Below, in pieces: positions 1 to 64,000 of a stretch of DNA of 64,000 bases. This DNA comes from Mucilaginibacter straminoryzae. GTDB lineage: Bacteria > Bacteroidota > Bacteroidia > Sphingobacteriales > Sphingobacteriaceae. Made by a program: the position numbers and the translations under genes. Where the stretch lies: the NCBI RefSeq assembly GCF_022953055.1, contig NZ_JALJEJ010000001.1:310001-374000 (forward strand). Direction: 5' to 3'. The notes under the pieces are model-generated. The model saw only the letters and a program-made list of their open reading frames with translations, ran no database searches and was not told the DNA's origin. The stretch's first letter is position 1; each line of letters opens with the position of its first letter.

Positions 1-2
1 AG

Positions 3-1382
3 TTAAGGGAGTACATGGGGGCAGAGGTTAGGCGTAAACAACTGAAGCGTGAGCTTCAGCAGATTTTTGAATCGGTACCGGACGTGATCTGCACCATAGG
101 TGAAGACAGACGTTATAAACGGGTGAACAAAGCCATGTGCGATATATTTGGCTATACCGAAGCAGAACTGCTGAATAAGCGGATTGATGACCTGATCCAC
201 CCGGATGAGGTAGAAGACAGCCGGAAACGGACCGTCTATTTTCGGAAGGCCAAGCTGGAAACCATGTATTTCGAAAACCGCTACCTTACCAAATCCGGGA
301 AGGTGCTTCACCTGGCATGGACCGTCCGTAAAGCCACAGAAAAAGGTGTGCTGTTTTGTGTAGCGAAGGATATTACTGAAAAGAAAGAACTGGAGCAGCT
401 GTTGCAAAAGGCTAGCGAGCTGGCACGAATAGGTACCTGGGAGGTCAACCTGGAAACAGGCGGTGTGTTTTGGTCGACGGTAATGATAGAAATTCTGGAA
501 GTGCCACCAGATTTTAAACCGAAATCAGGGGACAGGGTATTGTTTTGCACAGGAGAACACCTGCGACAGCTTGATGAGGGGCTCGATAATGTGAAAACCA
601 GGAAGCAGCCATTTGATCTGGAACTGGAAATAACCACCTATAAGGGACAGCAAAAATGGATTAGGATGCTGGGGCAGGGCGAATACCAGCGCGATAAGTG
701 CATTCGTATTTATGGTAGTTTGCAGGATATTGATGCGCGAAAACGGGCACAGTTGGAGCTGATGGAAAAGGCAGAGCAGTTAGCCATTTCGGGAGAGCGC
801 TACAGCGAGCTGTTTCATATGAGCCCTTTGCCAATGTGGGTTTTCGACCTCGAAACCTTAGCGTTTCTGGACGTTAATGAAGCAGCGCTTTTGCATTATG
901 GCTATACACGAGAAGAGTTAATGAGCATGACCATAAGGGATATCCGCCCGGCTGATGAACTTCCTCGTCTGCATGCTGTGATAAAGGATGCGCATCGGCG
1001 GCAATTTCAGCATAGGCCGGGGATTTTTACACACATTAAGAAGAACGGCGAGCAGATACAGGTAGAAATTGTCAGTAGTTCTATTAATTACCAGGGAAGG
1101 TCGGCACGCCTGGCATTGATGCTGGATGTGACGGAACGTAACCGCCACCTGGCAGAGATTGAAGCACAGAACAGAAGGCTTCGCGATATCTCCTGGTTGC
1201 AGTCGCACGTTATCCGGGCGCCTTTGTCGCGGTTGATGGGTTTGGTTAATCTTTTAGAGCATACCGGTGTCGATGAAGATGAGTACCACGAAGTGATCAG
1301 CTATATTCGTTTGTCTGCCAACGAATTGGATCGGGTGATTCACGATATTACCTCGAGCGCAGCAGGAAACTCTGCCGGTTGA
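3..1382 (+). CDS. PAS-domain signalling protein with DHp-like helix but no ATPase domain (probably partial at 5' end)
   Basis: A cytoplasmic sensory protein. Three PAS-type domains are visible, counted from the Met at position 15: roughly residues 15-125 (ending in the PAC-like DITEKKELE), 130-250 and 258-378. A helical region follows with the H-box-like motif SHVIRAPLSRL (His 398). The protein stops about 57 residues later, so the HATPase_c domain of a histidine kinase is missing, and no HATPase-like coding follows downstream. The reading frame is open to the left edge, and the first residues read like a PAS-PAS linker, so the true start may lie outside the window; ATG at 15 is the first visible start. 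It may act as an input or dimerisation partner for another kinase. Kinase activity should not be assumed. Confidence 0.75.
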   Translation, partial: LREYMGAEVRRKQLKRELQQIFESVPDVICTIGEDRRYKRVNKAMCDIFGYTEAELLNKRIDDLIHPDEVEDSRKRTVYFRKAKLETMYFENRYLTKSGKVLHLAWTVRKATEKGVLFCVAKDITEKKELEQLLQKASELARIGTWEVNLETGGVFWSTVMIEILEVPPDFKPKSGDRVLFCTGEHLRQLDEGLDNVKTRKQPFDLELEITTYKGQQKWIRMLGQGEYQRDKCIRIYGSLQDIDARKRAQLELMEKAEQLAISGERYSELFHMSPLPMWVFDLETLAFLDVNEAALLHYGYTREELMSMTIRDIRPADELPRLHAVIKDAHRRQFQHRPGIFTHIKKNGEQIQVEIVSSSINYQGRSARLALMLDVTERNRHLAEIEAQNRRLRDISWLQSHVIRAPLSRLMGLVNLLEHTGVDEDEYHEVISYIRLSANELDRVIHDITSSAAGNSAG

Positions 1383-1480
1383 TCGGAAGGCCAGGTAGTC
1401 CCTTGTGTAAAAATTAAATGACCGCCTTAAATCCCGCGGCCCCGTGCTTAACTTGCGCCCTCAATATTACTACAATCTAC

Positions 1481-2482
1481 ATGAAGGGTTTTTTCTTTTT
1501 TCTTTGTTTCATTTCTTTTTCTGCTTTCTGCCTGGCACAGCAAGCCTATCCGGCTGCCGCTCCACTTCCCAAAAAGAATATTTCCATCTTTGGTAGAGGA
1601 CTATACCCCGGCGATGATGCCACGTATGAGTTGCTGAAGAAGAGTGGTTTTAAAACGTTGCTGCTCTCCAGTTTTTATATTCATGCAGACGGTGATCTTT
1701 ACTCGGGCGATTCCCACCTGCCGATCATCCACAATGGCAAATGGGTAGGTGATTCTGCTTATGTAGTGCGCGTTAAGAATCTGAAAAAGCATTCTTCCAT
1801 TTCGCGCATTGAGATATTGTTAGAAGGCCGGTGGTATGGGCAGCCACCTAATACGTTCGATTTCATCCGCGATTGGTACGATCCTTCTAAAACAGTACCC
1901 GGCATTGTAACCGGTATTGGCGAACAAAGCACTTTATTCAATATCTGTAAGGTATTGAAGGAGGTATTGGGTGCCGATGCGTTTTGTATTGATGATGAAT
2001 CTGTTTATGACAGCCCATCTATTATTGCCATGGGTAAGATCGCCGCTAAGCTGAACATGCACATGACGCTATGCCCTTTCACCAAATACAGTTACTGGGG
2101 GGATATTTTAAGGGCTTCTGATGAAAAGGTGGTGGATGCGCTGTACCTGCAATGTTATGATGGCGGCGCAAGAAACGATATTAAAGACTGGGTAACGGCC
2201 TTAAAGCCACAACAACCCATCTACCCCATTTTTATGGTGCGTGGTTCATTCGGTACGTGCGATAGTTACAAGGGAAGCAAATCTGTTGATGAAATCAGGG
2301 CGCAGCTGAAGGGATTTAAAAGTGATTATCCGGCTATGAGTGGCGCATCCATTTGGCAGATGGATGATGTAAAGAAATTTGTTTCGATGGGGTGCGCAGT
2401 GAAAAATCCTGCATCGGGCACTGCTACAGATGTAGCCCAGTTCTTAAAACAGTTAAAAACTACCTTTAAGAGGGAGTTATAA
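1481..2482 (+). CDS. Secreted GH18-like TIM-barrel protein of unknown substrate
   Basis: The start is placed at the internal ATG at 1481 because a clear signal peptide begins there (Met-Lys, a Phe-rich core, then an AQQ cleavage region). An upstream in-frame ATG at 1418 would add 21 non-signal residues. The mature part contains DAFCIDDE, which resembles the GH18 DGxDxDxE signature but has Cys at the second Asp. It also has DALYLQCYDGG and a Trp-containing IWQMDD strand near the C terminus, both typical of glycoside hydrolase barrels. I infer an extracytoplasmic carbohydrate-active or carbohydrate-binding protein; catalysis is unproven. A strong hairpin follows the stop codon. A family search could well give only a hypothetical-protein match. 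Confidence 0.5.
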   Translation: MKGFFFFLCFISFSAFCLAQQAYPAAAPLPKKNISIFGRGLYPGDDATYELLKKSGFKTLLLSSFYIHADGDLYSGDSHLPIIHNGKWVGDSAYVVRVKNLKKHSSISRIEILLEGRWYGQPPNTFDFIRDWYDPSKTVPGIVTGIGEQSTLFNICKVLKEVLGADAFCIDDESVYDSPSIIAMGKIAAKLNMHMTLCPFTKYSYWGDILRASDEKVVDALYLQCYDGGARNDIKDWVTALKPQQPIYPIFMVRGSFGTCDSYKGSKSVDEIRAQLKGFKSDYPAMSGASIWQMDDVKKFVSMGCAVKNPASGTATDVAQFLKQLKTTFKREL

Positions 2483-2492
2483 GGAGAAAGTA

Positions 2493-2520
2493 GCAGTAAG
2501 CCGCAAATCGGGCTTACTGC
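2493..2520. terminator. Bidirectional hairpin between convergent genes
   Basis: GCAGTAAGCC pairs perfectly with GGCTTACTGC around an 8-base loop, between the stop of the GH18-like gene and the stop of the minus-strand hydrolase. There is no long T-tract, so termination strength is uncertain. Confidence 0.6.
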
Positions 2521-2530
2521 ATGATATACT

Positions 2531-3391
2531 TTATTCCTTAATAAATTTCAGGAACTCCTCATTAAACTTCGGCGTCTCTTCCAGGTAGGTTAAGTGCCCG
2601 CTTTTCTCAAAAGTAACCAGCCTGGCATCTTTGATACCCTGGTGAAGTTGCTGCGCCATAGCATAAGCTACAATGGCATCATCTACGGCATGAAAGATAA
2701 TCGTAGGCACGTTGATCTTCGGCAGATCGTCCCGTAAATCGCTGTCGCAAAGTGCGGTTAAGGCTTTATCCATAGCGTATGGTGCAGCCAGCGAACTTGA
2801 AGCACCCAGCCATGCGCCGATACCGGCATTTAGTGAATCGGCATTCAGGGTAAGTTTGCTGCCTACAGCCCCTAACATCGCAGGGCGGTCTACCTTCAGC
2901 AGTTCAATCCACGAAGTCACATCTTCTTTAGTGAATAGCGGAAAGTCGTAGTCCGGTAATTTAGTATGCCTTGGTGTTGCTGCAGAGAATAAGGCCAGTT
3001 TACTGATATGTTCGCCATTATATTTTGCTGTAAAGTGTAAAGCAATTGCGCCACCCATAGAATGCCCGCCAAGGACAGCGTTCTCAATTTCCAGAGTTTC
3101 CAGCACTACTTTGATATCGTCTGCAAAAACGTCAAAATCGTAAGTACCATACGGTTTATCAGATAAGCCAAAGCCGCGCATGGTGATACTGATGACCCTG
3201 TAACCGGCTTCAATCAACGTGTGGTACTGGTATTCATAAGTTTCGTTGCCCAGTGGGTAGCCGGGGATGAGCACTACTGCGGGGCCTTCGCCAAGGTCTG
3301 TAATATGTAGGTTTACATTTGGTTCAACTTCAATGTAAGTTGGCCTGCCTGCCGATGCAGTTTTTCTGTTGTTAAAGGTACTTGATTTCAT
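2531..3391 (-). CDS. Alpha/beta hydrolase (enhancer-driven gene a)
   Basis: A cytoplasmic alpha/beta-fold hydrolase of 286 residues, the usual length. The nucleophile elbow is GHSMGG (Ser 111), the acid is in FHAVDD (Asp 237/238) and the base is in SGHLTYLEE (His 266), so the triad is complete. The oxyanion strand is LIPGYPLG. Substrate cannot be deduced; esterase, haloperoxidase-like and C-C hydrolase activities are all possible. It is transcribed away from the chloroperoxidase-type gene at 3905 across a 513-bp intergenic region. That region carries a separate 18-bp enhancer site and -24/-12 promoter for each direction, which makes it the first member of the proposed sigma-54 regulon. Confidence 0.85.
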   Translation of the reverse strand: MKSSTFNNRKTASAGRPTYIEVEPNVNLHITDLGEGPAVVLIPGYPLGNETYEYQYHTLIEAGYRVISITMRGFGLSDKPYGTYDFDVFADDIKVVLETLEIENAVLGGHSMGGAIALHFTAKYNGEHISKLALFSAATPRHTKLPDYDFPLFTKEDVTSWIELLKVDRPAMLGAVGSKLTLNADSLNAGIGAWLGASSSLAAPYAMDKALTALCDSDLRDDLPKINVPTIIFHAVDDAIVAYAMAQQLHQGIKDARLVTFEKSGHLTYLEETPKFNEEFLKFIKE

Positions 3392-3477
3392 GTTTGTATC
3401 GTTTTATTGAAAAGTTTCGATCCTAATCAATCCCGTTCTGTCGAAACAGGCCGGGATGGATTAACGGCATGACTATT

Positions 3478-3493
3478 TTCAATAGACCGGCCA
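3478..3493 (-). promoter_or_regulatory. Putative sigma-54 promoter a
   Basis: On the minus strand it reads TGGCCGGTCTATTGAA, against the -24/-12 consensus TGGCACGN4TTGCA. GG and the -12 G have the correct spacing, but the -12 C is A. It lies 63 bp downstream of enhancer a and about 85 bp upstream of the hydrolase start at 3391. Confidence 0.6.
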
Positions 3494-3555
3494 TGTGTTT
3501 GTTGCTTGATATACAGCAAGTTGAGCTATTTTTTAGATTCTGTGGTGTTCCGATA

Positions 3556-3573
3556 TATCGTTAATTTACGGGC
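3556..3573 (-). promoter_or_regulatory. Enhancer (UAS) copy a
   Basis: In gene direction it reads GCCCGTAAATTAACGATA, one of eight copies of the TATCGTAAAWTRRCGATA motif. The distal half (AACGATA) is perfect and the other half is degraded. Proposed target of the two bEBPs. Confidence 0.65.
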
Positions 3574-3760
3574 GATGAGTAAACTAAAAATGCTGAAACA
3601 GGGTTAACGCCAGGATTGAAAATGTTCTTATGCGTTGCTTAGAACTGATAGGACAAATACAATAGCTGCTAATGAAAATCAGGCATTATGGCGCATTACG
3701 GAAAGTTCATGAAATTTCTTTTGCCAGAAAGGAGCTGTTGAGTATCGCCAATAAACCGTG

Positions 3761-3778
3761 GGTCGTAAAATAACGATA
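3761..3778 (+). promoter_or_regulatory. Enhancer (UAS) copy b
   Basis: Reads GGTCGTAAAATAACGATA and ends 61 bp before promoter b, the same spacing as copy c. The 18 bp directly upstream (3743-3760) begins with TATCGCCAA, which resembles one half of another site, but its second half does not match. Confidence 0.7.
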
Positions 3779-3838
3779 TAGCGTTATGGAAATTTAACAG
3801 TAAATTTTTAAATAACTGATTTTCAATTATTTATTTTA

Positions 3839-3854
3839 CGGCATATTAATGGCA
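3839..3854 (+). promoter_or_regulatory. Putative sigma-54 promoter b
   Basis: CGGCATATTAATGGCA: GGCA at -24 and TGGCA at -12, with GG and GC twelve bases apart. Transcription would start near 3866, giving a leader of about 40 nt to the ATG at 3905. Confidence 0.65.
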
Positions 3855-3904
3855 AAACACTAAACGACAACAAACAACACAATTAAACATAAAACGTATC
3901 AGTT

Positions 3905-4723
3905 ATGAAAATCACAGTAAAAGACGGAACAGAGATTTATTACAAAGATTGGGGCACCGGACAACCAATTGTATTCCATCACGGCTGGCCATTATCAAGT
4001 GATGACTGGGATGCACAAATGATGTTCTTTGTACAAAAGGGATACCGTGTTATCGCTCACGACCGTCGTGGCCATGGCAGATCAGGTCAGGAATCAGAAG
4101 GACATAACATGGAAACTTACGTGAACGACGTAAACGAGTTGATGACAGCATTAGATCTTAAAGATGCGATCCACGTTGGTCACTCTACAGGTGGCGGCGA
4201 AGTAATTGCTTATGTAGCAAAATATGGCAAAGGGCTGGTTTCTAAAGCTGTCCTGATCAGCGCGGTTACACCGATCATGGTACAATCAGAATCAAATCCT
4301 GAAGGTGTTCCAATGTCGGTATTTGACGAAATTCGCCAGGGTACTGCCTTTAACCGTCCGCAATATTTCCAGGATTTTACCATTCCTTTCTACGGTTACA
4401 ACCGCGAAGGTGCAAAAGTATCTCAGGGTATCCGCGACAACTGGTGGCGCCAGGGCATGATGGGCAGCGTAAAAGCACATCATGATGGTATCAAAGCATT
4501 CTCTGAAACTGATTTCACCGAAGATCTGAAAAGCGTAGATATCCCGGTGCTGGTATTGCACGGCGAAGACGACCAGATTGTACCTTACGCAATTTCTGCC
4601 CCTAAAGCAGCTAATTTATTAAAGAACGGTAAACTGATCTCTTATCCGGGCTTCCCTCACGGTATGCCAACTACAGAGGCAGCTACTATCAACGCAGATA
4701 TTTTAGCGTTCATTCAATCATAA
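3905..4723 (+). CDS. Non-heme chloroperoxidase-type alpha/beta hydrolase
   Basis: A 272-residue alpha/beta hydrolase of the cofactor-free haloperoxidase/arylesterase group. Features are FHHGWPLSSDDWD (oxyanion region), AHDRRGHGRS, the elbow GHSTGGG (Ser 94), HGEDDQIVPY (Asp 222/223) and FPHGMP (His 252). Length and spacing match the family, whose members hydrolyse esters or form peracids in vitro; the physiological substrate is usually unknown. The gene has its own sigma-54-type promoter with an upstream enhancer, and its own terminator, so it is probably monocistronic. Together with the hydrolases at 2531 and 10354 it gives three paralogous-fold enzymes under the same proposed control. Confidence 0.9.
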   Translation: MKITVKDGTEIYYKDWGTGQPIVFHHGWPLSSDDWDAQMMFFVQKGYRVIAHDRRGHGRSGQESEGHNMETYVNDVNELMTALDLKDAIHVGHSTGGGEVIAYVAKYGKGLVSKAVLISAVTPIMVQSESNPEGVPMSVFDEIRQGTAFNRPQYFQDFTIPFYGYNREGAKVSQGIRDNWWRQGMMGSVKAHHDGIKAFSETDFTEDLKSVDIPVLVLHGEDDQIVPYAISAPKAANLLKNGKLISYPGFPHGMPTTEAATINADILAFIQS

Positions 4724-4750
4724 CATCACCATCTGCATATGTATAAGCAA

Positions 4751-4777
4751 AGAGGCGTCTGCAAAGGCGCCTTTTTC
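4751..4777 (+). terminator. Rho-independent terminator
   Basis: AGGCG pairs with CGCCT and is followed by a run of T residues (CCTTTTTCC), about 30 bp after the stop of the chloroperoxidase-type gene. It separates that gene from the next enhancer/promoter unit. Confidence 0.65.
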
Positions 4778-4823
4778 CGTATCAGGTTTTGCGAAGTATC
4801 CTGCTATTCATTGTATGGCTTAT

Positions 4824-4841
4824 TGTCGTAAAATGGCGATA
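4824..4841 (+). promoter_or_regulatory. Enhancer (UAS) copy c
   Basis: Reads TGTCGTAAAATGGCGATA, 61 bp upstream of promoter c and in the same orientation as copies b and f. Confidence 0.7.
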
Positions 4842-4901
4842 TGTCATTAATCCGGAGAAAATGATATTTGATTAATGTGTTAAAAATGAGTTAGATAGAT
4901 C

Positions 4902-4917
4902 GGGTTTGCCTTTTGCA
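4902..4917 (+). promoter_or_regulatory. Putative sigma-54 promoter c
   Basis: GGGTTTGCCTTTTGCA: a perfect -12 TTGCA with GG at the right distance, but a weak -24 flank. Predicted start near 4929, a few bases upstream of the MFS ATG at 4943. Confidence 0.6.
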
Positions 4918-4942
4918 TAGAACTCATTAAACTTTAACAGCA

Positions 4943-6169
4943 ATGGCTATACATACCACCAATACGCTTACCAAAGTACAGATTATTATCATGTCTGTAA
5001 CGGCGGGTATTTGCGTAGCTAACGTATACTATATTCAACCCATCCTGAATACCGTCGCTGCCAGCATCCACATTCCGGGCCATTCCGCCGGGATCCTCGC
5101 TGTGCTTGCACAGGCGGGTTACGGCCTGGGGCTTTTCTTTCTGACACCCATTGGTGATAAAGTGGACCGTAAGAAACTGATCTTGTGGCTACAAGTATTA
5201 CTGGCGGCCTCGCTTCTGGTTACAGGTTTAAGCAAGAATATTTATGTGTTATACTTATGCAGCGTCCTCATCGGTACTTTTGCCGTGGCTGCGCAGGTGA
5301 TCTTGCCTATGGCAGCCAGCATTGTCACTACAGACCGCGGTAAGATTGTTGGACTCATCTTTACCGGTATCCTTGCCGGAGTATTGGCGGCCAGGGTCTT
5401 TAGTGGTTTCATTACAGATCTGCTGGGCTGGCATTATGTATACCTGATTTCTGCAGGTATGGTTACCATTTCAGCTATCCTGATGCAGGCCGACTTCCCT
5501 TCGACGACTGACCGTTTCAGGGGGAATTATTTCGAGCTGCTGCATTCTGCTGTTTACCAGTTTAAACGCTTCTCTAAACTTAGGACGAGCGCAATCATCG
5601 GCGGTCTGATGTTTGGCACGCTAAGTTCTTTCTGGACTACCTTAACTTTTCACCTCAGTGGAGCGCCATTTAATTATAAGGCTACCACTATCGGTTTGTT
5701 TGGTATTCTGGCTGCGGCCAGCGCCTTACTGGTGCCTGCCTTTGGTAAACTGGCAGATAAGGGAAACGTTAACCGCTCCTTGGTGATCACAATTAGTATG
5801 GTGCTCTTAAGTATTGTTATTCAGTTTATTTTCCCATCCTCTTTACCCGTGCTCTGCCTGTCAGTAATTCTGTTAGACATTGGTGTGCAGGCTACCCAGG
5901 TTACCAATATCGCCGTGATCTATGGCCTGGATGCCACGGCCAACAGCCGGATTAACACCATGTATATGACCATCTATTTCCTGGGCGGCGCGGGCGGGGC
6001 TTATGCAGGGGTACTCAGTTGGAACCATTTTCAATGGAACGGCGTGTTAGGGCAGATGTTGCTGCTCTCACTGATAGCTATGGCAATTGTATTTCTCAGA
6101 AGAAACAAAGACAAGAAACAAGAGGCGTTGGATGGTCGCGAACTTCACAATGAATTAGCTCACAATTAA
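4943..6169 (+). CDS. MFS transporter, probable drug/metabolite exporter
   Basis: An inner-membrane protein of 408 residues with about 12 hydrophobic helices, the normal size for the major facilitator superfamily. The loop after helix 2 has the sequence GDKVDRKKL, matching the conserved MFS motif A (G-D-x-x-D-R-K/R-x). The second half repeats the pattern (GKLADKGNVNRS). The family moves small molecules by proton antiport or symport; the drug/arabinose-efflux-like look suggests export, but substrate is not inferable. It is the first gene of a tight four-gene operon (gap of 11 bp to the next gene) under enhancer/promoter pair c. Confidence 0.88.
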   Translation: MAIHTTNTLTKVQIIIMSVTAGICVANVYYIQPILNTVAASIHIPGHSAGILAVLAQAGYGLGLFFLTPIGDKVDRKKLILWLQVLLAASLLVTGLSKNIYVLYLCSVLIGTFAVAAQVILPMAASIVTTDRGKIVGLIFTGILAGVLAARVFSGFITDLLGWHYVYLISAGMVTISAILMQADFPSTTDRFRGNYFELLHSAVYQFKRFSKLRTSAIIGGLMFGTLSSFWTTLTFHLSGAPFNYKATTIGLFGILAAASALLVPAFGKLADKGNVNRSLVITISMVLLSIVIQFIFPSSLPVLCLSVILLDIGVQATQVTNIAVIYGLDATANSRINTMYMTIYFLGGAGGAYAGVLSWNHFQWNGVLGQMLLLSLIAMAIVFLRRNKDKKQEALDGRELHNELAHN

Positions 6170-6180
6170 AAACGATTATA

Positions 6181-6414
6181 ATGGAAGACGTTCAAATTTC
6201 ACACCACATTAAAAATCTCACCCTTGAAGAAGAAAAGCTTTGGGGAAAGGCAGATCTGAGCGATGAAGATGTTGCCAAGTTAAACCACATTAAGCATGAA
6301 CTTGACCAATGCTGGGATTTGTTAAGGCAGCGCCGTGCTTTGCGCGATGCGCACCAAAACCCCGATAAGGCAGAAGCGAGGGATATCGACACGATCGACA
6401 ACTACGAGAACTAA
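6181..6414 (+). CDS. DUF2630 family small protein
   Basis: A 77-residue acidic soluble protein. It matches the pattern I know for DUF2630: an N-terminal helix (HHIKNLTLEEEKLW), then LDQCWDLLRQRRALRDA, then a short tail ending in IDNYEN. Members are small, mostly helical and of unknown function, found in actinobacteria and some other groups. Here it sits 11 bp after the MFS gene and before the flavoprotein, so it belongs to the enhancer-controlled operon. Confidence 0.85.
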   Translation: MEDVQISHHIKNLTLEEEKLWGKADLSDEDVAKLNHIKHELDQCWDLLRQRRALRDAHQNPDKAEARDIDTIDNYEN

Positions 6415-6457
6415 GGGCCGAAAATTCTCACCAGGGTTCCGGCAAAACAATATTACT

Positions 6458-7702
6458 ATGGAAAAGATAACGGTTTATGGTAAACACGATTCGTCGTCGG
6501 CTTATATTATCAGGGATTTTTTGAAAAGAAGCCTGGTGCATTTTGATTGGGTACCTGTAGAAACATTGGACACCTTGAAGCCACTGTTTCCCGGCCAGGT
6601 AGCGGATGATGCCCAATTACCCATAGTGGCATTACCCGAGCATCAATTGCTTTTTAACCCAACGGTAGAGGATATTGCCTGCAAATTGGGTTGGATCTCC
6701 GAACCCAAACATACCGAATACGACGTGTCGATATTCGGTGCCGGTCCTGCTGGCTTGAGTGCAGCCGTATATGCTGCTTCAGAAGGGTTAAGCACGGTAT
6801 TGGTAGAACGTGAAGCCATCGGCGGGCAGGCCGGTACCAGTTCGCGGATTGAAAATTACCTGGGCTTCCCCAACGGTATTTCTGGTTCTGAACTGGCGGA
6901 GCGTGCCAGGCAGCAAGCGGTTAAATTTGGTGTGGATATCTTGCTGGTACGCCGGAGCATGAAAGCCGAATTTATTGGCGGTAAATTGCATGTCGATCTG
7001 GTGGGCGGGAACAAGTTGATCGCCAAGTCGAACATATCTGCCACGGGAGTAGAGTACACACGTTTGGATCTGCCCGACGAAAATCGTTTTTTGAACCTGG
7101 GAATCTATTACGGTGCGGGTGCCAGCGAAGCTTTACTTTGTGCTAACCAGCACGTATTTGTGGTTGGCGGTGGCAACTCCGCAGGGCAGTCGGCATTGAA
7201 CTTTTGCAAACACGCGCGAAAGGTAACCATGGTTGTCCGCGGTAATGATCTGGCATCCTCCCTTTCGTATTACCTGCTTACGCGAATCCAAAAGAAGAAA
7301 AAGATAGAAGTACTTTACAACTCGGCCATTACGGAATTGCACGGCGAAACAACGCTCGAAGGAATAACCGTTACTAATACATTAACCGGGTTAAACTCGG
7401 GTTATATTACCAAATTTGTTTTTGTATGTATCGGCGGGAAACCGAACACCAATTGGGCCAGAAATACTGCTATCGTACGTGACGAAGCAGGCTATCTGGT
7501 AACCGGGGGCGATCTGATGAAAGCGCCGTTTAACAGTCGCTGGAAAAACAGTTTTGTACCGGCGTTTCTGGAAACAAGCGTTCCTGGTTGTTTTGCCGCG
7601 GGCGACGTTCGTTTTAATTCGGTAAAAAGGGTAGCATCTGCCGTTGGCGAAGGTGCAATGGCTGTAACGTTGGTACACCGGTACCTGCACGAAAATTATT
7701 AA
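6458..7702 (+). CDS. Thioredoxin-reductase-like FAD oxidoreductase lacking the redox CxxC, with cysteine-less glutaredoxin-like N-domain
   Basis: 414 residues; ATG 6458 is chosen because it begins a fold-like segment, while the in-frame upstream extension to 6335 overlaps the DUF2630 gene. Residues 1-80 resemble a glutaredoxin strand-helix start (VYGKHDSSSAY), with Ser where the CPYC cysteines would be. An FAD-binding GAGPAGLSAA, then an NAD(P)-binding VVGGGNSAGQSA and a C-terminal FAAGDVR follow, all as in TrxB. The TrxB active site (YCATC) is YGAGA here (Gly 219, Gly 221, Ala 222), so this is not a conventional thioredoxin reductase. I infer a flavoprotein acting on a non-disulfide substrate or partner, possibly with the zinc-finger protein that follows 12 bp later. 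Confidence 0.85.
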   Translation: MEKITVYGKHDSSSAYIIRDFLKRSLVHFDWVPVETLDTLKPLFPGQVADDAQLPIVALPEHQLLFNPTVEDIACKLGWISEPKHTEYDVSIFGAGPAGLSAAVYAASEGLSTVLVEREAIGGQAGTSSRIENYLGFPNGISGSELAERARQQAVKFGVDILLVRRSMKAEFIGGKLHVDLVGGNKLIAKSNISATGVEYTRLDLPDENRFLNLGIYYGAGASEALLCANQHVFVVGGGNSAGQSALNFCKHARKVTMVVRGNDLASSLSYYLLTRIQKKKKIEVLYNSAITELHGETTLEGITVTNTLTGLNSGYITKFVFVCIGGKPNTNWARNTAIVRDEAGYLVTGGDLMKAPFNSRWKNSFVPAFLETSVPGCFAAGDVRFNSVKRVASAVGEGAMAVTLVHRYLHENY

Positions 7703-7714
7703 GATATTAGGGAA

Positions 7715-7984
7715 ATGTCTGTTCAACTATGTAGCCATTTGCAGGATTTCAAGGAAATACCTGCGGATAAGTATTATTGCGAAGAATGCGTTAAAACCGG
7801 TAGTACCTGGGTACACCTGCGCGTATGCCAAACCTGCGGTGTAGTGCTCTGCTGCGACTCTTCGCCTAACAGGCATGCTTCTAAACATGCCGCGGCCAAA
7901 CAACACCCGGTAATTACGTCTGCAGAACCGGGCGAAGCATGGGCTTATTGCTTTGTGGATGACGTTTGGGTAGAACTGGGCTGA
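7715..7984 (+). CDS. UBP-type zinc finger protein
   Basis: An 89-residue soluble protein made almost entirely of one ZnF-UBP domain. Zinc ligands are visible as CSH near the N terminus, CEEC, CQTCGVVLCC, and His residues in NRHASKHA and QHP. In eukaryotes the domain binds ubiquitin C termini; in bacteria, which have no ubiquitin, it occurs alone or fused to TrxB-like FAD oxidoreductases. That fusion pattern fits its position just after such a gene here. Last gene of the MFS operon; its stop lies a few bases from the convergent kinase gene. Confidence 0.88.
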   Translation: MSVQLCSHLQDFKEIPADKYYCEECVKTGSTWVHLRVCQTCGVVLCCDSSPNRHASKHAAAKQHPVITSAEPGEAWAYCFVDDVWVELG

Positions 7985-8000
7985 TCCGCATCAGGCGGAT
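7984..8000. terminator. Short hairpin over two convergent stop codons
   Basis: ATCCGC pairs with GCGGAT across a 5-base loop, overlapping the 3' ends of the zinc-finger gene (plus) and the kinase gene (minus). No T-tract follows, so a terminator role is only possible. Confidence 0.3.
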
Positions 8001-10234
8001 TGCAGCACTGCCATAGCACTGCGGGCTTCGAAGGTTATTTTAATCGTCAGTCCGTTTTGGTTGATCAGTTCAAATGAACCTTCTAACTGGTCTGTGAGGC
8101 CGCGCATCAGGTTCATGCCTAACGAGCTGTTTTCATATTCGTCAAAACCAGCCGGCAACCCCGTACCGTTATCCGAAATTACTAAAGTATAATGGCCATC
8201 TCCAACGGCTTCGAGGATAATGCTAACCGTTCCTTTCCGTCCCTGCGGAAAGGCATATTTGATGGAGTTGGTGACAGATTCGTTCAGGATCAGCCCGAGC
8301 GGTACAGCCTGCGCAACATCCAGGCAAAGGGGTTCTGCGACTACATTGAAATTAATATTGTTCACCTCGAAACACTCCTTCATATAAGAAACCAGTTCCT
8401 GGATATACCAGCTTAGGTCAATCGTCGCCAGGTTGTCAGACTGGTAAAGTTTCTGGTGGATAAGCGACATGGCATGCATGCGGTGCTGGCTGTTTTGGAT
8501 AGCATCCATCGCATCCTGGTTGTTGATATAGGCAGACTGCGTATTTAACAGACTGATCACAATCTGGAGATTATTCTTTACCCGGTGGTGAATTTCTTTC
8601 AATAACCAGTCTTTCTCCTGAAGCAGTTTGCGCAGTAGCTCATTTTGCTTATTGATCTCCTGCTGTTGCTGTTGCAATTGGGCATGGCTTCTTTGCTTTA
8701 ACCTGTAGCGATTGTAAATAACCGCAAGCAGCACAAACAGCAGGAAGGCACATGCCGCAACAATTGCCTTAATGGTGCCGTCTTTTTTGATAGTTTCTGC
8801 CTGAAGTCCGTTCTTCTGTTTCAGCAGTAGGATGTTCTTGTCCTTTTGTGCTGTTTCGAACTGAATTTGCAGGTAAGATATCTGATTGGCCTTATCCGCG
8901 TTAAAAACAGAGTCCGAATAGGTTTTATATAATTTGTAGTGCTTAATTGCCGATGCAAGGTTATTGGTGGCAGAGTCTGCCTTGTACCATTGCAGTTCCG
9001 TGCGTGATAAAAACAGGTTGTTGCCGGCATCAAACTCAACCGACTTTTGCAAATACGGATAAACCTCTTTATACCGTTTTGTGGCAATCAGGTAACGGAT
9101 AATACCAGTATACAGGTAGGTTTGGTTAGGGTCGTCTCCGGCCAGTTTCTGGTGATAATCCATCAAAGTATTAAATATCGGTGCGGCTTTATCCAGCTTG
9201 CCCATTTCCATATAGGTGTTAAAGTAGATGTAGGGCACACGCAATTTCATTTGTATTTCAGTCGGCGGGTATTTCAGCCGGATCTCATCCAGTGCCTTCA
9301 GGGCTTCATTATATTTCTTTAGCCGCACGTAAGAGGTAGCCATGTTGGCCAGGATGGTTTGCATATAACCTGGATCATTATACCGCCGGGCCACATCTAA
9401 GGCCTTGTTCCAGGTATCCAGCGCTTGTTTATCCTGCTTCAGGAAATAATAGGTCATGGCCAGGTGGTTGTAAATAGAACTAAGCTGCAGGCTATAATCA
9501 CCCAATTCCTCGGCATTTTTGGCAGCCATAAACCCGTATCGTATCGATAGCGGATAATTCCCCATCTGCATATACACGTTACTGATGAGGTTATAAACCC
9601 CCTGCATTTCCCTGAAGTGGATTTTTTGATAAAGGGCCATAGCTTGTTGCAAATAACTAAGCGCTTCTTCGCCCTTTCCAAGCATATGATCATAATCTCC
9701 CAAAAACTTCAGCCCGGTAGCTTCTTCCTCAACAGCGCCTATTTCATGAAATAAGGCAATAGCCTTTTTTTCGAGCGCCATCTTGGCCTTCAAACCCTCG
9801 TTCTCATTGTCAAAGAATTGCAGTTGGGTTTCGTAAGCTTTCGCTTCATCATACTTCAGCTTTCTTTTAATGGAGAAATCAAGCGCTTCCTTAACTGATG
9901 CTGAAGCCTTTGCGCGGTCGCCGGCTTCTAATTGTATCCTGCCTTTAAGCAATATGGCTTTTGCCTGCATACTTTCGTCGCCGGTGCTTTTGCTTAATTG
10001 CAGTGCCAAGTTTTGAAAGTACATGGCGCTGTCCAAGTCGTTCTTTAACTCACCGGGTTTGGTCAGGTACTGTTCCCCTAAGCGCAGGTTCAGGTCGAGT
10101 TTCTCCTGATCAGAAGTTGCCGCCTTTATCTTCTTTCTCAGGTCCGGAATCTGATCGTGCCTGTTGGCAAGGGTAGTTGCAGGCGCAAGCAACAGCAACA
10201 AAATTAGCCTGGCGGACAAATTGCGAAGGGTCAT
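7991..10234 (-). CDS. TPR-containing sensor histidine kinase, HisKA_2 type
   Basis: 747 residues. An N-terminal signal sequence is followed by a long extracytoplasmic TPR region (about residues 25-450), one membrane helix (about 488-510), a Gln-rich coiled coil (about 520-540), an H-box EIHHRVKNNLQ (about 547-557) typical of HisKA_2 kinases, and an HATPase_c domain with N-box NESVTNSIKYA and G-box DNGTGLP. The family autophosphorylates and passes phosphate to a receiver domain. No response regulator is adjacent; the closest receiver in the island is the bEBP at 21318, so I infer that as a candidate partner. I found no convincing copy of the 18-bp enhancer in the 119 bp upstream. Confidence 0.88.
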   Translation of the reverse strand: MTLRNLSARLILLLLLAPATTLANRHDQIPDLRKKIKAATSDQEKLDLNLRLGEQYLTKPGELKNDLDSAMYFQNLALQLSKSTGDESMQAKAILLKGRIQLEAGDRAKASASVKEALDFSIKRKLKYDEAKAYETQLQFFDNENEGLKAKMALEKKAIALFHEIGAVEEEATGLKFLGDYDHMLGKGEEALSYLQQAMALYQKIHFREMQGVYNLISNVYMQMGNYPLSIRYGFMAAKNAEELGDYSLQLSSIYNHLAMTYYFLKQDKQALDTWNKALDVARRYNDPGYMQTILANMATSYVRLKKYNEALKALDEIRLKYPPTEIQMKLRVPYIYFNTYMEMGKLDKAAPIFNTLMDYHQKLAGDDPNQTYLYTGIIRYLIATKRYKEVYPYLQKSVEFDAGNNLFLSRTELQWYKADSATNNLASAIKHYKLYKTYSDSVFNADKANQISYLQIQFETAQKDKNILLLKQKNGLQAETIKKDGTIKAIVAACAFLLFVLLAVIYNRYRLKQRSHAQLQQQQQEINKQNELLRKLLQEKDWLLKEIHHRVKNNLQIVISLLNTQSAYINNQDAMDAIQNSQHRMHAMSLIHQKLYQSDNLATIDLSWYIQELVSYMKECFEVNNINFNVVAEPLCLDVAQAVPLGLILNESVTNSIKYAFPQGRKGTVSIILEAVGDGHYTLVISDNGTGLPAGFDEYENSSLGMNLMRGLTDQLEGSFELINQNGLTIKITFEARSAMAVLQSA

Positions 10235-10300
10235 GTTCTTTCTATTTTTTAAAAATCAGTTAAGGCGTTAACCGGCTATGGCGTCATCAAATGTAAATAA

Positions 10301-10325
10301 CTCTTCTCCCAAAAAGAGAGAAGAG
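10301..10325 (-). terminator. Probable terminator of the secreted hydrolase gene
   Basis: CTCTTCTC pairs with GAGAAGAG around a 9-base loop. Read on the minus strand it lies about 30 bp after the hydrolase stop and is followed by TTATTTAC, a short T-rich run. Confidence 0.5.
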
Positions 10326-10353
10326 CCTATATAATCGTTGCGGCGATATCTAA

Positions 10354-11133
10354 TTATTCGCCTGCGTTTGCGGCTGCTTCAATTACTGCTGCAACTGCTT
10401 TAGGCTGGGTCATAAATAACGTATGCCCGCCTTTTATGTCTGTCACTTTAGCTTTTGCGCGTTTATACATCGTATCTTCCAGGCCCATGTTAATGGTTTC
10501 ATCATTCGACGGTTTAACGGCGTAAACAGGTTTGTTCTTCCATGCCGCCTGTGTTACCTTATCTGTAAATGCTTTAACTGTAAGCGGGATCTGCGAATCA
10601 TACATAAAATCTGCCTTTTCTTTAGTTTGCCCGCTTGCAAAGGTTTCTAAAAAAGTGTCTTTGCCCAGGTAAACATTGCCTTTAGCATCCGGAGGTAAGA
10701 TGCCTTTAGGGGCGGGTTTTACATTTTCTACAAGTGACAGGGTAGATTCCCCTTCGTCCGGAATAAACGCGGCTACATAAACCAGGCTTTTCACTTTCGG
10801 ATGGTTGCCTGCCTGGGTAATTACTGTGCCTCCCCATGAATGGCCAACTAATACGGCATCATTATCCTGCCGGTCCAGCGCGTCATTGGTTGCAGTCACA
10901 TCATCCTGCAGCGAACTGGTTGGGTTTTGCACTAAAGTTACCTTGTAACCATCCTTCACCAGGATCTTATAAACGGCTTCCCAGCCAGAGGCATCCGCAA
11001 AGGCGCCATGCACAATCACAATGTTTTTTTTTTGTGCCGCAGGTTGTGCCTGGGAAGCTGCCGGAGCAATCATTGATAAAATAGCTGACGCAGTTGCAGC
11101 CAATGCTGCTTTAAATTTAGTTTGTGTTTTCAT
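10354..11133 (-). CDS. Exported alpha/beta hydrolase
   Basis: 259 residues with an N-terminal signal peptide ending near ASQAQP, so the enzyme is likely periplasmic or secreted. The body is a compact alpha/beta hydrolase: IVIVHGAFADASGW (oxyanion region), GHSWGG elbow (Ser 99) and GGHTLFMTQP with the catalytic His (237). It resembles the EstC/pyrethroid-esterase-like group often labelled simply alpha/beta hydrolase. It is transcribed from promoter d with enhancer d, and lies directly downstream (same strand) of the GAF-type bEBP gene but with its own promoter in the 147-bp gap. Confidence 0.87.
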   Translation of the reverse strand: MKTQTKFKAALAATASAILSMIAPAASQAQPAAQKKNIVIVHGAFADASGWEAVYKILVKDGYKVTLVQNPTSSLQDDVTATNDALDRQDNDAVLVGHSWGGTVITQAGNHPKVKSLVYVAAFIPDEGESTLSLVENVKPAPKGILPPDAKGNVYLGKDTFLETFASGQTKEKADFMYDSQIPLTVKAFTDKVTQAAWKNKPVYAVKPSNDETINMGLEDTMYKRAKAKVTDIKGGHTLFMTQPKAVAAVIEAAANAGE

Positions 11134-11162
11134 CTTTAGTCTGTTTTGGTTTCGAAAACAGA

Positions 11163-11178
11163 TGCTATTGATGGGCCA
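11163..11178 (-). promoter_or_regulatory. Putative sigma-54 promoter d
   Basis: On the minus strand it reads TGGCCCATCAATAGCA: TGGC at -24, TAGCA at -12, exact GG-to-GC spacing. It ends about 30 bp before the hydrolase start and lies 62 bp from enhancer d. Confidence 0.68.
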
Positions 11179-11239
11179 TTATTTAATATATTGATAATCA
11201 GGTTGATAATATCAATATTAATATCTTGAGATCACGCTA

Positions 11240-11257
11240 TACCGCCATTTTACGATA
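11240..11257 (-). promoter_or_regulatory. Enhancer (UAS) copy d
   Basis: In gene direction it reads TATCGTAAAATGGCGGTA, 17 of 18 positions matching the consensus. It sits just past the 3' end of the bEBP gene. Confidence 0.72.
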
Positions 11258-11280
11258 AGTGACTACCTGATTTACACTTT

Positions 11281-13440
11281 TTAAAAATGTTTCTTACTAA
11301 GACCAAGCCGTTTAATTTTTGAGTTGAGCGTAGTGGCCGGAACGCCCAGCAGTTTGGCTGCGCCCTGCTCGCCGCTAATGCGGCCGCTGCATAACTGCAG
11401 CACGGCAAAGATATGGTCGCGCTCGTTTTCGTCTATCGTTTTAACTTTTTGTGCAACACCGTCTTTATTTACTATCCGTTTTTCTTTAGGGGCAATGCCT
11501 AACTCCGTGATCTGATTTTTGGTAGCCAGCAAAACCAACCGCTCTATGGTATGCTCCATTTCGCGCACGTTGCCCGGCCACTCATAGCTGTTCATCTGTT
11601 GCAGCGCACGCTGGCTAAAGCCGGTGACCTGCCTGCCCGATTTCTGCGCATAACGGAAAAGGAAATGAGCGGCAAGCGCAGGGATGTCTTCTTTGCGGGA
11701 ACGTAATGGAGGAAGCCAGATTGGGAAGACGTTTAAACGGTAAAAAAGATCCCGGCGGAAACGGCCCGCCTCTACCTCGGCAGCCAAATCGCGGTTAGTA
11801 GCTGCGATTATCCGAACATCTACTTTGATGACGGTTTTACCGCCAACCCGTTCAATCTCTTTCTCCTGTAAGGCCCGCAGCAGCTTCACTTGCATATCTA
11901 ACGGTAGTTCGCCTATCTCGTCAAGGAACAATGTCCCTTTATCAGCCAGTTCAAATTTCCCTTCCCTGCGTTCGGTCGCCCCGGTAAAGGCACCTTTTTC
12001 GTGCCCAAAAAGTTCACTTTCGATCAGGTTGGGTGGGATAGCAGCACAATTAATTTTAATCATCGGCTGATTTGACCGCTTAGACGCCTGATGAATTCCA
12101 CGGGCGACAACTTCTTTCCCTGTCCCGGTTTCGCCGGTGATCAGCACGGTTGAATCTGTCGAAGCCACCTGTTCCATCAAGGCAATCACCCGTTGCATGT
12201 GTTTACCCCTGCCAATGATATCACTAAAATCTTTTGATTCAACTCTCAGGTCTTGGGTCGCGCTCAGCTTATTTTCGTATTCCTTTATCAACTGTTGCTG
12301 AAGGGCTGATTTTTCTGTCACGGCAAGGTTGTTGATCGCCGCAGAAACGAAGATGCCCAGTCGTTGTAACAGATGCAACAATTCATCCGAAAGTATTTTT
12401 GAGTCTTTTAAGCATACAATAAGATACCCTATTACCTCGTCCTGATGTTTGAGCGCTGTTGCAGCAACCCCATGCCGATTTAATTTATTTGCTCCAAGCT
12501 TGCTGATCAACGTTCCTTTGGCATCGCCTGAATCCAACAACAAGCCTTTACCTGCAGCGTTATCAATTTCTTTAAACAGGGTTTCTTCTGCGCTGAATTT
12601 TTCGCTTAGCAGTTGTTCTCTCTCCCCGTTCACATCTATGATGATGTAAGGATGAACCAGGTTTTCTTCGGCATCCTTTCGTAGTACAATAACACTTTCC
12701 GCTTTAAACAGCTCTGCTACTTCTGCAAGAGGTTGTGATAGTTCATCCCTTGAAGCTACCGCGGTCAATTTTTCCAGCAGTTTGTTAGGAAGAAGGTCTG
12801 TAGCTGTCTGTTGCCTTGCTTCTGCATGGGCTGAGGCAGAAATCTCTTTCAAATGTGGTAAATCTGTTGCTGAAAACAGGCCGCAATGTTCTTTATGCAA
12901 AAGATCTGTAAGAATGTCTGCAAGGCTGCTACAGAAAGATAAACATTCTGTACTGAGCGGATAGCTTAGATTATGCAGTTCAAAAGTACCCAGTACCTGG
13001 TTATTAAATTCGAGCGGGATATAGCAATGGTATTGGTATTCGCCTGTCTGGCCGGTTACGTGATGGTTTTCTCCCAGTTCTGCTACCCATTCGTCTTTGC
13101 TCTTCAACACCGGGAAGGTAAACCCGGCTACCTCTTTTTGAAAAGGTGTTAAAGCTGTTTGTACAGCAACTATTTGCTCGCAAATTTCTTCCGAAGCGGG
13201 ATCGAATGCGGAAACATAAGCCCGGCTAATGGTAGTTACTTTGCTATCGTAAACGGTTAATACACCGCAATCGATAGAAAATAGCGGATGCAGAATTTTT
13301 AAGATAGACTTAAACAGTTCAAACATCGGTACAAAGGGATCCGATTCGTGTTTGTTTAAACCATTCGCGATCTCATGGAAATCAGCGAGGCGTCGGGTAG
13401 AATGAGCTGAAGTGGTCGGCAACGGCACAATCATAATCAA
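11281..13440 (-). CDS. Sigma-54 enhancer-binding regulator with GAF-like sensor domains (bEBP1)
   Basis: 719 residues. The first ~390 look like two GAF-type sensory modules joined by helices, with no receiver domain. The AAA+ domain has Walker A GETGTGKE (~433), the sigma-54 contact loop GAFTGA (~480), Walker [10 protein letters not shown] and an intact arginine-finger region. The C terminus is a Fis-type helix-turn-helix with recognition segment [13 protein letters not shown]. Overall it is FhlA-like: a ligand sensed by GAF domains would release ATPase activity to open sigma-54 promoters. It has its own enhancer/promoter pair e, with a leader of about 375 nt, so autoregulation is likely. Confidence 0.92.
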
Positions 13441-13825
13441 ATAATTAAGTAGATGTAGTTAAAAAAATCACAGTGAATATTGTTTCGAAGCAAGCTCCTG
13501 TAAAACAACATGATACAGCTGCGAAAAGTAATTTAACGGGAAAATAGTCAATTAATTTAAAATTAAAAAAACAACAATTGACTTTCGGGGTATCAGCGCG
13601 AAATTAAGAATGCTGCATGTAAAGCACAAATAGTTGTGATCGAGGCAACCGGATGAAGAGTTTGTAATGCAAATAGAAGGGTATACTACGCTAACGGTAA
13701 ATGATTGAAAGAACTTGATAGACAACTGTATAACCTTGTAATAAGAGGTACTTGATACTTGTGATGTTTAGCTTTTTCATGATAAATGTTAGGAGGTTTA
13801 AATGTTATTTCATTGCCGAATAACT

Positions 13826-13841
13826 TGCCATGGATGTGCCA
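13826..13841 (-). promoter_or_regulatory. Putative sigma-54 promoter e (best match)
   Basis: On the minus strand it reads TGGCACATCCATGGCA: a perfect TGGCAC at -24 and TGGCA at -12, the closest of the eight to the canonical consensus. It is 63 bp from enhancer e and faces the bEBP1 gene. Confidence 0.78.
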
Positions 13842-13903
13842 GTGAATTAAAGCACTGATTTTTAATTAGTTAATACTGGTTGTGCGCTGGCCAGCCTGCG
13901 ATA

Positions 13904-13921
13904 TTTCGTTATTTTATGAAT
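13904..13921 (-). promoter_or_regulatory. Enhancer (UAS) copy e
   Basis: In gene direction it reads ATTCATAAAATAACGAAA, the most divergent half-sites of the set, but the core (TAAAATAACGA) is intact and it is at the expected distance from the best promoter. Confidence 0.6.
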
Positions 13922-14032
13922 AAGTGTATCCCCTTATACCAGACGGGTTTATGAGTTTAAATGACGTCATTGCGATAAAGTTTCGCCGAAAAAGAAAGCG
14001 ATGGGTTAATCGCTGAAGTGAAAACAAGTATT

Positions 14033-14050
14033 TATCGTGAATTAACGATA
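14033..14050 (+). promoter_or_regulatory. Enhancer (UAS) copy f (perfect inverted repeat)
   Basis: TATCGT and ACGATA are perfect inverted arms around GAATTA. This is the best dyad of the eight. It is 64 bp upstream of promoter f. Confidence 0.75.
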
Positions 14051-14113
14051 TATCATTAGTGGTAATTTAAGGTCTTTGTTTTTAAGTAACTGTAATACAA
14101 TAGTTTGTGTTGT

Positions 14114-14129
14114 TGGCATTTGGTTGGAA
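14114..14129 (+). promoter_or_regulatory. Putative sigma-54 promoter f
   Basis: TGGCATTTGGTTGGAA: perfect TGGCA at -24, but the -12 GC is GA. Predicted start near 14141, which rules out translation from the upstream in-frame ATG at 14105 and supports ATG 14159. Confidence 0.55.
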
Positions 14130-14158
14130 AGGTGGTGTTCAAACAAAAACTTTTAATC

Positions 14159-14791
14159 ATGAAACCATCTCCAGACTTACTGACACCCGAAAACCACGCA
14201 CTTGTACTGATCGACTTTGAAGGCCAGATGGCTTTTGCTACAAAAAGCATCGACATCAGCGCACTGCGTACCAATACTGCCATTATCTGCGGCGCTTCTA
14301 AAATTTTTAATGTAAGCACCATTGTAACTACCGTAGCGGAAGAAAGCTTCAGCGGACCGGTATTTCCAGAGATTGAAGAGTTTTATCCACAGGCTACTTC
14401 CAATTATATCGACCGTACAACCATGAATACCTGGGAGGATGAAGCTGCTTACAAGGCCATTACCGGTACCGGCAAAAAGAAATTAGTGTTAGCTGGGTTA
14501 TGGACCGGCGTATGTATTGTTGGTCCGGCGCTTTCTGCCCTGAGCGAGCATTACGAAGTATACGTAATCACAGATGCCTGCGGCGACGTTAGTCCCGAAG
14601 CGCATGAAAGAGCAATCCAGCGCATGGTGCATACCGGTGTTAAGCCAATCACTGCAGTTCAATACCTGCTGGAACTTCAGCGCGACTGGGCAAGACAAGA
14701 GACTTATGTAGCCGTAACCGACCTGATGAAAAAATACGGCGGCGCATACGGCGTAGGTATCCACTACGCACACCATATGTTAAATCACTAA
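14159..14791 (+). CDS. YcaC-like isochorismatase-family hydrolase
   Basis: A 210-residue cysteine hydrolase fold. The catalytic Asp is in LVLIDFEGQM, and the nucleophile Cys is in GLWTGVCIVGPAL. The strand before it (KKLVLAGLWTGVC) and the tail (LLELQRDW) match the YcaC subgroup rather than true isochorismatases, whose substrate is not settled. No signal peptide, so it is cytoplasmic. ATG 14159 is chosen because the -24/-12 element overlaps the longer alternative. It is the first gene of a seven-gene operon ending at 20511, with only 18 bp to the porin gene. Confidence 0.87.
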   Translation: MKPSPDLLTPENHALVLIDFEGQMAFATKSIDISALRTNTAIICGASKIFNVSTIVTTVAEESFSGPVFPEIEEFYPQATSNYIDRTTMNTWEDEAAYKAITGTGKKKLVLAGLWTGVCIVGPALSALSEHYEVYVITDACGDVSPEAHERAIQRMVHTGVKPITAVQYLLELQRDWARQETYVAVTDLMKKYGGAYGVGIHYAHHMLNH

Positions 14792-14809
14792 GAAGCAACT
14801 GCTATTCTG

Positions 14810-16210
14810 ATGTGTTCCCCAAGGATACTCAAAAAGCCAACTAGTGCCGGTGTTGTCCTGCTCATCACCGGGCTGTTGCTTTGTTTAAGCAATGCTTACG
14901 CACAGCCATTTAAGCTGATGCGGTTTGATGAGGATTACAGCTATCTGAAAGATTCATCGCGCAACTGGTACCGGCAATTTAAGTTTGTGCCGCTCTCGCC
15001 GGATGGTAATATATATGCCTCATTCGGCGGCGAAGCAAGGGCAGAGTTTGTTGCGTTCAACAACGAAGATTGGGGGCGCATGGGTATCGGGCACAACAAC
15101 TTCCTGCTCCAACGCTACGACCTGCATACCGACGTTCATTTTGGAAACCGTTTCCGTGTTTTCGGCCAAATCCGAAGCGCACTCGAAAATGGCCGGAAGA
15201 CGGGGCCGCGTCCTATTGATGAGGATAAGCTGAACATTCAGAACCTGTTTGCAGACGTTGTAGCCGTTAAAGAGGCAAAAACCAGCCTGACCTTCCGTTT
15301 AGGACGGCAGGAGTTAGATTATGGTAGCGGCCGGCTGATCTCCGTAAGAGAAGGACCAAACGCCAGGTTGTATTTCACCGGTGCGAAGGCAATGCTGGTA
15401 AAGCAGAACCTGCGGTTGGATGCCTTTGTGATGATGGCCGACACCGTCAATCCCGGTGCTTTTGATAATAAACCCAGCAAGCAGGCTAATCTGTGGGGCG
15501 GTTACGGTACACTGATTATCCCCCGTAGCGGCAACATCGATTTTTATTATGTCGGCATCCGTCGCGATACTTCGGTATTTGAAGCAGGGGCGGCAAAAGA
15601 GACCAGGCATACCATCGGTGGAAGGTTCTGGCGTTATGGCGGAGGCTTTATTTACAACCTGGAAGGGGCTTACCAGTTCGGTACGTTTGGCACTGGTCGC
15701 ATCAGTGCGTGGACGGGTTCCGCCGATATTGGATACTTTTTTGAAAACGCACCGCTAAAGCCATCTATCAACCTGCGGCACGATTATATTTCCGGTGATG
15801 CAAATCCGGGCGATAACCGCCTGGAGACCTTCAATCCTATTTATCCTAAAGGAGGATATTTTGGATTCAATCCGCAGATTGGTCCGGTTAACCTCATCGA
15901 TATACATCCTTATGCCACCATCAAAGCCGGTAAACAAGTTACCGTACAGGGCGATGTGGTTTTCAACTGGCGCTACTCGCTGAATGATGGTGTGTACCGC
16001 CCAAGCGGAACCTTTAATATGCCGGGAGAAACCTCCCGAAAAAGGTATATCGGGACCGCCTATCTACTGAGCGCCGTTTGGCAGATCAATAGTTTTTTAA
16101 GCCTGAACCAGGGAATCCAGTATTTCAGTACAGGCTCGTTCGTGCACGATGTAATTCCTAATCCCCATGATGGATTATTCATTAATACCCGTATAGCATT
16201 TAAATTTTAA
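14810..16210 (+). CDS. Alginate-export-type outer-membrane porin
   Basis: 466 residues with a signal peptide ending at NAYAQ. The mature protein has alternating beta-strand patterns, a C-terminal aromatic (IAFKF) typical of outer-membrane barrels, and the segment GRQELDYGSGRLISVREGPN, which is the hallmark of the alginate-export (AlgE-like) domain family. Family members form a monomeric barrel with an anion-selective pore. Nothing else in the window makes alginate, so I infer a channel for small anionic substrates or products handled by the neighbouring hydrolases. Confidence 0.8.
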   Translation: MCSPRILKKPTSAGVVLLITGLLLCLSNAYAQPFKLMRFDEDYSYLKDSSRNWYRQFKFVPLSPDGNIYASFGGEARAEFVAFNNEDWGRMGIGHNNFLLQRYDLHTDVHFGNRFRVFGQIRSALENGRKTGPRPIDEDKLNIQNLFADVVAVKEAKTSLTFRLGRQELDYGSGRLISVREGPNARLYFTGAKAMLVKQNLRLDAFVMMADTVNPGAFDNKPSKQANLWGGYGTLIIPRSGNIDFYYVGIRRDTSVFEAGAAKETRHTIGGRFWRYGGGFIYNLEGAYQFGTFGTGRISAWTGSADIGYFFENAPLKPSINLRHDYISGDANPGDNRLETFNPIYPKGGYFGFNPQIGPVNLIDIHPYATIKAGKQVTVQGDVVFNWRYSLNDGVYRPSGTFNMPGETSRKRYIGTAYLLSAVWQINSFLSLNQGIQYFSTGSFVHDVIPNPHDGLFINTRIAFKF

Positions 16211-16229
16211 CCTATAAATAGTTACAATT

Positions 16230-16961
16230 ATGAAACCAACCCCACTTTTTAAAGCCGTGAATACCGGTTCGTTTATTCGCCGTATTTTCAATACCCTTGT
16301 TTTTACCGCTTTTGTAAGCTTATCATACGCCCAGACACCGCTGGGTACCACTAAAGTATTCGGCAGTATAGATGGCGTAAGTATAGCGGGTAAGGTGCAA
16401 AGCCCATCAGGGCAGGCTACGCCTTTACAAGTAGTATGTCTGTTTGAATATACCGAAGGCGACCTGACCTCGCCAACAGCTTTACCTGAAAACCTGAACG
16501 GCATGGTACACGTAGATAAAGCCCTGCGCGGGCTGATTACCGATCTGCGTAAGAGCGGAAAGTTTGCAGGCCATGCTTATGAAACGCTTTTAATTACCCC
16601 GGCTCCGGGTACCATCCCTGCGAAAAAACTTTTATTGATCGGCCTTGGCGACCGCACTAAATTCTCTGCTGACCTGATGACCGATATTGGCCGAATTGGT
16701 ATGCGCGAAGCTTTACGTTTAGGAGTGGACAGCTATTCGCACGCCAGCGATCTTAAAGATGCTGGTATAGATTCGCCTACCGGTCCCGTGGCGCAAAATG
16801 TAGTTAAAGGTGCTATGGAGGCTTACGAAACTGATCTGTACCTGCACCAGAAAGGCATGGCGCCTGCACCTAAAGTTAAAAAGGTAACGCTATTGGCCGG
16901 TCCGGCTTTCTTTACGGTTTCCGGCGAAGCAATAGAAGCCTATATCAAATCAAGAAAATAA
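16230..16961 (+). CDS. Exported lone M17-type N-terminal domain protein
   Basis: 243 residues with a signal peptide ending near LSYAQ. The body resembles the N-terminal macro-like domain of leucyl aminopeptidases (LLLIGLGDRTKFSADLMTDIGRIGMREALRLG), followed by a short tail. The metal-binding catalytic domain of M17 peptidases is absent, and no remnant of it follows before the amidohydrolase gene 11 bp later. It is therefore unlikely to be a peptidase; ligand binding is possible. Its presence as a secreted stand-alone domain is odd. Confidence 0.7.
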   Translation: MKPTPLFKAVNTGSFIRRIFNTLVFTAFVSLSYAQTPLGTTKVFGSIDGVSIAGKVQSPSGQATPLQVVCLFEYTEGDLTSPTALPENLNGMVHVDKALRGLITDLRKSGKFAGHAYETLLITPAPGTIPAKKLLLIGLGDRTKFSADLMTDIGRIGMREALRLGVDSYSHASDLKDAGIDSPTGPVAQNVVKGAMEAYETDLYLHQKGMAPAPKVKKVTLLAGPAFFTVSGEAIEAYIKSRK

Positions 16962-16972
16962 ACGGCGCGGTT

Positions 16973-18895
16973 ATGAGATACGCAGACACCATACTGTATA
17001 ATGGGAAGATCCATACGGTAGACCCAGATCTACCGGCGGCTACAGCAGTTGCCATTGCAGACGGAAAGTTTATCGCGATAGGCGATGATGCTGCCATTAT
17101 CAATCAATATGCAGGGGATGAAACGCAGGTGATAGACCTAAAGCAAAAGCGTGTAGTGCCAGGCATTAATGATTCGCATACGCATTTGATCCGCGGAGGG
17201 CTGAATTATAATTTGGAACTGCGCTGGGACGGTGTGCCCTCTTTGGCAGATGCCCTGCGAATGTTAAAAGAACAGGTTGACCGTACGCCCTCGCCGCAAT
17301 GGGTACGGGTAGTGGGCGGCTGGAGCGAGTTCCAGTTTGCCGAGCGCCGCATGCCGACACTGGACGAGATTAACACGATTGCCCCAGACACGCCGGTATT
17401 CATCCTCCATCTGTATGACCGCGCTTTGATGAACCGTGCCGCACTACGTGCCGTAGGGTATACCAAGGATACGCCTGCGCCTCCGGGTGGCCATATTGAG
17501 CGCGATAGCAATGGCGAGCCAACGGGTTTAATCATTGCCACGCCTAATGCCATGATCCTGTACTCTACCCTGGCTAAAGGGCCCAAGCTTTCCTACGAAC
17601 ACCAGGTAAATTCTACTCGGCATTTTATGCATGAATTGAACCGATTTGGTATTACCAGTGTGATAGACGCAGGCGGTGGTTTCCAGAATTTCCCGGACGA
17701 TTATAAAGTGGTGAATGACCTGCATGAGGCCGGACAGCTTACGCTACGTATTGCCTATAACCTGTTTACCCAACGCCCAAAGCAGGAGTTTGAAGATTTT
17801 GATAACTGGACAAAGACGGTTAAGGTACACCAGGGAGATGACATGTACAGGCATAACGGCGCAGGCGAAATGCTGGTTTTCTCAGCCGCTGATTTTGAAG
17901 ACTTTCTGCAACCCCGGCCAGATCTGCACGAGAACATGGAAGCAGAGCTGGAGCGGGTGGTGCGCCTGTTGGTAGAAAACCGCTGGCCGTTCCGCTTGCA
18001 CGCAACCTACAACGAAAGCATTGGCCGTTTCCTAAATGTGTTCGAGAAGGTAAACCGGGACATACCTTTCGACGGACTGCATTGGATATTCGACCATGCG
18101 GAAACGATTGACGAACGCAATATAGAACGTGTAAAAGCTTTAGGCGGCGGGATTGCTATTCAAAGCCGGATGGCTTACCAGGGCGAATACTTTACCGAAC
18201 GGTATGGTACCGAAGCAGCTTTGAACACCCCTCCAGTGAAGAAAATGATTGCTGAAGGTGTTCCCGTTGGCGGCGGATCTGATGCTACCCGCGTAAGCAG
18301 CTATAATCCCTGGGTGTCTATGTACTGGCTTACGGCCGGGAAAACGGTAGGCGGTTTACAGCTTTATAATGAACAGACAAGGCTAAGCCGCGAAACAGCG
18401 CTCGAACTATACACCAAAGGCAGCGCCTGGTTCAGTAGCGAACAGCAAAAGAAGGGGATGATCAAGGCTGATATGCTGGCCGACCTGACGGTGTTAGACA
18501 AGGATTACTTCCACGTAACGGATGAAGAGATCAAAAGCATCGAAGCTGAGCTGACCATAGTAGGCGGCAAGATTGTGTATGCCAAAGGCGATTTTTCGAC
18601 TTTCGCCCCACCAACTATTCCTATCCTGCCGGATTGGTCGCCTAGCAAAATTTACAATGGTTACTATCCGGGATCCGGCTTCCTGGCCGATGCGCAGTCG
18701 AGGCAGGCAAAGGCGGTAGCTCAAAAGCATAATTCGGCGCTACAGCAATTGCAGGTGGCCAATGCCATTCACCAATGTATAGGCAGTTGCCATGTGCATG
18801 GGCACGACCATAATTCGGCGCGAATGAGCAATGTACCTGTAAATAATTACACCACATTTTGGGGCGCGCTCGGCTGCTCCTGCTTTGCATTTTAA
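16973..18895 (+). CDS. YtcJ-like amidohydrolase with Cys/His-rich tail
   Basis: 640 residues, amidohydrolase_3 group. The N-terminal strand domain (ILYNGKIHTVDP) is followed by the metal motif NDSHTH, a further His in FRLHATYN, the HWIFDHAETI segment and the GGSDATRVS region with the catalytic Asp. Such enzymes hydrolyse C-N bonds, often in formamides or cyclic amides. Unlike typical members it ends in about 75 extra residues rich in Cys and His, including CIGSCHVHGHDH and GCSCFAF, which look like a metal-binding tail. No signal peptide. It lies in the enhancer-driven operon. Confidence 0.85.
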   Translation: MRYADTILYNGKIHTVDPDLPAATAVAIADGKFIAIGDDAAIINQYAGDETQVIDLKQKRVVPGINDSHTHLIRGGLNYNLELRWDGVPSLADALRMLKEQVDRTPSPQWVRVVGGWSEFQFAERRMPTLDEINTIAPDTPVFILHLYDRALMNRAALRAVGYTKDTPAPPGGHIERDSNGEPTGLIIATPNAMILYSTLAKGPKLSYEHQVNSTRHFMHELNRFGITSVIDAGGGFQNFPDDYKVVNDLHEAGQLTLRIAYNLFTQRPKQEFEDFDNWTKTVKVHQGDDMYRHNGAGEMLVFSAADFEDFLQPRPDLHENMEAELERVVRLLVENRWPFRLHATYNESIGRFLNVFEKVNRDIPFDGLHWIFDHAETIDERNIERVKALGGGIAIQSRMAYQGEYFTERYGTEAALNTPPVKKMIAEGVPVGGGSDATRVSSYNPWVSMYWLTAGKTVGGLQLYNEQTRLSRETALELYTKGSAWFSSEQQKKGMIKADMLADLTVLDKDYFHVTDEEIKSIEAELTIVGGKIVYAKGDFSTFAPPTIPILPDWSPSKIYNGYYPGSGFLADAQSRQAKAVAQKHNSALQQLQVANAIHQCIGSCHVHGHDHNSARMSNVPVNNYTTFWGALGCSCFAF

Positions 18896-18906
18896 CAGTA
18901 GAAATC

Positions 18907-19350
18907 ATGACTATCAATCAAATTATTCACCTCCTGCTGTTTTCAGATGCCGGCAGCCGGATCAATAACTGGGCGCTGCTTTTTTTCAGGGTGTTCATCG
19001 GTTTTGAACTGTTTAGAGTTCACGGCCTGAAGAAGTTTAAAGTAGAGAACGGGCAGCGCGAACATGTGCCTAATCCGCTCGGTCTGCCAGATAAGCTTAA
19101 CGGGTTGATCGCCACGTTTTCAGATACCGTAGTGCCCTTTCTGCTGATGCTGGGGGTAGCCACACGGCTGATCCTGCTACCCGTAATGGGCGTTACCAGT
19201 ATCGGGTATTTTGTGGTACACCGGCATGATTCTGTCGAGGTAAGGGATGTACCCTATATGTATACCCTTTGTTTCCTGTTTCTGCTTATTATTGGGCCGG
19301 GAACTGTTTCAATCGATCATTATTTACTCAATCAATTTTTCACACTTTAA
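18907..19350 (+). CDS. DoxX-like membrane protein
   Basis: 147 residues with about four membrane helices. ATG 18907 is chosen because it follows the amidohydrolase stop by 11 bp and starts the hydrophobic protein; an extension to 18859 would overlap that gene. The pattern (LLFFRVFIGFELFRVHGLKKF, later VPFLLMLGVATRL) fits the DoxX superfamily, whose members are small inner-membrane proteins linked to quinone or sulfur redox and oxidative stress. Exact activity is unknown. Confidence 0.75.
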   Translation: MTINQIIHLLLFSDAGSRINNWALLFFRVFIGFELFRVHGLKKFKVENGQREHVPNPLGLPDKLNGLIATFSDTVVPFLLMLGVATRLILLPVMGVTSIGYFVVHRHDSVEVRDVPYMYTLCFLFLLIIGPGTVSIDHYLLNQFFTL

Positions 19351-19361
19351 TTATAGTACTT

Positions 19362-19835
19362 ATGGAACCTAAAATCGGAATAACTGCAGAGAACCTGAAA
19401 GCAGTTGCACATGCGCTTAACCACATCCTGGCTGATGAATTTGTACTTTACGCTAAAACACGTAACGCACACTGGAACGTAGAAGGGCCTGATTTTCATA
19501 GCAAGCACCTGTTCTTCGAAAGCCAGTACGAGCAACTGGACGAGATTATGGATAGCGTTGCCGAACGGATCAGGTCACTTGGCCACTATGCACCTGCAAC
19601 TTTAAAAAGCTTTTTAGAGCTGACCCACCTTTCTGAAGTACTGCATGAGAAGAACGACGGTACCGGCTTTGTAACCGAACTGCTGAACGACCATGAGAGT
19701 ATCATTATGAAACTGCGCGAACAAGTGAACTACTTTGCCAATGAGTTGAAAGATGCCGGTACCAGCGATTTCGTAACCGGGCTGATGGAAACTCACGAAA
19801 AAATGGCCTGGATGCTCCGCGCGCACCTACGTTAA
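19362..19835 (+). CDS. dps: Dps-family DNA-binding/ferritin-like protein
   Basis: 157 residues, standard Dps length. ATG 19362 gives the normal N terminus and lies 11 bp after the DoxX stop. The ferroxidase region is visible as KTRNAHWNVEGPDFHSKHLFFE...YEQLDEIMDSVAERIR, with the His, Asp and Glu ligands of the inter-subunit site. Dps dodecamers oxidise Fe(II) with peroxide and store iron, protecting DNA under oxidative stress. Its place in a sigma-54-type operon rather than under OxyR or a stationary-phase control is notable. Confidence 0.93.
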   Translation: MEPKIGITAENLKAVAHALNHILADEFVLYAKTRNAHWNVEGPDFHSKHLFFESQYEQLDEIMDSVAERIRSLGHYAPATLKSFLELTHLSEVLHEKNDGTGFVTELLNDHESIIMKLREQVNYFANELKDAGTSDFVTGLMETHEKMAWMLRAHLR

Positions 19836-19839
19836 CCAT

Positions 19840-20511
19840 ATGGAAAGCTCGAAGAACATCTGGTATATCTCTATTTTGCTGAGCGCCGTGGCGGGTTATT
19901 GTGATACCGTTACTTTTGTTGCGGCAGATGCGGTATTTTCTGCACATGTAACCGGTAACTTTATTCTGTTTGCGTACCAGATTGTTAAACACACAGATGC
20001 TACGGCATGGATAAAGCTGCTCACTTTTCCGGTGTTTGTACTATCCGTGATTGTTGGCGGAAGGCTTGGCAAGGATCCGGAAAAGCGTTACAACCTGTTG
20101 TTTACCGAAGGTTTGATGCTGCTACTGGCGGGAGGTTTGGCCGCATTGATTGCCTTTTACTGGGATTTTCCCTGGGGTAAGCATTTAGTAGCCATGATCA
20201 CTGTAGCAGCGATGGGCTTGCAGAATGCGTTCGGGAAGCTTTATGCTAAAGAAACCTTTGGCCCCACCACCATGATGACGGGCAACGTCACCCAGGCCTC
20301 TTTAGATCTGGGCGCGGTAATTACTTCTGCCTTTACAGATACCCTTGGTTTGGCCAGCCTTAAAAAAAGCGGCGCTACCATATTTGGTTTTCTGGGTGGC
20401 TGTATTGCCGGGGCTGTGCTGGCAAAATATGTTGGGTTGCACGTTTTAGTGCTGCCCGGGTTTGTTTTATTGGGTTGTTACCTACTTTCAAAAAGGGCAG
20501 CGAATGCTTAA
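19840..20511 (+). CDS. DUF1275 (YoaK-like) membrane protein
   Basis: 223 residues with about six membrane helices. The N-terminal AGYCDTVTFV and VFSAHVTGNFILF, and the later NAFGK...PTTMMTGNVTQ, are the two signature loops of DUF1275. The family is widespread with no firm function; a transport or membrane stress role is inferred. Last gene of the enhancer-f operon, followed by a strong bidirectional terminator. Confidence 0.87.
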   Translation: MESSKNIWYISILLSAVAGYCDTVTFVAADAVFSAHVTGNFILFAYQIVKHTDATAWIKLLTFPVFVLSVIVGGRLGKDPEKRYNLLFTEGLMLLLAGGLAALIAFYWDFPWGKHLVAMITVAAMGLQNAFGKLYAKETFGPTTMMTGNVTQASLDLGAVITSAFTDTLGLASLKKSGATIFGFLGGCIAGAVLAKYVGLHVLVLPGFVLLGCYLLSKRAANA

Positions 20512-20526
20512 ATAGGAAGAAATAAA

Positions 20527-20558
20527 AAAGGGAAAGCGCGTATAGTGGCTTTCCCTTT
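20527..20558. terminator. Bidirectional terminator
   Basis: AAAGGGAAAGC pairs perfectly with GCTTTCCCTTT (10-base loop). A-rich sequence precedes and T-rich sequence follows, so it can end both the seven-gene operon and the convergent small gene. Confidence 0.85.
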
Positions 20559-20564
20559 CATACA

Positions 20565-20882
20565 TTAATATTTGGTAGTACGATCTATGGTTAACTTTGC
20601 GATCATATCAGCGTTTAGCGCAGTTGCATAGGTGCCAAAGGCATCAACTAATAAACCTTTCACACCTTCGTCAGAACTGATAGCATAAAGGATCTCGTTG
20701 TCTTCGGGATCGGTTGCCCCTTCGAAGCGGAACACGCCATCCACATGGAAATCGCCGGGGGATAGGCTTAGGTTAAGTTCGCTGCAATAAATGCTTTCGG
20801 GGTTGAGGTTGAAATTGTACTGGTAGCCTTTGGCGGTAAGGTCTGTTATGGCTTCAGATAAAGTGTCGTAAACAGTGTTCAT
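20565..20882 (-). CDS. Small conserved Bacteroidota protein, function unknown
   Basis: 105 residues, acidic and soluble, no signal peptide. It has YDTLSEAITDLTAKGYQYNFNL at the start and FRFEGATDPEDNEILYAISS in the middle. I recall proteins of this size and pattern in Bacteroidota, some labelled as phosphoribosylpyrophosphate synthetase; nothing here supports that, since it is far too short and has no PRPP motif. It is the only gene transcribed from enhancer/promoter pair g, so it is a dedicated member of the proposed regulon. Confidence 0.75.
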   Translation of the reverse strand: MNTVYDTLSEAITDLTAKGYQYNFNLNPESIYCSELNLSLSPGDFHVDGVFRFEGATDPEDNEILYAISSDEGVKGLLVDAFGTYATALNADMIAKLTIDRTTKY

Positions 20883-20911
20883 GATCTTAAAATTTGAGTT
20901 CTGAATACCGG

Positions 20912-20927
20912 TGCTAAATCTGATCCA
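20912..20927 (-). promoter_or_regulatory. Putative sigma-54 promoter g
   Basis: On the minus strand it reads TGGATCAGATTTAGCA: TGG at -24 and TAGCA at -12, with correct spacing, 62 bp from enhancer g and about 30 bp from the gene start. Confidence 0.65.
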
Positions 20928-20988
20928 AACACCAAATCGCAGTGATACAGTGATTTAAGTATGGTTTAAAGAATATCAGGTTACGATT

Positions 20989-21006
20989 ATTCGTTCATTT
21001 ACGATA
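20989..21006 (-). promoter_or_regulatory. Enhancer (UAS) copy g
   Basis: In gene direction it reads TATCGTAAATGAACGAAT, with the first half perfect. Confidence 0.68.
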
Positions 21007-21039
21007 AAAACCGGGTAACTGAAGCCATGGCGTTACAGG

Positions 21040-21057
21040 ATAGGTAAATTGGCGAAA
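21040..21057 (+). promoter_or_regulatory. Enhancer (UAS) copy h
   Basis: Reads ATAGGTAAATTGGCGAAA. Both arms are degraded but the core TAAATTGGCGA is kept. It ends 62 bp before promoter h. Confidence 0.58.
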
Positions 21058-21118
21058 TATCGTAAAGGATGTTGGTTGATAATTGATGTAATGTTTTGTT
21101 TATCAATTATTTAAATAC

Positions 21119-21134
21119 TGGTATTGATATTGTA
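21119..21134 (+). promoter_or_regulatory. Putative sigma-54 promoter h
   Basis: TGGTATTGATATTGTA: TGG at -24 and TTG at -12, with T in place of the -12 C. Predicted start near 21146, leader about 170 nt to the bEBP2 ATG. Confidence 0.55.
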
Positions 21135-21317
21135 TGACTACTCTGTAACTAACAGACATACCTTTAATATTAATCCGCCTGAATTTTCCTGAAACTTAAA
21201 TTTATGCGGAGGCAGCTTAACCGGCAATTTTTAATAATCTATAGCCGGTTACATTAAAGGCTGCAATTTGTAATTTGTACTTATAATCGTTCGGCTCTGC
21301 CTGGCGTAATAAAAAAG

Positions 21318-23258
21318 ATGAAAGAGAGTATTTTAATTGTTGAGGATGAATTTATTGTTGCCAACGATCTTCGGATAATGCTGGAAAAGGCGGGCTACAA
21401 GGTTTGTGGAATTGCGCCTTCTGTAGCCAAAGCTTTAGACCTGATCAAGGCCAAGAACCCGAATTGGGTATTGCTGGATATTTTTCTGCAGGGCGCCAAA
21501 ACCGGGATCGATCTTGCCGGGCAGTTGAGGGAGATGAATATTCCTTTCATTTATATCTCGGCAAATACTAACCAGGCCATCCTCGAGGCAGCAAAAGCAA
21601 CCGAACCGTATGGCTTCCTGGTGAAGCCCTTCAGGGAGAAAGACCTGTTGGTAATGTTGGATATTGCCCAGTACAGGCACGAGCAGGGGCAAAAATTGGT
21701 GAAGCCGCAGGAAATTTCTCTGGCAGACCAGGTGGGACTGATTGCCCAGAAAGCGGAACAAAGAGATGAAAAGCTGAAGCAGGTAGCGCAGGTACTTCAA
21801 TCATTTATTCCGTTTGATTGCCTTGCCATCACCCGTAAAGATCAATCGTTTGATAGCTTCAGTTTGTACCTGATCAAAAATTCGCTCAACATATTTAAGG
21901 CTTACCCGGTAAGCGAATTATTGGAAGATACAGGCATATCGTTGCGCGATTACCGCTCGGCCAAGAACAATTTGAACGAAAGCGGAAACCATTTTTACAA
22001 CAATTTCGATTTCCGCCGCCTTAAAATGGATAGCCTTTGGATCAAGGCTTTAAGCGATCATTATCAATACCAGTCTACCCTGATTTTTAATGTCTCGGCT
22101 TCGGACCGGTATACCTATGCTTTTCAATTTTTCAGTAAGGGAGCTGACAGCTATAACCAGTTGCAGATAGACATCTTGAATAAAAATCAGCAGGTGTTTG
22201 CTGCGATCGTTGACGAAATCGTCTTGAAAAAGGATGAAGAAGTTAAGGTAGTGAAAGACCGCCGCCCGATTACACCGTTAGTTTCCGGTGAAGCTGCTGT
22301 TAGCGATTTTCATGGCATTGTAGGGCAAAGCCCGTTACTCAAAGCGGTATTCCGGAAAATTGAGATCGTTGCCCCGGATGATACTTCAGTGCTGGTATTG
22401 GGCGAGAGCGGTACAGGTAAAGAACGGATTGCTGCGACTATCCACAAGCTTTCGCCCAGAAAAAATAAGCCGTTGGTGACTGTTAACTGTGCGGCGCTAC
22501 CCTTGACCCTGATTGAGTCTGAACTATTCGGGCATGAAAAAGGGGCTTTTACCGGTGCGACCGAAAAACGTGTGGGGAAATTTGAACAGGCGGATGGCGG
22601 TACCATCTTCCTGGATGAAATTGGTGAACTGCCCCTCGACTCGCAGGTGAAGCTGCTACGTGTTTTACAGGAGAAAGAAGTGGAGAAGCTGGGCGGTAAC
22701 GGTGTAAAGAAGATCAACGTCAGGATTATTGCGGCAACCAACCGTAACCTGGAGAAAGAAGTAGCCGAGGGACGTTTCCGCCTGGATCTGTATTACCGCC
22801 TGAACGTATTCCCGATTGAACTACCAACCTTAAGGCAGCGGAAAGAAGACATCCCGCTTCTCGCTAACTACTTTCTTCAAAAATTAGTGAAGAAGAACCA
22901 ACGGCCGGTAACCGGCTTTTCTGCGGATGCGCTGGAAACATTAATGAATTACGATTGGCCCGGGAATGTTCGGGAACTGGAACACCTGATCGAGCGTAGT
23001 CTCTTAATGGCTACAGGGGAATTGATCGAGCAAATCGAAATACCAGTTATCAGGGGTGCTGTCGCAGGTATGGAGGATAACAACTTCCGGATCAAAACCA
23101 TGGAAGAAATGGAGCGCGATCATATCCTGGCGATACTGACGCTTTGCAAAGGAAAAGTTTTTGGCCCCGGTGGTGCTGCCGAACTGCTGAACATCCCTTC
23201 AACTACGCTCAATTCGAAGATCAAAAAGCTTGGGATCAAGTATGAATTTGTGAAATAG
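21318..23258 (+). CDS. Sigma-54 enhancer-binding response regulator (bEBP2)
   Basis: 646 residues. Residues 1-120 are a receiver domain with acidic pocket VEDE, phosphoacceptor Asp 54 (VLLDIF), YISAN and VKPF, so it should accept phosphate. Residues 130-320 form a GAF-like spacer. The AAA+ domain has Walker A GESGTGKE (~361), GAFTGA (~408) and [10 protein letters not shown]. The Fis-type HTH ends in [13 protein letters not shown], almost identical to bEBP1. I infer that both regulators recognise the same 18-bp sites, one by phosphorylation and one by a ligand. No kinase is adjacent; the TPR kinase at 7991 is the candidate. It probably controls itself through pair h. Confidence 0.92.
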
Positions 23259-23261
23259 CAG

Positions 23262-23283
23262 GTGTCTGGTAATAGCCTGGCAC
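23262..23283 (+). terminator. Terminator of the bEBP2 gene
   Basis: GTGTCTGG pairs with CCTGGCAC (one mismatch and one G-U) and is followed by TTTTATTTT, starting a few bases after the stop codon. Confidence 0.65.
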
Positions 23284-23327
23284 TTTTATTTTACTACAGG
23301 CTCTAACCCCCTTTCTTACTGCCTGGC

Positions 23328-23448
23328 TGGCAAAAACCAGTTCGCCACGTCTGCCGCATTCGCCGCATTTACCACCCCGGCCATAGGTTTGCTGACTTTT
23401 AAGTCAGGATGATAATAGCAGAAATCTTCACCTTTTTTCTACTATGGC
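23328..23448 (-). pseudogene. Possible remnant of a coding sequence
   Basis: On the minus strand an open stretch of about 40 codons ends at a stop and contains EDFCYYHPDL and MAGVVNAANAADVANW. Two in-frame stops lie just upstream and there is no start. Composition looks coding but I cannot assign a family. It could also be chance in the gap after the Lrp gene. Confidence 0.25.
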
Positions 23449-23467
23449 ACCTGGGATATATTTCTAT

Positions 23468-23935
23468 CTAAAGCGGATATGCCGTTTCGCTTTTCGTTTC
23501 TGAAAGTACAAAGAAGCTTTGCACGGTGGTGATATTGGGTAACGTTGCCAGCTTATTACGGTAGAAGTGATGGTATTCTTCCATATCCCTGGTGGCAATA
23601 CGCAGGATGAAATCAAAAGTGCCCGTCATCTGGAAACATTCCATTACCTCGGGAAATTTAGACACCTCTTCTTCAAACTGCTTCAACGTTAGGGCTGTAT
23701 GGTCGTTAAGTAATACCTGGCTAAAGGCTAGTAAACTCTTGTCGATTTTTTTTCTGTCCAGAATGGCTACGGTTCGTAAAATGTAGCCTTGCTCTTTCAA
23801 CCGCCTTACCCGCTCATGAATGGTAGCGATAGACTTGTACAAAGCAGCTGCTATTTCTTTATTGGTAAGTGAAGCGTTTTTCTGAAGCAGCTTTAAAATT
23901 TGCAGATCAGTTGGGTCAAGCTCTTGTAGCGACAT
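23468..23935 (-). CDS. Lrp/AsnC-family transcriptional regulator
   Basis: 155 residues. An N-terminal helix-turn-helix (NASLTNKEIAAALYKSIATIHERVRRL) is followed by a RAM/ligand domain with VMECFQMTGTFDFILRI. The family senses amino acids and controls amino-acid metabolism. It is divergent from the cysteine-synthase-like operon with a 163-bp gap containing two similar A/T-rich dyads, so it probably regulates that operon and itself. Confidence 0.92.
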   Translation of the reverse strand: MSLQELDPTDLQILKLLQKNASLTNKEIAAALYKSIATIHERVRRLKEQGYILRTVAILDRKKIDKSLLAFSQVLLNDHTALTLKQFEEEVSKFPEVMECFQMTGTFDFILRIATRDMEEYHHFYRNKLATLPNITTVQSFFVLSETKSETAYPL

Positions 23936-23987
23936 TGGAATACGTTTCGAAAAATTTCAGGGAAAACAGATCGTTTTTATTCAAATA

Positions 23988-24039
23988 TCCGAAATTATGG
24001 AAAGAATAATAGGGTTTTTTCGGAATAATTACGGATTAT
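23988..24039. promoter_or_regulatory. Candidate Lrp-type binding sites
   Basis: TCCGAAATTATGGA (near 23988) and TTTCGGAATAATTACGGATT (near 24019) are related A/T-centred dyads with CCG/CGG ends, about 30 bp apart, in the region shared by the divergent Lrp and cysteine-synthase-like genes. The pairing with this regulator is inferred from position. Confidence 0.35.
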
Positions 24040-24098
24040 AGGGCTAACCATTGAATTTAAACCTGTTATCTGCCAATTTTATCAAAAAAATTAAGGCA

Positions 24099-25157
24099 AT
24101 GGTAAGTAGTTCTTCTCTCGCACCTGAAACGCAAATGAATGATAAGTTTGCGGAGTTATGGCACTTGGTGGGCAACACCCCGATGGTGGAAATTAACTAT
24201 AATTATAAGGGTACAACCGGAAAGGTTTATGCCAAGTGCGAGCATTATAACCTTACGGGTAGCGTGAAAGACAGGATGGCGTTGTACATTCTTCACCAGG
24301 CCTATTTATCCGGCAAAATTTCCCCAAGTGACACCATTGTCGAGGCGACATCCGGCAATACCGGTATTGCATTCTCGGCCATTGGTAAAGCGCTGGGGCA
24401 TGATGTTAAGATCATTATGCCGAACTGGCTGAGCCGTGAACGCATCGATATCATCCGCAGCCTTGGTGCCGAAGTAATTTCGGTAAGCAAAGAAGAAGGC
24501 GGTTTCCAGGGCAGTATCCGCATCAGCGAAGAGATGGCAGCAAAAGGCGGTGTATTTTTACCACGCCAGTTTGAGAACCAGTACAACTGCGAAGCGCACG
24601 AACGCACTACTGGCAGAGAGATCTGGCGGCAACTGGCGGCTATGGGCATTATTCCTGATGCGTTTGTTGCAGGGGTAGGTACAGGCGGTACCGTGATGGG
24701 AGTAGGCTGCTACTTACGTTCGTTGAACCCAAAAATTAAGATCCACCCGCTGGAACCTGCAGAATCACCAACATTAACTACCGGTTATAAAGTAGGTTCG
24801 CACCGGATCCAGGGTATTTCAGATGAGTTTATTCCCTCAATTGTGAAACTGGACGAACTGGACGAGGTAATTCAGGCTAACGATGGCGATGCGATTATCG
24901 TGGCTCAGAAACTCGCCCGCGAACTTGGCCTGGCAGTGGGTATATCTTCTGGTGCTAACATCATCGGTGCAATTAAGTTAAGCATGCAAATGGGGCCTGA
25001 TGCTACTGTTGTTACCTTACTTTGCGACAGTAATAAGAAATACCTGAGTACAGCGTTAGTACAGGAAGAACCGTTGAAAGAGGATTATTTAGGCGCACAC
25101 CTGAAATTCGAAGGTTTTAAACCGATCAGCCGTTTGCCAAAACCGTTTATTCAGTAA
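24099..25157 (+). CDS. PLP-dependent cysteine synthase-family protein
   Basis: About 352 residues from ATG 24099; ATG 24135 is an alternative, and the longer frame to 24051 uses TTG. Fold type II PLP enzyme: [11 protein letters not shown] carries the PLP lysine, [13 protein letters not shown] binds the PLP phosphate side, and [12 protein letters not shown] is the glycine-rich loop. The Asn-Leu-Thr lead-in ([10 protein letters not shown]) differs from the usual NPGGSVKDR. Enzymes of this group make cysteine from O-acetylserine or cystathionine from serine and homocysteine. With homoserine dehydrogenase in the same operon, a sulfur amino-acid role is likely. Confidence 0.85.
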
Positions 25158-25186
25158 CAGAAAATACCCTTTTTAAAAATATACAC

Positions 25187-25633
25187 ATGAAAAAATTATT
25201 CTTCCTTATTGTGCTGGCCTGCTTCTCGGTTTCACTACAGGCGCAGATTTTACATCCGGTTAAATGGAGCTATGCAGCTAAGAAATTAAACGCCACCGAG
25301 GCTGTTGTATTCTTCAAGGCAACGGTAGACGAGGGCTGGCACCTTTATTCGCAAAATGTTGGCGAAGGCGGCCCGGTAAAAACAACCTTTACTTTTCCGG
25401 CATCTGCAGAATATACCTTAATAGGAAAAACAGCAGAGCCAAAGCCGATCACCAAGTTTGAGAAAGCATTTAATATGCCGGTGAGCTATTTCGAAAAAGA
25501 AGTGATCTTTCAGCAAAAAGTGAAACTGAAAAAAGGTGCTGCAACCGTAAAAGGAACGCTCGAATACATGACTTGTAACGACAAGCAATGCCTGCCACCG
25601 GATGATGTAGAATTCAGTATCCCTGTTAAATAA
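25187..25633 (+). CDS. DsbD alpha-domain-like periplasmic thiol protein
   Basis: 148 residues with a signal peptide ending at SLQAQ. The immunoglobulin-like domain ends with TCNDKQCLPP, the redox Cys pair of DsbD N-terminal (alpha) domains. In proteobacteria this domain is fused to the front of DsbD; here it is encoded separately, 34 bp ahead of a DsbD-type gene, and would receive electrons from it and pass them to periplasmic clients. Confidence 0.85.
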   Translation: MKKLFFLIVLACFSVSLQAQILHPVKWSYAAKKLNATEAVVFFKATVDEGWHLYSQNVGEGGPVKTTFTFPASAEYTLIGKTAEPKPITKFEKAFNMPVSYFEKEVIFQQKVKLKKGAATVKGTLEYMTCNDKQCLPPDDVEFSIPVK

Positions 25634-25667
25634 TTAAGTGACCCAAAACCGCCTTCCCAATTAACCG

Positions 25668-27359
25668 ATGCAAAAAAGATTTGTGCTGATTGCCCTTTGT
25701 GTAATGCTGTTTGCTGTATTTGCAAAGGCAGCCGTTATACAAGATACCGTTTCAACTTCGGGCATAGAATTTTCACCTGCCCCTGCTGCGCAACAGACCA
25801 CCGGGACAACAGATAGCAGTAGCGGCAGGGCAACAAATGTTGCTGCAAAGGTTAACAAGGCAGAGCAGAAAGTTTCGGATAAGCAAAATAGCCACCAGGC
25901 AAAACAAACGTTGTGGGCTATTTTCGGCGCAGGTTTTCTGGGCGGTTTGGCGGCGCTTTTTATGCCCTGCATCTTCCCGATGCTGCCTTTAACGGTAAGC
26001 TATTTTACCAAGAAAGCACAATCTAAATCTAAGGCGATACGCACCGCCATATTTTACGGCCTAAGCATTATTGCTATTTACGTGGTACTGGGCTTGCTGA
26101 TTACCATTGTATTCGGCGCAGATGCCTTGAACAGCCTGGCAACTAACGGTGTTTTCAACATGGCGTTCTTCTTGTTGCTGGTTGTTTTTGCGGCATCTTT
26201 CCTGGGTGCGTTTGAGATCACCTTACCTAATAGCTGGGTAAACAAGATGGATGAAAAGTCTGACAAGAGCGGCTTTGCAGGCATCTTCTTTATGGCCGCT
26301 ACCCTGTCGCTGGTTTCATTCAGCTGTACAGGGCCCATTATCGGTACATTATTAGTACAGGCTGCCGTTAGCGGCGCCTTACTTGGCCCGGCGGTCGGCA
26401 TGTTCGGTTTTTCTCTTGCGCTGGCCATTCCATTTACGCTGTTTGCCACCTTCCCTTCGCTGCTACAGGCCATGCCTAAATCTGGCGGCTGGTTAAACAG
26501 CGTGAAAGTAGTTTTAGGTTTCCTTGAACTGGCTTTAGCGCTTAAATTCCTGAGCAATGTAGACCTGGCTTATCACTGGCACTGGTTTGACAGGGAAGTT
26601 TTCCTGGTACTATGGATCGTGATATTTGCGCTGATGGGCTTCTATCTATTGGGTAAGCTAAGGTTCAGCCACGATAGTGAACTGCCTTATATATCGGTAC
26701 CTCGTTTATTCCTGGCTATAATCGTGTTATCATTTACCACTTATATGATCCCCGGTTTGTGGGGAGCGCCGCTGAAAAGCATCAGCGCCTTTTTACCGCC
26801 GCAGGCCACGCAGGATTTCGACCTGTATACTGCTTCGTTATCCGGTTCTTCTGCAAGTACAGCAACGCAAACAGATACCGTCACCCGTAAATATGCCAAG
26901 CTGTTTGATAAGCCTGCAGGCCAGAACCCATTCTTTGATTATCAGCAGGGTTTGGCTTACGCACGTGCGATGCACAAACCGGTGATGATAGATTTTACCG
27001 GGCATGCTTGCGTAAACTGCCGGAAAATGGAAGCCAATGTGTGGACAGATAAAGCCGTGCTGCCGGTAATCCGCGACGAGTATGTGTTGATCCAGCTGTA
27101 TGTAGACGACAAAACAGAGCTGCCTGCAGCTGAACAATATACTTCTAAGTTCAGCGGTAAACTGGTGAGGACCATTGGCGCGTTAAACAGCGACATCCAG
27201 GCATCGCGCTTTAACAGTAACTCACAACCGTTCTATGTACTGATGGATCCATCAACAGAGCAGCCTTTGGCAGAGCCGCAAGGTGCGGATTACGATGCGC
27301 AAAGCTATCTGAAGTATTTAAACAGCGGGTTAACAGCTTTTAAAAGCAAAGCCAAATAG
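25668..27359 (+). CDS. dsbD: DsbD-type thiol:disulfide interchange protein (beta and gamma domains)
   Basis: 563 residues: signal peptide, a Ser/Thr/Gln-rich spacer, about eight membrane helices with the membrane Cys residues in FMPCIFPML and FSCTGPIIG, and a C-terminal thioredoxin domain with GHACVNCRK (CVNC near 447-450). It carries electrons from cytoplasmic thioredoxin to the periplasm. Its alpha domain is the preceding gene. It is embedded between a cysteine-synthase-like gene and homoserine dehydrogenase, which may reflect shared demand for thiol reduction. Confidence 0.9.
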   Translation: MQKRFVLIALCVMLFAVFAKAAVIQDTVSTSGIEFSPAPAAQQTTGTTDSSSGRATNVAAKVNKAEQKVSDKQNSHQAKQTLWAIFGAGFLGGLAALFMPCIFPMLPLTVSYFTKKAQSKSKAIRTAIFYGLSIIAIYVVLGLLITIVFGADALNSLATNGVFNMAFFLLLVVFAASFLGAFEITLPNSWVNKMDEKSDKSGFAGIFFMAATLSLVSFSCTGPIIGTLLVQAAVSGALLGPAVGMFGFSLALAIPFTLFATFPSLLQAMPKSGGWLNSVKVVLGFLELALALKFLSNVDLAYHWHWFDREVFLVLWIVIFALMGFYLLGKLRFSHDSELPYISVPRLFLAIIVLSFTTYMIPGLWGAPLKSISAFLPPQATQDFDLYTASLSGSSASTATQTDTVTRKYAKLFDKPAGQNPFFDYQQGLAYARAMHKPVMIDFTGHACVNCRKMEANVWTDKAVLPVIRDEYVLIQLYVDDKTELPAAEQYTSKFSGKLVRTIGALNSDIQASRFNSNSQPFYVLMDPSTEQPLAEPQGADYDAQSYLKYLNSGLTAFKSKAK

Positions 27360-27372
27360 ATAAAGTATAAGC

Positions 27373-28572
27373 ATGCATCTTCCAAAGAAATTAACGTTAG
27401 GCCTTTTCGGATTTGGTGTTGTAGGGCAGGGCCTGCTGGATATTATCAGCAGCAAGAACTTAAACCTGAGCATCAAAAAGATTGGTATTAAACATCCTGA
27501 AAAGCAGCGGACACTTTCTGCCGAATTATTTACAACCAATCCGGATGAGATCATTAACGACCCGGAAATTGATACCGTTGTAGAGCTGATTAATGATGCC
27601 GACGCAGCTTATGAGCTGGTTAAGCGGTCGCTGTTAGCGGGCAAGTCGGTAGTTTCTGCCAATAAAAAATTAATAGCCGAACATTTGCCAGAGCTGATCA
27701 GCCTGGCAGAAGAAACCGGTAAATCTTTTCTGTATGAAGGCGCGGCCTGTGCCAGTATCCCTATTATCCGTAACCTGGAAGAATATTATGATAACGAGTT
27801 GTTGCACGAGATCAGGGGCATTGTAAACGGATCTTCCAACTATATCCTTTCCAAGATATACCAGGAACAGATGACCTACCATGCGGCACTGAAGCAGGCG
27901 CAAGACCTGGGCTTTGCCGAGACAGACCCGTTGCTGGATGTGGGCGGGTACGACCCGAAATTTAAGCTGAGCATCATAGCCGCCCATGCCTACGGTTTAA
28001 TTGTAGACCCGGCGCAGATCTTTAACTATGGTATTCAATATTTATCTGCAGATGATATCCGCTTCTCGACGGAAAAAGGCGTGCGTATTAAGCTGGTAGC
28101 CCGCGCTATCCCGGCAGAGCAACATGCTATTAGTTTGTTTGTGATGCCTGCATTTGTTACTGCCGAAGAACCATTGTACCAGGTAGAAAATGAATATAAC
28201 GGCGTAGTGATCCAGGCGGCCTTTGCAGACCGGCAGTTCTTCTACGGTAAAGGAGCAGGAGGCCACCCAACAGGCTCAGCCGTGCTTTCAGACATCGCGG
28301 CGCTGCGTTATGATTACCGTTACGAATACAAGAAATACCATACCCTGAAGCAGCACCTCACCCTGAAAACAGATCAGCAGATATGCATCTATCTCAGGTA
28401 TGAGCATGAGCAGCTGGTAGAGGCGCTTCAGTTCGATGAAATTATAGAACGGTTCAACAACCGTAAATTCAAATACGTAATGGGCCTGATCTCCCTTGAA
28501 AAACTGATCGCTAACCGTGAAAAACTACTTACACCTGATGTCTTCCTCTGTGAAGCCTCCGTTTTAACCTAA
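27373..28572 (+). CDS. hom: Homoserine dehydrogenase
   Basis: 399 residues, stand-alone enzyme without the aspartokinase domain. NAD(P)-binding GFGVVGQG is at the N terminus, SANKKLIAEH and the substrate region (GSSNYILSKI, FAETDPLLDVGGYDPKFK) follow. It reduces aspartate semialdehyde to homoserine, the branch point to methionine and threonine. The C-terminal ~85 residues do not look like a standard ACT domain. It is 13 bp after dsbD and closes the Lrp-adjacent operon. Confidence 0.92.
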   Translation: MHLPKKLTLGLFGFGVVGQGLLDIISSKNLNLSIKKIGIKHPEKQRTLSAELFTTNPDEIINDPEIDTVVELINDADAAYELVKRSLLAGKSVVSANKKLIAEHLPELISLAEETGKSFLYEGAACASIPIIRNLEEYYDNELLHEIRGIVNGSSNYILSKIYQEQMTYHAALKQAQDLGFAETDPLLDVGGYDPKFKLSIIAAHAYGLIVDPAQIFNYGIQYLSADDIRFSTEKGVRIKLVARAIPAEQHAISLFVMPAFVTAEEPLYQVENEYNGVVIQAAFADRQFFYGKGAGGHPTGSAVLSDIAALRYDYRYEYKKYHTLKQHLTLKTDQQICIYLRYEHEQLVEALQFDEIIERFNNRKFKYVMGLISLEKLIANREKLLTPDVFLCEASVLT

Positions 28573-28652
28573 ATATCCCTTGTCAATAAAAAGTCTTCAG
28601 TTGTTCTTGTCATTATACCTTATGTCAGTTATTAGTTTAGTTTAATTAATTC

Positions 28653-28686
28653 ACTCAGGTGTCCTCCTGAAGCAGGTTGCCTGAGT
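28653..28686 (+). terminator. Nested hairpin, likely terminator of the hom operon
   Basis: ACTCAGG pairs with CCTGAGT, and an inner CCTG-AAG-CAGG stem lies inside. It is followed by TATCTTT. It lies about 80 bp after the stop codon. Confidence 0.45.
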
Positions 28687-28824
28687 ATCTTTCCCTAAAT
28701 CAAGTCTATCTTCATTATAAACTTTTCAGTCTTCCTTTGAACTCTCTTCAGAGGGCCTGTTGCTTTGTGTTCTCATAAAAACTCATCCGCTTTTTTGATG
28801 TTAACATTATTCTGACAAAAGACA

Positions 28825-28855
28825 TTTGCGGGATTAAAAATATTTTCGACTTTTG
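28825..28855 (+). promoter_or_regulatory. Bacteroidota-type promoter of the tetR gene
   Basis: TTTG at 28825-28828, 19 bases, then GACTTTTG at 28848-28855 (7 of 8 to TANNTTTG). The -7 box overlaps the operator at 28845-28862, which suits autorepression. Confidence 0.5.
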
Positions 28856-28862
28856 TGTCGAA
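28845..28862. promoter_or_regulatory. TetR operator O1
   Basis: TTCGAC and GTCGAA are perfect inverted arms with a 6-bp spacer, the same core as the longer palindrome at 29502. It overlaps the promoter of the tetR gene. Confidence 0.75.
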
Positions 28863-28873
28863 CAATAAAGTTG

Positions 28874-29485
28874 ATGTTGGAAATGGAAGCGACGACTAAT
28901 ATAGAAGCACAGATTAAAGAAGCGGCTAAAAAAGTTTTTTTAAGAAAAGGGCTGGCGGGTACCAAACTGCAGGAAATTGCAGACGAAGCTGGTATTGGCC
29001 GCACCGCGGTGCACTACTACTTCCGCAGCAAAGAGAAATTGTTTGCTATCGTATGGTCTGAATTTTTTCAGGAAATGTGCTCGCGACTTCCTGATATGGA
29101 AGATGAAAGTCTGAGTATTGTGCATCGCATGCAGCTATTTGCTGATCATTATATCAGCACAGCAGTTACCAATCCGGACATAGACCTCTTTATGCTGAAC
29201 CAGTTCAACCTTAACAGGGATATGTTCAAGGAAATACTTGATAAGTCGTTACCATTTGATATTGAGAAATTTTTTCTCCCGCAGATTTTAAAGGCGGTAG
29301 AGAAGGGAGAAGTAGTTGGTGATCCTAAGCAGATATTTCTAACCTTTCTGTCTATCTGTTTCTTTCCCTTTGCAGGTATGTCAATGCTAAAAGCCATCAT
29401 GAACGTGAACCAGGAGGATTATATCAAACTGATGGAAACCCGAAAAGAGCATGTCATGCGGGTATTAGAAACCGCATTTAAGTAA
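28874..29485 (+). CDS. TetR-family repressor of the adjacent RND efflux operon
   Basis: About 203 residues. The frame opens at TTG 28853, but that codon lies inside the operator, so ATG 28874 (or 28883) is the better start. The N-terminal HTH (AGTKLQEIADEAGIGRTAVHYYFRSKEKLF) is typical TetR; the rest is the ligand-binding domain. Identical operator cores lie on both sides of the gene, before tetR and before the adaptor gene, so I infer that it represses both and is released by an efflux substrate. Confidence 0.9.
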   Translation: MLEMEATTNIEAQIKEAAKKVFLRKGLAGTKLQEIADEAGIGRTAVHYYFRSKEKLFAIVWSEFFQEMCSRLPDMEDESLSIVHRMQLFADHYISTAVTNPDIDLFMLNQFNLNRDMFKEILDKSLPFDIEKFFLPQILKAVEKGEVVGDPKQIFLTFLSICFFPFAGMSMLKAIMNVNQEDYIKLMETRKEHVMRVLETAFK

Positions 29486-29501
29486 TAAAAATTTTTTTAT
29501 C

Positions 29502-29529
29502 TTATGTTCGACTTAAATGTCGAACATAA
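29502..29529. promoter_or_regulatory. TetR operator O2, perfect 28-bp palindrome
   Basis: TTATGTTCGAC and GTCGAACATAA are perfect 11-bp inverted arms around TTAAAT. It lies between tetR and the efflux operon start. Confidence 0.85.
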
Positions 29530-29585
29530 ATATCGAATAATAGAGTTTAAAAATCACCTAAGTCATTAAACAAGTAAGCACAACA

Positions 29586-30659
29586 ATGAGTAAAATTTAT
29601 GTTTCACTGGCCGGATTATCAGTCGCATCCCTGATCCTGGCCGGCTGCGCAGGAAAAAAAGAAACTGCTGCCACGGTAGATACCATTAGTGTCCAGGCCA
29701 TCAGGTTGGATAGCACCGGCAACCATGCCGACGGAAAAATTATCTATAACGGTACACTACAAGCCAACAAAGCGATAGACTTGAGCTTCCAGGTATCCGG
29801 AACCATTAATGCCATCAACGTAAAAACCGGCGATCATGTTAAAAAGGGACAATTGCTGGCAACGGTAGATCAAACTACTTACCAAAGCCAATACGACGCG
29901 CAATTGGCCCAGGTACGTTTAGCCGGTGAAAATTACCAGCGTATCAAAGCTGTGTATGATAAAGGCAGCGTAGCAGAGATCAAAATGCTGGAGGCGAAAT
30001 CTAACTACGAGCAAGCCTTAGCATCCTCAAAAGCTACCTATCAAAATATTGCACATACCCGTTTGTTTGCGCCGCAGACCGGTTACATCGGCGAAAAGAA
30101 AGCAGAAGCCGGTTCAACCGCCAGCCCCGGTCAACCGGTATTGCAGTTATTGGATACCCGTTCGATAGACGTGCTTGTAGCTGTACCCGAATCAGAAATC
30201 AATCGCTACCACATCGGCGATGCCGCCACGGTTAAAGTTGATGCGCTGGATAACCAGCCCTTGCAAGGCCGGGTTTCGGAAGTAGGAGTACTTGCACTGA
30301 ATAACAGCGCCAATTATAACCTGAAGGTTAGGCTGGGTAATGATGGCGAACGTTTGCGTCCCGGTATGCTTTGCAAGGTGGTATTTGACCATAAACAAAC
30401 TGCTGCAAAAGAAGCAGGAAACAGCGAAGTGATTGTACCCGTACAGGCCGTGCAGGTTGATGAGAACGGCAATAATTATGTATACATCATCTCTGCAGAT
30501 AACAAAGCACAACGTAAGCCTGTAAAGACCGGCACCCTGTACAATAACGGCCTTTCCATAACCAGCGGGCTTAGCGGAAATGAACGCCTGATCCTTTCCG
30601 GCTATCAGAAACTGGCAGACCAAACCCCGGTAACAGTTAAAAACACGGCTGAGTTATGA
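29586..30659 (+). CDS. RND efflux periplasmic adaptor lipoprotein
   Basis: 357 residues. Lipobox LAGC after a signal sequence makes it a lipoprotein. The biotinyl-lipoyl-like segment (ISVKTGDHVKKGQLLATVD pattern), a helical hairpin with SYEQALASSK, and the beta-barrel and membrane-proximal domains follow in the usual order. It bridges the RND pump and the outer-membrane channel. Its stop overlaps the pump start by 4 bp (ATGA). Confidence 0.9.
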   Translation: MSKIYVSLAGLSVASLILAGCAGKKETAATVDTISVQAIRLDSTGNHADGKIIYNGTLQANKAIDLSFQVSGTINAINVKTGDHVKKGQLLATVDQTTYQSQYDAQLAQVRLAGENYQRIKAVYDKGSVAEIKMLEAKSNYEQALASSKATYQNIAHTRLFAPQTGYIGEKKAEAGSTASPGQPVLQLLDTRSIDVLVAVPESEINRYHIGDAATVKVDALDNQPLQGRVSEVGVLALNNSANYNLKVRLGNDGERLRPGMLCKVVFDHKQTAAKEAGNSEVIVPVQAVQVDENGNNYVYIISADNKAQRKPVKTGTLYNNGLSITSGLSGNERLILSGYQKLADQTPVTVKNTAEL

Positions 30660-33600
30660 AAGAGAAAACCAACAACCTGATCGAATGGGCGATGCGGCAT
30701 CATGTCGTGCCCGTCACAGTAGCCGCTGTTTTATTTATACTGGGTATACTCGGTTTGTTTAACATGCCCCGTAACGAATTTCCTGATTTTACCATCAGGC
30801 AGGGGGTAATTGTCGGCTTTTATCCCGGCGCTTCTTCTGCCCAGGTAGAAGAACACCTTACCAAGAAGGTAGAAGAATACCTCTTCAGCAATAACGAGGT
30901 AGACAAAACCAAAACCTATTCATATTCGAGGGATGGCATTATGTACATCTTCGTCGAGGTTTCTGAAACTGTAAACGGCCCAAGTACAAAGGCCTTCTGG
31001 AATAAGATCAAGAACGGCTTGATGCTGCTGCAGGCGCAGTTGCCTTCGGAGGTAAAAGGCTTTGCGGTGAACAGTGATTTCGGTAACACCGCCGCGTTGA
31101 TCTTCGCAGTAGAGTCTAAAACCAGGCCTTATAAAGAGTTGCAGAAAAACGTAGAAGACATTGAAGCCGAATTACGCCACGTAAAAGATGTGGCTAAAAT
31201 TTCGCATAGCGGTAACCTTTCAGAGCAGATCAGTATTTATGTAGATAACAATAAGCTGCTGCAAAATGGCGTAACCGTTGGTTCTCTGATGAATGTGCTG
31301 CAGTCTGAAGGCGCCATAAATGCATCCGGTAAACTGGATGGCAGCGTGCTGGACAGGCCTATCCATTTAAGCAGTTTTTATAAAACAGAGGCCGACCTGG
31401 CAGAACAGGTGATCCGCCGGGATAATCACGGCAACCCGGTAAGGCTGCGTGATATCGCCACTTTAAAACGCGAATACGACGAACCGGACAGTTATGTCAC
31501 CTCAAACGGTGTAAAAAGTATCATTATCTCGCTGGAGATGATACCCGGTAAAAACATTGTGCAGTTTGGTGATAAACTGGAAGAACGTATCGACAAGATT
31601 TCCGCACACCTGCCTTCAGACGTTAAGATCGTTAAACTGGCCAACCAGCCGGAAGTGGTGGATGAATCGATCACCCACTTTATGAAAGAGTTCAGCTTCG
31701 CGCTCATCGGTGTGGTGATCGTCGCCTTGCTTTTACTTCCGGTAAGGGTGGCAGCGGTGGCCGCAGCAACTATCCCTATCACTATTTCTGCTACGTTAGG
31801 TATTATGTACCTGGCCGGTATCGAGCTGGATACGGTAACCCTTGCCGCGCTGATTGTGGTATTAGGTATTGTGGTAGACGACCCGATTGTGGTGATTGAT
31901 AACCATATTGAAAAGATCGACCACGGCCTGTCTGTCTGGGAAGCGGCAAAAAGCAGTGCTATGGAGCTTTTTCCGTCTGTATTTACTGCTACGCTGGCTA
32001 TTTCGGCCACTTTCCTTCCGCTGATGTTTTTCATGACTGGCGTTGCTAAAGATTTCATCAGCGTATTCCCGGTTACCATCATCATTGCGTTAACCCTTTC
32101 GCTGATTATTTCTATGGTGCTGGTGCCCTACTTCAATACGCTGTTCATAAAGAAAGGGCTGCACAACCCGCATAAGAAAAGCGATAAAAAGTCTTTTCTG
32201 GACTATCTGCAGGCATTCTTTAACAGGCACATCGGTAATGCCATCGGCCATTACAACTTAACTGTGTTGTTTGGTGCATTGTCTGTATTGATCGGTATGT
32301 TTTTCATGAGCAAGCTGCCGCAACAGCTGTTTCCTATTGTAGAGCGTAACCAGTTTGCTATAGAGGTTTACCTGCCAAGTGGCTATAACCTGGCCCAGAC
32401 CGGCGAGGTGGTAAAAGGGATGGAACGTATCCTGCAGAAAGATAAGCGGGTAACCAATTACACCAGCTTTGTCGGAACCAGTTCGCCACGTTTCCACACC
32501 GTTTACGCACCAAACCTTGATGCGCGGAACTATGCGCAGTTATTGGTGAACACCATTTCCAGCGATGCTACCGAAGAGATGATCGGCGAGTATACCAAAA
32601 AGTACAGCAACCTGTTCCCATCGGCTTACGTGCGCATGAAGCAGTTGAATATGGCGAGTGCGCCTGCACCGATAGAGGTGCGGATATCTGGCGACAATAT
32701 TGCAGACTTAAAGAAGGTAGCCGATAAAGTGCTGGCTATCGGAAAAAAACGCAGCGACGTAACCTGGGCACGTACAGATTATTATGAATCGCAGGAAGGC
32801 ATCCGGTTAGATATTAACAACGAAGAATTGTCGAGACTGGGCCTAACCAAAAGCGATGTGGCCAATACCATTGCTATTAATACAGATGGCATTAATGCAA
32901 CGCGGGTTTGGGAAGGTAACTACCAGGTGAATGTTAAACTAAGGGCGCCGAAGGCATCCAGGTCAAGCGTTTCTAACCTGGGCGACCTGAATATCCCTTC
33001 ACAACAAACCAATAGTATCGTACCGATCCGCCAGGTGGCAGACATTATTCCAGACTGGCATGAAGGGCAGATTGTACGCCGTAATAGCATCAGAACGCTA
33101 ACTGTAAGAATGGACGTGGCACAGCACAGCGTAGCTAATGAAGTGTTAGCAAAGATCCGCCCCGATATAGAAAAGCTGAAACTGCCGCTGGGCGTAGAAA
33201 TTGCCTACGGTGGCGACCTGGAGCAGCAACTGGAAAACCAGGGACCAATGGGTATGGCCCTGCTCATGAGTATCATCGTGATCTTTATGATCCTGGTGTG
33301 GCACTTTAAAAAGATGAAGCATGCCATCTTAAGTATCACTACTATGCCTTTAAGCTTGCTTGGTGCATCTTTCGGGCTGCTGGTAACCGGTTACCCGTTT
33401 GGTTTTACTTCTTTCCTGGGCTTGCTTGCACTATGTGGTATTGTGGTACGTAACGGCATTATCTTAATAGACCATGCAGATGAATTGCGTTTCCACGAGG
33501 GTAAATCTGTTAAGGAAGCGGCTGTCCTTTCGGCAGAAAGACGGATGCGCCCCATCTTTTTAACCTCTACTGCTGCAGCGGTAGGTGTTACGCCAATGAT

Positions 33601-33760
33601 CATCAGCGGCTCGCCGCTATGGGGACCTTTGGGTACCGTCATCAGCTTCGGGTTGATGATCTCCATGATGCTTACCCTATTTGTATTGCCAACGCTTTAC
33701 TGGCTTTTCTTCAGGAAAGAAGAAGCCGCTGCCGGGGAGCAACAACCGCAAACTATTTAA
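30656..33760 (+). CDS. RND-family efflux pump (HAE-type)
   Basis: 1034 residues, the normal length, with 12 predicted helices and two large periplasmic loops. The proton-relay Asp pair is intact in helix 4 (GIVVDDPIVVIDN). The protein starts in the cytoplasm (KTNNLIEWAMRHHVVPV). It exports hydrophobic or amphiphilic compounds from periplasm or inner leaflet with the adaptor and the TolC-like channel encoded around it. Confidence 0.93.
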   Translation: MKEKTNNLIEWAMRHHVVPVTVAAVLFILGILGLFNMPRNEFPDFTIRQGVIVGFYPGASSAQVEEHLTKKVEEYLFSNNEVDKTKTYSYSRDGIMYIFVEVSETVNGPSTKAFWNKIKNGLMLLQAQLPSEVKGFAVNSDFGNTAALIFAVESKTRPYKELQKNVEDIEAELRHVKDVAKISHSGNLSEQISIYVDNNKLLQNGVTVGSLMNVLQSEGAINASGKLDGSVLDRPIHLSSFYKTEADLAEQVIRRDNHGNPVRLRDIATLKREYDEPDSYVTSNGVKSIIISLEMIPGKNIVQFGDKLEERIDKISAHLPSDVKIVKLANQPEVVDESITHFMKEFSFALIGVVIVALLLLPVRVAAVAAATIPITISATLGIMYLAGIELDTVTLAALIVVLGIVVDDPIVVIDNHIEKIDHGLSVWEAAKSSAMELFPSVFTATLAISATFLPLMFFMTGVAKDFISVFPVTIIIALTLSLIISMVLVPYFNTLFIKKGLHNPHKKSDKKSFLDYLQAFFNRHIGNAIGHYNLTVLFGALSVLIGMFFMSKLPQQLFPIVERNQFAIEVYLPSGYNLAQTGEVVKGMERILQKDKRVTNYTSFVGTSSPRFHTVYAPNLDARNYAQLLVNTISSDATEEMIGEYTKKYSNLFPSAYVRMKQLNMASAPAPIEVRISGDNIADLKKVADKVLAIGKKRSDVTWARTDYYESQEGIRLDINNEELSRLGLTKSDVANTIAINTDGINATRVWEGNYQVNVKLRAPKASRSSVSNLGDLNIPSQQTNSIVPIRQVADIIPDWHEGQIVRRNSIRTLTVRMDVAQHSVANEVLAKIRPDIEKLKLPLGVEIAYGGDLEQQLENQGPMGMALLMSIIVIFMILVWHFKKMKHAILSITTMPLSLLGASFGLLVTGYPFGFTSFLGLLALCGIVVRNGIILIDHADELRFHEGKSVKEAAVLSAERRMRPIFLTSTAAAVGVTPMIISGSPLWGPLGTVISFGLMISMMLTLFVLPTLYWLFFRKEEAAAGEQQPQTI

Positions 33761-33771
33761 TACCTACGACC

Positions 33772-35067
33772 ATGAACATCAAATATTTTGTAATAACGGC
33801 GGCGCTGGTGGCAGGTGTACAATCGCTTTTTGCACAGCAAACCATTTCGCTCGAACAAAGCCGTAAAGCTGCGCTGGCTTATAGTACTGCCATCAAGAAC
33901 GGCCAGCTTAATATTAATTCTGCCGAGGCTGGTATTATTTCGGCACGGTCTAATCATCTTCCCAGTGTTAGCGGCACCGGTGTGGCGCTGCATAGTTTCA
34001 AAGATCTGGTACAGCCTATTCCGGGTGTGCTGGATAAAGGGATCAATAACCTTTATTTATTCGGCCTAACAGCTTCGCAAGCCGTTTACAGCGGTGGCAA
34101 GATATTAACCGGCGAACAGCTTGCTTCCCTGCAACTGGAGGCCAGTAATATCCGTGCACGCCAGTCTGTAGATTCCGTGCTGCTTTTAACCGAACAGAAA
34201 TACTGGAATATTGTGAACCTGCAGGAACAGACCCGTACTATAAAAGCTAACGAAGCGCTGTTGAGAAACCTGCTGAAAATGCAGCAGGACATGCTTGCTT
34301 CCGGCCTCATCGCCAGGAATGATCTGCTGAAGGTGAAAGTACAGCTAAGCCAGCTTTTGGTGAATAAAAGCAGCCTGAACAATAGCCGGATGCTTGCCCT
34401 TTACGATTTCTGTGCCTATACCGGCATGCAGTTCGATTCCACAATGGTGATGGAGGATAGTTTTGAAAAAGAGCCGTTAATGTCATCACAGGAAGCCAGC
34501 CCGGATACCTCCCTTACTCATGTAGAGAACTATCAGTTACTGGCCCTGCAGGTAAGAAACAGTAGCCTGCAATCACGGCTTACCCAGGCAGATAATCTGC
34601 CAAGCCTTTCGGTAGGGTTAAGCGCATCACAGGTGGGTTCGTTCAACGGCGCTTTTAAAAGCACGTTCACCCCCATGGCATTTGGTACCCTGAGCATCCC
34701 CATTTCTGAAAATATCTGGGGAGGGAACCGCCAAAAAGTAAAGCAGCGCAAGCTAAACGAGCAGATAGCGCAGAATAACCTGACAGACGGCCGCAACCAG
34801 TTAAAGGTAGGCATATTAAAATCATGGTATGATATGAAGGATGCGCTTACCCAAATATCCTATGCCAAGGATAACCTAACCCAGGCTACCGAAAACCTTA
34901 AAGTGAACCAGGATAACTATAAAGCCGGCTTAAGCACTGTAACTGATGTACTGGATGCGCAGGCATCTTATCAGCAGGCTGCAGTTACGTTGAACACTTC
35001 GTTTACCAACCTGCAGATCAAGAATGCTTCTTATCGCTTTGCGACAGGCACTATTAACAAAATGTAG
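33772..35067 (+). CDS. TolC-like outer-membrane efflux channel
   Basis: 431 residues. ATG 33772 is chosen because it starts a signal peptide ending at LFAQQ and follows the pump stop by 11 bp; the longer open frame overlaps the pump gene. Two repeats of long helices and TolC-type strands (NLYLFGLTASQAVYSGGK; TDVLDAQASYQQA) are visible. It completes the tripartite pump. Confidence 0.9.
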   Translation: MNIKYFVITAALVAGVQSLFAQQTISLEQSRKAALAYSTAIKNGQLNINSAEAGIISARSNHLPSVSGTGVALHSFKDLVQPIPGVLDKGINNLYLFGLTASQAVYSGGKILTGEQLASLQLEASNIRARQSVDSVLLLTEQKYWNIVNLQEQTRTIKANEALLRNLLKMQQDMLASGLIARNDLLKVKVQLSQLLVNKSSLNNSRMLALYDFCAYTGMQFDSTMVMEDSFEKEPLMSSQEASPDTSLTHVENYQLLALQVRNSSLQSRLTQADNLPSLSVGLSASQVGSFNGAFKSTFTPMAFGTLSIPISENIWGGNRQKVKQRKLNEQIAQNNLTDGRNQLKVGILKSWYDMKDALTQISYAKDNLTQATENLKVNQDNYKAGLSTVTDVLDAQASYQQAAVTLNTSFTNLQIKNASYRFATGTINKM

Positions 35068-35072
35068 CAACA

Positions 35073-35099
35073 GGGCAGCGGATACGCCAGCCGCTGCCC
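35073..35099 (+). terminator. Strong hairpin between the TolC-like and second TetR-like genes
   Basis: GGGCAGCGG pairs perfectly with CCGCTGCCC around 9 bases. It is followed by only a short A/T-rich run, so it may act as an attenuator or RNA-stabilising element instead. Confidence 0.5.
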
Positions 35100-35117
35100 G
35101 CTAAAAATTATCACATT

Positions 35118-35708
35118 ATGCTAACGTCAGATCAGAAACAGCTTATCATCCGTAAAGCGATCAAATTAATTAATAGGTACGGCGCGGAAAGCCTGTCTTT
35201 GCGGCAGGTAGCTTCAGAGGCGCAAATAAAGCTTGCAGAATTCGAGCTGATGTATGCAAACGCAGATGAACTGGTAATCTGCTGCGTTAAAAATGCTATT
35301 GATCAGCTACATGCTTTTAAAGCGGCCCCAACGCCGGCCGTGCTGGCAGATCCGCGAAGTATCCTTAATTTCTGGCGACAGTTAGTAGAATTTAATTACA
35401 ACTACCCACAGGAGGGCGGGCTGATAGCCCGCTTTCTTAAATCACCTTCATCTTTCCCGAACAATGATATCAGGATGCAACTGCTGAAGGTAACGGAAGC
35501 GAAAATGAAGCGGCTGAACCATTATTTGTCGCAAAGCCGCCAGCCGATACGGTTTATTGCTTTTACCCATTTGTTTGTGATGGCATCGCAGGCTACCCAA
35601 AAGCTGAAAGGCCGTAACCAGCCCGAAGAAAATAACGCGCTCGACGATTATTTTCACCATAACGTAGAGCACCAGTTAAGCAAATCGTTAGCGCTGCCTA
35701 TTTACTAA
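35118..35708 (+). CDS. TetR-like regulator, second of the efflux locus
   Basis: 196 residues. The N terminus (LIIRKAIKLINRYGAESLSLRQVASEAQIK) is a TetR-type HTH, though the recognition helix is less standard (LAEFELMYANADEL). It lies 50 bp after the TolC-like gene and is probably co-transcribed at a lower level. Its target is unknown; the palindromes flanking the first tetR are nearer to that gene. Confidence 0.8.
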   Translation: MLTSDQKQLIIRKAIKLINRYGAESLSLRQVASEAQIKLAEFELMYANADELVICCVKNAIDQLHAFKAAPTPAVLADPRSILNFWRQLVEFNYNYPQEGGLIARFLKSPSSFPNNDIRMQLLKVTEAKMKRLNHYLSQSRQPIRFIAFTHLFVMASQATQKLKGRNQPEENNALDDYFHHNVEHQLSKSLALPIY

Positions 35709-35843
35709 CATCTGCCGGGCTATTGATATCGCTGATGTCTCCTATAGTTTTTAGTGATATGTTATAGAAGGAAATGATTGGTATACGCTGTTTTGTTGGT
35801 GTATATTTACATTAACGGATTTAAATCAATTAAATACCTATAG

Positions 35844-38132
<2,289 letters not shown>

Positions 38133-38163
38133 ATTTCACTAATACCGATATATAAAAGAGCGA

Positions 38164-38188
38164 AAGGGAACCCCGAAAAGGTTCCCTT
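38164..38188 (+). terminator. Rho-independent terminator of katG
   Basis: AAGGGAACC pairs with GGTTCCCTT, followed by CCTTTTTTT. Confidence 0.85.
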
Positions 38189-38280
38189 CCTTTTTTTAGT
38201 AAAGAATGAGGTGGGAAATACCGGATCCTAAAATGTCATCCTTCGAGCAAAATTGGATGACGTTTTAACCCGAATTCAGG

Positions 38281-39375
38281 TTAATTCACCTTATCGCCTT
38301 CCTTCAGCTCGTCGCCGGCATTCAAAACTACGTGTTCGTTGGGTTTCAAACTGCCGAATACCTCGGTCGAATCGTGGGTGGTTAAGCCCTCTTTTATATC
38401 AACTAACGCCGCTTTGCCATCTCTAACGGCAATAACGTATTCACGCTCGGTAGAACGGATGATCGCGTTATTAGGAACCAGGAGTGATCTCGCACCAGAG
38501 ACCATCGGTATTTCCACCTCGGCATACATGCCCGGTTTTAGTTGCTGGTGATCATTATAAACATCAATCTCTATCGCTTCAGAACGCATGCTGCCCAAAG
38601 CATTGGCACTTCTGGCAATTTTGCCAGTATGCTGCTGGCCGGGCATGGCATTGAAGGTATACTTTACCTGTTTTCCAAGATCGACTTTATCTACATAATC
38701 TTCAGGGATATACACTTCCAGACGCATCTTCCGGGTATCCTGTAAAACCAGCATGGGCTGGTCGGTTGCTTTGCCTGGCGTAACCAATGCGCCCGGCGAA
38801 ACGTTACGTTGAACGATCATGCCATCAAACGGGGCATAAATGTTTAAGTAGCCTTGCAGCGTATTCACCGATGTAACGTTAGAACGTTCTGAACTGGCCA
38901 ATGCGGCATCTGCTTTCATTTTCGCCAGGGCGTTATCAAGGTCGAGCGGGGAGACTGATCCCGGTTCTTTGGCCGCTTCTTTTAAACGCTGGTATTTTTC
39001 GCTGCTGGCCTGCGCGTTTTCCTGTGCCTGCAAATAGCGCGATTTGGCAGCCTGTACCTGTGCCTGCATTTCCGGCGCTTCCAGCCGTACCAGTAATTGC
39101 CCTTTGCGTACAACAGATCCGCGGTCTACATATACTTCCTTTACAAAGCCGTTCACTTTTGGGAACAGGTTTACTTCATTAAAGGGTTTCAACTGCCCCG
39201 GTAAGCGTACCGCGCTGGAAAGCGCTTTCTCTGCTACGGTAGCCAGTTGTGTTTGTGCAGTCGCCTTAGTTTTAGTGTTGCTCTCGGTAAGGTCTACAGG
39301 TTTATGATTGCCTGAACAGGCATATAATGATGCTGCTATTGAAGCGAGCAGGATTGGTTTTTTATAACGTTTCAT
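38281..39375 (-). CDS. RND efflux periplasmic adaptor lipoprotein
   Basis: About 364 residues from ATG 39375, which gives a clean signal with lipobox YACSG. ATG 39390 is possible and would overlap the upstream pump stop. Biotinyl-lipoyl-like (VNGFVKEVYVDRGSVVRKGQLLVRLE), helical hairpin and barrel domains are in order. Part of a minus-strand tripartite operon transcribed 44.0 to 38.3 kb. Confidence 0.9.
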   Translation of the reverse strand: MKRYKKPILLASIAASLYACSGNHKPVDLTESNTKTKATAQTQLATVAEKALSSAVRLPGQLKPFNEVNLFPKVNGFVKEVYVDRGSVVRKGQLLVRLEAPEMQAQVQAAKSRYLQAQENAQASSEKYQRLKEAAKEPGSVSPLDLDNALAKMKADAALASSERSNVTSVNTLQGYLNIYAPFDGMIVQRNVSPGALVTPGKATDQPMLVLQDTRKMRLEVYIPEDYVDKVDLGKQVKYTFNAMPGQQHTGKIARSANALGSMRSEAIEIDVYNDHQQLKPGMYAEVEIPMVSGARSLLVPNNAIIRSTEREYVIAVRDGKAALVDIKEGLTTHDSTEVFGSLKPNEHVVLNAGDELKEGDKVN

Positions 39376-39382
39376 GGTGTGA

Positions 39383-42300
39383 TTATGCATTTACAGTTTC
39401 TGGATCATTGTTAGGTTCGTTTTCTGGCATCAGCGCTGGCGAGTCAAAAGTTGTTTTATCCTGCACCCAGGCAAATACCTGCGGAAGGATAAATAACGCG
39501 GCAAGGGTAGAAGCAATCAACCCGCCGATTACCGCACGGCCGAGCGGTGCAGATTGCTCGCCTGCTTCACCAAGGCCTGAAGCCATCGGGATCATACCGG
39601 CAATCATGGCTAAACTGGTCATCAGGATAGGGCGCAGACGAATGGAGGCGCTGGTTACCGCTGCTTTAGTGGCATCGCGGTATTCTAAACGCAGTTTTTC
39701 TGCATTGGTCACAATCAGGATCGCATTGGCAACAGACACCCCTGTAGACATGATCATACCCATGTATGATTGCAGGTTAAGTGTAGACCCGGTAACGAGG
39801 AGCATTGTTAGCGAACCCAGGATTACCGCGGGTACCGTAGATAGTACGGTCAGTGATACTTTGAACGACTGATAGTTTGCTGCCAGTAACAGGAAGATAA
39901 CCAGGATGGCGAAAAGCAAGCCGTTCTGTAAACTGCCCATGGTTTCGGTAAGCAGGTTAGACATGCCCCCCAGCGTTGCGATCAATCCTTTTGGTGGCGT
40001 ACCGGCCTCTTTCAGCGCCTTTTCAACATCAGCCGTAGCTTTACCCAAATCCTTTTTATAGATGTTGGCGCTCACGGTAATGTAGCGGCGAGGCCCGTCA
40101 CGGTCGTATTCGCCAGGAACATAGACGGTTTTGAAACTTGCTACGTCGCCCAAAACCGGGGTGCTTTGGCCTTTCAGTAGCGGTATTTCCCGCAGCTGGT
40201 CCATATTGTTCATCACATATTCCGGCACCTGTACCTGTACAGAGTAGGTATAGGCTCCTTTTTCATCCAGCCAAAGGTTTTTTTGCGTAAAGCGGCTGGA
40301 AGTGGTGCTGGCAGTAACAGAGTTTGATATATCCTTGATATTGACACCCAACTGCGCGGCCTTCAAACGGTCTACCGTGATGGCAATTACCGGGAACTTC
40401 AGCGGCTGGTTGATCTGCACGTCGCGCAGGTAGCTGATCTTCTTTAGCTTATCGACTACCTTATTGGCATAGCCTTCAATCTGCTCCATATTCTTACCGG
40501 CAACCTGTACTTCAATCGGGGTAGAAGCGCCCTGGCTCATGATCTTTTCCGTCATGTCAATGGGTTCGAAGGTGATTTGCAGATCCGGCAATGCCTGGTG
40601 GATGTTCTTACGCAAGGCATCTTTTAGCTCATCCATGTTCATGTGGTAGTCTTCATCCAGGTTCACTTGTAAGATGGCCTCATGCGTGCCTGTGTTGAAG
40701 ATGTACAGGTTACTGCTACCATAGCTGCTCGGGATAAGCCCGATATAACCAGATGTGATCTTTACGTGCCCGTCCACTGTTTTGTTGATGATATTCAGCA
40801 CCTGCTTAAATTTATCTTCGGTACGTTCAAGCCGGGTACCGGCGGGCGCTTTCATCCTGATCTGGAACTGCCCGTTATTGATCTTCGGCATCATATCCTT
40901 ACCAATCACCATAAAGCATACCCCTGCTAACAGCAGCACCGCAGCCAGGTAAACAGGAACGATCAGTTTTTTTCTCGGAAGCATCCCTTCCAGCGATCTC
41001 ATGAACCGCAGTTTTACCCGTTCAAAGCCATCGTTTTTCTCGGGTTCTTCCACTTCGTGGCGGTAATGCTCATTTACCTGTATTTCTTCCGGCCTGTCCA
41101 GCGCTTCGCCAGCATGGGCATGTATTTCGCCATGATGGTAGTGTTGGTACTGTTCTGCTTTAATCAGCCAGTTGCTCATGATCGGTACCAGGGTTTGCGC
41201 CAGTACATAAGAAACGATCATGGTTAAACCGATGGACATGGAAAGCGGCAGGAACATGGCTTTGGGTACACCGCTCATCATAAATGATGGTGCGAACACC
41301 GCCAGGATACAAAGCAGGATGAGCAATAGCGGGAAGGCAATCTCCTCACAAGCATCATAGATAGCCAACCGTTTAGACTTGCCCATCTCCAGGTGCTGGT
41401 GAATGTTTTCGATAGTAACCGTGGCCTGGTCTACCAGGATACCGATGGCCAGAGCCAGACCGCTCAACGTCATGATGTTGATGGTTTGGCCAAACATGCT
41501 CAACAGCAACACCCCGATAAGGATGGATACGGGGATAGTGATCACCACGATCAAACTGCTGCGCCAGTCGCGCAGGAACAGCAGAACCATTAACCCGGTA
41601 AGCAAAGCGCCCAGTCCGCCTTCGGTCATTAAACTTTTAACCGCATTCACCACAAAGACAGATTGGTCGAACTCATAAGAAAGTTTGACATCATCGGGCA
41701 GCAGCGATTGCATTTCGGGCAGCTTTTGCTTCAGGTTTTGCACCACAGACCAGGTAGAGGCATCCGCCGTTTTAACAACAGGGATATACACAGAGCGCTT
41801 GCCGTTGATGAGTGCATAGTCGACTGTAATATCCGCAGCATCGGCGACCCGGGCAAAATCGTGAATGAAAATTGGTACACCGTTTTGGGTTTTTACCGGG
41901 ATGTTGCCAAAATTATCCGCGTTCTTGATCAGCGAGTTCATTGTGGTCAGGAACATCGTGTTATCCAGACGAAGGTTACCCGAAGGCGCCATCACGTTAA
42001 ATTTTGATAGGGCGTCCACCACTTCATCCGGTGTCAGGTTCAAACTGCGCAGCTTGTCCGGATCAACGTTGATGGTGATCGAACGGGCATTGGCGCCAAA
42101 AGGCGGCGGCGCGGAAAGCCCGGGAATGGTAGAGAACATTGGCCGGATACGGGTTGCGGCCAAATCGTAGATATCTTTCAGTGGCCGCGTTTTGCTGGAA
42201 AAAACCAACTGACCGACCGGCAATGAAGAGGCATCAAAGCGGATTACCTGCGGTGGTAATGCACCCGGCGGGAAAAAGCTGGTGGCGCGGTTTACCTGTA

Positions 42301-42628
42301 AGGCGACCTGGGCAGATGCTTCGGCCATATTGGTGCTTTCGTAGAAAGAAAGCTTGATGAGCGTAAGTCCCTGGATGTTTTTACTGGTGATACTTTTTAC
42401 ACCGTTGATGTACAGGAACTGGTTTTGGAGGCCCGTTGAAAAGAAACCCTCCATCTGCTGGGCAGACATACCACCGTATGATTCAATTACATAAATGGTA
42501 GGCAGGTTAAGCTGCGGGAAAATATCGATAGGGATCTTTAATGCACTGAGAACTGCAAACAGTAAAAGGCTGATCGTGATAACAATAGTAGTTATCGGCC
42601 TTTTTAATGCAGAGGTGACCATAGACAT
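39383..42628 (-). CDS. RND-family efflux pump with His-rich cytoplasmic loop
   Basis: 1081 residues, 12 helices. It differs from the pump at 30656: helix 4 reads GILVDQATVTIEN, where the second Asp of the usual pair is Gln, and the segment between the two halves contains QYQHYHHGEIHAHAG. The closest description is an AcrB/Swr-like exporter. The His-rich loop could bind metal; the lone Asp is also seen in heavy-metal RND pumps, so a metal or mixed substrate range is possible. Confidence 0.9.
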   Translation of the reverse strand: MSMVTSALKRPITTIVITISLLLFAVLSALKIPIDIFPQLNLPTIYVIESYGGMSAQQMEGFFSTGLQNQFLYINGVKSITSKNIQGLTLIKLSFYESTNMAEASAQVALQVNRATSFFPPGALPPQVIRFDASSLPVGQLVFSSKTRPLKDIYDLAATRIRPMFSTIPGLSAPPPFGANARSITINVDPDKLRSLNLTPDEVVDALSKFNVMAPSGNLRLDNTMFLTTMNSLIKNADNFGNIPVKTQNGVPIFIHDFARVADAADITVDYALINGKRSVYIPVVKTADASTWSVVQNLKQKLPEMQSLLPDDVKLSYEFDQSVFVVNAVKSLMTEGGLGALLTGLMVLLFLRDWRSSLIVVITIPVSILIGVLLLSMFGQTINIMTLSGLALAIGILVDQATVTIENIHQHLEMGKSKRLAIYDACEEIAFPLLLILLCILAVFAPSFMMSGVPKAMFLPLSMSIGLTMIVSYVLAQTLVPIMSNWLIKAEQYQHYHHGEIHAHAGEALDRPEEIQVNEHYRHEVEEPEKNDGFERVKLRFMRSLEGMLPRKKLIVPVYLAAVLLLAGVCFMVIGKDMMPKINNGQFQIRMKAPAGTRLERTEDKFKQVLNIINKTVDGHVKITSGYIGLIPSSYGSSNLYIFNTGTHEAILQVNLDEDYHMNMDELKDALRKNIHQALPDLQITFEPIDMTEKIMSQGASTPIEVQVAGKNMEQIEGYANKVVDKLKKISYLRDVQINQPLKFPVIAITVDRLKAAQLGVNIKDISNSVTASTTSSRFTQKNLWLDEKGAYTYSVQVQVPEYVMNNMDQLREIPLLKGQSTPVLGDVASFKTVYVPGEYDRDGPRRYITVSANIYKKDLGKATADVEKALKEAGTPPKGLIATLGGMSNLLTETMGSLQNGLLFAILVIFLLLAANYQSFKVSLTVLSTVPAVILGSLTMLLVTGSTLNLQSYMGMIMSTGVSVANAILIVTNAEKLRLEYRDATKAAVTSASIRLRPILMTSLAMIAGMIPMASGLGEAGEQSAPLGRAVIGGLIASTLAALFILPQVFAWVQDKTTFDSPALMPENEPNNDPETVNA

Positions 42629-42634
42629 AGCTGG

Positions 42635-44023
42635 TTATTTTAAAGAGTTTAACAGGGTATTAACTTGGTTATCAGTAATCGCTTCGCGGAAAACTGCGTT
42701 GGTGTAGGCATATTTCGCCTGCGCGTAATCTGTTTCTGCACGGTACAGGATATTCAGTGCAGCATTCAGCTCAATGATGTCTGTTAACCCGTTGCGGTAG
42801 AGCGATAGCTTTTGCCGATAGCCTGCATTAGCAGCCTTTAGCTGGTTAGGGATTTCCTGCAAGCGTTCGCGCGCTGTTTGTAATTCGGTTTGCGCCTGTG
42901 CGGCTTCAGCGGCTAATAAAGCCTTCTCCTGATCCAGCCTTTTTTGCGCATAATCTGACGCCGTTTTTTGCGTACGCAGTTTCAGTTGGCGCCGGCGCAG
43001 GTCAAACAGGTTATAAGAGATGCTTAAACCTACCAGGTAATTGCTGCGGTCGAAGTTGAAACCGCTGCCTACCGGGCCGAAATGATCGTTTGCATCCACG
43101 CTTGAACCGCGGCCCCAGGCGGCAGCTTCCAGTAATATCTTGGGGTTATATTGCTTCTTTACCAGGTCCTCGCGCTGAAGACTGTTCTGATATAACGTTT
43201 TATAATAGTTGATCAATGGGTGCGATGCAGTATCCATCAGTGGTTGCACAGCGGTTGTCTGGCTCAGCATCTGGTTTTGCATCAGGCTATCGGCAACAAT
43301 AGTTTGGGCAGGTAAGCCACTGATAGCTGCCAGCTGCTGCTGTAATTGCCTGTACTGGTTATTCAGCTCGATGTAGTTTAACCTGGCTTTAGAAAGCTCT
43401 GCTTCGGCAATGCTGGTGTCTACACCCGGCCTTACACCGCTTTTAGCTAAAGAATAGATGGAGCGTTTGATCTCCTGGTTACGCTGGATGTTGCGTTGCT
43501 GGATAGACAGGTAATTCTGTAGTCGGTTTAATTGAAGATAAGCACCTATTACGGAGGCTTCCAGCTGATATTTGGATTGCGCGTATTGGTTTTGCTCTAC
43601 CTTAATATCCGAATTGGCTACACGGTTCTGGGCAGCGTATGCACCAAAATTGTAGATCTCCCAGTCCAGGGCGGCTATCCCGAGGTTAGCGCCTGTTGCC
43701 GCCGTGTTACTTTCTGTACGGACACCGCGCGAGTTAGAGGGGATGATACCAAAGCCAAAATACGGGCCTGCGACGTTATTATTACTACCGACATCTGCCT
43801 GGTAGTTCAATTTAAGATTGGGCAACCAGTTATTGCGGGTTTCTACCGCTTGTGCCTGCCGTATGCGGATGGCGGCCGAATCTGTCAACAGGGATGGTGC
43901 TTTCAGGTCCACCTGGTTAAGCAACTGTTTTAAAGAAATAGTCGGGGTATTTTGTTGTGCAGCAGCATGTAAACCTATCAGTAAACAGCCAAGCGCCGCA
44001 GCAACTTGTTTAAAATGTGACAT
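42635..44023 (-). CDS. TolC-like outer-membrane efflux channel
   Basis: 462 residues with a signal peptide ending near LHAAAQQ. Two TolC repeats are visible (SYNLFDLRRRQ; RNGLTDIIELNAALNIL). The stop lies 6 bp from the pump start, so it is the first gene of the tripartite operon. Confidence 0.9.
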   Translation of the reverse strand: MSHFKQVAAALGCLLIGLHAAAQQNTPTISLKQLLNQVDLKAPSLLTDSAAIRIRQAQAVETRNNWLPNLKLNYQADVGSNNNVAGPYFGFGIIPSNSRGVRTESNTAATGANLGIAALDWEIYNFGAYAAQNRVANSDIKVEQNQYAQSKYQLEASVIGAYLQLNRLQNYLSIQQRNIQRNQEIKRSIYSLAKSGVRPGVDTSIAEAELSKARLNYIELNNQYRQLQQQLAAISGLPAQTIVADSLMQNQMLSQTTAVQPLMDTASHPLINYYKTLYQNSLQREDLVKKQYNPKILLEAAAWGRGSSVDANDHFGPVGSGFNFDRSNYLVGLSISYNLFDLRRRQLKLRTQKTASDYAQKRLDQEKALLAAEAAQAQTELQTARERLQEIPNQLKAANAGYRQKLSLYRNGLTDIIELNAALNILYRAETDYAQAKYAYTNAVFREAITDNQVNTLLNSLK

Positions 44024-44113
44024 TTGAATTCTTAGAAATTAATACATGAATGAATAGACAGGCCAAGCCCTTCCAGGGGCCGGATGACTAAAAAACTGTA
44101 GGAATTGCTAAGA

Positions 44114-44485
44114 TCAAATGGTAAGCTTGCCGGTAAGCAGGTACGTTTTATTGCCGGCGTCTCCGGCTAAGAATGTTCCGGACGGTCTGCTTTTTTCAAG
44201 CAGGGTACGGACAATGAAAGCAGATGGAAATAACAGCGACAAAAGCAATGCAATGCTTACGATGTTTTTATGCGGGGGGTTGGATAATTTGTAATGAAAA
44301 GCAGATTGTTCTTTTTCTGACTCTTCTAAAAACTCCGGCTTACGCTGGGTAAACGCTTTTGCTAAAAGCATCGGACAGTTAGAGTTGCAAAGACGGTGAT
44401 ATGCTTTAAAGCCTAAAAACGGCTTAGCGACAAATAGCAAACCAGCTATCGCTAATATGAATTTTATGGCTTTTATATAACGCAT
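44114..44485 (-). CDS. Small membrane protein of unknown function
   Basis: About 123 residues from ATG 44485 (44524 is an alternative). Two hydrophobic helices (near residues 5-22 and 75-95) flank a Lys/Glu-rich middle, with a CNSNCP motif after the first helix. It lies 90 bp upstream of the TolC-like gene on the same strand and may belong to the efflux operon. I do not recognise the family. Confidence 0.55.
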   Translation of the reverse strand: MRYIKAIKFILAIAGLLFVAKPFLGFKAYHRLCNSNCPMLLAKAFTQRKPEFLEESEKEQSAFHYKLSNPPHKNIVSIALLLSLLFPSAFIVRTLLEKSRPSGTFLAGDAGNKTYLLTGKLTI

Positions 44486-44524
44486 CGGAGCAAAATTGAT
44501 TAAAAAATGCAATCTGTGTGCCAA

Positions 44525-44565
44525 TGTAACGCATATTTTGCAAATATGGTGTGACGAAAGTTACA
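44525..44565. promoter_or_regulatory. Nested inverted repeats upstream of the efflux locus
   Basis: Inner CATATTT-TGC-AAATATG (44532-44548) is a perfect 7-bp dyad; outer TGTAAC (44525-44530) and GTTACA (44560-44565) form a second dyad around it. They sit just upstream of the minus-strand efflux genes and 135 bp from the plus-strand lipoprotein gene. An operator is likely; its regulator is unknown. Confidence 0.5.
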
Positions 44566-44699
44566 TATTCTTAAAATGAAAATATATGTTGTTACGGGTT
44601 GCGTTAAAGGTTGATTAATAATCCGTTAAATTTTGAAAACTGCGCTTTTAAGTGCTTTCTTGTGCTGATATTTATGCCGTTGATTAACCCTACGACATC

Positions 44700-46049
44700 A
44701 TGAAAAACCTTGCCCTGTTACCGCTTATTGCTATTTTGCTGTTAAGCAGCTGCTCCAAAAAAGATAAAGTACAACCGTTTGATAATGCGAGTAAGACCAT
44801 TATTAAAGATGAAGGACTTATTGCATTTAAAGCAATGCCACTGGCAGATAATCAGTTGAAAATTGCGCTGGCCCCGGAAGGTCCCGTTGCAACTAAAATG
44901 ATACTTCGCCAGGATACCAACACGCTTGCTACTATGCCCGTAACCCGCGATGCAAACGGGTATGCTGCTGCAACTTTTACGTACGCCTTTAAAAGCGGGG
45001 TGAAATACAACGTGGTGATCCAATCGCCTGTTGCCGGAACGGATACCCTTAAACAATACCATATTGCAGATTACCAGCACCAGTATGTGAAGAAGTACAA
45101 TTATACGCAGGTACTGGCCTTGCATCAGAGTTTAGGTTCTAATTATTTCGATATTTCACCATCACGCAGGTACATTTTTATCCAGGATGACGTGAATAAC
45201 GTAGTACAGACAAAAAAGCTTGATCTGCAAACGATGGCGGTAACAACCCTCGATTTTGATTTTACCGGCAGCCCGATACGTGCGGTATCAGATAATGAAC
45301 TGTTAGCTTTTGGTAATAAAACGACAGCGAATGTGCCAACACCGGCAGACCCGGGAAATGACGCCGTTGTACTGGCCAAGTATAATACAGACAGCAAGCA
45401 ATCAACCTTTGTGAGTTTTGTTTCCAATGGGTATGGCCGTATTTCAAGAGTAATTAATAACCATGTGCTGGTCACCAACCCTGTTTTCACTGCTAAAACC
45501 GCTTCGCTGATTAACCTGGGAGACTTGTCTGCCGTTAAATATTCGCTGAACAGTTTCGATTTTACTGCCATTCACGAATATAGTTTCAACCATATTATTT
45601 ACAGCAATAGTTTTGTGAACCCGGCTAACGGTGCAATTACAACACCTGTTCAGTTGCCTGCTAATTCGGGATTAATAGACGTCGATGATGCTACCGGATA
45701 TGCTTTTGCGACAAACTTTTCAAAGGATGCGAAAAATAACCCGCTGGTTGGTTTTAGTGTTTATAAAGGGAACAACGAGGTATTTAGATCTGATTTTAAA
45801 TACGGCAGAGGCGACTATTTTCCCATTATTTATAACATCAGTAATAATAGCGTGATCTTCTACCGCCATTTCGGTTTTGATACAACGGTTAACCTGGATG
45901 GCTATTACCAACTTAACATCAGCACCGGTGAAATTACCCTTCTTCAAACAGATAGTAACCCTTATGTAATTACAGATTACCAGGTAGCAGACGGTTCAAT
46001 TATCTCGGTGAGAAACGATGGCGTTTATAAACTGACCATTGCCCGATAA
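44700..46049 (+). CDS. Lipoprotein of unknown function
   Basis: 449 residues. A signal sequence with lipobox LSSCSKK marks it as a lipoprotein. The body has repeated short beta segments, for example SPSRRYIFIQDDVN, VSDNELLAFGNK and RISRVINNHVLVTN, which suggest a beta-propeller-like fold of cell-surface or periplasmic type. I cannot name a family. No close operon partner is visible. Confidence 0.7.
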   Translation: MKNLALLPLIAILLLSSCSKKDKVQPFDNASKTIIKDEGLIAFKAMPLADNQLKIALAPEGPVATKMILRQDTNTLATMPVTRDANGYAAATFTYAFKSGVKYNVVIQSPVAGTDTLKQYHIADYQHQYVKKYNYTQVLALHQSLGSNYFDISPSRRYIFIQDDVNNVVQTKKLDLQTMAVTTLDFDFTGSPIRAVSDNELLAFGNKTTANVPTPADPGNDAVVLAKYNTDSKQSTFVSFVSNGYGRISRVINNHVLVTNPVFTAKTASLINLGDLSAVKYSLNSFDFTAIHEYSFNHIIYSNSFVNPANGAITTPVQLPANSGLIDVDDATGYAFATNFSKDAKNNPLVGFSVYKGNNEVFRSDFKYGRGDYFPIIYNISNNSVIFYRHFGFDTTVNLDGYYQLNISTGEITLLQTDSNPYVITDYQVADGSIISVRNDGVYKLTIAR

Positions 46050-46222
46050 GTTACGGGTTAGAAGAAAAGGTACTGCGATCCGGCGAAGATGAAGCTTTTT
46101 AGCATCACGGGTTGTGGCAATTGCAATTGAGGTCATAACGGCTTGTAAACAGTTTGTAAACTTTAATGGAAATAAAACCATAAGCTGTAAATTCTTCTTA
46201 TTTAGTATCCTGAATCAGGCGT

Positions 46223-46280
46223 TATTACACGCGTGCCGTTAATGCCTTTTACAGGTATGCAGTTGCGGTAGCGTGTAATA
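46223..46280. promoter_or_regulatory. Inverted repeat with CACGCGTG palindrome
   Basis: TATTACACGC (46223-46232) and GCGTGTAATA (46271-46280) are perfect 10-bp inverted arms 38 bp apart; the left arm overlaps the palindrome CACGCGTG (46228-46235). The right arm ends 23 bp before the SDR start, so binding there could block transcription. Confidence 0.45.
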
Positions 46281-46302
46281 CGTTAACCATTTTAGCCGGA
46301 CC

Positions 46303-47019
46303 ATGGATATTGAGAATAAGAATTATTTAATTGCAGGTGCATCATCTGCTATCGGCACCGCCCTGCTGAAGTCGCTTACCGAAAAAGGTGCAAAAGTTTA
46401 TGCTATAGCCCGCAGGCGGGTTGAAGAATGGCCGGCAGGTATTGAATTTCTGGAGGCTGATCTTTCAAAACCTGTAGAGGGGCTGGCCGCATTCCTGCCA
46501 GAAAAACTGCATGGCTTTGTTTATTGTGCCGGAAGTATACAGTTGAAGCCATTCACCAGGTTTACCGATGATGATTTTTTGCATGATTATCAATTGAATA
46601 CCCTTGGTGCTACCCGGGTAAGCAGGGCCGCCCTGCCCGCGCTGAAGGCCGCCGGAAGTTCTTCGGTAGTTTATATCAGTTCGGTAGCGGCAAAAACAGG
46701 GATGCCTTACCATACCAGTATCGCTGCTGCAAAAGGGGGCTTAGAAGGTTTTGCGCTCGCATTGGCTGCCGAGCTGGCAAGCCTGCACATCAGGGTAAAT
46801 GTGGTAGCACCTTCGCTCACAGAAACACCGCTTGCGGCAACGCTGCTGAACACGGCAGAGAAGAAAGAAGCATCAGCCAAACGGCACCCATTAGGCCGTT
46901 ACGGGCAGCCGCGGGATATCAGCGAGGCCATCGAGTTTTTATTATCTGATAAGTCTGACTGGATTACCGGGCAGGTGTTGTCTGTCGATGGCGGTATGGG
47001 GCATTTAAAAACATTTTAA
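46303..47019 (+). CDS. SDR-family oxidoreductase with non-canonical active site
   Basis: 238 residues, Rossmann fold. The cofactor motif is GASSAIG and the catalytic Ser is in VVYISSVAAKTG. The position of the catalytic Tyr in YxxxK is Ile here (HTSIAAAKGG), with Lys kept. I recall an SDR subgroup with SIAAAKGG, so this may be a real variant rather than damage. One base separates its stop from the flavin reductase gene, so the two form an operon. Confidence 0.82.
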   Translation: MDIENKNYLIAGASSAIGTALLKSLTEKGAKVYAIARRRVEEWPAGIEFLEADLSKPVEGLAAFLPEKLHGFVYCAGSIQLKPFTRFTDDDFLHDYQLNTLGATRVSRAALPALKAAGSSSVVYISSVAAKTGMPYHTSIAAAKGGLEGFALALAAELASLHIRVNVVAPSLTETPLAATLLNTAEKKEASAKRHPLGRYGQPRDISEAIEFLLSDKSDWITGQVLSVDGGMGHLKTF

Positions 47020-47020
47020 T

Positions 47021-47653
47021 ATGCAGGTGATAAACGGGCAAAATATTGCGGAAATGGAAAAGCTTTACCGCACCGCCATGATGAACAGTATCAGCGGCTA
47101 TAAACCGCTCAACCTGTTAGGTACGATCAGCACTGACGGTAAACCTAATTTATGCATTGTTAGTTCGGTTTTTCATCTTGGTTCTAACCCACCGCTTCTG
47201 GGCATGGTGATCAGGCCGGTACGGCCCCATAATGACAGCCTGAAAAATATCCGCACCACCGGAGTTTACACGCTTAATAACGTACAGGCAGATTTCTACG
47301 AGAAAGCGCATCAAACCAGTGCCAGTTATCCGTCCGGAGTTTCGGAGTTCGAGGAGTGCGGGTTGACCGAATTTTACCACGAAGGTATCGAACCACCGTT
47401 TGTAGCAGAGTCTGGCATTAAAATAGGGTTAGAGCTAATGGAAATGACAGAGCTGCAGTTAAACGGAACCACCATTGTTATCGGGAAAATTAACCTGATC
47501 ATAACCGATGATCAGCTAATCCTCACCGACGGAGCAATAGATCATGTTGCTGCAGGTACGGTAGCTGGTACCGGGCTCGATAGTTACTTCCAACCGCAGT
47601 TTTTAGCGAAGTTGCCTTACGCCAAGCCAGAAACTACCGGTGCCAAAAAGTAA
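47021..47653 (+). CDS. Flavin reductase-family (FMN-binding split barrel) protein
   Basis: 210 residues. The N-terminal half shows the split-barrel pattern LGTISTDGKPNLCIVSSVFH followed by PPLLGMVIRPVRPHNDS, typical of the flavin reductase/nitroreductase-like family. It probably binds FMN and works with the adjacent SDR; the reaction is unknown. Confidence 0.82.
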   Translation: MQVINGQNIAEMEKLYRTAMMNSISGYKPLNLLGTISTDGKPNLCIVSSVFHLGSNPPLLGMVIRPVRPHNDSLKNIRTTGVYTLNNVQADFYEKAHQTSASYPSGVSEFEECGLTEFYHEGIEPPFVAESGIKIGLELMEMTELQLNGTTIVIGKINLIITDDQLILTDGAIDHVAAGTVAGTGLDSYFQPQFLAKLPYAKPETTGAKK

Positions 47654-47675
47654 ATTTAATTTAAATTACTGATGC

Positions 47676-49334
47676 TTATTGGGTGTCGGAAGTTTCATAC
47701 GGAATTGAAAAGGTAATAGTGGTGCCTTTTCCCGGCTCGCTTTCCAATGTAATCTCGCCACCCTGCTTTATGATAATCTCCCTGCATAAATATAAGCCTA
47801 GCCCGGTGCCGGGCTTGTGGCCTTCTGCCTGGTAATAAGGTGTAAACAAGCGGTCTTGCTGGTTTTTAGAAATACCTGCCCCCGTGTCTTTTACTTCTAC
47901 TTTCAGTACGTATTCGTTTGTAAGCTCGCTTTTTACTGCCACGCCGCCAATTTCTGTATACTTTATAGCGTTGCTCAGCAAGTTCAGCATCACTTGCTTC
48001 AGCCTGAAGCTATCGCCGATAATGGTTGCGGCTGTACTTGTATCCTGCTGAAGCGTAAGGCTGATATTTTTGTTTTCGGCCATGAAACGCATAGCTTCCA
48101 CAGCATCGGCTATGGCGTTACCGGGAACAAACGGCCCGCTTTTTCTGCTTTCTGCATAACCCTGCTCCAGTTTGCTGGCATCTAAAACGTTATTCACCGT
48201 TTCGAGCACCAGCCCCGAGGCCAGGTTAATGGTATTTACCTTTTGTTCCTGCTGTTGTGAAAGCCCGATTCTCTTGAGGGTATAAACAGCGCCGTTAATG
48301 GCCATCAGCTTATTACGGATCTCGTGGCTCATGATAGCCAAGATCTCTGATTTTTGCCCGGCCAATTGTATGGCCCGCTTGGTTTCTACCCTGATGCGTC
48401 TTTCTGCCCAGGTGGCGCGGCGAACGTAAACCAGCAGCAGGAAAATAAAAACAAGCATTGCCGCAAGGGCAATGCCCGAAAAGGTATTCAGGTCGCGGGT
48501 GGCAGAGGCATAAGCTTTTAAAGTAGCTTCGCGGCTGCGCTGTGATGAAATGCGGTCAATATCCTGCAATTGCCCCACCAGTTGTCGTAAACTGGTAAGT
48601 AAGTTTAAGTTCGCCAGTACCAAAGCCTGCCCGGATTGTGCCAGCCTGCCATATTGTGAACCTAATTCTGCAAGAAGCGCCCGTGCCTGTTTTTCAGAAA
48701 GATCATTAGTGGCCTTGCTTTTCTTTCTGAGCGTGATCACTTTAACAGACTGCGTACCACGGAAAGCGTCTTTAAGCCTGCTGAAAAATCCGCTTTTGCT
48801 CGCTTCTTTATGTGTCGTGATAACAGAATCTGTCTGAATCTCTTCTTTCTGGCCTTTGGGTGTAGTCAACGACTTCTGATGCAGGCGTTCTATGGTTGTA
48901 ACGCGGACAAGCGAATCAAAGCTGGTACGTAATTTGAAAAGCTGCGCTGATATTTCCAGTTTTTGTGCTAATATCCGGGCCAGTTGTTCACGGCTTTCGG
49001 GCAGGTTTGAAGCAGATTGGCTACGGTAGTGCTCCGTGATCGCAGAAATTTCCCGGAAAATATTGTCTGTCTTCTTTTGGTAGTCTGTCAGATATTTTGC
49101 GTCGCCATTACTGCTGGCCTTCTGGAAGCTGTTCTCAGCCATATCCAGGTCAAGCAGTAGCGCGCTGATCCTGTTCTGCGGCGACGGCGCGTTCAACTGT
49201 CCGCTTAGTTTATCCAGCCTGGTAGTGATACTATGGCGAAGAATAAACGAGCCGGCTGTTACAATCAGGCTGAATAAAAGGAAGATAATTAACAAGCGGT
49301 TGATAATGCCGGTTAAGTTGTCCCGTGTCGTCAT
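47676..49334 (-). CDS. Membrane sensor histidine kinase
   Basis: 552 residues with an N-terminal membrane helix (near 10-30), a long helical periplasmic region, a second helix near 285-305, an H-box IMSHEIRNKLMAI and a HATPase with N-box LLNLLSNAIKYT and G-boxes GAGIS and GTGLGLYL. It is on the same strand and downstream of the coiled-coil gene and the LytTR regulator. Its partner is not obvious, since LytTR regulators usually pair with a different kinase type. Confidence 0.88.
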   Translation of the reverse strand: MTTRDNLTGIINRLLIIFLLFSLIVTAGSFILRHSITTRLDKLSGQLNAPSPQNRISALLLDLDMAENSFQKASSNGDAKYLTDYQKKTDNIFREISAITEHYRSQSASNLPESREQLARILAQKLEISAQLFKLRTSFDSLVRVTTIERLHQKSLTTPKGQKEEIQTDSVITTHKEASKSGFFSRLKDAFRGTQSVKVITLRKKSKATNDLSEKQARALLAELGSQYGRLAQSGQALVLANLNLLTSLRQLVGQLQDIDRISSQRSREATLKAYASATRDLNTFSGIALAAMLVFIFLLLVYVRRATWAERRIRVETKRAIQLAGQKSEILAIMSHEIRNKLMAINGAVYTLKRIGLSQQQEQKVNTINLASGLVLETVNNVLDASKLEQGYAESRKSGPFVPGNAIADAVEAMRFMAENKNISLTLQQDTSTAATIIGDSFRLKQVMLNLLSNAIKYTEIGGVAVKSELTNEYVLKVEVKDTGAGISKNQQDRLFTPYYQAEGHKPGTGLGLYLCREIIIKQGGEITLESEPGKGTTITFSIPYETSDTQ

Positions 49335-49374
49335 ATTAATGGCACTACAACACTAACCGGCATAGAAAGTTTGT

Positions 49375-49815
49375 TTATTCACCGTTCTGAAGCTTTTCAA
49401 TCTTCTCTTTGGTCTTATCGATGTCTTTATTCAGCTCCTTGATCTTCTTTTGATCTTTTTCCACTTTACGGGCCGCATCTTCGGCATCGCTGGTTTGGCT
49501 GTCTGCTTTTCTTGCAGCCTTGGCTGCCCTGCGGGTATCACCTGCGTCGCCGCCTACGGCAGAAGCAGCCTGTTTACGACTTTTTTCCTGCGCTTTATTT
49601 GATTCGGAAGCGGCTTCCTCTGCGGCAGCCTGTTCGTCTGGCAGGCGCTGCTGTATCTTGGCAAGCTCCTCCTGTAGGTCTGCAAGTTTTTTATTTAACT
49701 TCTGTACCTGCGCGTTGATTTTTGCGGTATCGCGTTTGGTGCTGTCTTTTAGATTATTGGCTTTGGCGGCTACAGATAAACCAAGTACCAGGGCAATTAA
49801 TATTAACTTTTTCAT
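49375..49815 (-). CDS. Exported Ala/Lys-rich coiled-coil protein
   Basis: 146 residues. Signal peptide ends near AAKAN; the remainder is an almost continuous coiled coil (QVQKLNKKLADLQEELAKIQ; KIKELNKDIDKTKEKIEKLQ) with an Ala-rich middle. I do not recognise a family. Between the kinase and response regulator genes, so a periplasmic accessory role is possible. Confidence 0.6.
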   Translation of the reverse strand: MKKLILIALVLGLSVAAKANNLKDSTKRDTAKINAQVQKLNKKLADLQEELAKIQQRLPDEQAAAEEAASESNKAQEKSRKQAASAVGGDAGDTRRAAKAARKADSQTSDAEDAARKVEKDQKKIKELNKDIDKTKEKIEKLQNGE

Positions 49816-49919
49816 AGCTGTTCATTTTAATAATACTCAAAAGAACAACAGGCTGCTTTTTTTACAAAGCAGGTTCGACGGAAGCCCGGTGCCAGCCGAT
49901 GAAAAGGGTTTTCGGGCCG

Positions 49920-50630
49920 TCAGAGCCAGGCGGCAAATTCGCGCCGGAAATCGTCCCGGTATTGTTCGGTTACAGGGATAGTTGTTTTACCGAACTTGAC
50001 CGTCATATGCTGTATGGATTCTACCTTAGCCGGATTGATAATGAAAGAGCGGTGAATGCGTAAGAAACCATGATCCCGCAGTTTTTCTTCCATGGCTTTT
50101 AGTGTGGAGAGGGTAGTGATGGTCTTGCTTGCGGTGAATACTTTCACATAGTCTTTAAAGCTCTCCAGGTAGCAGATGTCTGCAATGTCTACCCGTACCA
50201 GTTCGTGCTCTACCTTCAGAAAAAGAAAATCAGCTGCTGGTGCAGTTTTTTTATTTGATAATGCCGAACGTGCTTTAATTGCGGCCTTGTAAAAATCTTC
50301 GTAGGTGAAAGGCTTCACCAGGTAATCCAGTGCGTCTACTTTGTACCCGTCTACGGCGTATTCGCGCGAGCCACTGATAAGAATGACTTTCGGAGCAGAC
50401 ACACCGCTGTTTTTTAGTGTAGAGGCAAACGTAACGCCATCTATGCCTGGTAAGTTAATATCCAGGATCAGGAGATCGATGCCGCCTTTTTCCAGGATAT
50501 CCAATGCCTCGGCAGTATCAAAAAAACAACCGGATAGATGAAGGAACGGCGTTTGTTTAACCATGTCAGAAACGCAGGCGTTTACTTCTTTATCGTCATC
50601 AATTATTAAACAGTTAAGCCTTTGTTCCAT
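49920..50630 (-). CDS. LytTR-family response regulator
   Basis: 236 residues. Receiver domain with phosphoacceptor Asp in LLILDINLPG and acidic DDDKE, then a LytTR DNA-binding domain (YLESFKDYVKVFTASKTITTLSTLKAMEEKL; RIHRSFIINPAKV). Upstream gene of the minus-strand cluster with the coiled-coil protein and kinase. Confidence 0.92.
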   Translation of the reverse strand: MEQRLNCLIIDDDKEVNACVSDMVKQTPFLHLSGCFFDTAEALDILEKGGIDLLILDINLPGIDGVTFASTLKNSGVSAPKVILISGSREYAVDGYKVDALDYLVKPFTYEDFYKAAIKARSALSNKKTAPAADFLFLKVEHELVRVDIADICYLESFKDYVKVFTASKTITTLSTLKAMEEKLRDHGFLRIHRSFIINPAKVESIQHMTVKFGKTTIPVTEQYRDDFRREFAAWL

Positions 50631-50776
50631 TCCACTAATTTACAATCGCGTTGCCTGCGGTGCAACTTCTTATTAAAAGGGTCTATTTTATTTAGCCTAT
50701 ACCCCCGTTGATGAAGAACGTTTTCTTTAACAAAAGGTTAGGTCAAACAGCCTATTTGACGTCGTGCTAAATAAAA

Positions 50777-50806
50777 ATCGCCCGCTCTGGCTAACAGGCG
50801 GGCGAT
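50777..50806 (-). terminator. Terminator of the TonB receptor gene
   Basis: ATCGCCCGC pairs perfectly with GCGGGCGAT. On the minus strand it is followed by TTTTTATTT, about 20 bp after the receptor stop. Confidence 0.8.
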
Positions 50807-50826
50807 CGATTTGATGACGAAGAACG

Positions 50827-53289
50827 TTACATGAAGCTAACCGGAATAACCAGTTTAAAGCTGATGTTACGCCCCATGTTAAAAATACCGGGCTGAACAC
50901 CGGCAGGTACCGTCGGATTGTCGAAGTATTTTAACCTGCTCATGTTAGATTGATAGCTTACATTGGCAAGATTGGTGCCTTCAATAAACAGGCTAAGCAG
51001 GTTTCTGCCTTTGGTATTGTATAAACTGCCGCCAATACCGGCGCTTAACAGATTATACCCGGCAGTATACGTTTCGGTGCCATAGGCAGAGAAGAAACGG
51101 CTCTGCGCATTGTAATGATCAAAGCCAGCAAACGCGAACAGATTTCTGAAATGGCCGAACCCTTTTGCAAAATTACCCCTCAACTCAGAATGGGTATGCA
51201 GCGGCGGTATAAAGGGCAGGTATTTTAAACTGTCTGCTACTTTCTCGCCGTTGCCTAAATTTTGCCCGTAGGTAAGGGTTAAGGCATTGGCAAAGTGCAG
51301 CCATGATACCGGGTGTACATCCAGGCTGAACTCGCCACCCTGAATCCGGGCTTTGGTTTGCACATAGGTGAAGGTATTATACCCTTGTGTAACTACCGGC
51401 GAACCATCAGCATTCAACTCCTGCTCCTGGAAGATGTAGTTAGAAATGCGGTTGTTGTACAGTTCTACACTTGCAGAGAGGTAAGGCAGGGTTAAGAAAG
51501 CACCAAGGTCTTCCTGCAAGCTAAACTCGGGTTTGAAATTGCTGTTGCCGATGTGATAGATCTGCGAACCCGGATCAGGTCCGTTTGCAGAAAGTTCTGC
51601 GATACTTGGCGCGCGGAAACCACGGGCGATATTAGCTTTCACTGCAAAAGCATTGGAGAAGTTATAGGTAGCGCCAAAGCTGCCGGTTGCACCAGAGAAA
51701 GTTTTGCTTAAAGCAGGGAATTGCTGCGTTACATTAGCTGTTGCCGTTGGATTACCCCCGGTGTAAAGAGACGGGAAGTAAGCCCTTGTCGTATCTATGT
51801 AGGCTGCTTTGCCGGTAAATGAGCGGCTGTCATACCTTACACCGCCTGCTAAATCTAATTTGCCGAATGATTTTCTGGCTACCAGGAACGGGCCGATATC
51901 AAACTGATGGTAGGCCGGTATAGGGAAGTCTGTACTGTTGCTGCCCAGGCTGTTGTTTTGATACATGCCGTTAACGCCCACTGTAGTTTCATAGCCGTTA
52001 CCTAACGGATAGTTATATTTGATATCATAGGTATAGGTGTTCAATTGCAGGTTTAGCCCGGGTATATCTGCATCTTGTGGGTGGGTATATTCCCGGCGGT
52101 GGCTGTACTGGTACCCCAGGTTAACGATCAGGTTACCCGGCCCGATAACAAAGTTGCTGTTGTTATAAATACGGTAAAGTTGTACCCGCTGGTGCAGTAC
52201 AGGTATAGCGTAGGAATTTAATTCGCTATTAGGGACAATAGGGCGATAATGATCTGCATCGGTGATCTGTTTGGTAAACTGACGAGTAAGCGAATCACGG
52301 CTGCCATCGGGGATGTCTTGCTTGTCGTCAAACAAGGTGCCGTGGAAGTAAGAGTAACCCCATGATTTGTTGACGCCCAACATCACATGCGCATCTTTTT
52401 CTTTAAAGCCGGTGGCATATACGCGGCCGTCATGCGGGTTCTGATAGTCTTTAGCTTCCTTGTTAGAGATTATCGTTCCCCAAACCAGGCCTTTGTTATT
52501 GCCGAATAAATTCATGGAGTTATCCCAAAGGCCATTGTTAGTACCGTAGGTGTTTGTGATCGCGCCTTTGATTGTTCCTTCGGGTACGGGCTGCGGCGAT
52601 AACAGGTTAACCACACCACCGATGGCATCCGAGCCATAGGTTAAGCTGGCGGGGCCCTTGATGATTTCTACACGGTCGATAGAATTCTGGTCAACCTCGA
52701 TACCGTGTTCGTCGCCCCATTGCTGGCCTTCCTGGCGGATACCATCCTGCAGGGTAACTACGCGGTTATAGCCCAGGCCATGTATAAACGGTTTAGAAAT
52801 ATTCGGGCCTGTTGTTACAGCGCTGATACCGGGCAGGTTTGCTATCTCATCGATCACGTTGTTGGATGCCGCCCGTTGGTCCAGGTAACTTTTGCTAATG
52901 GCGACGATTGGTATCGGGTTACGCTTGATTTCTGTAGCGCGGCTTACGCCCGTAACTACCACTTCGTTTATTTCTACAGCAGAAGTCTGCAACTGGATAT
53001 TTAAAGTAGCAGTGCTGCTTAAATTTACGTTTTGTGCAATAGCGCGATAACCAACTGCGCTCACCTGGATCAGGTATGTACCTCTGGGAAGATTATTAAA
53101 ATGGTAAGCACCGCTACTATCTGATGTGGTGTTTAGTTTAAGGTCGGGAATGCGCACGGTTGCGGCGTAGATCGGATGGCCGTCTTTGGCATCTGTTATT
53201 TTTCCGCCGAGTTTGGTTAGCGGTGGTAAAGCAAAAAGAAATACAGGAAGCATCAGCAGCATTAAGCTGGCAAATAGTTTAATTTTCAT
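50827..53289 (-). CDS. TonB-dependent receptor, candidate zinc/metal uptake
   Basis: 820 residues with a signal peptide, a carboxypeptidase-regulatory-like domain (GKITDAKDGHPIYAATVRIP), a plug domain with NVIDEIANLPGISAVTTG and a barrel ending in ISFKLVIPVSFM. It lacks the SusC-type N-terminal STN domain. It is transcribed with a small His-rich protein and a Fur/Zur-type repressor, which suggests metal or metallophore import; substrate is inferred from context only. Confidence 0.88.
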   Translation of the reverse strand: MKIKLFASLMLLMLPVFLFALPPLTKLGGKITDAKDGHPIYAATVRIPDLKLNTTSDSSGAYHFNNLPRGTYLIQVSAVGYRAIAQNVNLSSTATLNIQLQTSAVEINEVVVTGVSRATEIKRNPIPIVAISKSYLDQRAASNNVIDEIANLPGISAVTTGPNISKPFIHGLGYNRVVTLQDGIRQEGQQWGDEHGIEVDQNSIDRVEIIKGPASLTYGSDAIGGVVNLLSPQPVPEGTIKGAITNTYGTNNGLWDNSMNLFGNNKGLVWGTIISNKEAKDYQNPHDGRVYATGFKEKDAHVMLGVNKSWGYSYFHGTLFDDKQDIPDGSRDSLTRQFTKQITDADHYRPIVPNSELNSYAIPVLHQRVQLYRIYNNSNFVIGPGNLIVNLGYQYSHRREYTHPQDADIPGLNLQLNTYTYDIKYNYPLGNGYETTVGVNGMYQNNSLGSNSTDFPIPAYHQFDIGPFLVARKSFGKLDLAGGVRYDSRSFTGKAAYIDTTRAYFPSLYTGGNPTATANVTQQFPALSKTFSGATGSFGATYNFSNAFAVKANIARGFRAPSIAELSANGPDPGSQIYHIGNSNFKPEFSLQEDLGAFLTLPYLSASVELYNNRISNYIFQEQELNADGSPVVTQGYNTFTYVQTKARIQGGEFSLDVHPVSWLHFANALTLTYGQNLGNGEKVADSLKYLPFIPPLHTHSELRGNFAKGFGHFRNLFAFAGFDHYNAQSRFFSAYGTETYTAGYNLLSAGIGGSLYNTKGRNLLSLFIEGTNLANVSYQSNMSRLKYFDNPTVPAGVQPGIFNMGRNISFKLVIPVSFM

Positions 53290-53329
53290 ATTGTGGATTG
53301 GATTAAATTAAAAAGTGTTTATGGCGATG

Positions 53330-53644
53330 TTAAGCCATAACCGGGGGAGCCCTTCCACATTTCTGATAAATAACTACTTCATGCTTAAATAAGGTGTTTT
53401 TTGTAAGATAATGATAGCTGCTTACCGCAAGCCTGATAGCCTGGTAGGATTGACACGAGAAGTAAACCGGGTCTGAACTGAAATGACAGATGTTACAGGT
53501 GTCATTTTCTTTCCTGGACTGATCGTGGTCTGCTTTTGTATAGGAAGCATGATGGTGCGTGTGTAAAGAAACAGCCAGCTGCCCTGCAACAAAAGTAAAC
53601 AGCAGTACAACGGCAATACATCTGATGAGGAAATTCTTTTTCAC
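53330..53644 (-). CDS. Small exported His/Cys-rich protein
   Basis: About 104 residues from GTG 53644, which directly starts a signal sequence (KKNFLIRCIAVVLLF); the TTG at 53659 is less likely. The mature part has SLHTHHHASY and TCNICHF, likely metal ligands. It lies between the TonB receptor and the Fur/Zur-type gene. A periplasmic metal-handling role is inferred. Confidence 0.65.
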   Translation of the reverse strand: MKKNFLIRCIAVVLLFTFVAGQLAVSLHTHHHASYTKADHDQSRKENDTCNICHFSSDPVYFSCQSYQAIRLAVSSYHYLTKNTLFKHEVVIYQKCGRAPPVMA

Positions 53645-53682
53645 AGCCCTAATGAGCAAAGCTAATGATAAAAGCTTTTAAA

Positions 53683-53697
53683 CGCAGCTATGTTGCA
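53683..53697. promoter_or_regulatory. Possible Zur-type operator
   Basis: On the minus strand TGCAAC-ATA-GCTGCG is an imperfect inverted repeat (4 of 6 arm positions), 39 bp upstream of the small His-rich gene. It is proposed because a Fur/Zur-type gene is next to it. Confidence 0.3.
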
Positions 53698-53777
53698 AAT
53701 TCTAATCCTTTTCTAATGTTTGCCGGGTTGCCATCAAGAATACCTGGTATGGTGCCGACAGTATTAAAAATAATAGC

Positions 53778-54203
53778 TTACTGCTTGTCTTTGCAGTGCT
53801 CACAAATGCCGGAGATCAGCATATTGATGTTTTGAGCAGTGTAGCCCTTTGGCAGGTGCAACGGAGGCAGGTGAAAATCTTTCAGGCAATAGAGTTGTTC
53901 GCATTTTGTACAGTTAAAATGTACATGCTCGTCATGATGATGCCCCGCTACACAATTATCCGTACACATGGCATAGTTAGCCGTGCCATTGACGTCAATG
54001 ATCTTATGTAAAATGCCTTTCTCTTCAAACGTTTTCAGGATACGGTAGAGGGTAACCCGGTCTATATCTTCTTTGATGTTTTTCTCCAGGTATGGCTGCG
54101 AGGTTGCGCTCTCGCGAGAGGCAATCATTTCCAGCACGGTTAAGCGCGGCGATGTAACGTGCAGGTTATTTTTTTGCAGAAGTTCCGTGAATTCCTGTAC
54201 CAT
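53778..54203 (-). CDS. Fur-family metalloregulator, probably Zur-like
   Basis: 141 residues from ATG 54203; a longer frame to 54293 adds residues before the normal Fur N terminus. The winged helix (TSPRLTVLEMIASRESA; DRVTLYRILKTFEEKGIL) is typical. Metal ligands are GHHHDEHVHFNC, CTKCEQLYC and a C-terminal CEHC, so both the structural Cys4 zinc site and sensory His site seem present. The neighbourhood (TonB receptor, His-rich protein) suggests zinc rather than iron. Confidence 0.87.
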   Translation of the reverse strand: MVQEFTELLQKNNLHVTSPRLTVLEMIASRESATSQPYLEKNIKEDIDRVTLYRILKTFEEKGILHKIIDVNGTANYAMCTDNCVAGHHHDEHVHFNCTKCEQLYCLKDFHLPPLHLPKGYTAQNINMLISGICEHCKDKQ

Positions 54204-54371
54204 ATACAAATATACAAAGATTAATTTTAGCGCGGCTTTGCCCGGTGTGTCACCATAGATAGCGTAAACGACATGCTGTCTGCATTTGATCATTATCCCG
54301 ATTGCAGCTTTTTTAACATAAAATCAACAGATAATTAATCATTCTAATTACTAACTTTAGGATTTATATCA

Positions 54372-54995
54372 ATGGAGCAGATGAATGATCAGCAATTGTG
54401 GACGTTGTTTTTACAGGGAGACCAGCAAGCCTATCATGACATCTATGCACTTTACTATCAGAACCTGTACAGCTATGGCCTCCGGAAAGTTAACGAACCC
54501 GAGTTGGTGCGCGATTGTATCCAGGATCTGTTTGTCAATCTTTGGTCGGGGCGGAAGAATTTAAACTCGACGGATAATATTAAATATTACCTGCTGGCGT
54601 CGTTAAAAAACCTGCTGATCAGGGCTGCTACGCAAAATACCCGTTGGCAGGGGATAGATGCAGATACCTTAAACCAGTTCCAGTTAGAATTTAACCTGGA
54701 ATCTGAATATATCCGCAAAGAGAACATGAGTTTGCAGGCCAAAGCGCTGATGGATGCACTGGATCAACTAACTCCGCGGCAAAAAGAAGTGCTTTATCTC
54801 CGCTATTTTGAAGAACTAAGCTTTGAAGAAATTGCAGATTTGCTGGATATATCTGTAAGAGCAGTCTATAAGTTGGGATATCGCGCAATTGATGCGCTTA
54901 AATTAATATTGAACCTCCCTAAATCCGATATTTTAATGTTATTGGCTACATATCGGATAGAAATTTCCCTTTCTGCAGGGCATTTCTTAAGATAA
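54372..54995 (+). CDS. ECF-type RNA polymerase sigma factor
   Basis: 207 residues. Region 2 (YHDIYALYYQNLYSYGLRKV) and region 4 (LTPRQKEVLYLRYFEELSFEEIADLLDISVRAVYKL) are clear. It is followed by a FecR-like anti-sigma and a SusC/SusD pair, the standard Bacteroidota cell-surface signalling layout in which an outer-membrane transporter signals to the sigma factor. Confidence 0.92.
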   Translation: MEQMNDQQLWTLFLQGDQQAYHDIYALYYQNLYSYGLRKVNEPELVRDCIQDLFVNLWSGRKNLNSTDNIKYYLLASLKNLLIRAATQNTRWQGIDADTLNQFQLEFNLESEYIRKENMSLQAKALMDALDQLTPRQKEVLYLRYFEELSFEEIADLLDISVRAVYKLGYRAIDALKLILNLPKSDILMLLATYRIEISLSAGHFLR

Positions 54996-55091
54996 TATTA
55001 AATTATTTTAAAATTTTTTCTTTTTCGTGGGTCAAAATCAGAAGTAAGATGCTTTGTATTATTGATAACACCTTAAAGTGTTTGATAATAC

Positions 55092-56117
55092 ATGCAAAAA
55101 TTTGACGATTATTCGTTTGATGACTTTTTAGAAGACATTTCATTCATCAGGTTTGTGAAAAACGGGCCGCAAGGCAATGATGATGTATGGCAGCAATGGG
55201 TGGTGAGCAATCCGCCCAATCTGGATACGTATTCCCAGGCAAGAAGATATATACTGACAGCCATAAGTATTACCCCTGTTAAAGATACCGAAGAGAACCG
55301 CTCTGCAGTATGGGCTAAAATTAATAGCCGTATCGCCCGCCAGGCTAAAATAGCGGTCATGACAAAGCGCATTAAAATATGGAGCTATTCTGCTGCTGCT
55401 GCGTTGCTGTTATTTGCCTGCGGGTACTGGTATGTTACTTCGCAAATTATTATTCAAACCGGTTTTGGCGAACAGCGCTCGGTTACCCTGCCGGATAACA
55501 GTATCGTTAAACTGAACGCCAATTCGGCTTTGCGTTATCCCCGCGCATGGCGCATACATGGCGTACGTGAAGTATGGTTAAATGGCGAGGCTTTCTTTAG
55601 GGTGCAGCACCTTAATAAGCAGCCGCAGCAGGTTAAACCTTCCGAGCGATTTGTGGTACACGCCGGCGTGGTACAGGTGCAGGTATTGGGTACAGAATTT
55701 AACGTAAAGAGCCGTCGTAACCATGTGACGGTATCCCTTACCAAAGGTAAGATCGGTGTGAGCACCGGTAAAAATAATCCGCAGTTTATTCTTGCGCCGG
55801 GCGAGGCGGTTAGGTACCAGGATAAGAAGATCGTCCGTACGGCAATCAACCGGATGAATAACCAGCCGCTGGCCTGGACCAAAAATCAAATGATTGTTAA
55901 CGGGATAACCGTTGCCGGTATTATCGAAAATTACGAGGATACTTACGGCGGCCATATTATTCTTGAAAACCCGGCACTGGGAAACAAGCGGATTGACGGC
56001 ACCATTTCTATGACCAGTAAGGACGCTACCATTTATATGCTGGCCAACTTATTGAATGCCACCGTGGAACCGCGGAACAATGGGGTCTATTACATTAAAC
56101 TAAATCATGTAAAATAA
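55092..56117 (+). CDS. FecR-family anti-sigma factor
   Basis: 341 residues: cytoplasmic N-terminal part, one membrane helix (near residues 97-117), then a periplasmic FecR domain (TGFGEQRSVTLPDNSIVKLNANSALRYP) and a C-terminal domain related to the TonB-receptor partner. It should hold the sigma factor of the previous gene and release it when the SusC-type receptor signals. Confidence 0.92.
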   Translation: MQKFDDYSFDDFLEDISFIRFVKNGPQGNDDVWQQWVVSNPPNLDTYSQARRYILTAISITPVKDTEENRSAVWAKINSRIARQAKIAVMTKRIKIWSYSAAAALLLFACGYWYVTSQIIIQTGFGEQRSVTLPDNSIVKLNANSALRYPRAWRIHGVREVWLNGEAFFRVQHLNKQPQQVKPSERFVVHAGVVQVQVLGTEFNVKSRRNHVTVSLTKGKIGVSTGKNNPQFILAPGEAVRYQDKKIVRTAINRMNNQPLAWTKNQMIVNGITVAGIIENYEDTYGGHIILENPALGNKRIDGTISMTSKDATIYMLANLLNATVEPRNNGVYYIKLNHVK

Positions 56118-56154
56118 TTAACTAACAAACCCAACTACTTTAAACTATCGATTT

Positions 56155-59100
56155 ATGCACAAAACTATTACCCGATTAACGGGATGCTTGTTGCTTGCCT
56201 TTTTTTTAGGGTGCTGCTTCAACGTTTCGGCACAAAAGACGGCTTCGCAAATTCCCCTCAGCGAAGCCGTAAAGGAAATTGAGACCAGGTTTAATGCGCA
56301 TTTTGCCTATGAACACGGTTTACTTGACGATAAATTTACCACACGCCCGCTGCTAAAAGGTAAATCACTGGAAGACGTTTTAAAGAACGTATTGTATCCC
56401 AACAACCTGATCTTCCTGTACGTTAGCGAAAATACCTATTCTATAGTAGCGCGTAGCAGTACCTTTTTTACAGGAATGGCCCCGGCAAATTCGGTAGCTA
56501 TTACAGTATCAAAGTCTGCCACGGGTGATGATGCACACAGCTTACGCGGCAGAGTTACCGATGAAAACGGCACAGCTATAGCTTATGCTAATGTGTGGGT
56601 AAAAGGTACCAACCAAGCTACACGGACTAACGATGAAGGTGATTTTCTTTTACCAGCTGTGAAGAGCAGCAGTGTGATCTTGTTTAGTATGGTTGGTTAT
56701 AACAGCCAGGAAATTGTAGTTGGCGACCAGATTAAGCTTTTTGTAAAACTGCAGGCTAACAAGACCATGCTTAACGAGGTGAATATTATCAGTAACGGTT
56801 ACCAAACTTTACCAAAAGAACGCTCAACAGGTTCTGCTGCTATACTTACCAGCGCCGATATCGCCTTACGTCCGCAAACTAACCTGATAGATCGTATTGA
56901 AGGTCTTGTTCCCGGCGTTCAAGTCAATGTGCTATCCGGCGACCGCGGCTTTTTTTACCAATCAGGATCCACCACTGCTACTACCCAGGTGGCACTAAAA
57001 TCTGGTGTGCGTAACGTAGGTACCTTTGATTACTCGACAAACATACGCGGAAGAAGTACACTAACTGGAGAATCAACACCGTTGATTGTGTTGGATGGTG
57101 CTATTACAGAAATGGACCTGGCTACTCTTAACCCTAATGATGTTGAAAATATTACCTTTTTGAAAGATGCTGCTGCTGCTTCAATTTGGGGGGTACGTGC
57201 CGCTAACGGCGTAATTGTAATTACCACTAAGAAAGGTAAGCAAAACCAAAAGCCTTCGATCAACCTGTCTACTACCCTTACTTTTGGTGAGAAGCCTGAT
57301 ATCAGTTACTACAAAACCATGAACTCTGCTCAGCAGCTTGGTTATGAAAAAGAATTGGTTACCCGCGGGTTTTTACCGGCGATAACTGCAACCGACTATT
57401 ATTCGGCCAGCTATCTGGTTTCTCCGGGCACGTATTTGGCACAGCAACTTAAAGCGGGTACTATTAGCCAGTCGCAATATGATAACCAAGTAGCAGCGTG
57501 GAGCGCTATCGATAACCGCTCGCAAATTTCCAAGTATTTTTATCAGGGCGAACAAAGCCAGCAATACAACTTCTCTGTAAACGGCGGCACTGATAACTCT
57601 AACTACTATTACGGCGTTTCTTACAGCCAGCAACGCCCTACAGAAATAAGGGACTATGGCAAACGCTTAACCGCAACCTTAAATAACAGTTGGAAACTAT
57701 TTAACTGGGCTACTTTATCTACCAGCTTTAAAGGGTCATTCTTCAATCTGGTAAATAACGGCCTCAACTTATACTCTCTTTATACCCCTTCAAACAGTAC
57801 TTTACTGCCGTATGAGTTAATTGCGGATGGAAACGGTAACGGTATTTCTTATGACCGTTTGAACCCCGCTTATACGTCTACGCTTTCATCAAAATACAAA
57901 AACTGGCAATACAACTATTTGAACGAGCTTGGTTACAACGATAATACCGAGAAAGACAATAATTACGTTTTCAACGTCAATTTAAAGGTTCCTATTTATA
58001 AGGGGTTGTCGGCAAGCGGCATTTTTAATAACGAACGGACTTTTAGCGCGATCAGAACTTATCAGGATCCTAACAGCTATTTTATGCGCAATATTTTAAA
58101 CTATTTCACTTATCCAACAGCGGTGAGCAATAGTTTAGGTATTACTAACGGCGGGTATTTAAACCAGGTGAACACTAATCAAAATAACTATAGTTTACGT
58201 GCCCAACTGGATTATAATTATACGTTTGGTAAACACCAGATTACTGCTCTTGCCGGTACGGAAATTCGCGAGACCAATAACGGTCAGAATAGTTTAGGCC
58301 TTTGGGGTTACAACACTCAAACCGGTTTAACCAACAGCAATATCAATTTCAGCAACACCCCAACATATACCTACATTGCAGGCTTTAGCCCTACAGATGT
58401 TACCGGATTTTATTACGGCGGTTACCCCTCTGCTACTGATATGAAAAGGCGTTTCCTTTCTTATTTCGGTAATGCAGCTTATACTTACAATAACAAATAC
58501 ATCATCTCGGGCAGTGTACGTTATGATGATTATAACAACTTCGGTCTGGACAGTAAGTATCGTGCTACACCGCTTTGGTCTTCAGGTCTTAAATGGAATA
58601 TCAACCGGGAAGAGTTTCTAAAAGATGTAAGATGGTTAGACCAGTTAGCGCTTCGTGCAACGTACGGGGTTAACGGTAACCTGTCGCTTTCAACTTATCC
58701 GTATACCTATATTAGTTTAGGTTCATCGGATGCTACCACCGGGCAAACCTATGCTTCCATTATCGCGCCGGCTAACCCGCAGTTACGTTGGGAAAAAACT
58801 TATGTGACCAACTTTGGTGTTGATTTTGGCTTATTTGGCAACCGCCTTAACGGAAGTGTGGATATCTACAATAAAAACTCTAAAGACCTGCTCTATTCTT
58901 TCCCGACAAGCTCTGTTTATTTAGGCAGTACCAGTCCATATTTAACACGTAACGCCGCTTCTATGAAAAGCCACGGTATAGATGTTGGCTTAAACGGCAC
59001 CGTCTTTAAAATTAAGGACTGGAGTTTGGGTGCCGGTATGACCTTCTCTTACAATACCAATAAGGTAACAAGCAGCTATTTCAGCGAATCATTATATTCT

Positions 59101-59811
59101 AATTATTATGGTTATTACCCTCCTGGCATATCCTACATCACTGGCTATGCTACAGATAAGCTGTTTGTATACCGCAATGCCGGATTGGACGCAAACGGAC
59201 TTACACAGATCTATGACCATAACGGGAATATTGTAAAGGCGTCCCAAACTACGCTTGGTTCACTTTCTGATCTGAAATACGCCGGACGTACTACAGCACC
59301 ATACTACGGTGGTTTTAACACAAGTCTGAATTACAAGAGGTTCTCGCTTTTCGCACAGTTTACCTACCAGTTTGGTAACGTGTTCCTGAAACCAAGTATC
59401 CAGAATTATATTACCTCTGCTTACAGTAGAACAAACTATGATCTAAGTGCGGATATTGCCAAACGCTGGCAAGCGCCCGGCGACGAAGCCAAAACAGTGG
59501 TGCCGGGTTTAAATGGCACGGTCAACCAGGTAAACTACAGTTTGTACCGTTATCAGTACTCAGATATCAACGTTTTAAAGGGTGATTACGTGCGCATGCG
59601 CCAGTTAACGCTTAATTACCAATTATCCGGTGCATGGATGTCTAAGTTTAAGATCAAATCTGCACAGGTAGGTGCAACTGCCAATAATTTGGGCTTAATC
59701 TGGACAGCTAATAAAGAAGGATATGATCCAAACTTCGTCGGTTATGTTGGCGGTAACCAGGGCTTACCGGCGGCACGTTCTTACACACTTAATATTAACC
59801 TTAACTTCTAA
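56155..59811 (+). CDS. SusC/RagA-type TonB-dependent transporter with STN signalling domain
   Basis: 1218 residues. Signal peptide, then an STN domain (about 35-105), a carboxypeptidase-regulatory-like domain (LRGRVTDENGTAIAYANVWVKG), plug (LIVLDGAITEMDLATLNPNDVENITFLKDAAAASIWG) and a large barrel ending in LNINLNF. The STN domain contacts the FecR partner. It imports a substrate together with the SusD lipoprotein that follows. No glycoside hydrolase is in view to indicate the substrate. Confidence 0.93.
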   Translation: MHKTITRLTGCLLLAFFLGCCFNVSAQKTASQIPLSEAVKEIETRFNAHFAYEHGLLDDKFTTRPLLKGKSLEDVLKNVLYPNNLIFLYVSENTYSIVARSSTFFTGMAPANSVAITVSKSATGDDAHSLRGRVTDENGTAIAYANVWVKGTNQATRTNDEGDFLLPAVKSSSVILFSMVGYNSQEIVVGDQIKLFVKLQANKTMLNEVNIISNGYQTLPKERSTGSAAILTSADIALRPQTNLIDRIEGLVPGVQVNVLSGDRGFFYQSGSTTATTQVALKSGVRNVGTFDYSTNIRGRSTLTGESTPLIVLDGAITEMDLATLNPNDVENITFLKDAAAASIWGVRAANGVIVITTKKGKQNQKPSINLSTTLTFGEKPDISYYKTMNSAQQLGYEKELVTRGFLPAITATDYYSASYLVSPGTYLAQQLKAGTISQSQYDNQVAAWSAIDNRSQISKYFYQGEQSQQYNFSVNGGTDNSNYYYGVSYSQQRPTEIRDYGKRLTATLNNSWKLFNWATLSTSFKGSFFNLVNNGLNLYSLYTPSNSTLLPYELIADGNGNGISYDRLNPAYTSTLSSKYKNWQYNYLNELGYNDNTEKDNNYVFNVNLKVPIYKGLSASGIFNNERTFSAIRTYQDPNSYFMRNILNYFTYPTAVSNSLGITNGGYLNQVNTNQNNYSLRAQLDYNYTFGKHQITALAGTEIRETNNGQNSLGLWGYNTQTGLTNSNINFSNTPTYTYIAGFSPTDVTGFYYGGYPSATDMKRRFLSYFGNAAYTYNNKYIISGSVRYDDYNNFGLDSKYRATPLWSSGLKWNINREEFLKDVRWLDQLALRATYGVNGNLSLSTYPYTYISLGSSDATTGQTYASIIAPANPQLRWEKTYVTNFGVDFGLFGNRLNGSVDIYNKNSKDLLYSFPTSSVYLGSTSPYLTRNAASMKSHGIDVGLNGTVFKIKDWSLGAGMTFSYNTNKVTSSYFSESLYSNYYGYYPPGISYITGYATDKLFVYRNAGLDANGLTQIYDHNGNIVKASQTTLGSLSDLKYAGRTTAPYYGGFNTSLNYKRFSLFAQFTYQFGNVFLKPSIQNYITSAYSRTNYDLSADIAKRWQAPGDEAKTVVPGLNGTVNQVNYSLYRYQYSDINVLKGDYVRMRQLTLNYQLSGAWMSKFKIKSAQVGATANNLGLIWTANKEGYDPNFVGYVGGNQGLPAARSYTLNINLNF

Positions 59812-59820
59812 GTGCGCGTC

Positions 59821-61206
59821 ATGAAATCAAAATATTTTCTATTCGTAATGTTAGCGGCTGCTGCATCATCATGCCGCAAATATGTTGACATCAAAACACA
59901 AGGATCACTTGTGCCAAAAGAAACCAGCAATTATCGCTATCTGCTTAACTACACTTACGCTTACGAACAAGGGCCAAAGTTAGATGATATTGCCTCTGAC
60001 GACGTTCAGTTAGTTGACGGCAGTAACCAGGTTAAAGCTTTAAGCGGCTCTGATTATTACGGCTGGTTCCCTAAAGCTTATTTATGGAACCCGGTTGTTT
60101 ACCCAATCGGTAACTACCAGACAGACGATGCGTGGAACGGAATGTACAACACCATTTTGTATTGCAATACCGTTATCGAAGAAGTTCCTGCAAGTACGGG
60201 CGGCACTGCGGCAGATAAAGCCGAACTGATTGCTGAAGCTAAAGTACACCGGGCGGATGCCTACCTGATGCTGATGAACACTTATGCAAAGCCGTACAAC
60301 ACTTCAACAGCTGGTACTGATCTGGGTGTGCCGTTGGTATTGGTTGAAACTACGCAGCAGTCGCTCGTACGTCCAAGTTCCCAATCGGTGTATACGCAGA
60401 TCATCGCAGACCTTAACCAGGCGTTGCCTAACCTGCTGCCACAGCAAAGTTTTAACACTATTCCTTCAAAAGCATCGGCTTATGGCGAACTGGCGAGGTG
60501 TTACCTGTATATGAATGATTATGCAAATGCCAATAAATATGCTGATAGTGCTTTGCTGACAAGAAGCACCCTGAACGATTACAGTGCGTCATCTGCGTTT
60601 CCTTTGCGTAAAAGCGATCCGGAAATCTTGTTGTCAAAAGTGGCGTCAAGCGGTGTAGGCTATCAGCCTACAATTATGCGCCTGAGCGATGATCTGCTTA
60701 ACCTGCTCGGTACTAAAGACCAGCGTTATGTACTGTTTACCAAAGATGCGGCAACTTTTGCAGCATCATACACAGATGCAGGCGGAAGGTTCTTTTCGCG
60801 GGACAGGATCAATAGCGAGGCTCGTAATATAGGGCCAAACGTGCCTGAAATGATGCTGATCAAAGCAGAATATTACGCCCGTACCAACGATGTTGGCAAT
60901 GCGCTTTTATGGGTTAATAAACTAAGGCAAAAACGCTTCAAACCTGCTGATTACACAGCGGCTACAGCCTCAACCTCTGCCGATGCGCTTAAGGTTGTTA
61001 TTGATGAAAGGCACCGCGAGTTCTTCTGTCGCATGTTACGCTGGTGGGATATGCGCCGTTTAAAAAGCGAGCCTGCATTTCAGAAAACCTATACAAGAGT
61101 GCTGGGTGGGGTAACTTATACCCTTGACCCGAATAGCAACCGTTACGTGTTTCAGATACCGCCTTACCAGGTGCAGTTAAATCCTGAAATGCAGCAAAAT
61201 CCATAA
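59821..61206 (+). CDS. SusD/RagB-type surface lipoprotein
   Basis: About 461 residues from ATG 59821 (a GTG at 59812 is in frame but not signal-like). Lipobox ASSCRK near residue 18. SusD-like TPR and RagB elements (KVHRADAYLMLMNTYAKPY; MMLIKAEYYARTNDVGNALLWVNKLRQKRF; DERHREFFCRMLRWWDMRRL). It captures substrate on the cell surface for the SusC-type transporter. 9 bp after the SusC stop. Confidence 0.93.
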   Translation: MKSKYFLFVMLAAAASSCRKYVDIKTQGSLVPKETSNYRYLLNYTYAYEQGPKLDDIASDDVQLVDGSNQVKALSGSDYYGWFPKAYLWNPVVYPIGNYQTDDAWNGMYNTILYCNTVIEEVPASTGGTAADKAELIAEAKVHRADAYLMLMNTYAKPYNTSTAGTDLGVPLVLVETTQQSLVRPSSQSVYTQIIADLNQALPNLLPQQSFNTIPSKASAYGELARCYLYMNDYANANKYADSALLTRSTLNDYSASSAFPLRKSDPEILLSKVASSGVGYQPTIMRLSDDLLNLLGTKDQRYVLFTKDAATFAASYTDAGGRFFSRDRINSEARNIGPNVPEMMLIKAEYYARTNDVGNALLWVNKLRQKRFKPADYTAATASTSADALKVVIDERHREFFCRMLRWWDMRRLKSEPAFQKTYTRVLGGVTYTLDPNSNRYVFQIPPYQVQLNPEMQQNP

Positions 61207-61223
61207 TACCGAAAGAAAACAAA

Positions 61224-63212
61224 ATGATCAGAAACATCAAACTGCTGTTTATACTGCCGCTGCTGGCGATATCAGTGCTTGCGAGCGCGCAGGATAAACA
61301 CTTTACCTATGAACCGCTAAGGGCTAAACCTGGCGAAACAATCCAGATTACCTATGACCCGCAAGGGACCCCTTTAGCTGGTAAGAAGAACATCAGCGGG
61401 GTAGTTTATAGTTATAACAATTATCATTGGCAGGCAGCAGACCTGCCAATGATACCTTCTGGTAGCGTTTACAAAGCATCTTATACCTTACATAAGCAAT
61501 GTGGTTTGGCCGCTTTTAAATTCAAAAGTGATGATACCACAGATGTTGGTAACGAAGGGTATGCGATAATGACCACGGATCCAGAACATGCTGGCGTGAA
61601 TGCCCAAGGGGCTTACGCCGGGTGGGGCTTGCTACGGTCGCAAAGTCGTGGCTATGGTATACCAGACTACTATAAAAACCTGTCTATATCCGATACCGCC
61701 TTTTACTACTGGTTGAATAATGAAGTAAAGTGGCATCCGCAGGAGGCCAGCCAGGTTCTGGCTGTTCCGTTTGTGCAATCCTTGTATGCCTACCAAAAAG
61801 AAAAGGGTATACCACGTATCAATCGTGTAATTGATTATTTGTATAAAACCGGAGGAGAAGACAACCTGATGCGTATCAGGCAGATTTATATGGGTACATT
61901 AAACCGCAAGTCATCTGCGGATTCGCTTGGCGATATTATCCTGTCAAAATACCCTAAAGGCAGCTTAGCAAGGTTAAAGGCCTATCGTGCTTTTACAAGC
62001 GAACGCAAGCCCGAACAAATGATAGTTAAGGCCACCGGGTTTTTAGAGCAGTTCCCGCAAACTACCGATGCCCAGTTTGACATACAAAATAACCTGAGCT
62101 ATACGAACGTTTACCAGGCCATTATTTTGATTTCGGCAATGAAAGGCGACTACGGCCCAATCGAAAAGTATGTTCACGATTTACCCATATCAGGATTAAT
62201 TAATATTTATTACAAGCTTATCCAGATACCATATGACCGTAAGGATCTGCCGGGTAGCAAGTTGCTGCCTTATGCAAAAATGCTGGTGAGCCGCATGGAA
62301 GAAGTAAAGAATAAAGTACCTGCCGAATACTGGTACTTGTCACCTTCGGAATGGCGGGAGCAATATGAGAAATTCACAGTGGCAAGCGTATGGCCTACGC
62401 ATATCAACCTGTTACTTAAAACCGGAAATTATAACGAGGCTTTGGTGTATGCTGCAAGGGCAGAAAAAAGTTTGAATTATAAAAAGGCTTCGGTTAATGA
62501 TGACTATGCATGGCTGTTAAATAATGCCGGGCAATATCAAAAAATGAACGAGGTGCTGGTAAAAAGTATTTATCTGAACCAGAGTTCGCCAGAGATGCTG
62601 CAACTGCTTAAAGAAGATTATGTACGCAATAATAAATCAGAGCAGGGATTTGACAAGTATTTGAATACGTTAAAAAATCCTGAACTGGCAGCAAAAAGCG
62701 CTGAGCAGATCAAGGCGATGAAACGCAATGATGATGTGCCAGATTGGCAAATGACAGGACTTGACGGTAAAGTGGTGAAATTTAAAGAACTGCGGGGTAA
62801 AACCGTTGTGCTTGATTTTTGGGCAACATGGTGCGTACCATGCAAAGCCTCTTTCCCGGGTATGAAACTGGCCGTTGAGCATTATAAAAATGATCCTGAT
62901 GTGGTGTTTTATTTTGTTGACACCGAAGAGCGCGGCGATGCTTATAAACAACAGGTAGCCCAGTTTATAAAAGACAACAACTACCCTTTCCATATTCTGT
63001 TTGATAACAGAAAGGCCGGATCTAAACAGAACGACGAGGTTTATGAACGGATATGCAAAGCCTATACTATATCTGGAATACCCATGAAATTGATTATTGC
63101 GCCCGATGGCAAGCTGCGCTTTTTAAGTGATGGCTACAAAGGAAGCGCTACTGCACTTGCAGATGAAATAATTGAGATGGTGGAATTTGCAAAGCAAGTT
63201 GAAAAGAAATAA
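61224..63212 (+). CDS. Exported TlpA-family thioredoxin with long N-terminal region
   Basis: 662 residues. Signal peptide ends near LASAQ. About 500 residues of beta-sandwich and TPR-like sequence precede a thioredoxin domain with FWATWCVPCKASFPG (active site CVPC). TlpA-type proteins reduce periplasmic disulfides; this long form is common in Bacteroidota SusC/SusD loci, where its role is not known. It overlaps the next gene start by one base (ATAATG). Confidence 0.88.
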   Translation: MIRNIKLLFILPLLAISVLASAQDKHFTYEPLRAKPGETIQITYDPQGTPLAGKKNISGVVYSYNNYHWQAADLPMIPSGSVYKASYTLHKQCGLAAFKFKSDDTTDVGNEGYAIMTTDPEHAGVNAQGAYAGWGLLRSQSRGYGIPDYYKNLSISDTAFYYWLNNEVKWHPQEASQVLAVPFVQSLYAYQKEKGIPRINRVIDYLYKTGGEDNLMRIRQIYMGTLNRKSSADSLGDIILSKYPKGSLARLKAYRAFTSERKPEQMIVKATGFLEQFPQTTDAQFDIQNNLSYTNVYQAIILISAMKGDYGPIEKYVHDLPISGLINIYYKLIQIPYDRKDLPGSKLLPYAKMLVSRMEEVKNKVPAEYWYLSPSEWREQYEKFTVASVWPTHINLLLKTGNYNEALVYAARAEKSLNYKKASVNDDYAWLLNNAGQYQKMNEVLVKSIYLNQSSPEMLQLLKEDYVRNNKSEQGFDKYLNTLKNPELAAKSAEQIKAMKRNDDVPDWQMTGLDGKVVKFKELRGKTVVLDFWATWCVPCKASFPGMKLAVEHYKNDPDVVFYFVDTEERGDAYKQQVAQFIKDNNYPFHILFDNRKAGSKQNDEVYERICKAYTISGIPMKLIIAPDGKLRFLSDGYKGSATALADEIIEMVEFAKQVEKK

Positions 63213-64000
63213 TGATCAGTAAGTTAGTTAAGCTAGTGATCGCAGGCTGCATGGCGGCCTGCGCTTCACTAAATCCGGCAAACTGTCAAACAGTAGATAA
63301 CAACGCATTACCTTACAAAGCAGACAGTGTAATTTTTGAGGGTAAGCAAACAGGCTTGCACTACGGCGCAACGATTACCATGCCTAATGGCCCTGGCCGA
63401 CATACTGCTGTTGTTTTAGTTTCGGGAACCGGGCAGCAGGATCGCGATGGCAAAATGGCGGGGCATAAAATGTTTGCAGAAATTGCCGACTATCTTACGC
63501 GTAACGGAATTGTGGTACTACGGGTTGATGATCGTGGTGTTGGTAAATCAAACGGCAACTATGCCACTTCTACAACAGGCGATTTCGCGGCCGATGTATT
63601 AGAGGCATTTCATTACTTGCAGACAAGGCCCGAAGTTAATCCGAAACATATTGGCTTGCTTGGCCATAGCGAAGGAGGTATGAGCATCGCAATAGCGGCC
63701 TCAAAAGAGCCAAAAGTTGCTTTTCTGATCAGTATTGCCGGTTTGTGTATGGATGGCTATGATGCCCTGATTATGCAGAACCGCGATTTGGTGAACGCGG
63801 CGCCCATTAGTAATGATGATAAAAACCGCTATAACCAGATCAATGAGATCATGTTCAAAGCGGCACGACAATATGCAGATTCCGCAAATTTAGATAAGGT
63901 GCTGAACGAACGTTACGCGAACTGGAAAAAGACAGACGATGAATGGGTGAAAGCGCATAATATCCAGTTTGATCATTTCCGTTTCCCGATCTGGAGCTAC
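63212..64000 (+). CDS. Exported alpha/beta hydrolase, partial at right edge
   Basis: Open from ATG 63212 to the end of the window (263 codons seen). A signal peptide or lipoprotein-like N terminus (with Cys residues in IAGCMAACAS) precedes an alpha/beta hydrolase domain with VLVSGTGQQDRDG, VVLRVDDRGVGKS and the elbow GHSEGG. The Asp and His of the triad are beyond the edge. It shares a cluster with SusC/SusD and the TlpA-type protein and may process the imported substrate or a surface product. Confidence 0.85.
   Translation, partial: MISKLVKLVIAGCMAACASLNPANCQTVDNNALPYKADSVIFEGKQTGLHYGATITMPNGPGRHTAVVLVSGTGQQDRDGKMAGHKMFAEIADYLTRNGIVVLRVDDRGVGKSNGNYATSTTGDFAADVLEAFHYLQTRPEVNPKHIGLLGHSEGGMSIAIAASKEPKVAFLISIAGLCMDGYDALIMQNRDLVNAAPISNDDKNRYNQINEIMFKAARQYADSANLDKVLNERYANWKKTDDEWVKAHNIQFDHFRFPIWSY

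Follow-up and report, generated by a model that had tools for sequence, protein, structure and literature searches.

Seven adjacent genes of Mucilaginibacter straminoryzae encode an assortment of hydrolases, an outer-membrane channel, membrane proteins, and a Dps-type mini-ferritin, raising the question of whether such a mixture constitutes a single functional unit and, if so, what that unit would do. An earlier note on this DNA had proposed the transport of a small compound coupled to its degradation and to oxidative protection.

Organization of the operon

All seven genes (ISO, ALG, M17N, AMID, DOXX, DPS, and DUF1275; Table 1) are on the forward strand of the window, the complete 64,000-nucleotide stretch analysed here, and are separated, in order from ISO to DUF1275, by 18, 19, 11, 11, 11, and 4 bp. 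The tight spacing reported in the earlier note for positions 14159-20511 was borne out, with exact positions and gaps of 4-19 bp, as were the families it had named, each of the seven products scoring above its own Pfam cut-off (Isochorismatase, Alginate_exp, Peptidase_M17_N, Amidohydro_3, DoxX, Ferritin, and DUF1275). The single terminator it had placed at the operon end was recovered in part: one hairpin 3' of DUF1275 can be read from the sequence (11-bp inverted repeat, 10-nt loop, short T run only), but it was not listed by the terminator scan because the scan accepted loops up to 8 nt. The nine matches of that scan were no more than in shuffled sequences (mean, 8.8), and predicted sigma-70 promoters and terminators did not clearly outnumber those in shuffled sequences.

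Table 1. Positions of the operon genes, regulatory sites, and neighbouring genes in the window (composites are given as palindrome / sigma-54 element)
Feature	Positions	Strand	Evidence or composite
ABH286, alpha/beta hydrolase	2531-3391	-	Composite 3548-3563 / 3478-3493
ABH272, alpha/beta hydrolase like non-heme chloroperoxidase L / arylesterases	3905-4723	+	Composite 3771-3786 / 3839-3854
MFS transporter	4943-6169	+	Weaker composite 4834-4849 / 4902-4917
Thioredoxin-reductase-like flavoprotein after MFS gene	6335-7702	+	Lacks its own composite; uncertain member
TPR histidine kinase (HisKA_2)	7991-10234	-	Such kinases adjoin most sister operons
ABHm, alpha/beta hydrolase, signal-like N-terminus	10354-11133	-	Composite 11232-11247 / 11163-11178
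REGu, sigma-54 activator, weak GAF match	11281-13440	-	Composite 13896-13911 / 13826-13841
Palindromic upstream site of operon, TAACGATATATCATTA	14043-14058	+	
Operon sigma-54-like -24/-12 element, TGGCATTTGGTTGGAA	14114-14129	+	71 nt after palindrome start
ISO, YcaC-like isochorismatase-family cysteine hydrolase, 210 aa	14159-14791	+	PF00857, 81 bits
ALG, alginate-export-family outer-membrane channel, 466 aa	14810-16210	+	PF13372, 202.5 bits; signal peptide by eye
M17N, lone M17 N-domain protein, N-terminal signal sequence, macrodomain-like, 243 aa	16230-16961	+	PF02789, 38.2 bits
AMID, YtcJ-like metal-dependent amidohydrolase, 640 aa	16973-18895	+	PF07969, 446.3 bits
AMID C-terminal Cys/His tail, residues 602-640, CIGSCHVHGHDH ... 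GCSCFAF	18776-18892	+	Motif conservation
DOXX, DoxX-family membrane protein, 147 aa	18907-19350	+	PF07681, 35 bits
DPS, Dps-type mini-ferritin, 157 aa	19362-19835	+	PF00210, 93 bits; PDB 8ff9, E 1.6e-30
DUF1275 (YoaK-type) membrane protein, 223 aa	19840-20511	+	PF06912, 113 bits
Terminator-like hairpin between DUF1275 and convergent HYPm	20527-20558		Read from sequence
HYPm, 105 aa, no family	20565-20882	-	Composite 20981-20996 / 20912-20927
REGd, response regulator with sigma-54 activator domain	21318-23258	+	Composite 21050-21065 / 21119-21134

Conservation of gene order and distribution

Gene order was compared across 21 Bacteroidota loci: the window, locus L001, nine ISO loci, and ten loci at which M17N has AMID in its vicinity. 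Loci with M17N but no other operon genes (L015-L021 and L041) were left out of this count. Four of 13 M17N search matches (E about 1e-4, long frames) were taken as full-length M17 enzymes and not counted as lone M17N. The complete order ISO-ALG-M17N-AMID-DOXX-DPS-DUF1275 is present at 13 of the 21 loci, counting the window, and in three families (f1, f22, and f26). Four loci keep this order minus one or two genes, bringing those that follow it to 17 of 21, and four have another arrangement. The gene order that the earlier note had suggested checking is thus conserved across Bacteroidota, and the seven genes are a genuine operon, the unity of which is supported by sequence. As an explanation for the clustering, a chance neighbourhood is ruled out by the conserved order. 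Within the genus, operon-type AMID was found in 10 and ISO in 11 of 149 genomes, with all 10 AMID genomes among the 11 (Fisher p 1e-14, relatedness ignored). A literature search found no description of the operon.

An enzyme core consisting of a YcaC-like cysteine hydrolase, a metal amidohydrolase, and often DoxX is also present on proteobacterial plasmids and, in a reduced form, in the Bacillota and Actinomycetota. In a sample of 19 plasmid loci chosen by search matches, 16 have AMID with an isochorismatase-family gene, 13 have DoxX (one weak), and four have ALG; Dps and M17N are rare in the plasmid loci and dispensable in some operons. Efflux genes adjoin relatives. The core is a module common to soil and plant bacteria, probably via horizontal transfer.

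A predicted composite sigma-54-like promoter

Upstream of the operon is a composite site in which a palindrome, TTACGAWATATCGTAA, precedes a sigma-54-like element by 67-71 nt. The window contains eight composites, all within 3.4-21.2 kb and 5' of eight transcription units, including both flanking activators; 100 shuffles averaged 1.29, with no more than 5 in any of them. The spacing forms a sharp peak, with 27 palindrome/element pairs at 67-71 nt versus 41 over 96 other spacings (17 loci). The window and 10 of 16 further loci have a composite 5' of ISO, and three more have one before a preceding gene; L039 has the composite solely before ABH272, and no composite precedes ISO in L056 and L061. 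The operon's own -12 is GA and its -24/-12 element scores weakly alone (p 0.0975), and the palindrome alone has no genome-wide enrichment (43 matches versus 51 in a backward control), with five of the 33 distinct genome places of the 12-mer palindrome falling in the window. Of four regions of the same genome taken for the palindrome, two contain a composite and two have none. Co-regulation of the operon with further genes is predicted from the shared composite promoter, and shared regulation of the operon and neighbouring units is, at the sequence level, supported.

The earlier note had made no mention of the two sigma-54 activators on either side of the operon or of the related genes upstream. 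Both activators have the Sigma54_activat domain (REGu, 256.7 bits; REGd, 241.7 bits) and GAFTGA in their translations, which we take to be the sigma-54 activator loop motif, and RpoN is encoded in the genome (PF04552, 192 bits). Among the neighbouring genes, ABH272 matches PDB 1a88 (E 1.1e-117) and has orthologues in sister loci, and HYPm is directly 5' of ISO in loci L037-L040 and L042. We know of no precedent for this palindrome and regulon, and a narrow literature search found no paper on sigma-54 in Bacteroidota.

A composite is also located 5' of a pyruvate-oxidase-like gene which, along with the presence of Dps at 14 of the 21 Bacteroidota loci, would suit a general stationary-phase or oxidative-stress operon that acts without a specific compound, with Dps, DoxX, and redox genes as the central components and hydrolases that repair damaged metabolites. 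Such an operon is decidedly unlikely, as its occurrence within the genus, counted by ISO, is rare compared to core stress genes, and Dps is missing from some operons and nearly all plasmid loci, with AMID as the anchor.

Enzymes and associated proteins

The Pfam match of AMID (cut-off 29.7 bits) spans residues 52-536, and H69, H71, H343, H375, and D437, presumably metal ligands, are kept in at least 95% of 39 sequences (only matches >500 bits). Beyond the match is a tail with at least four Cys and three His that is conserved at 33 of the 40 loci compared but missing in a short sister type; the first motif of the tail occurs in 33 of these loci and the second in 34. The AMID fragment of L062 is the N-terminal half, making its miss in this test uninformative. 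A PDB search with the tail returned chance-level matches only and no credible relative. Conservation of the tail and a match of DOXX to the copper-RiPP maturation protein HvfX (45.1 bits) could suggest metal handling, in which the tail and the DoxX protein would bind copper or zinc. This role appears most improbable, as the HvfX match is below the 80-bit cut-off, no metal transporter or metal regulator was seen among the named neighbours, and the tail may simply stabilise the enzyme.

In ISO, D19, R86, and C119 are kept in at least 95% of 29 sequences (only matches >250 bits) and match the YcaC active site, Asp19, Arg84, and Cys118 in the available portion of PMC4519933, indicating that the active-site Asp, Arg, and Cys of YcaC are retained. 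YcaC (P. aeruginosa 4wgf and E. coli 1yac) is also the nearest solved relative; however, ISO scores 126.5 bits against the YcaC equivalog (NF041461) cut-off of 310 and has different neighbours.

The prevalence of hydrolases could also indicate a catabolic operon under sigma-54 control, in which ALG would admit a compound for AMID, ISO, and the alpha/beta hydrolases to hydrolyse as a source of nitrogen or carbon. Several nitrogen pathways are under sigma-54 control, and some relatives adjoin catabolic genes, with catechol dioxygenase, ABC transporter, or histidine ammonia-lyase genes next to some of those on plasmids. Furthermore, E. coli ycaC is tied to nitrogen regulation by prediction, with no function given, in the available portion of PMC9068703. 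Catabolism is nonetheless rather unlikely: among genes nameable by the queries used, the 21 Bacteroidota loci share no central catabolic enzyme alongside the operon, and protection is a better fit for Dps, DoxX, and pumps.

The lone M17 N-domain recognised in the earlier note was upheld, with M17N above its cut-off (23.4 bits) and the catalytic domain PF00883 absent from the protein and without a match in the whole genome. The missing catalytic domain argues against a peptidase, and M17N is most likely a predicted exported macrodomain-like binding protein; a predicted model (pLDDT 80), Foldseek, and alignment A1 point to the M17 N-domain fold. The possibility of M17N as half of a split aminopeptidase was ruled out by the lack of PF00883 in the genome. 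ALG belongs to the alginate export (AlgE porin) family, and DPS has Dps proteins as relatives in the PDB, with a Dps equivalog score of 80.8 bits, below the cut-off of 114.

Proposed function

Compared to catabolism, general stress, or metal handling, the module most likely serves the detoxification of plant- or microbe-made compounds. We have about even confidence that the operon forms a single unit of transcription in an inducible detoxification/stress regulon under sigma-54 control. The other members, all within 2.5-23.3 kb, would be HYPm, both activators, the MFS transporter, and the alpha/beta hydrolases. Stress or a compound may be sensed by the TPR kinase, by the N-terminal domain of REGu, or by both, upon which the activators would bind the palindrome and drive sigma-54 polymerase at the -24/-12 element about 70 bp downstream. 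A small organic compound may cross the outer membrane by way of ALG or be expelled by the MFS transporter, and, based on families and active-site residues, the alpha/beta hydrolases, AMID, and ISO would cleave ester- or amide-type bonds of a putative substrate in a putative sequence of steps. Dps and DoxX, by their families, could limit redox and iron damage, and M17N might act as an exported binding protein. The parts (outer-membrane channel, hydrolases, Dps, and upstream MFS transporter) fit the transport, degradation, and oxidative protection first suggested for this locus, but the substrate, the direction of transport, and the link to oxidation stay putative.

More broadly, and somewhat more tentatively, these genes may represent a multi-phylum detoxification module, marked by a YcaC-type cysteine hydrolase, DoxX, and an amidohydrolase with a Cys/His tail that would bind metal. 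The Bacteroidota would have rebuilt this module as a sigma-54 regulon comprising eight or more transcription units, each promoter lying a fixed 70 bp from a palindromic enhancer specific to the regulon, and would have added an outer-membrane channel as well as a macrodomain-like protein that is exported. The seven loosely annotated genes would then form a system open to testing, for which a switch and a regulon are predicted and whose distribution hints at the chemistry of soils and plants. Such a system would give a common context to families without a known role (YcaC-like hydrolases, DUF1275, XapX, and lone M17 N-domains) and supply an example of how a sigma-54 promoter and its activator site are arranged in Bacteroidota.

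Comparison with known systems

Like sigma-54 activator/enhancer systems of the NorR, PspF, RtcR, and NtrC type, the window combines an activator domain, a distant palindrome, a -24/-12-like element, and adjacent activator genes, but its activators reach none of the equivalog cut-offs. AMID shares the full-length domain, HxH, and later His/Asp residues of YtcJ-like amidohydrolases (PF07969), differing in the extra conserved Cys/His tail; the nearest solved full-length relatives, 3igh and 3icj, are weak matches. M17N has the same fold and Pfam family as the N-domain of leucyl aminopeptidase, whereas the catalytic domain is absent from both protein and genome and the protein is predicted to be exported in Bacteroidota.

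P. aeruginosa PA2418-PA2421 were considered as a counterpart, for which nothing was found in the literature. Similar in arrangement are the rhizobial-plasmid ISO-XapX-AMID-DoxX-MFS clusters, the function of which is not described in the literature searched. These clusters have ISO, AMID, and DoxX in the operon's order, sometimes with ALG, DUF1275, or M17N, but differ in XapX and nearby AraC- or LysR-type regulators, usually lack Dps or M17N, and have no clearly associated sigma-54 activator. In plant-associated bacteria, the Pseudomonas sax genes, which act against plant isothiocyanates, include an isochorismatase-type hydrolase and efflux genes, a pairing that may resemble that of the operon.

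Operon layout and gene order in Bacteroidota

The earlier note had described seven genes, encoding in order a YcaC-like hydrolase (ISO), an alginate-export porin (ALG), a lone M17 N-domain protein (M17N), an amidohydrolase (AMID), DoxX, Dps and DUF1275, and both this order and the family assignments were confirmed, on a single strand with gaps of 4-19 bp and with limits that proved exact (table). The inverted repeat following the operon is absent from the list of a terminator scan confined to loops of at most 8 nt.

Sister loci were sought through the lone M17N and through ISO, reading 20-kb stretches, and one from Ferruginibacter paludis (L001) was added from a scan of genome contigs. Among Bacteroidota, 21 loci (window counted) have both ISO and AMID, and 13 of them keep intact the gene order whose conservation the earlier note had left to be checked. 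In one of these 13 the operon is decaying (L062), with a short ISO matching residues 1-114 only and an AMID split over two frames. The same order lacks M17N in L054, M17N and Dps in L057 and L058, and Dps in L061, while a second arrangement (L001, L043, L059 and L060) places ISO next to AMID with ALG elsewhere nearby, three of these loci also having M17N. Within the genus, operon-type AMID (at least 73% identity) occurs in 10 of 149 genomes, all among the 11 with ISO (Fisher p 1e-14, relatedness ignored), and 14 more genomes have only a shorter AMID that is 50-55% identical.

The exported M17N family is not tied to the operon, because it lacks operon genes nearby in eight of the 18 M17N loci read (L015-L021 and L041; nine hold the complete operon and L043 a partial set) and occurs in 31 of the 149 genus genomes versus 11 for ISO. 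With the own genome counted, M17N was also found in 10 of 60 relatives' genomes, 3 of 395 class genomes and 13 of 395 phylum genomes, nine of these last counted as lone M17N. The L041 copy contains a stop codon. The window protein has a signal-like N-terminus, and its model (mean pLDDT 80) resembles M17 N-domains and macrodomains (Foldseek, 8pz0, E 1.5e-10; TM by query length ~0.5-0.57), with some SPX-domain entries likewise ranking high.

Putative promoter and regulon

The operon is flanked by two sigma-54 activators (REGu upstream, REGd downstream) with GAFTGA loops and, as read from translations, nearly identical C-terminal helices, and the genome encodes RpoN. A TGG(C/T)A element starts 38-60 nt upstream of the ISO start in 12 of 17 loci, and the best -24/-12 match reached p<0.05 against dinucleotide shuffles in 11 of 17 (window p 0.0975); the combined p of 2e-10 assumes independence, which these loci do not have. 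A palindrome lies ~70 nt further upstream, its match being equalled by at most 5 of 500 shuffles in 9 of the 17 loci. Across spacings of 30-130 nt in the 17 loci, 27 pairs of palindrome and sigma-54-like element fell at 67-71 nt versus 41 over the other 96 spacings, nine of the latter at 81-83 nt. This composite stands immediately upstream of ISO in 11 of 17 loci, upstream of the preceding gene in L022, L036 and L042, and in L039 solely upstream of an alpha/beta hydrolase (ABH272); none was found near ISO in L056 and L061.

Eight pairs spaced 67-72 nt lie in the entire window, where 100 shuffled versions gave 1.29 on average and never more than 5, and other six-wide spacing bands gave 0-4. The eight stand upstream of the alpha/beta hydrolases ABH286, ABH272 and ABHm, an MFS gene, REGu, the operon, the small convergent gene HYPm and REGd. 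Because the regions upstream of ISO supplied the motif, its choice was independent of the seven other window sites alone, and thresholds were fixed once the sites had been seen. When 47 window frames no shorter than 150 aa were scanned more strictly, exactly two had a composite, ISO and ABH272. The gap between the REGu composite and the called REGu start would mean a long leader, a start codon further upstream or a small gene.

ABH272 is 80-82% identical to hydrolases of L014, L037 and L040 and 51-60% identical to those of two alphaproteobacterial clusters (60% over 168 residues). HYPm, for which neither Pfam nor NCBIfam gave a match, accompanies the operon elsewhere too, lying immediately before ISO in L037-L040 and L042. 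Across the genome, the palindrome by itself is not enriched, and two of four palindrome-bearing regions have a composite and two have none. Composites preceding a pyruvate-oxidase-like gene and a TPR kinase gene suggest a wider regulon; a 101-aa gene is also preceded by one.

Coordinates of features in the window and at other loci
Feature	Location	Strand	Remark
Composites (eight)	window 3,478-21,134		all within this range
Gap before REGu	window 13441-13825		385 nt
Seven-gene operon	window 14159-20511	+	
Inverted repeat after operon	window 20527-20558		11 bp, 10-nt loop; found by reading the sequence
HYPm	window 20565-20882		105 aa
Decaying operon (L062)	G869, contig C1, ~1.498-1.504 Mb		
Pyruvate-oxidase-like gene, TPR kinase gene adjoining	L073:5765-7504	-	own-genome contig C12; composite

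Relatives on plasmids and in other phyla

A tblastn search of 72,556 plasmid records placed AMID, at 80% coverage or more, in 456 of them and ISO in 583, rhizobia and Pantoea being foremost. Among 19 plasmid loci read for neighbours, a non-random sample picked from the matches, AMID accompanied an isochorismatase-family gene in 16; DoxX occurred in 13 (one weak, L046), ALG in four, M17N in two, Dps in one and DUF1275 in three (YoaK by annotation in two more). Six of the seven families cluster on two plasmids, from Rhizobium sp. AB2/73 (without Dps; its ALG, truncated where the stretch ends, scores only 49 bits) and Novosphingobium PP1Y (without DUF1275; Dps on the opposite strand). The identity of their M17N proteins is 27.7% for Rhizobium versus window and 29.5% for Novosphingobium versus Rhizobium, and no signal peptide was seen by eye in either frame.

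Novosphingobium EMRT-2 has AMID-glyoxalase-DoxX-ALG-YoaK without ISO, Burkholderia stagnalis has YoaK, a divergent hydrolase, XapX-AMID-DoxX and ALG, and simpler sets occur in Rahnella (AMID without ISO), Klebsiella, Priestia and Streptomyces. Sets of ISO-XapX-AMID-DoxX-MFS occur in Niveispirillum, Sinorhizobium, Rhizobium etli and a Ti plasmid (pTiFPH-AT4), those on the Ti and rhizobial plasmids (L066, L067 and L072) hinting at plant compounds. XapX (DUF1427) was once noted as limited to plant-associated bacteria (PMC554113).

AMID conserves residues that we take to be the metal ligands of its superfamily. Within its last 39 residues lie two Cys/His motifs; of 40 loci, 33 match the first and 34 match the second (for L062 the N-terminal fragment was used). 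Both are absent from the short-type AMID of the second arrangement. Judged by these motifs, the full tail was seen only in Bacteroidota and Pseudomonadota, because both are missing in Streptomyces (L071) and only the second is present in Priestia (L070).

Predicted function

At chances that we judge about even, the operon would be an inducible detoxification or stress module, since the conserved set combines hydrolases and a channel with Dps and DoxX, pumps adjoin relatives, the module is sporadic and frequently plasmid-borne, and no central catabolic enzyme was found conserved with it, as far as the queries could name genes. Genes for catechol dioxygenase, an ABC transporter or histidine ammonia-lyase adjoin some relatives, which counts against pure detoxification and favours an amide or ester serving as a nutrient, a reading that we consider rather unlikely. 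The detoxification or stress reading is weighed down by these neighbours and by a full tail in two phyla only. No description of the gene set was found in the open-access literature searched, and one may exist elsewhere. Compared with YcaC itself, ISO scores far below the equivalog cut-off and retains the active-site residues (PMC4519933).
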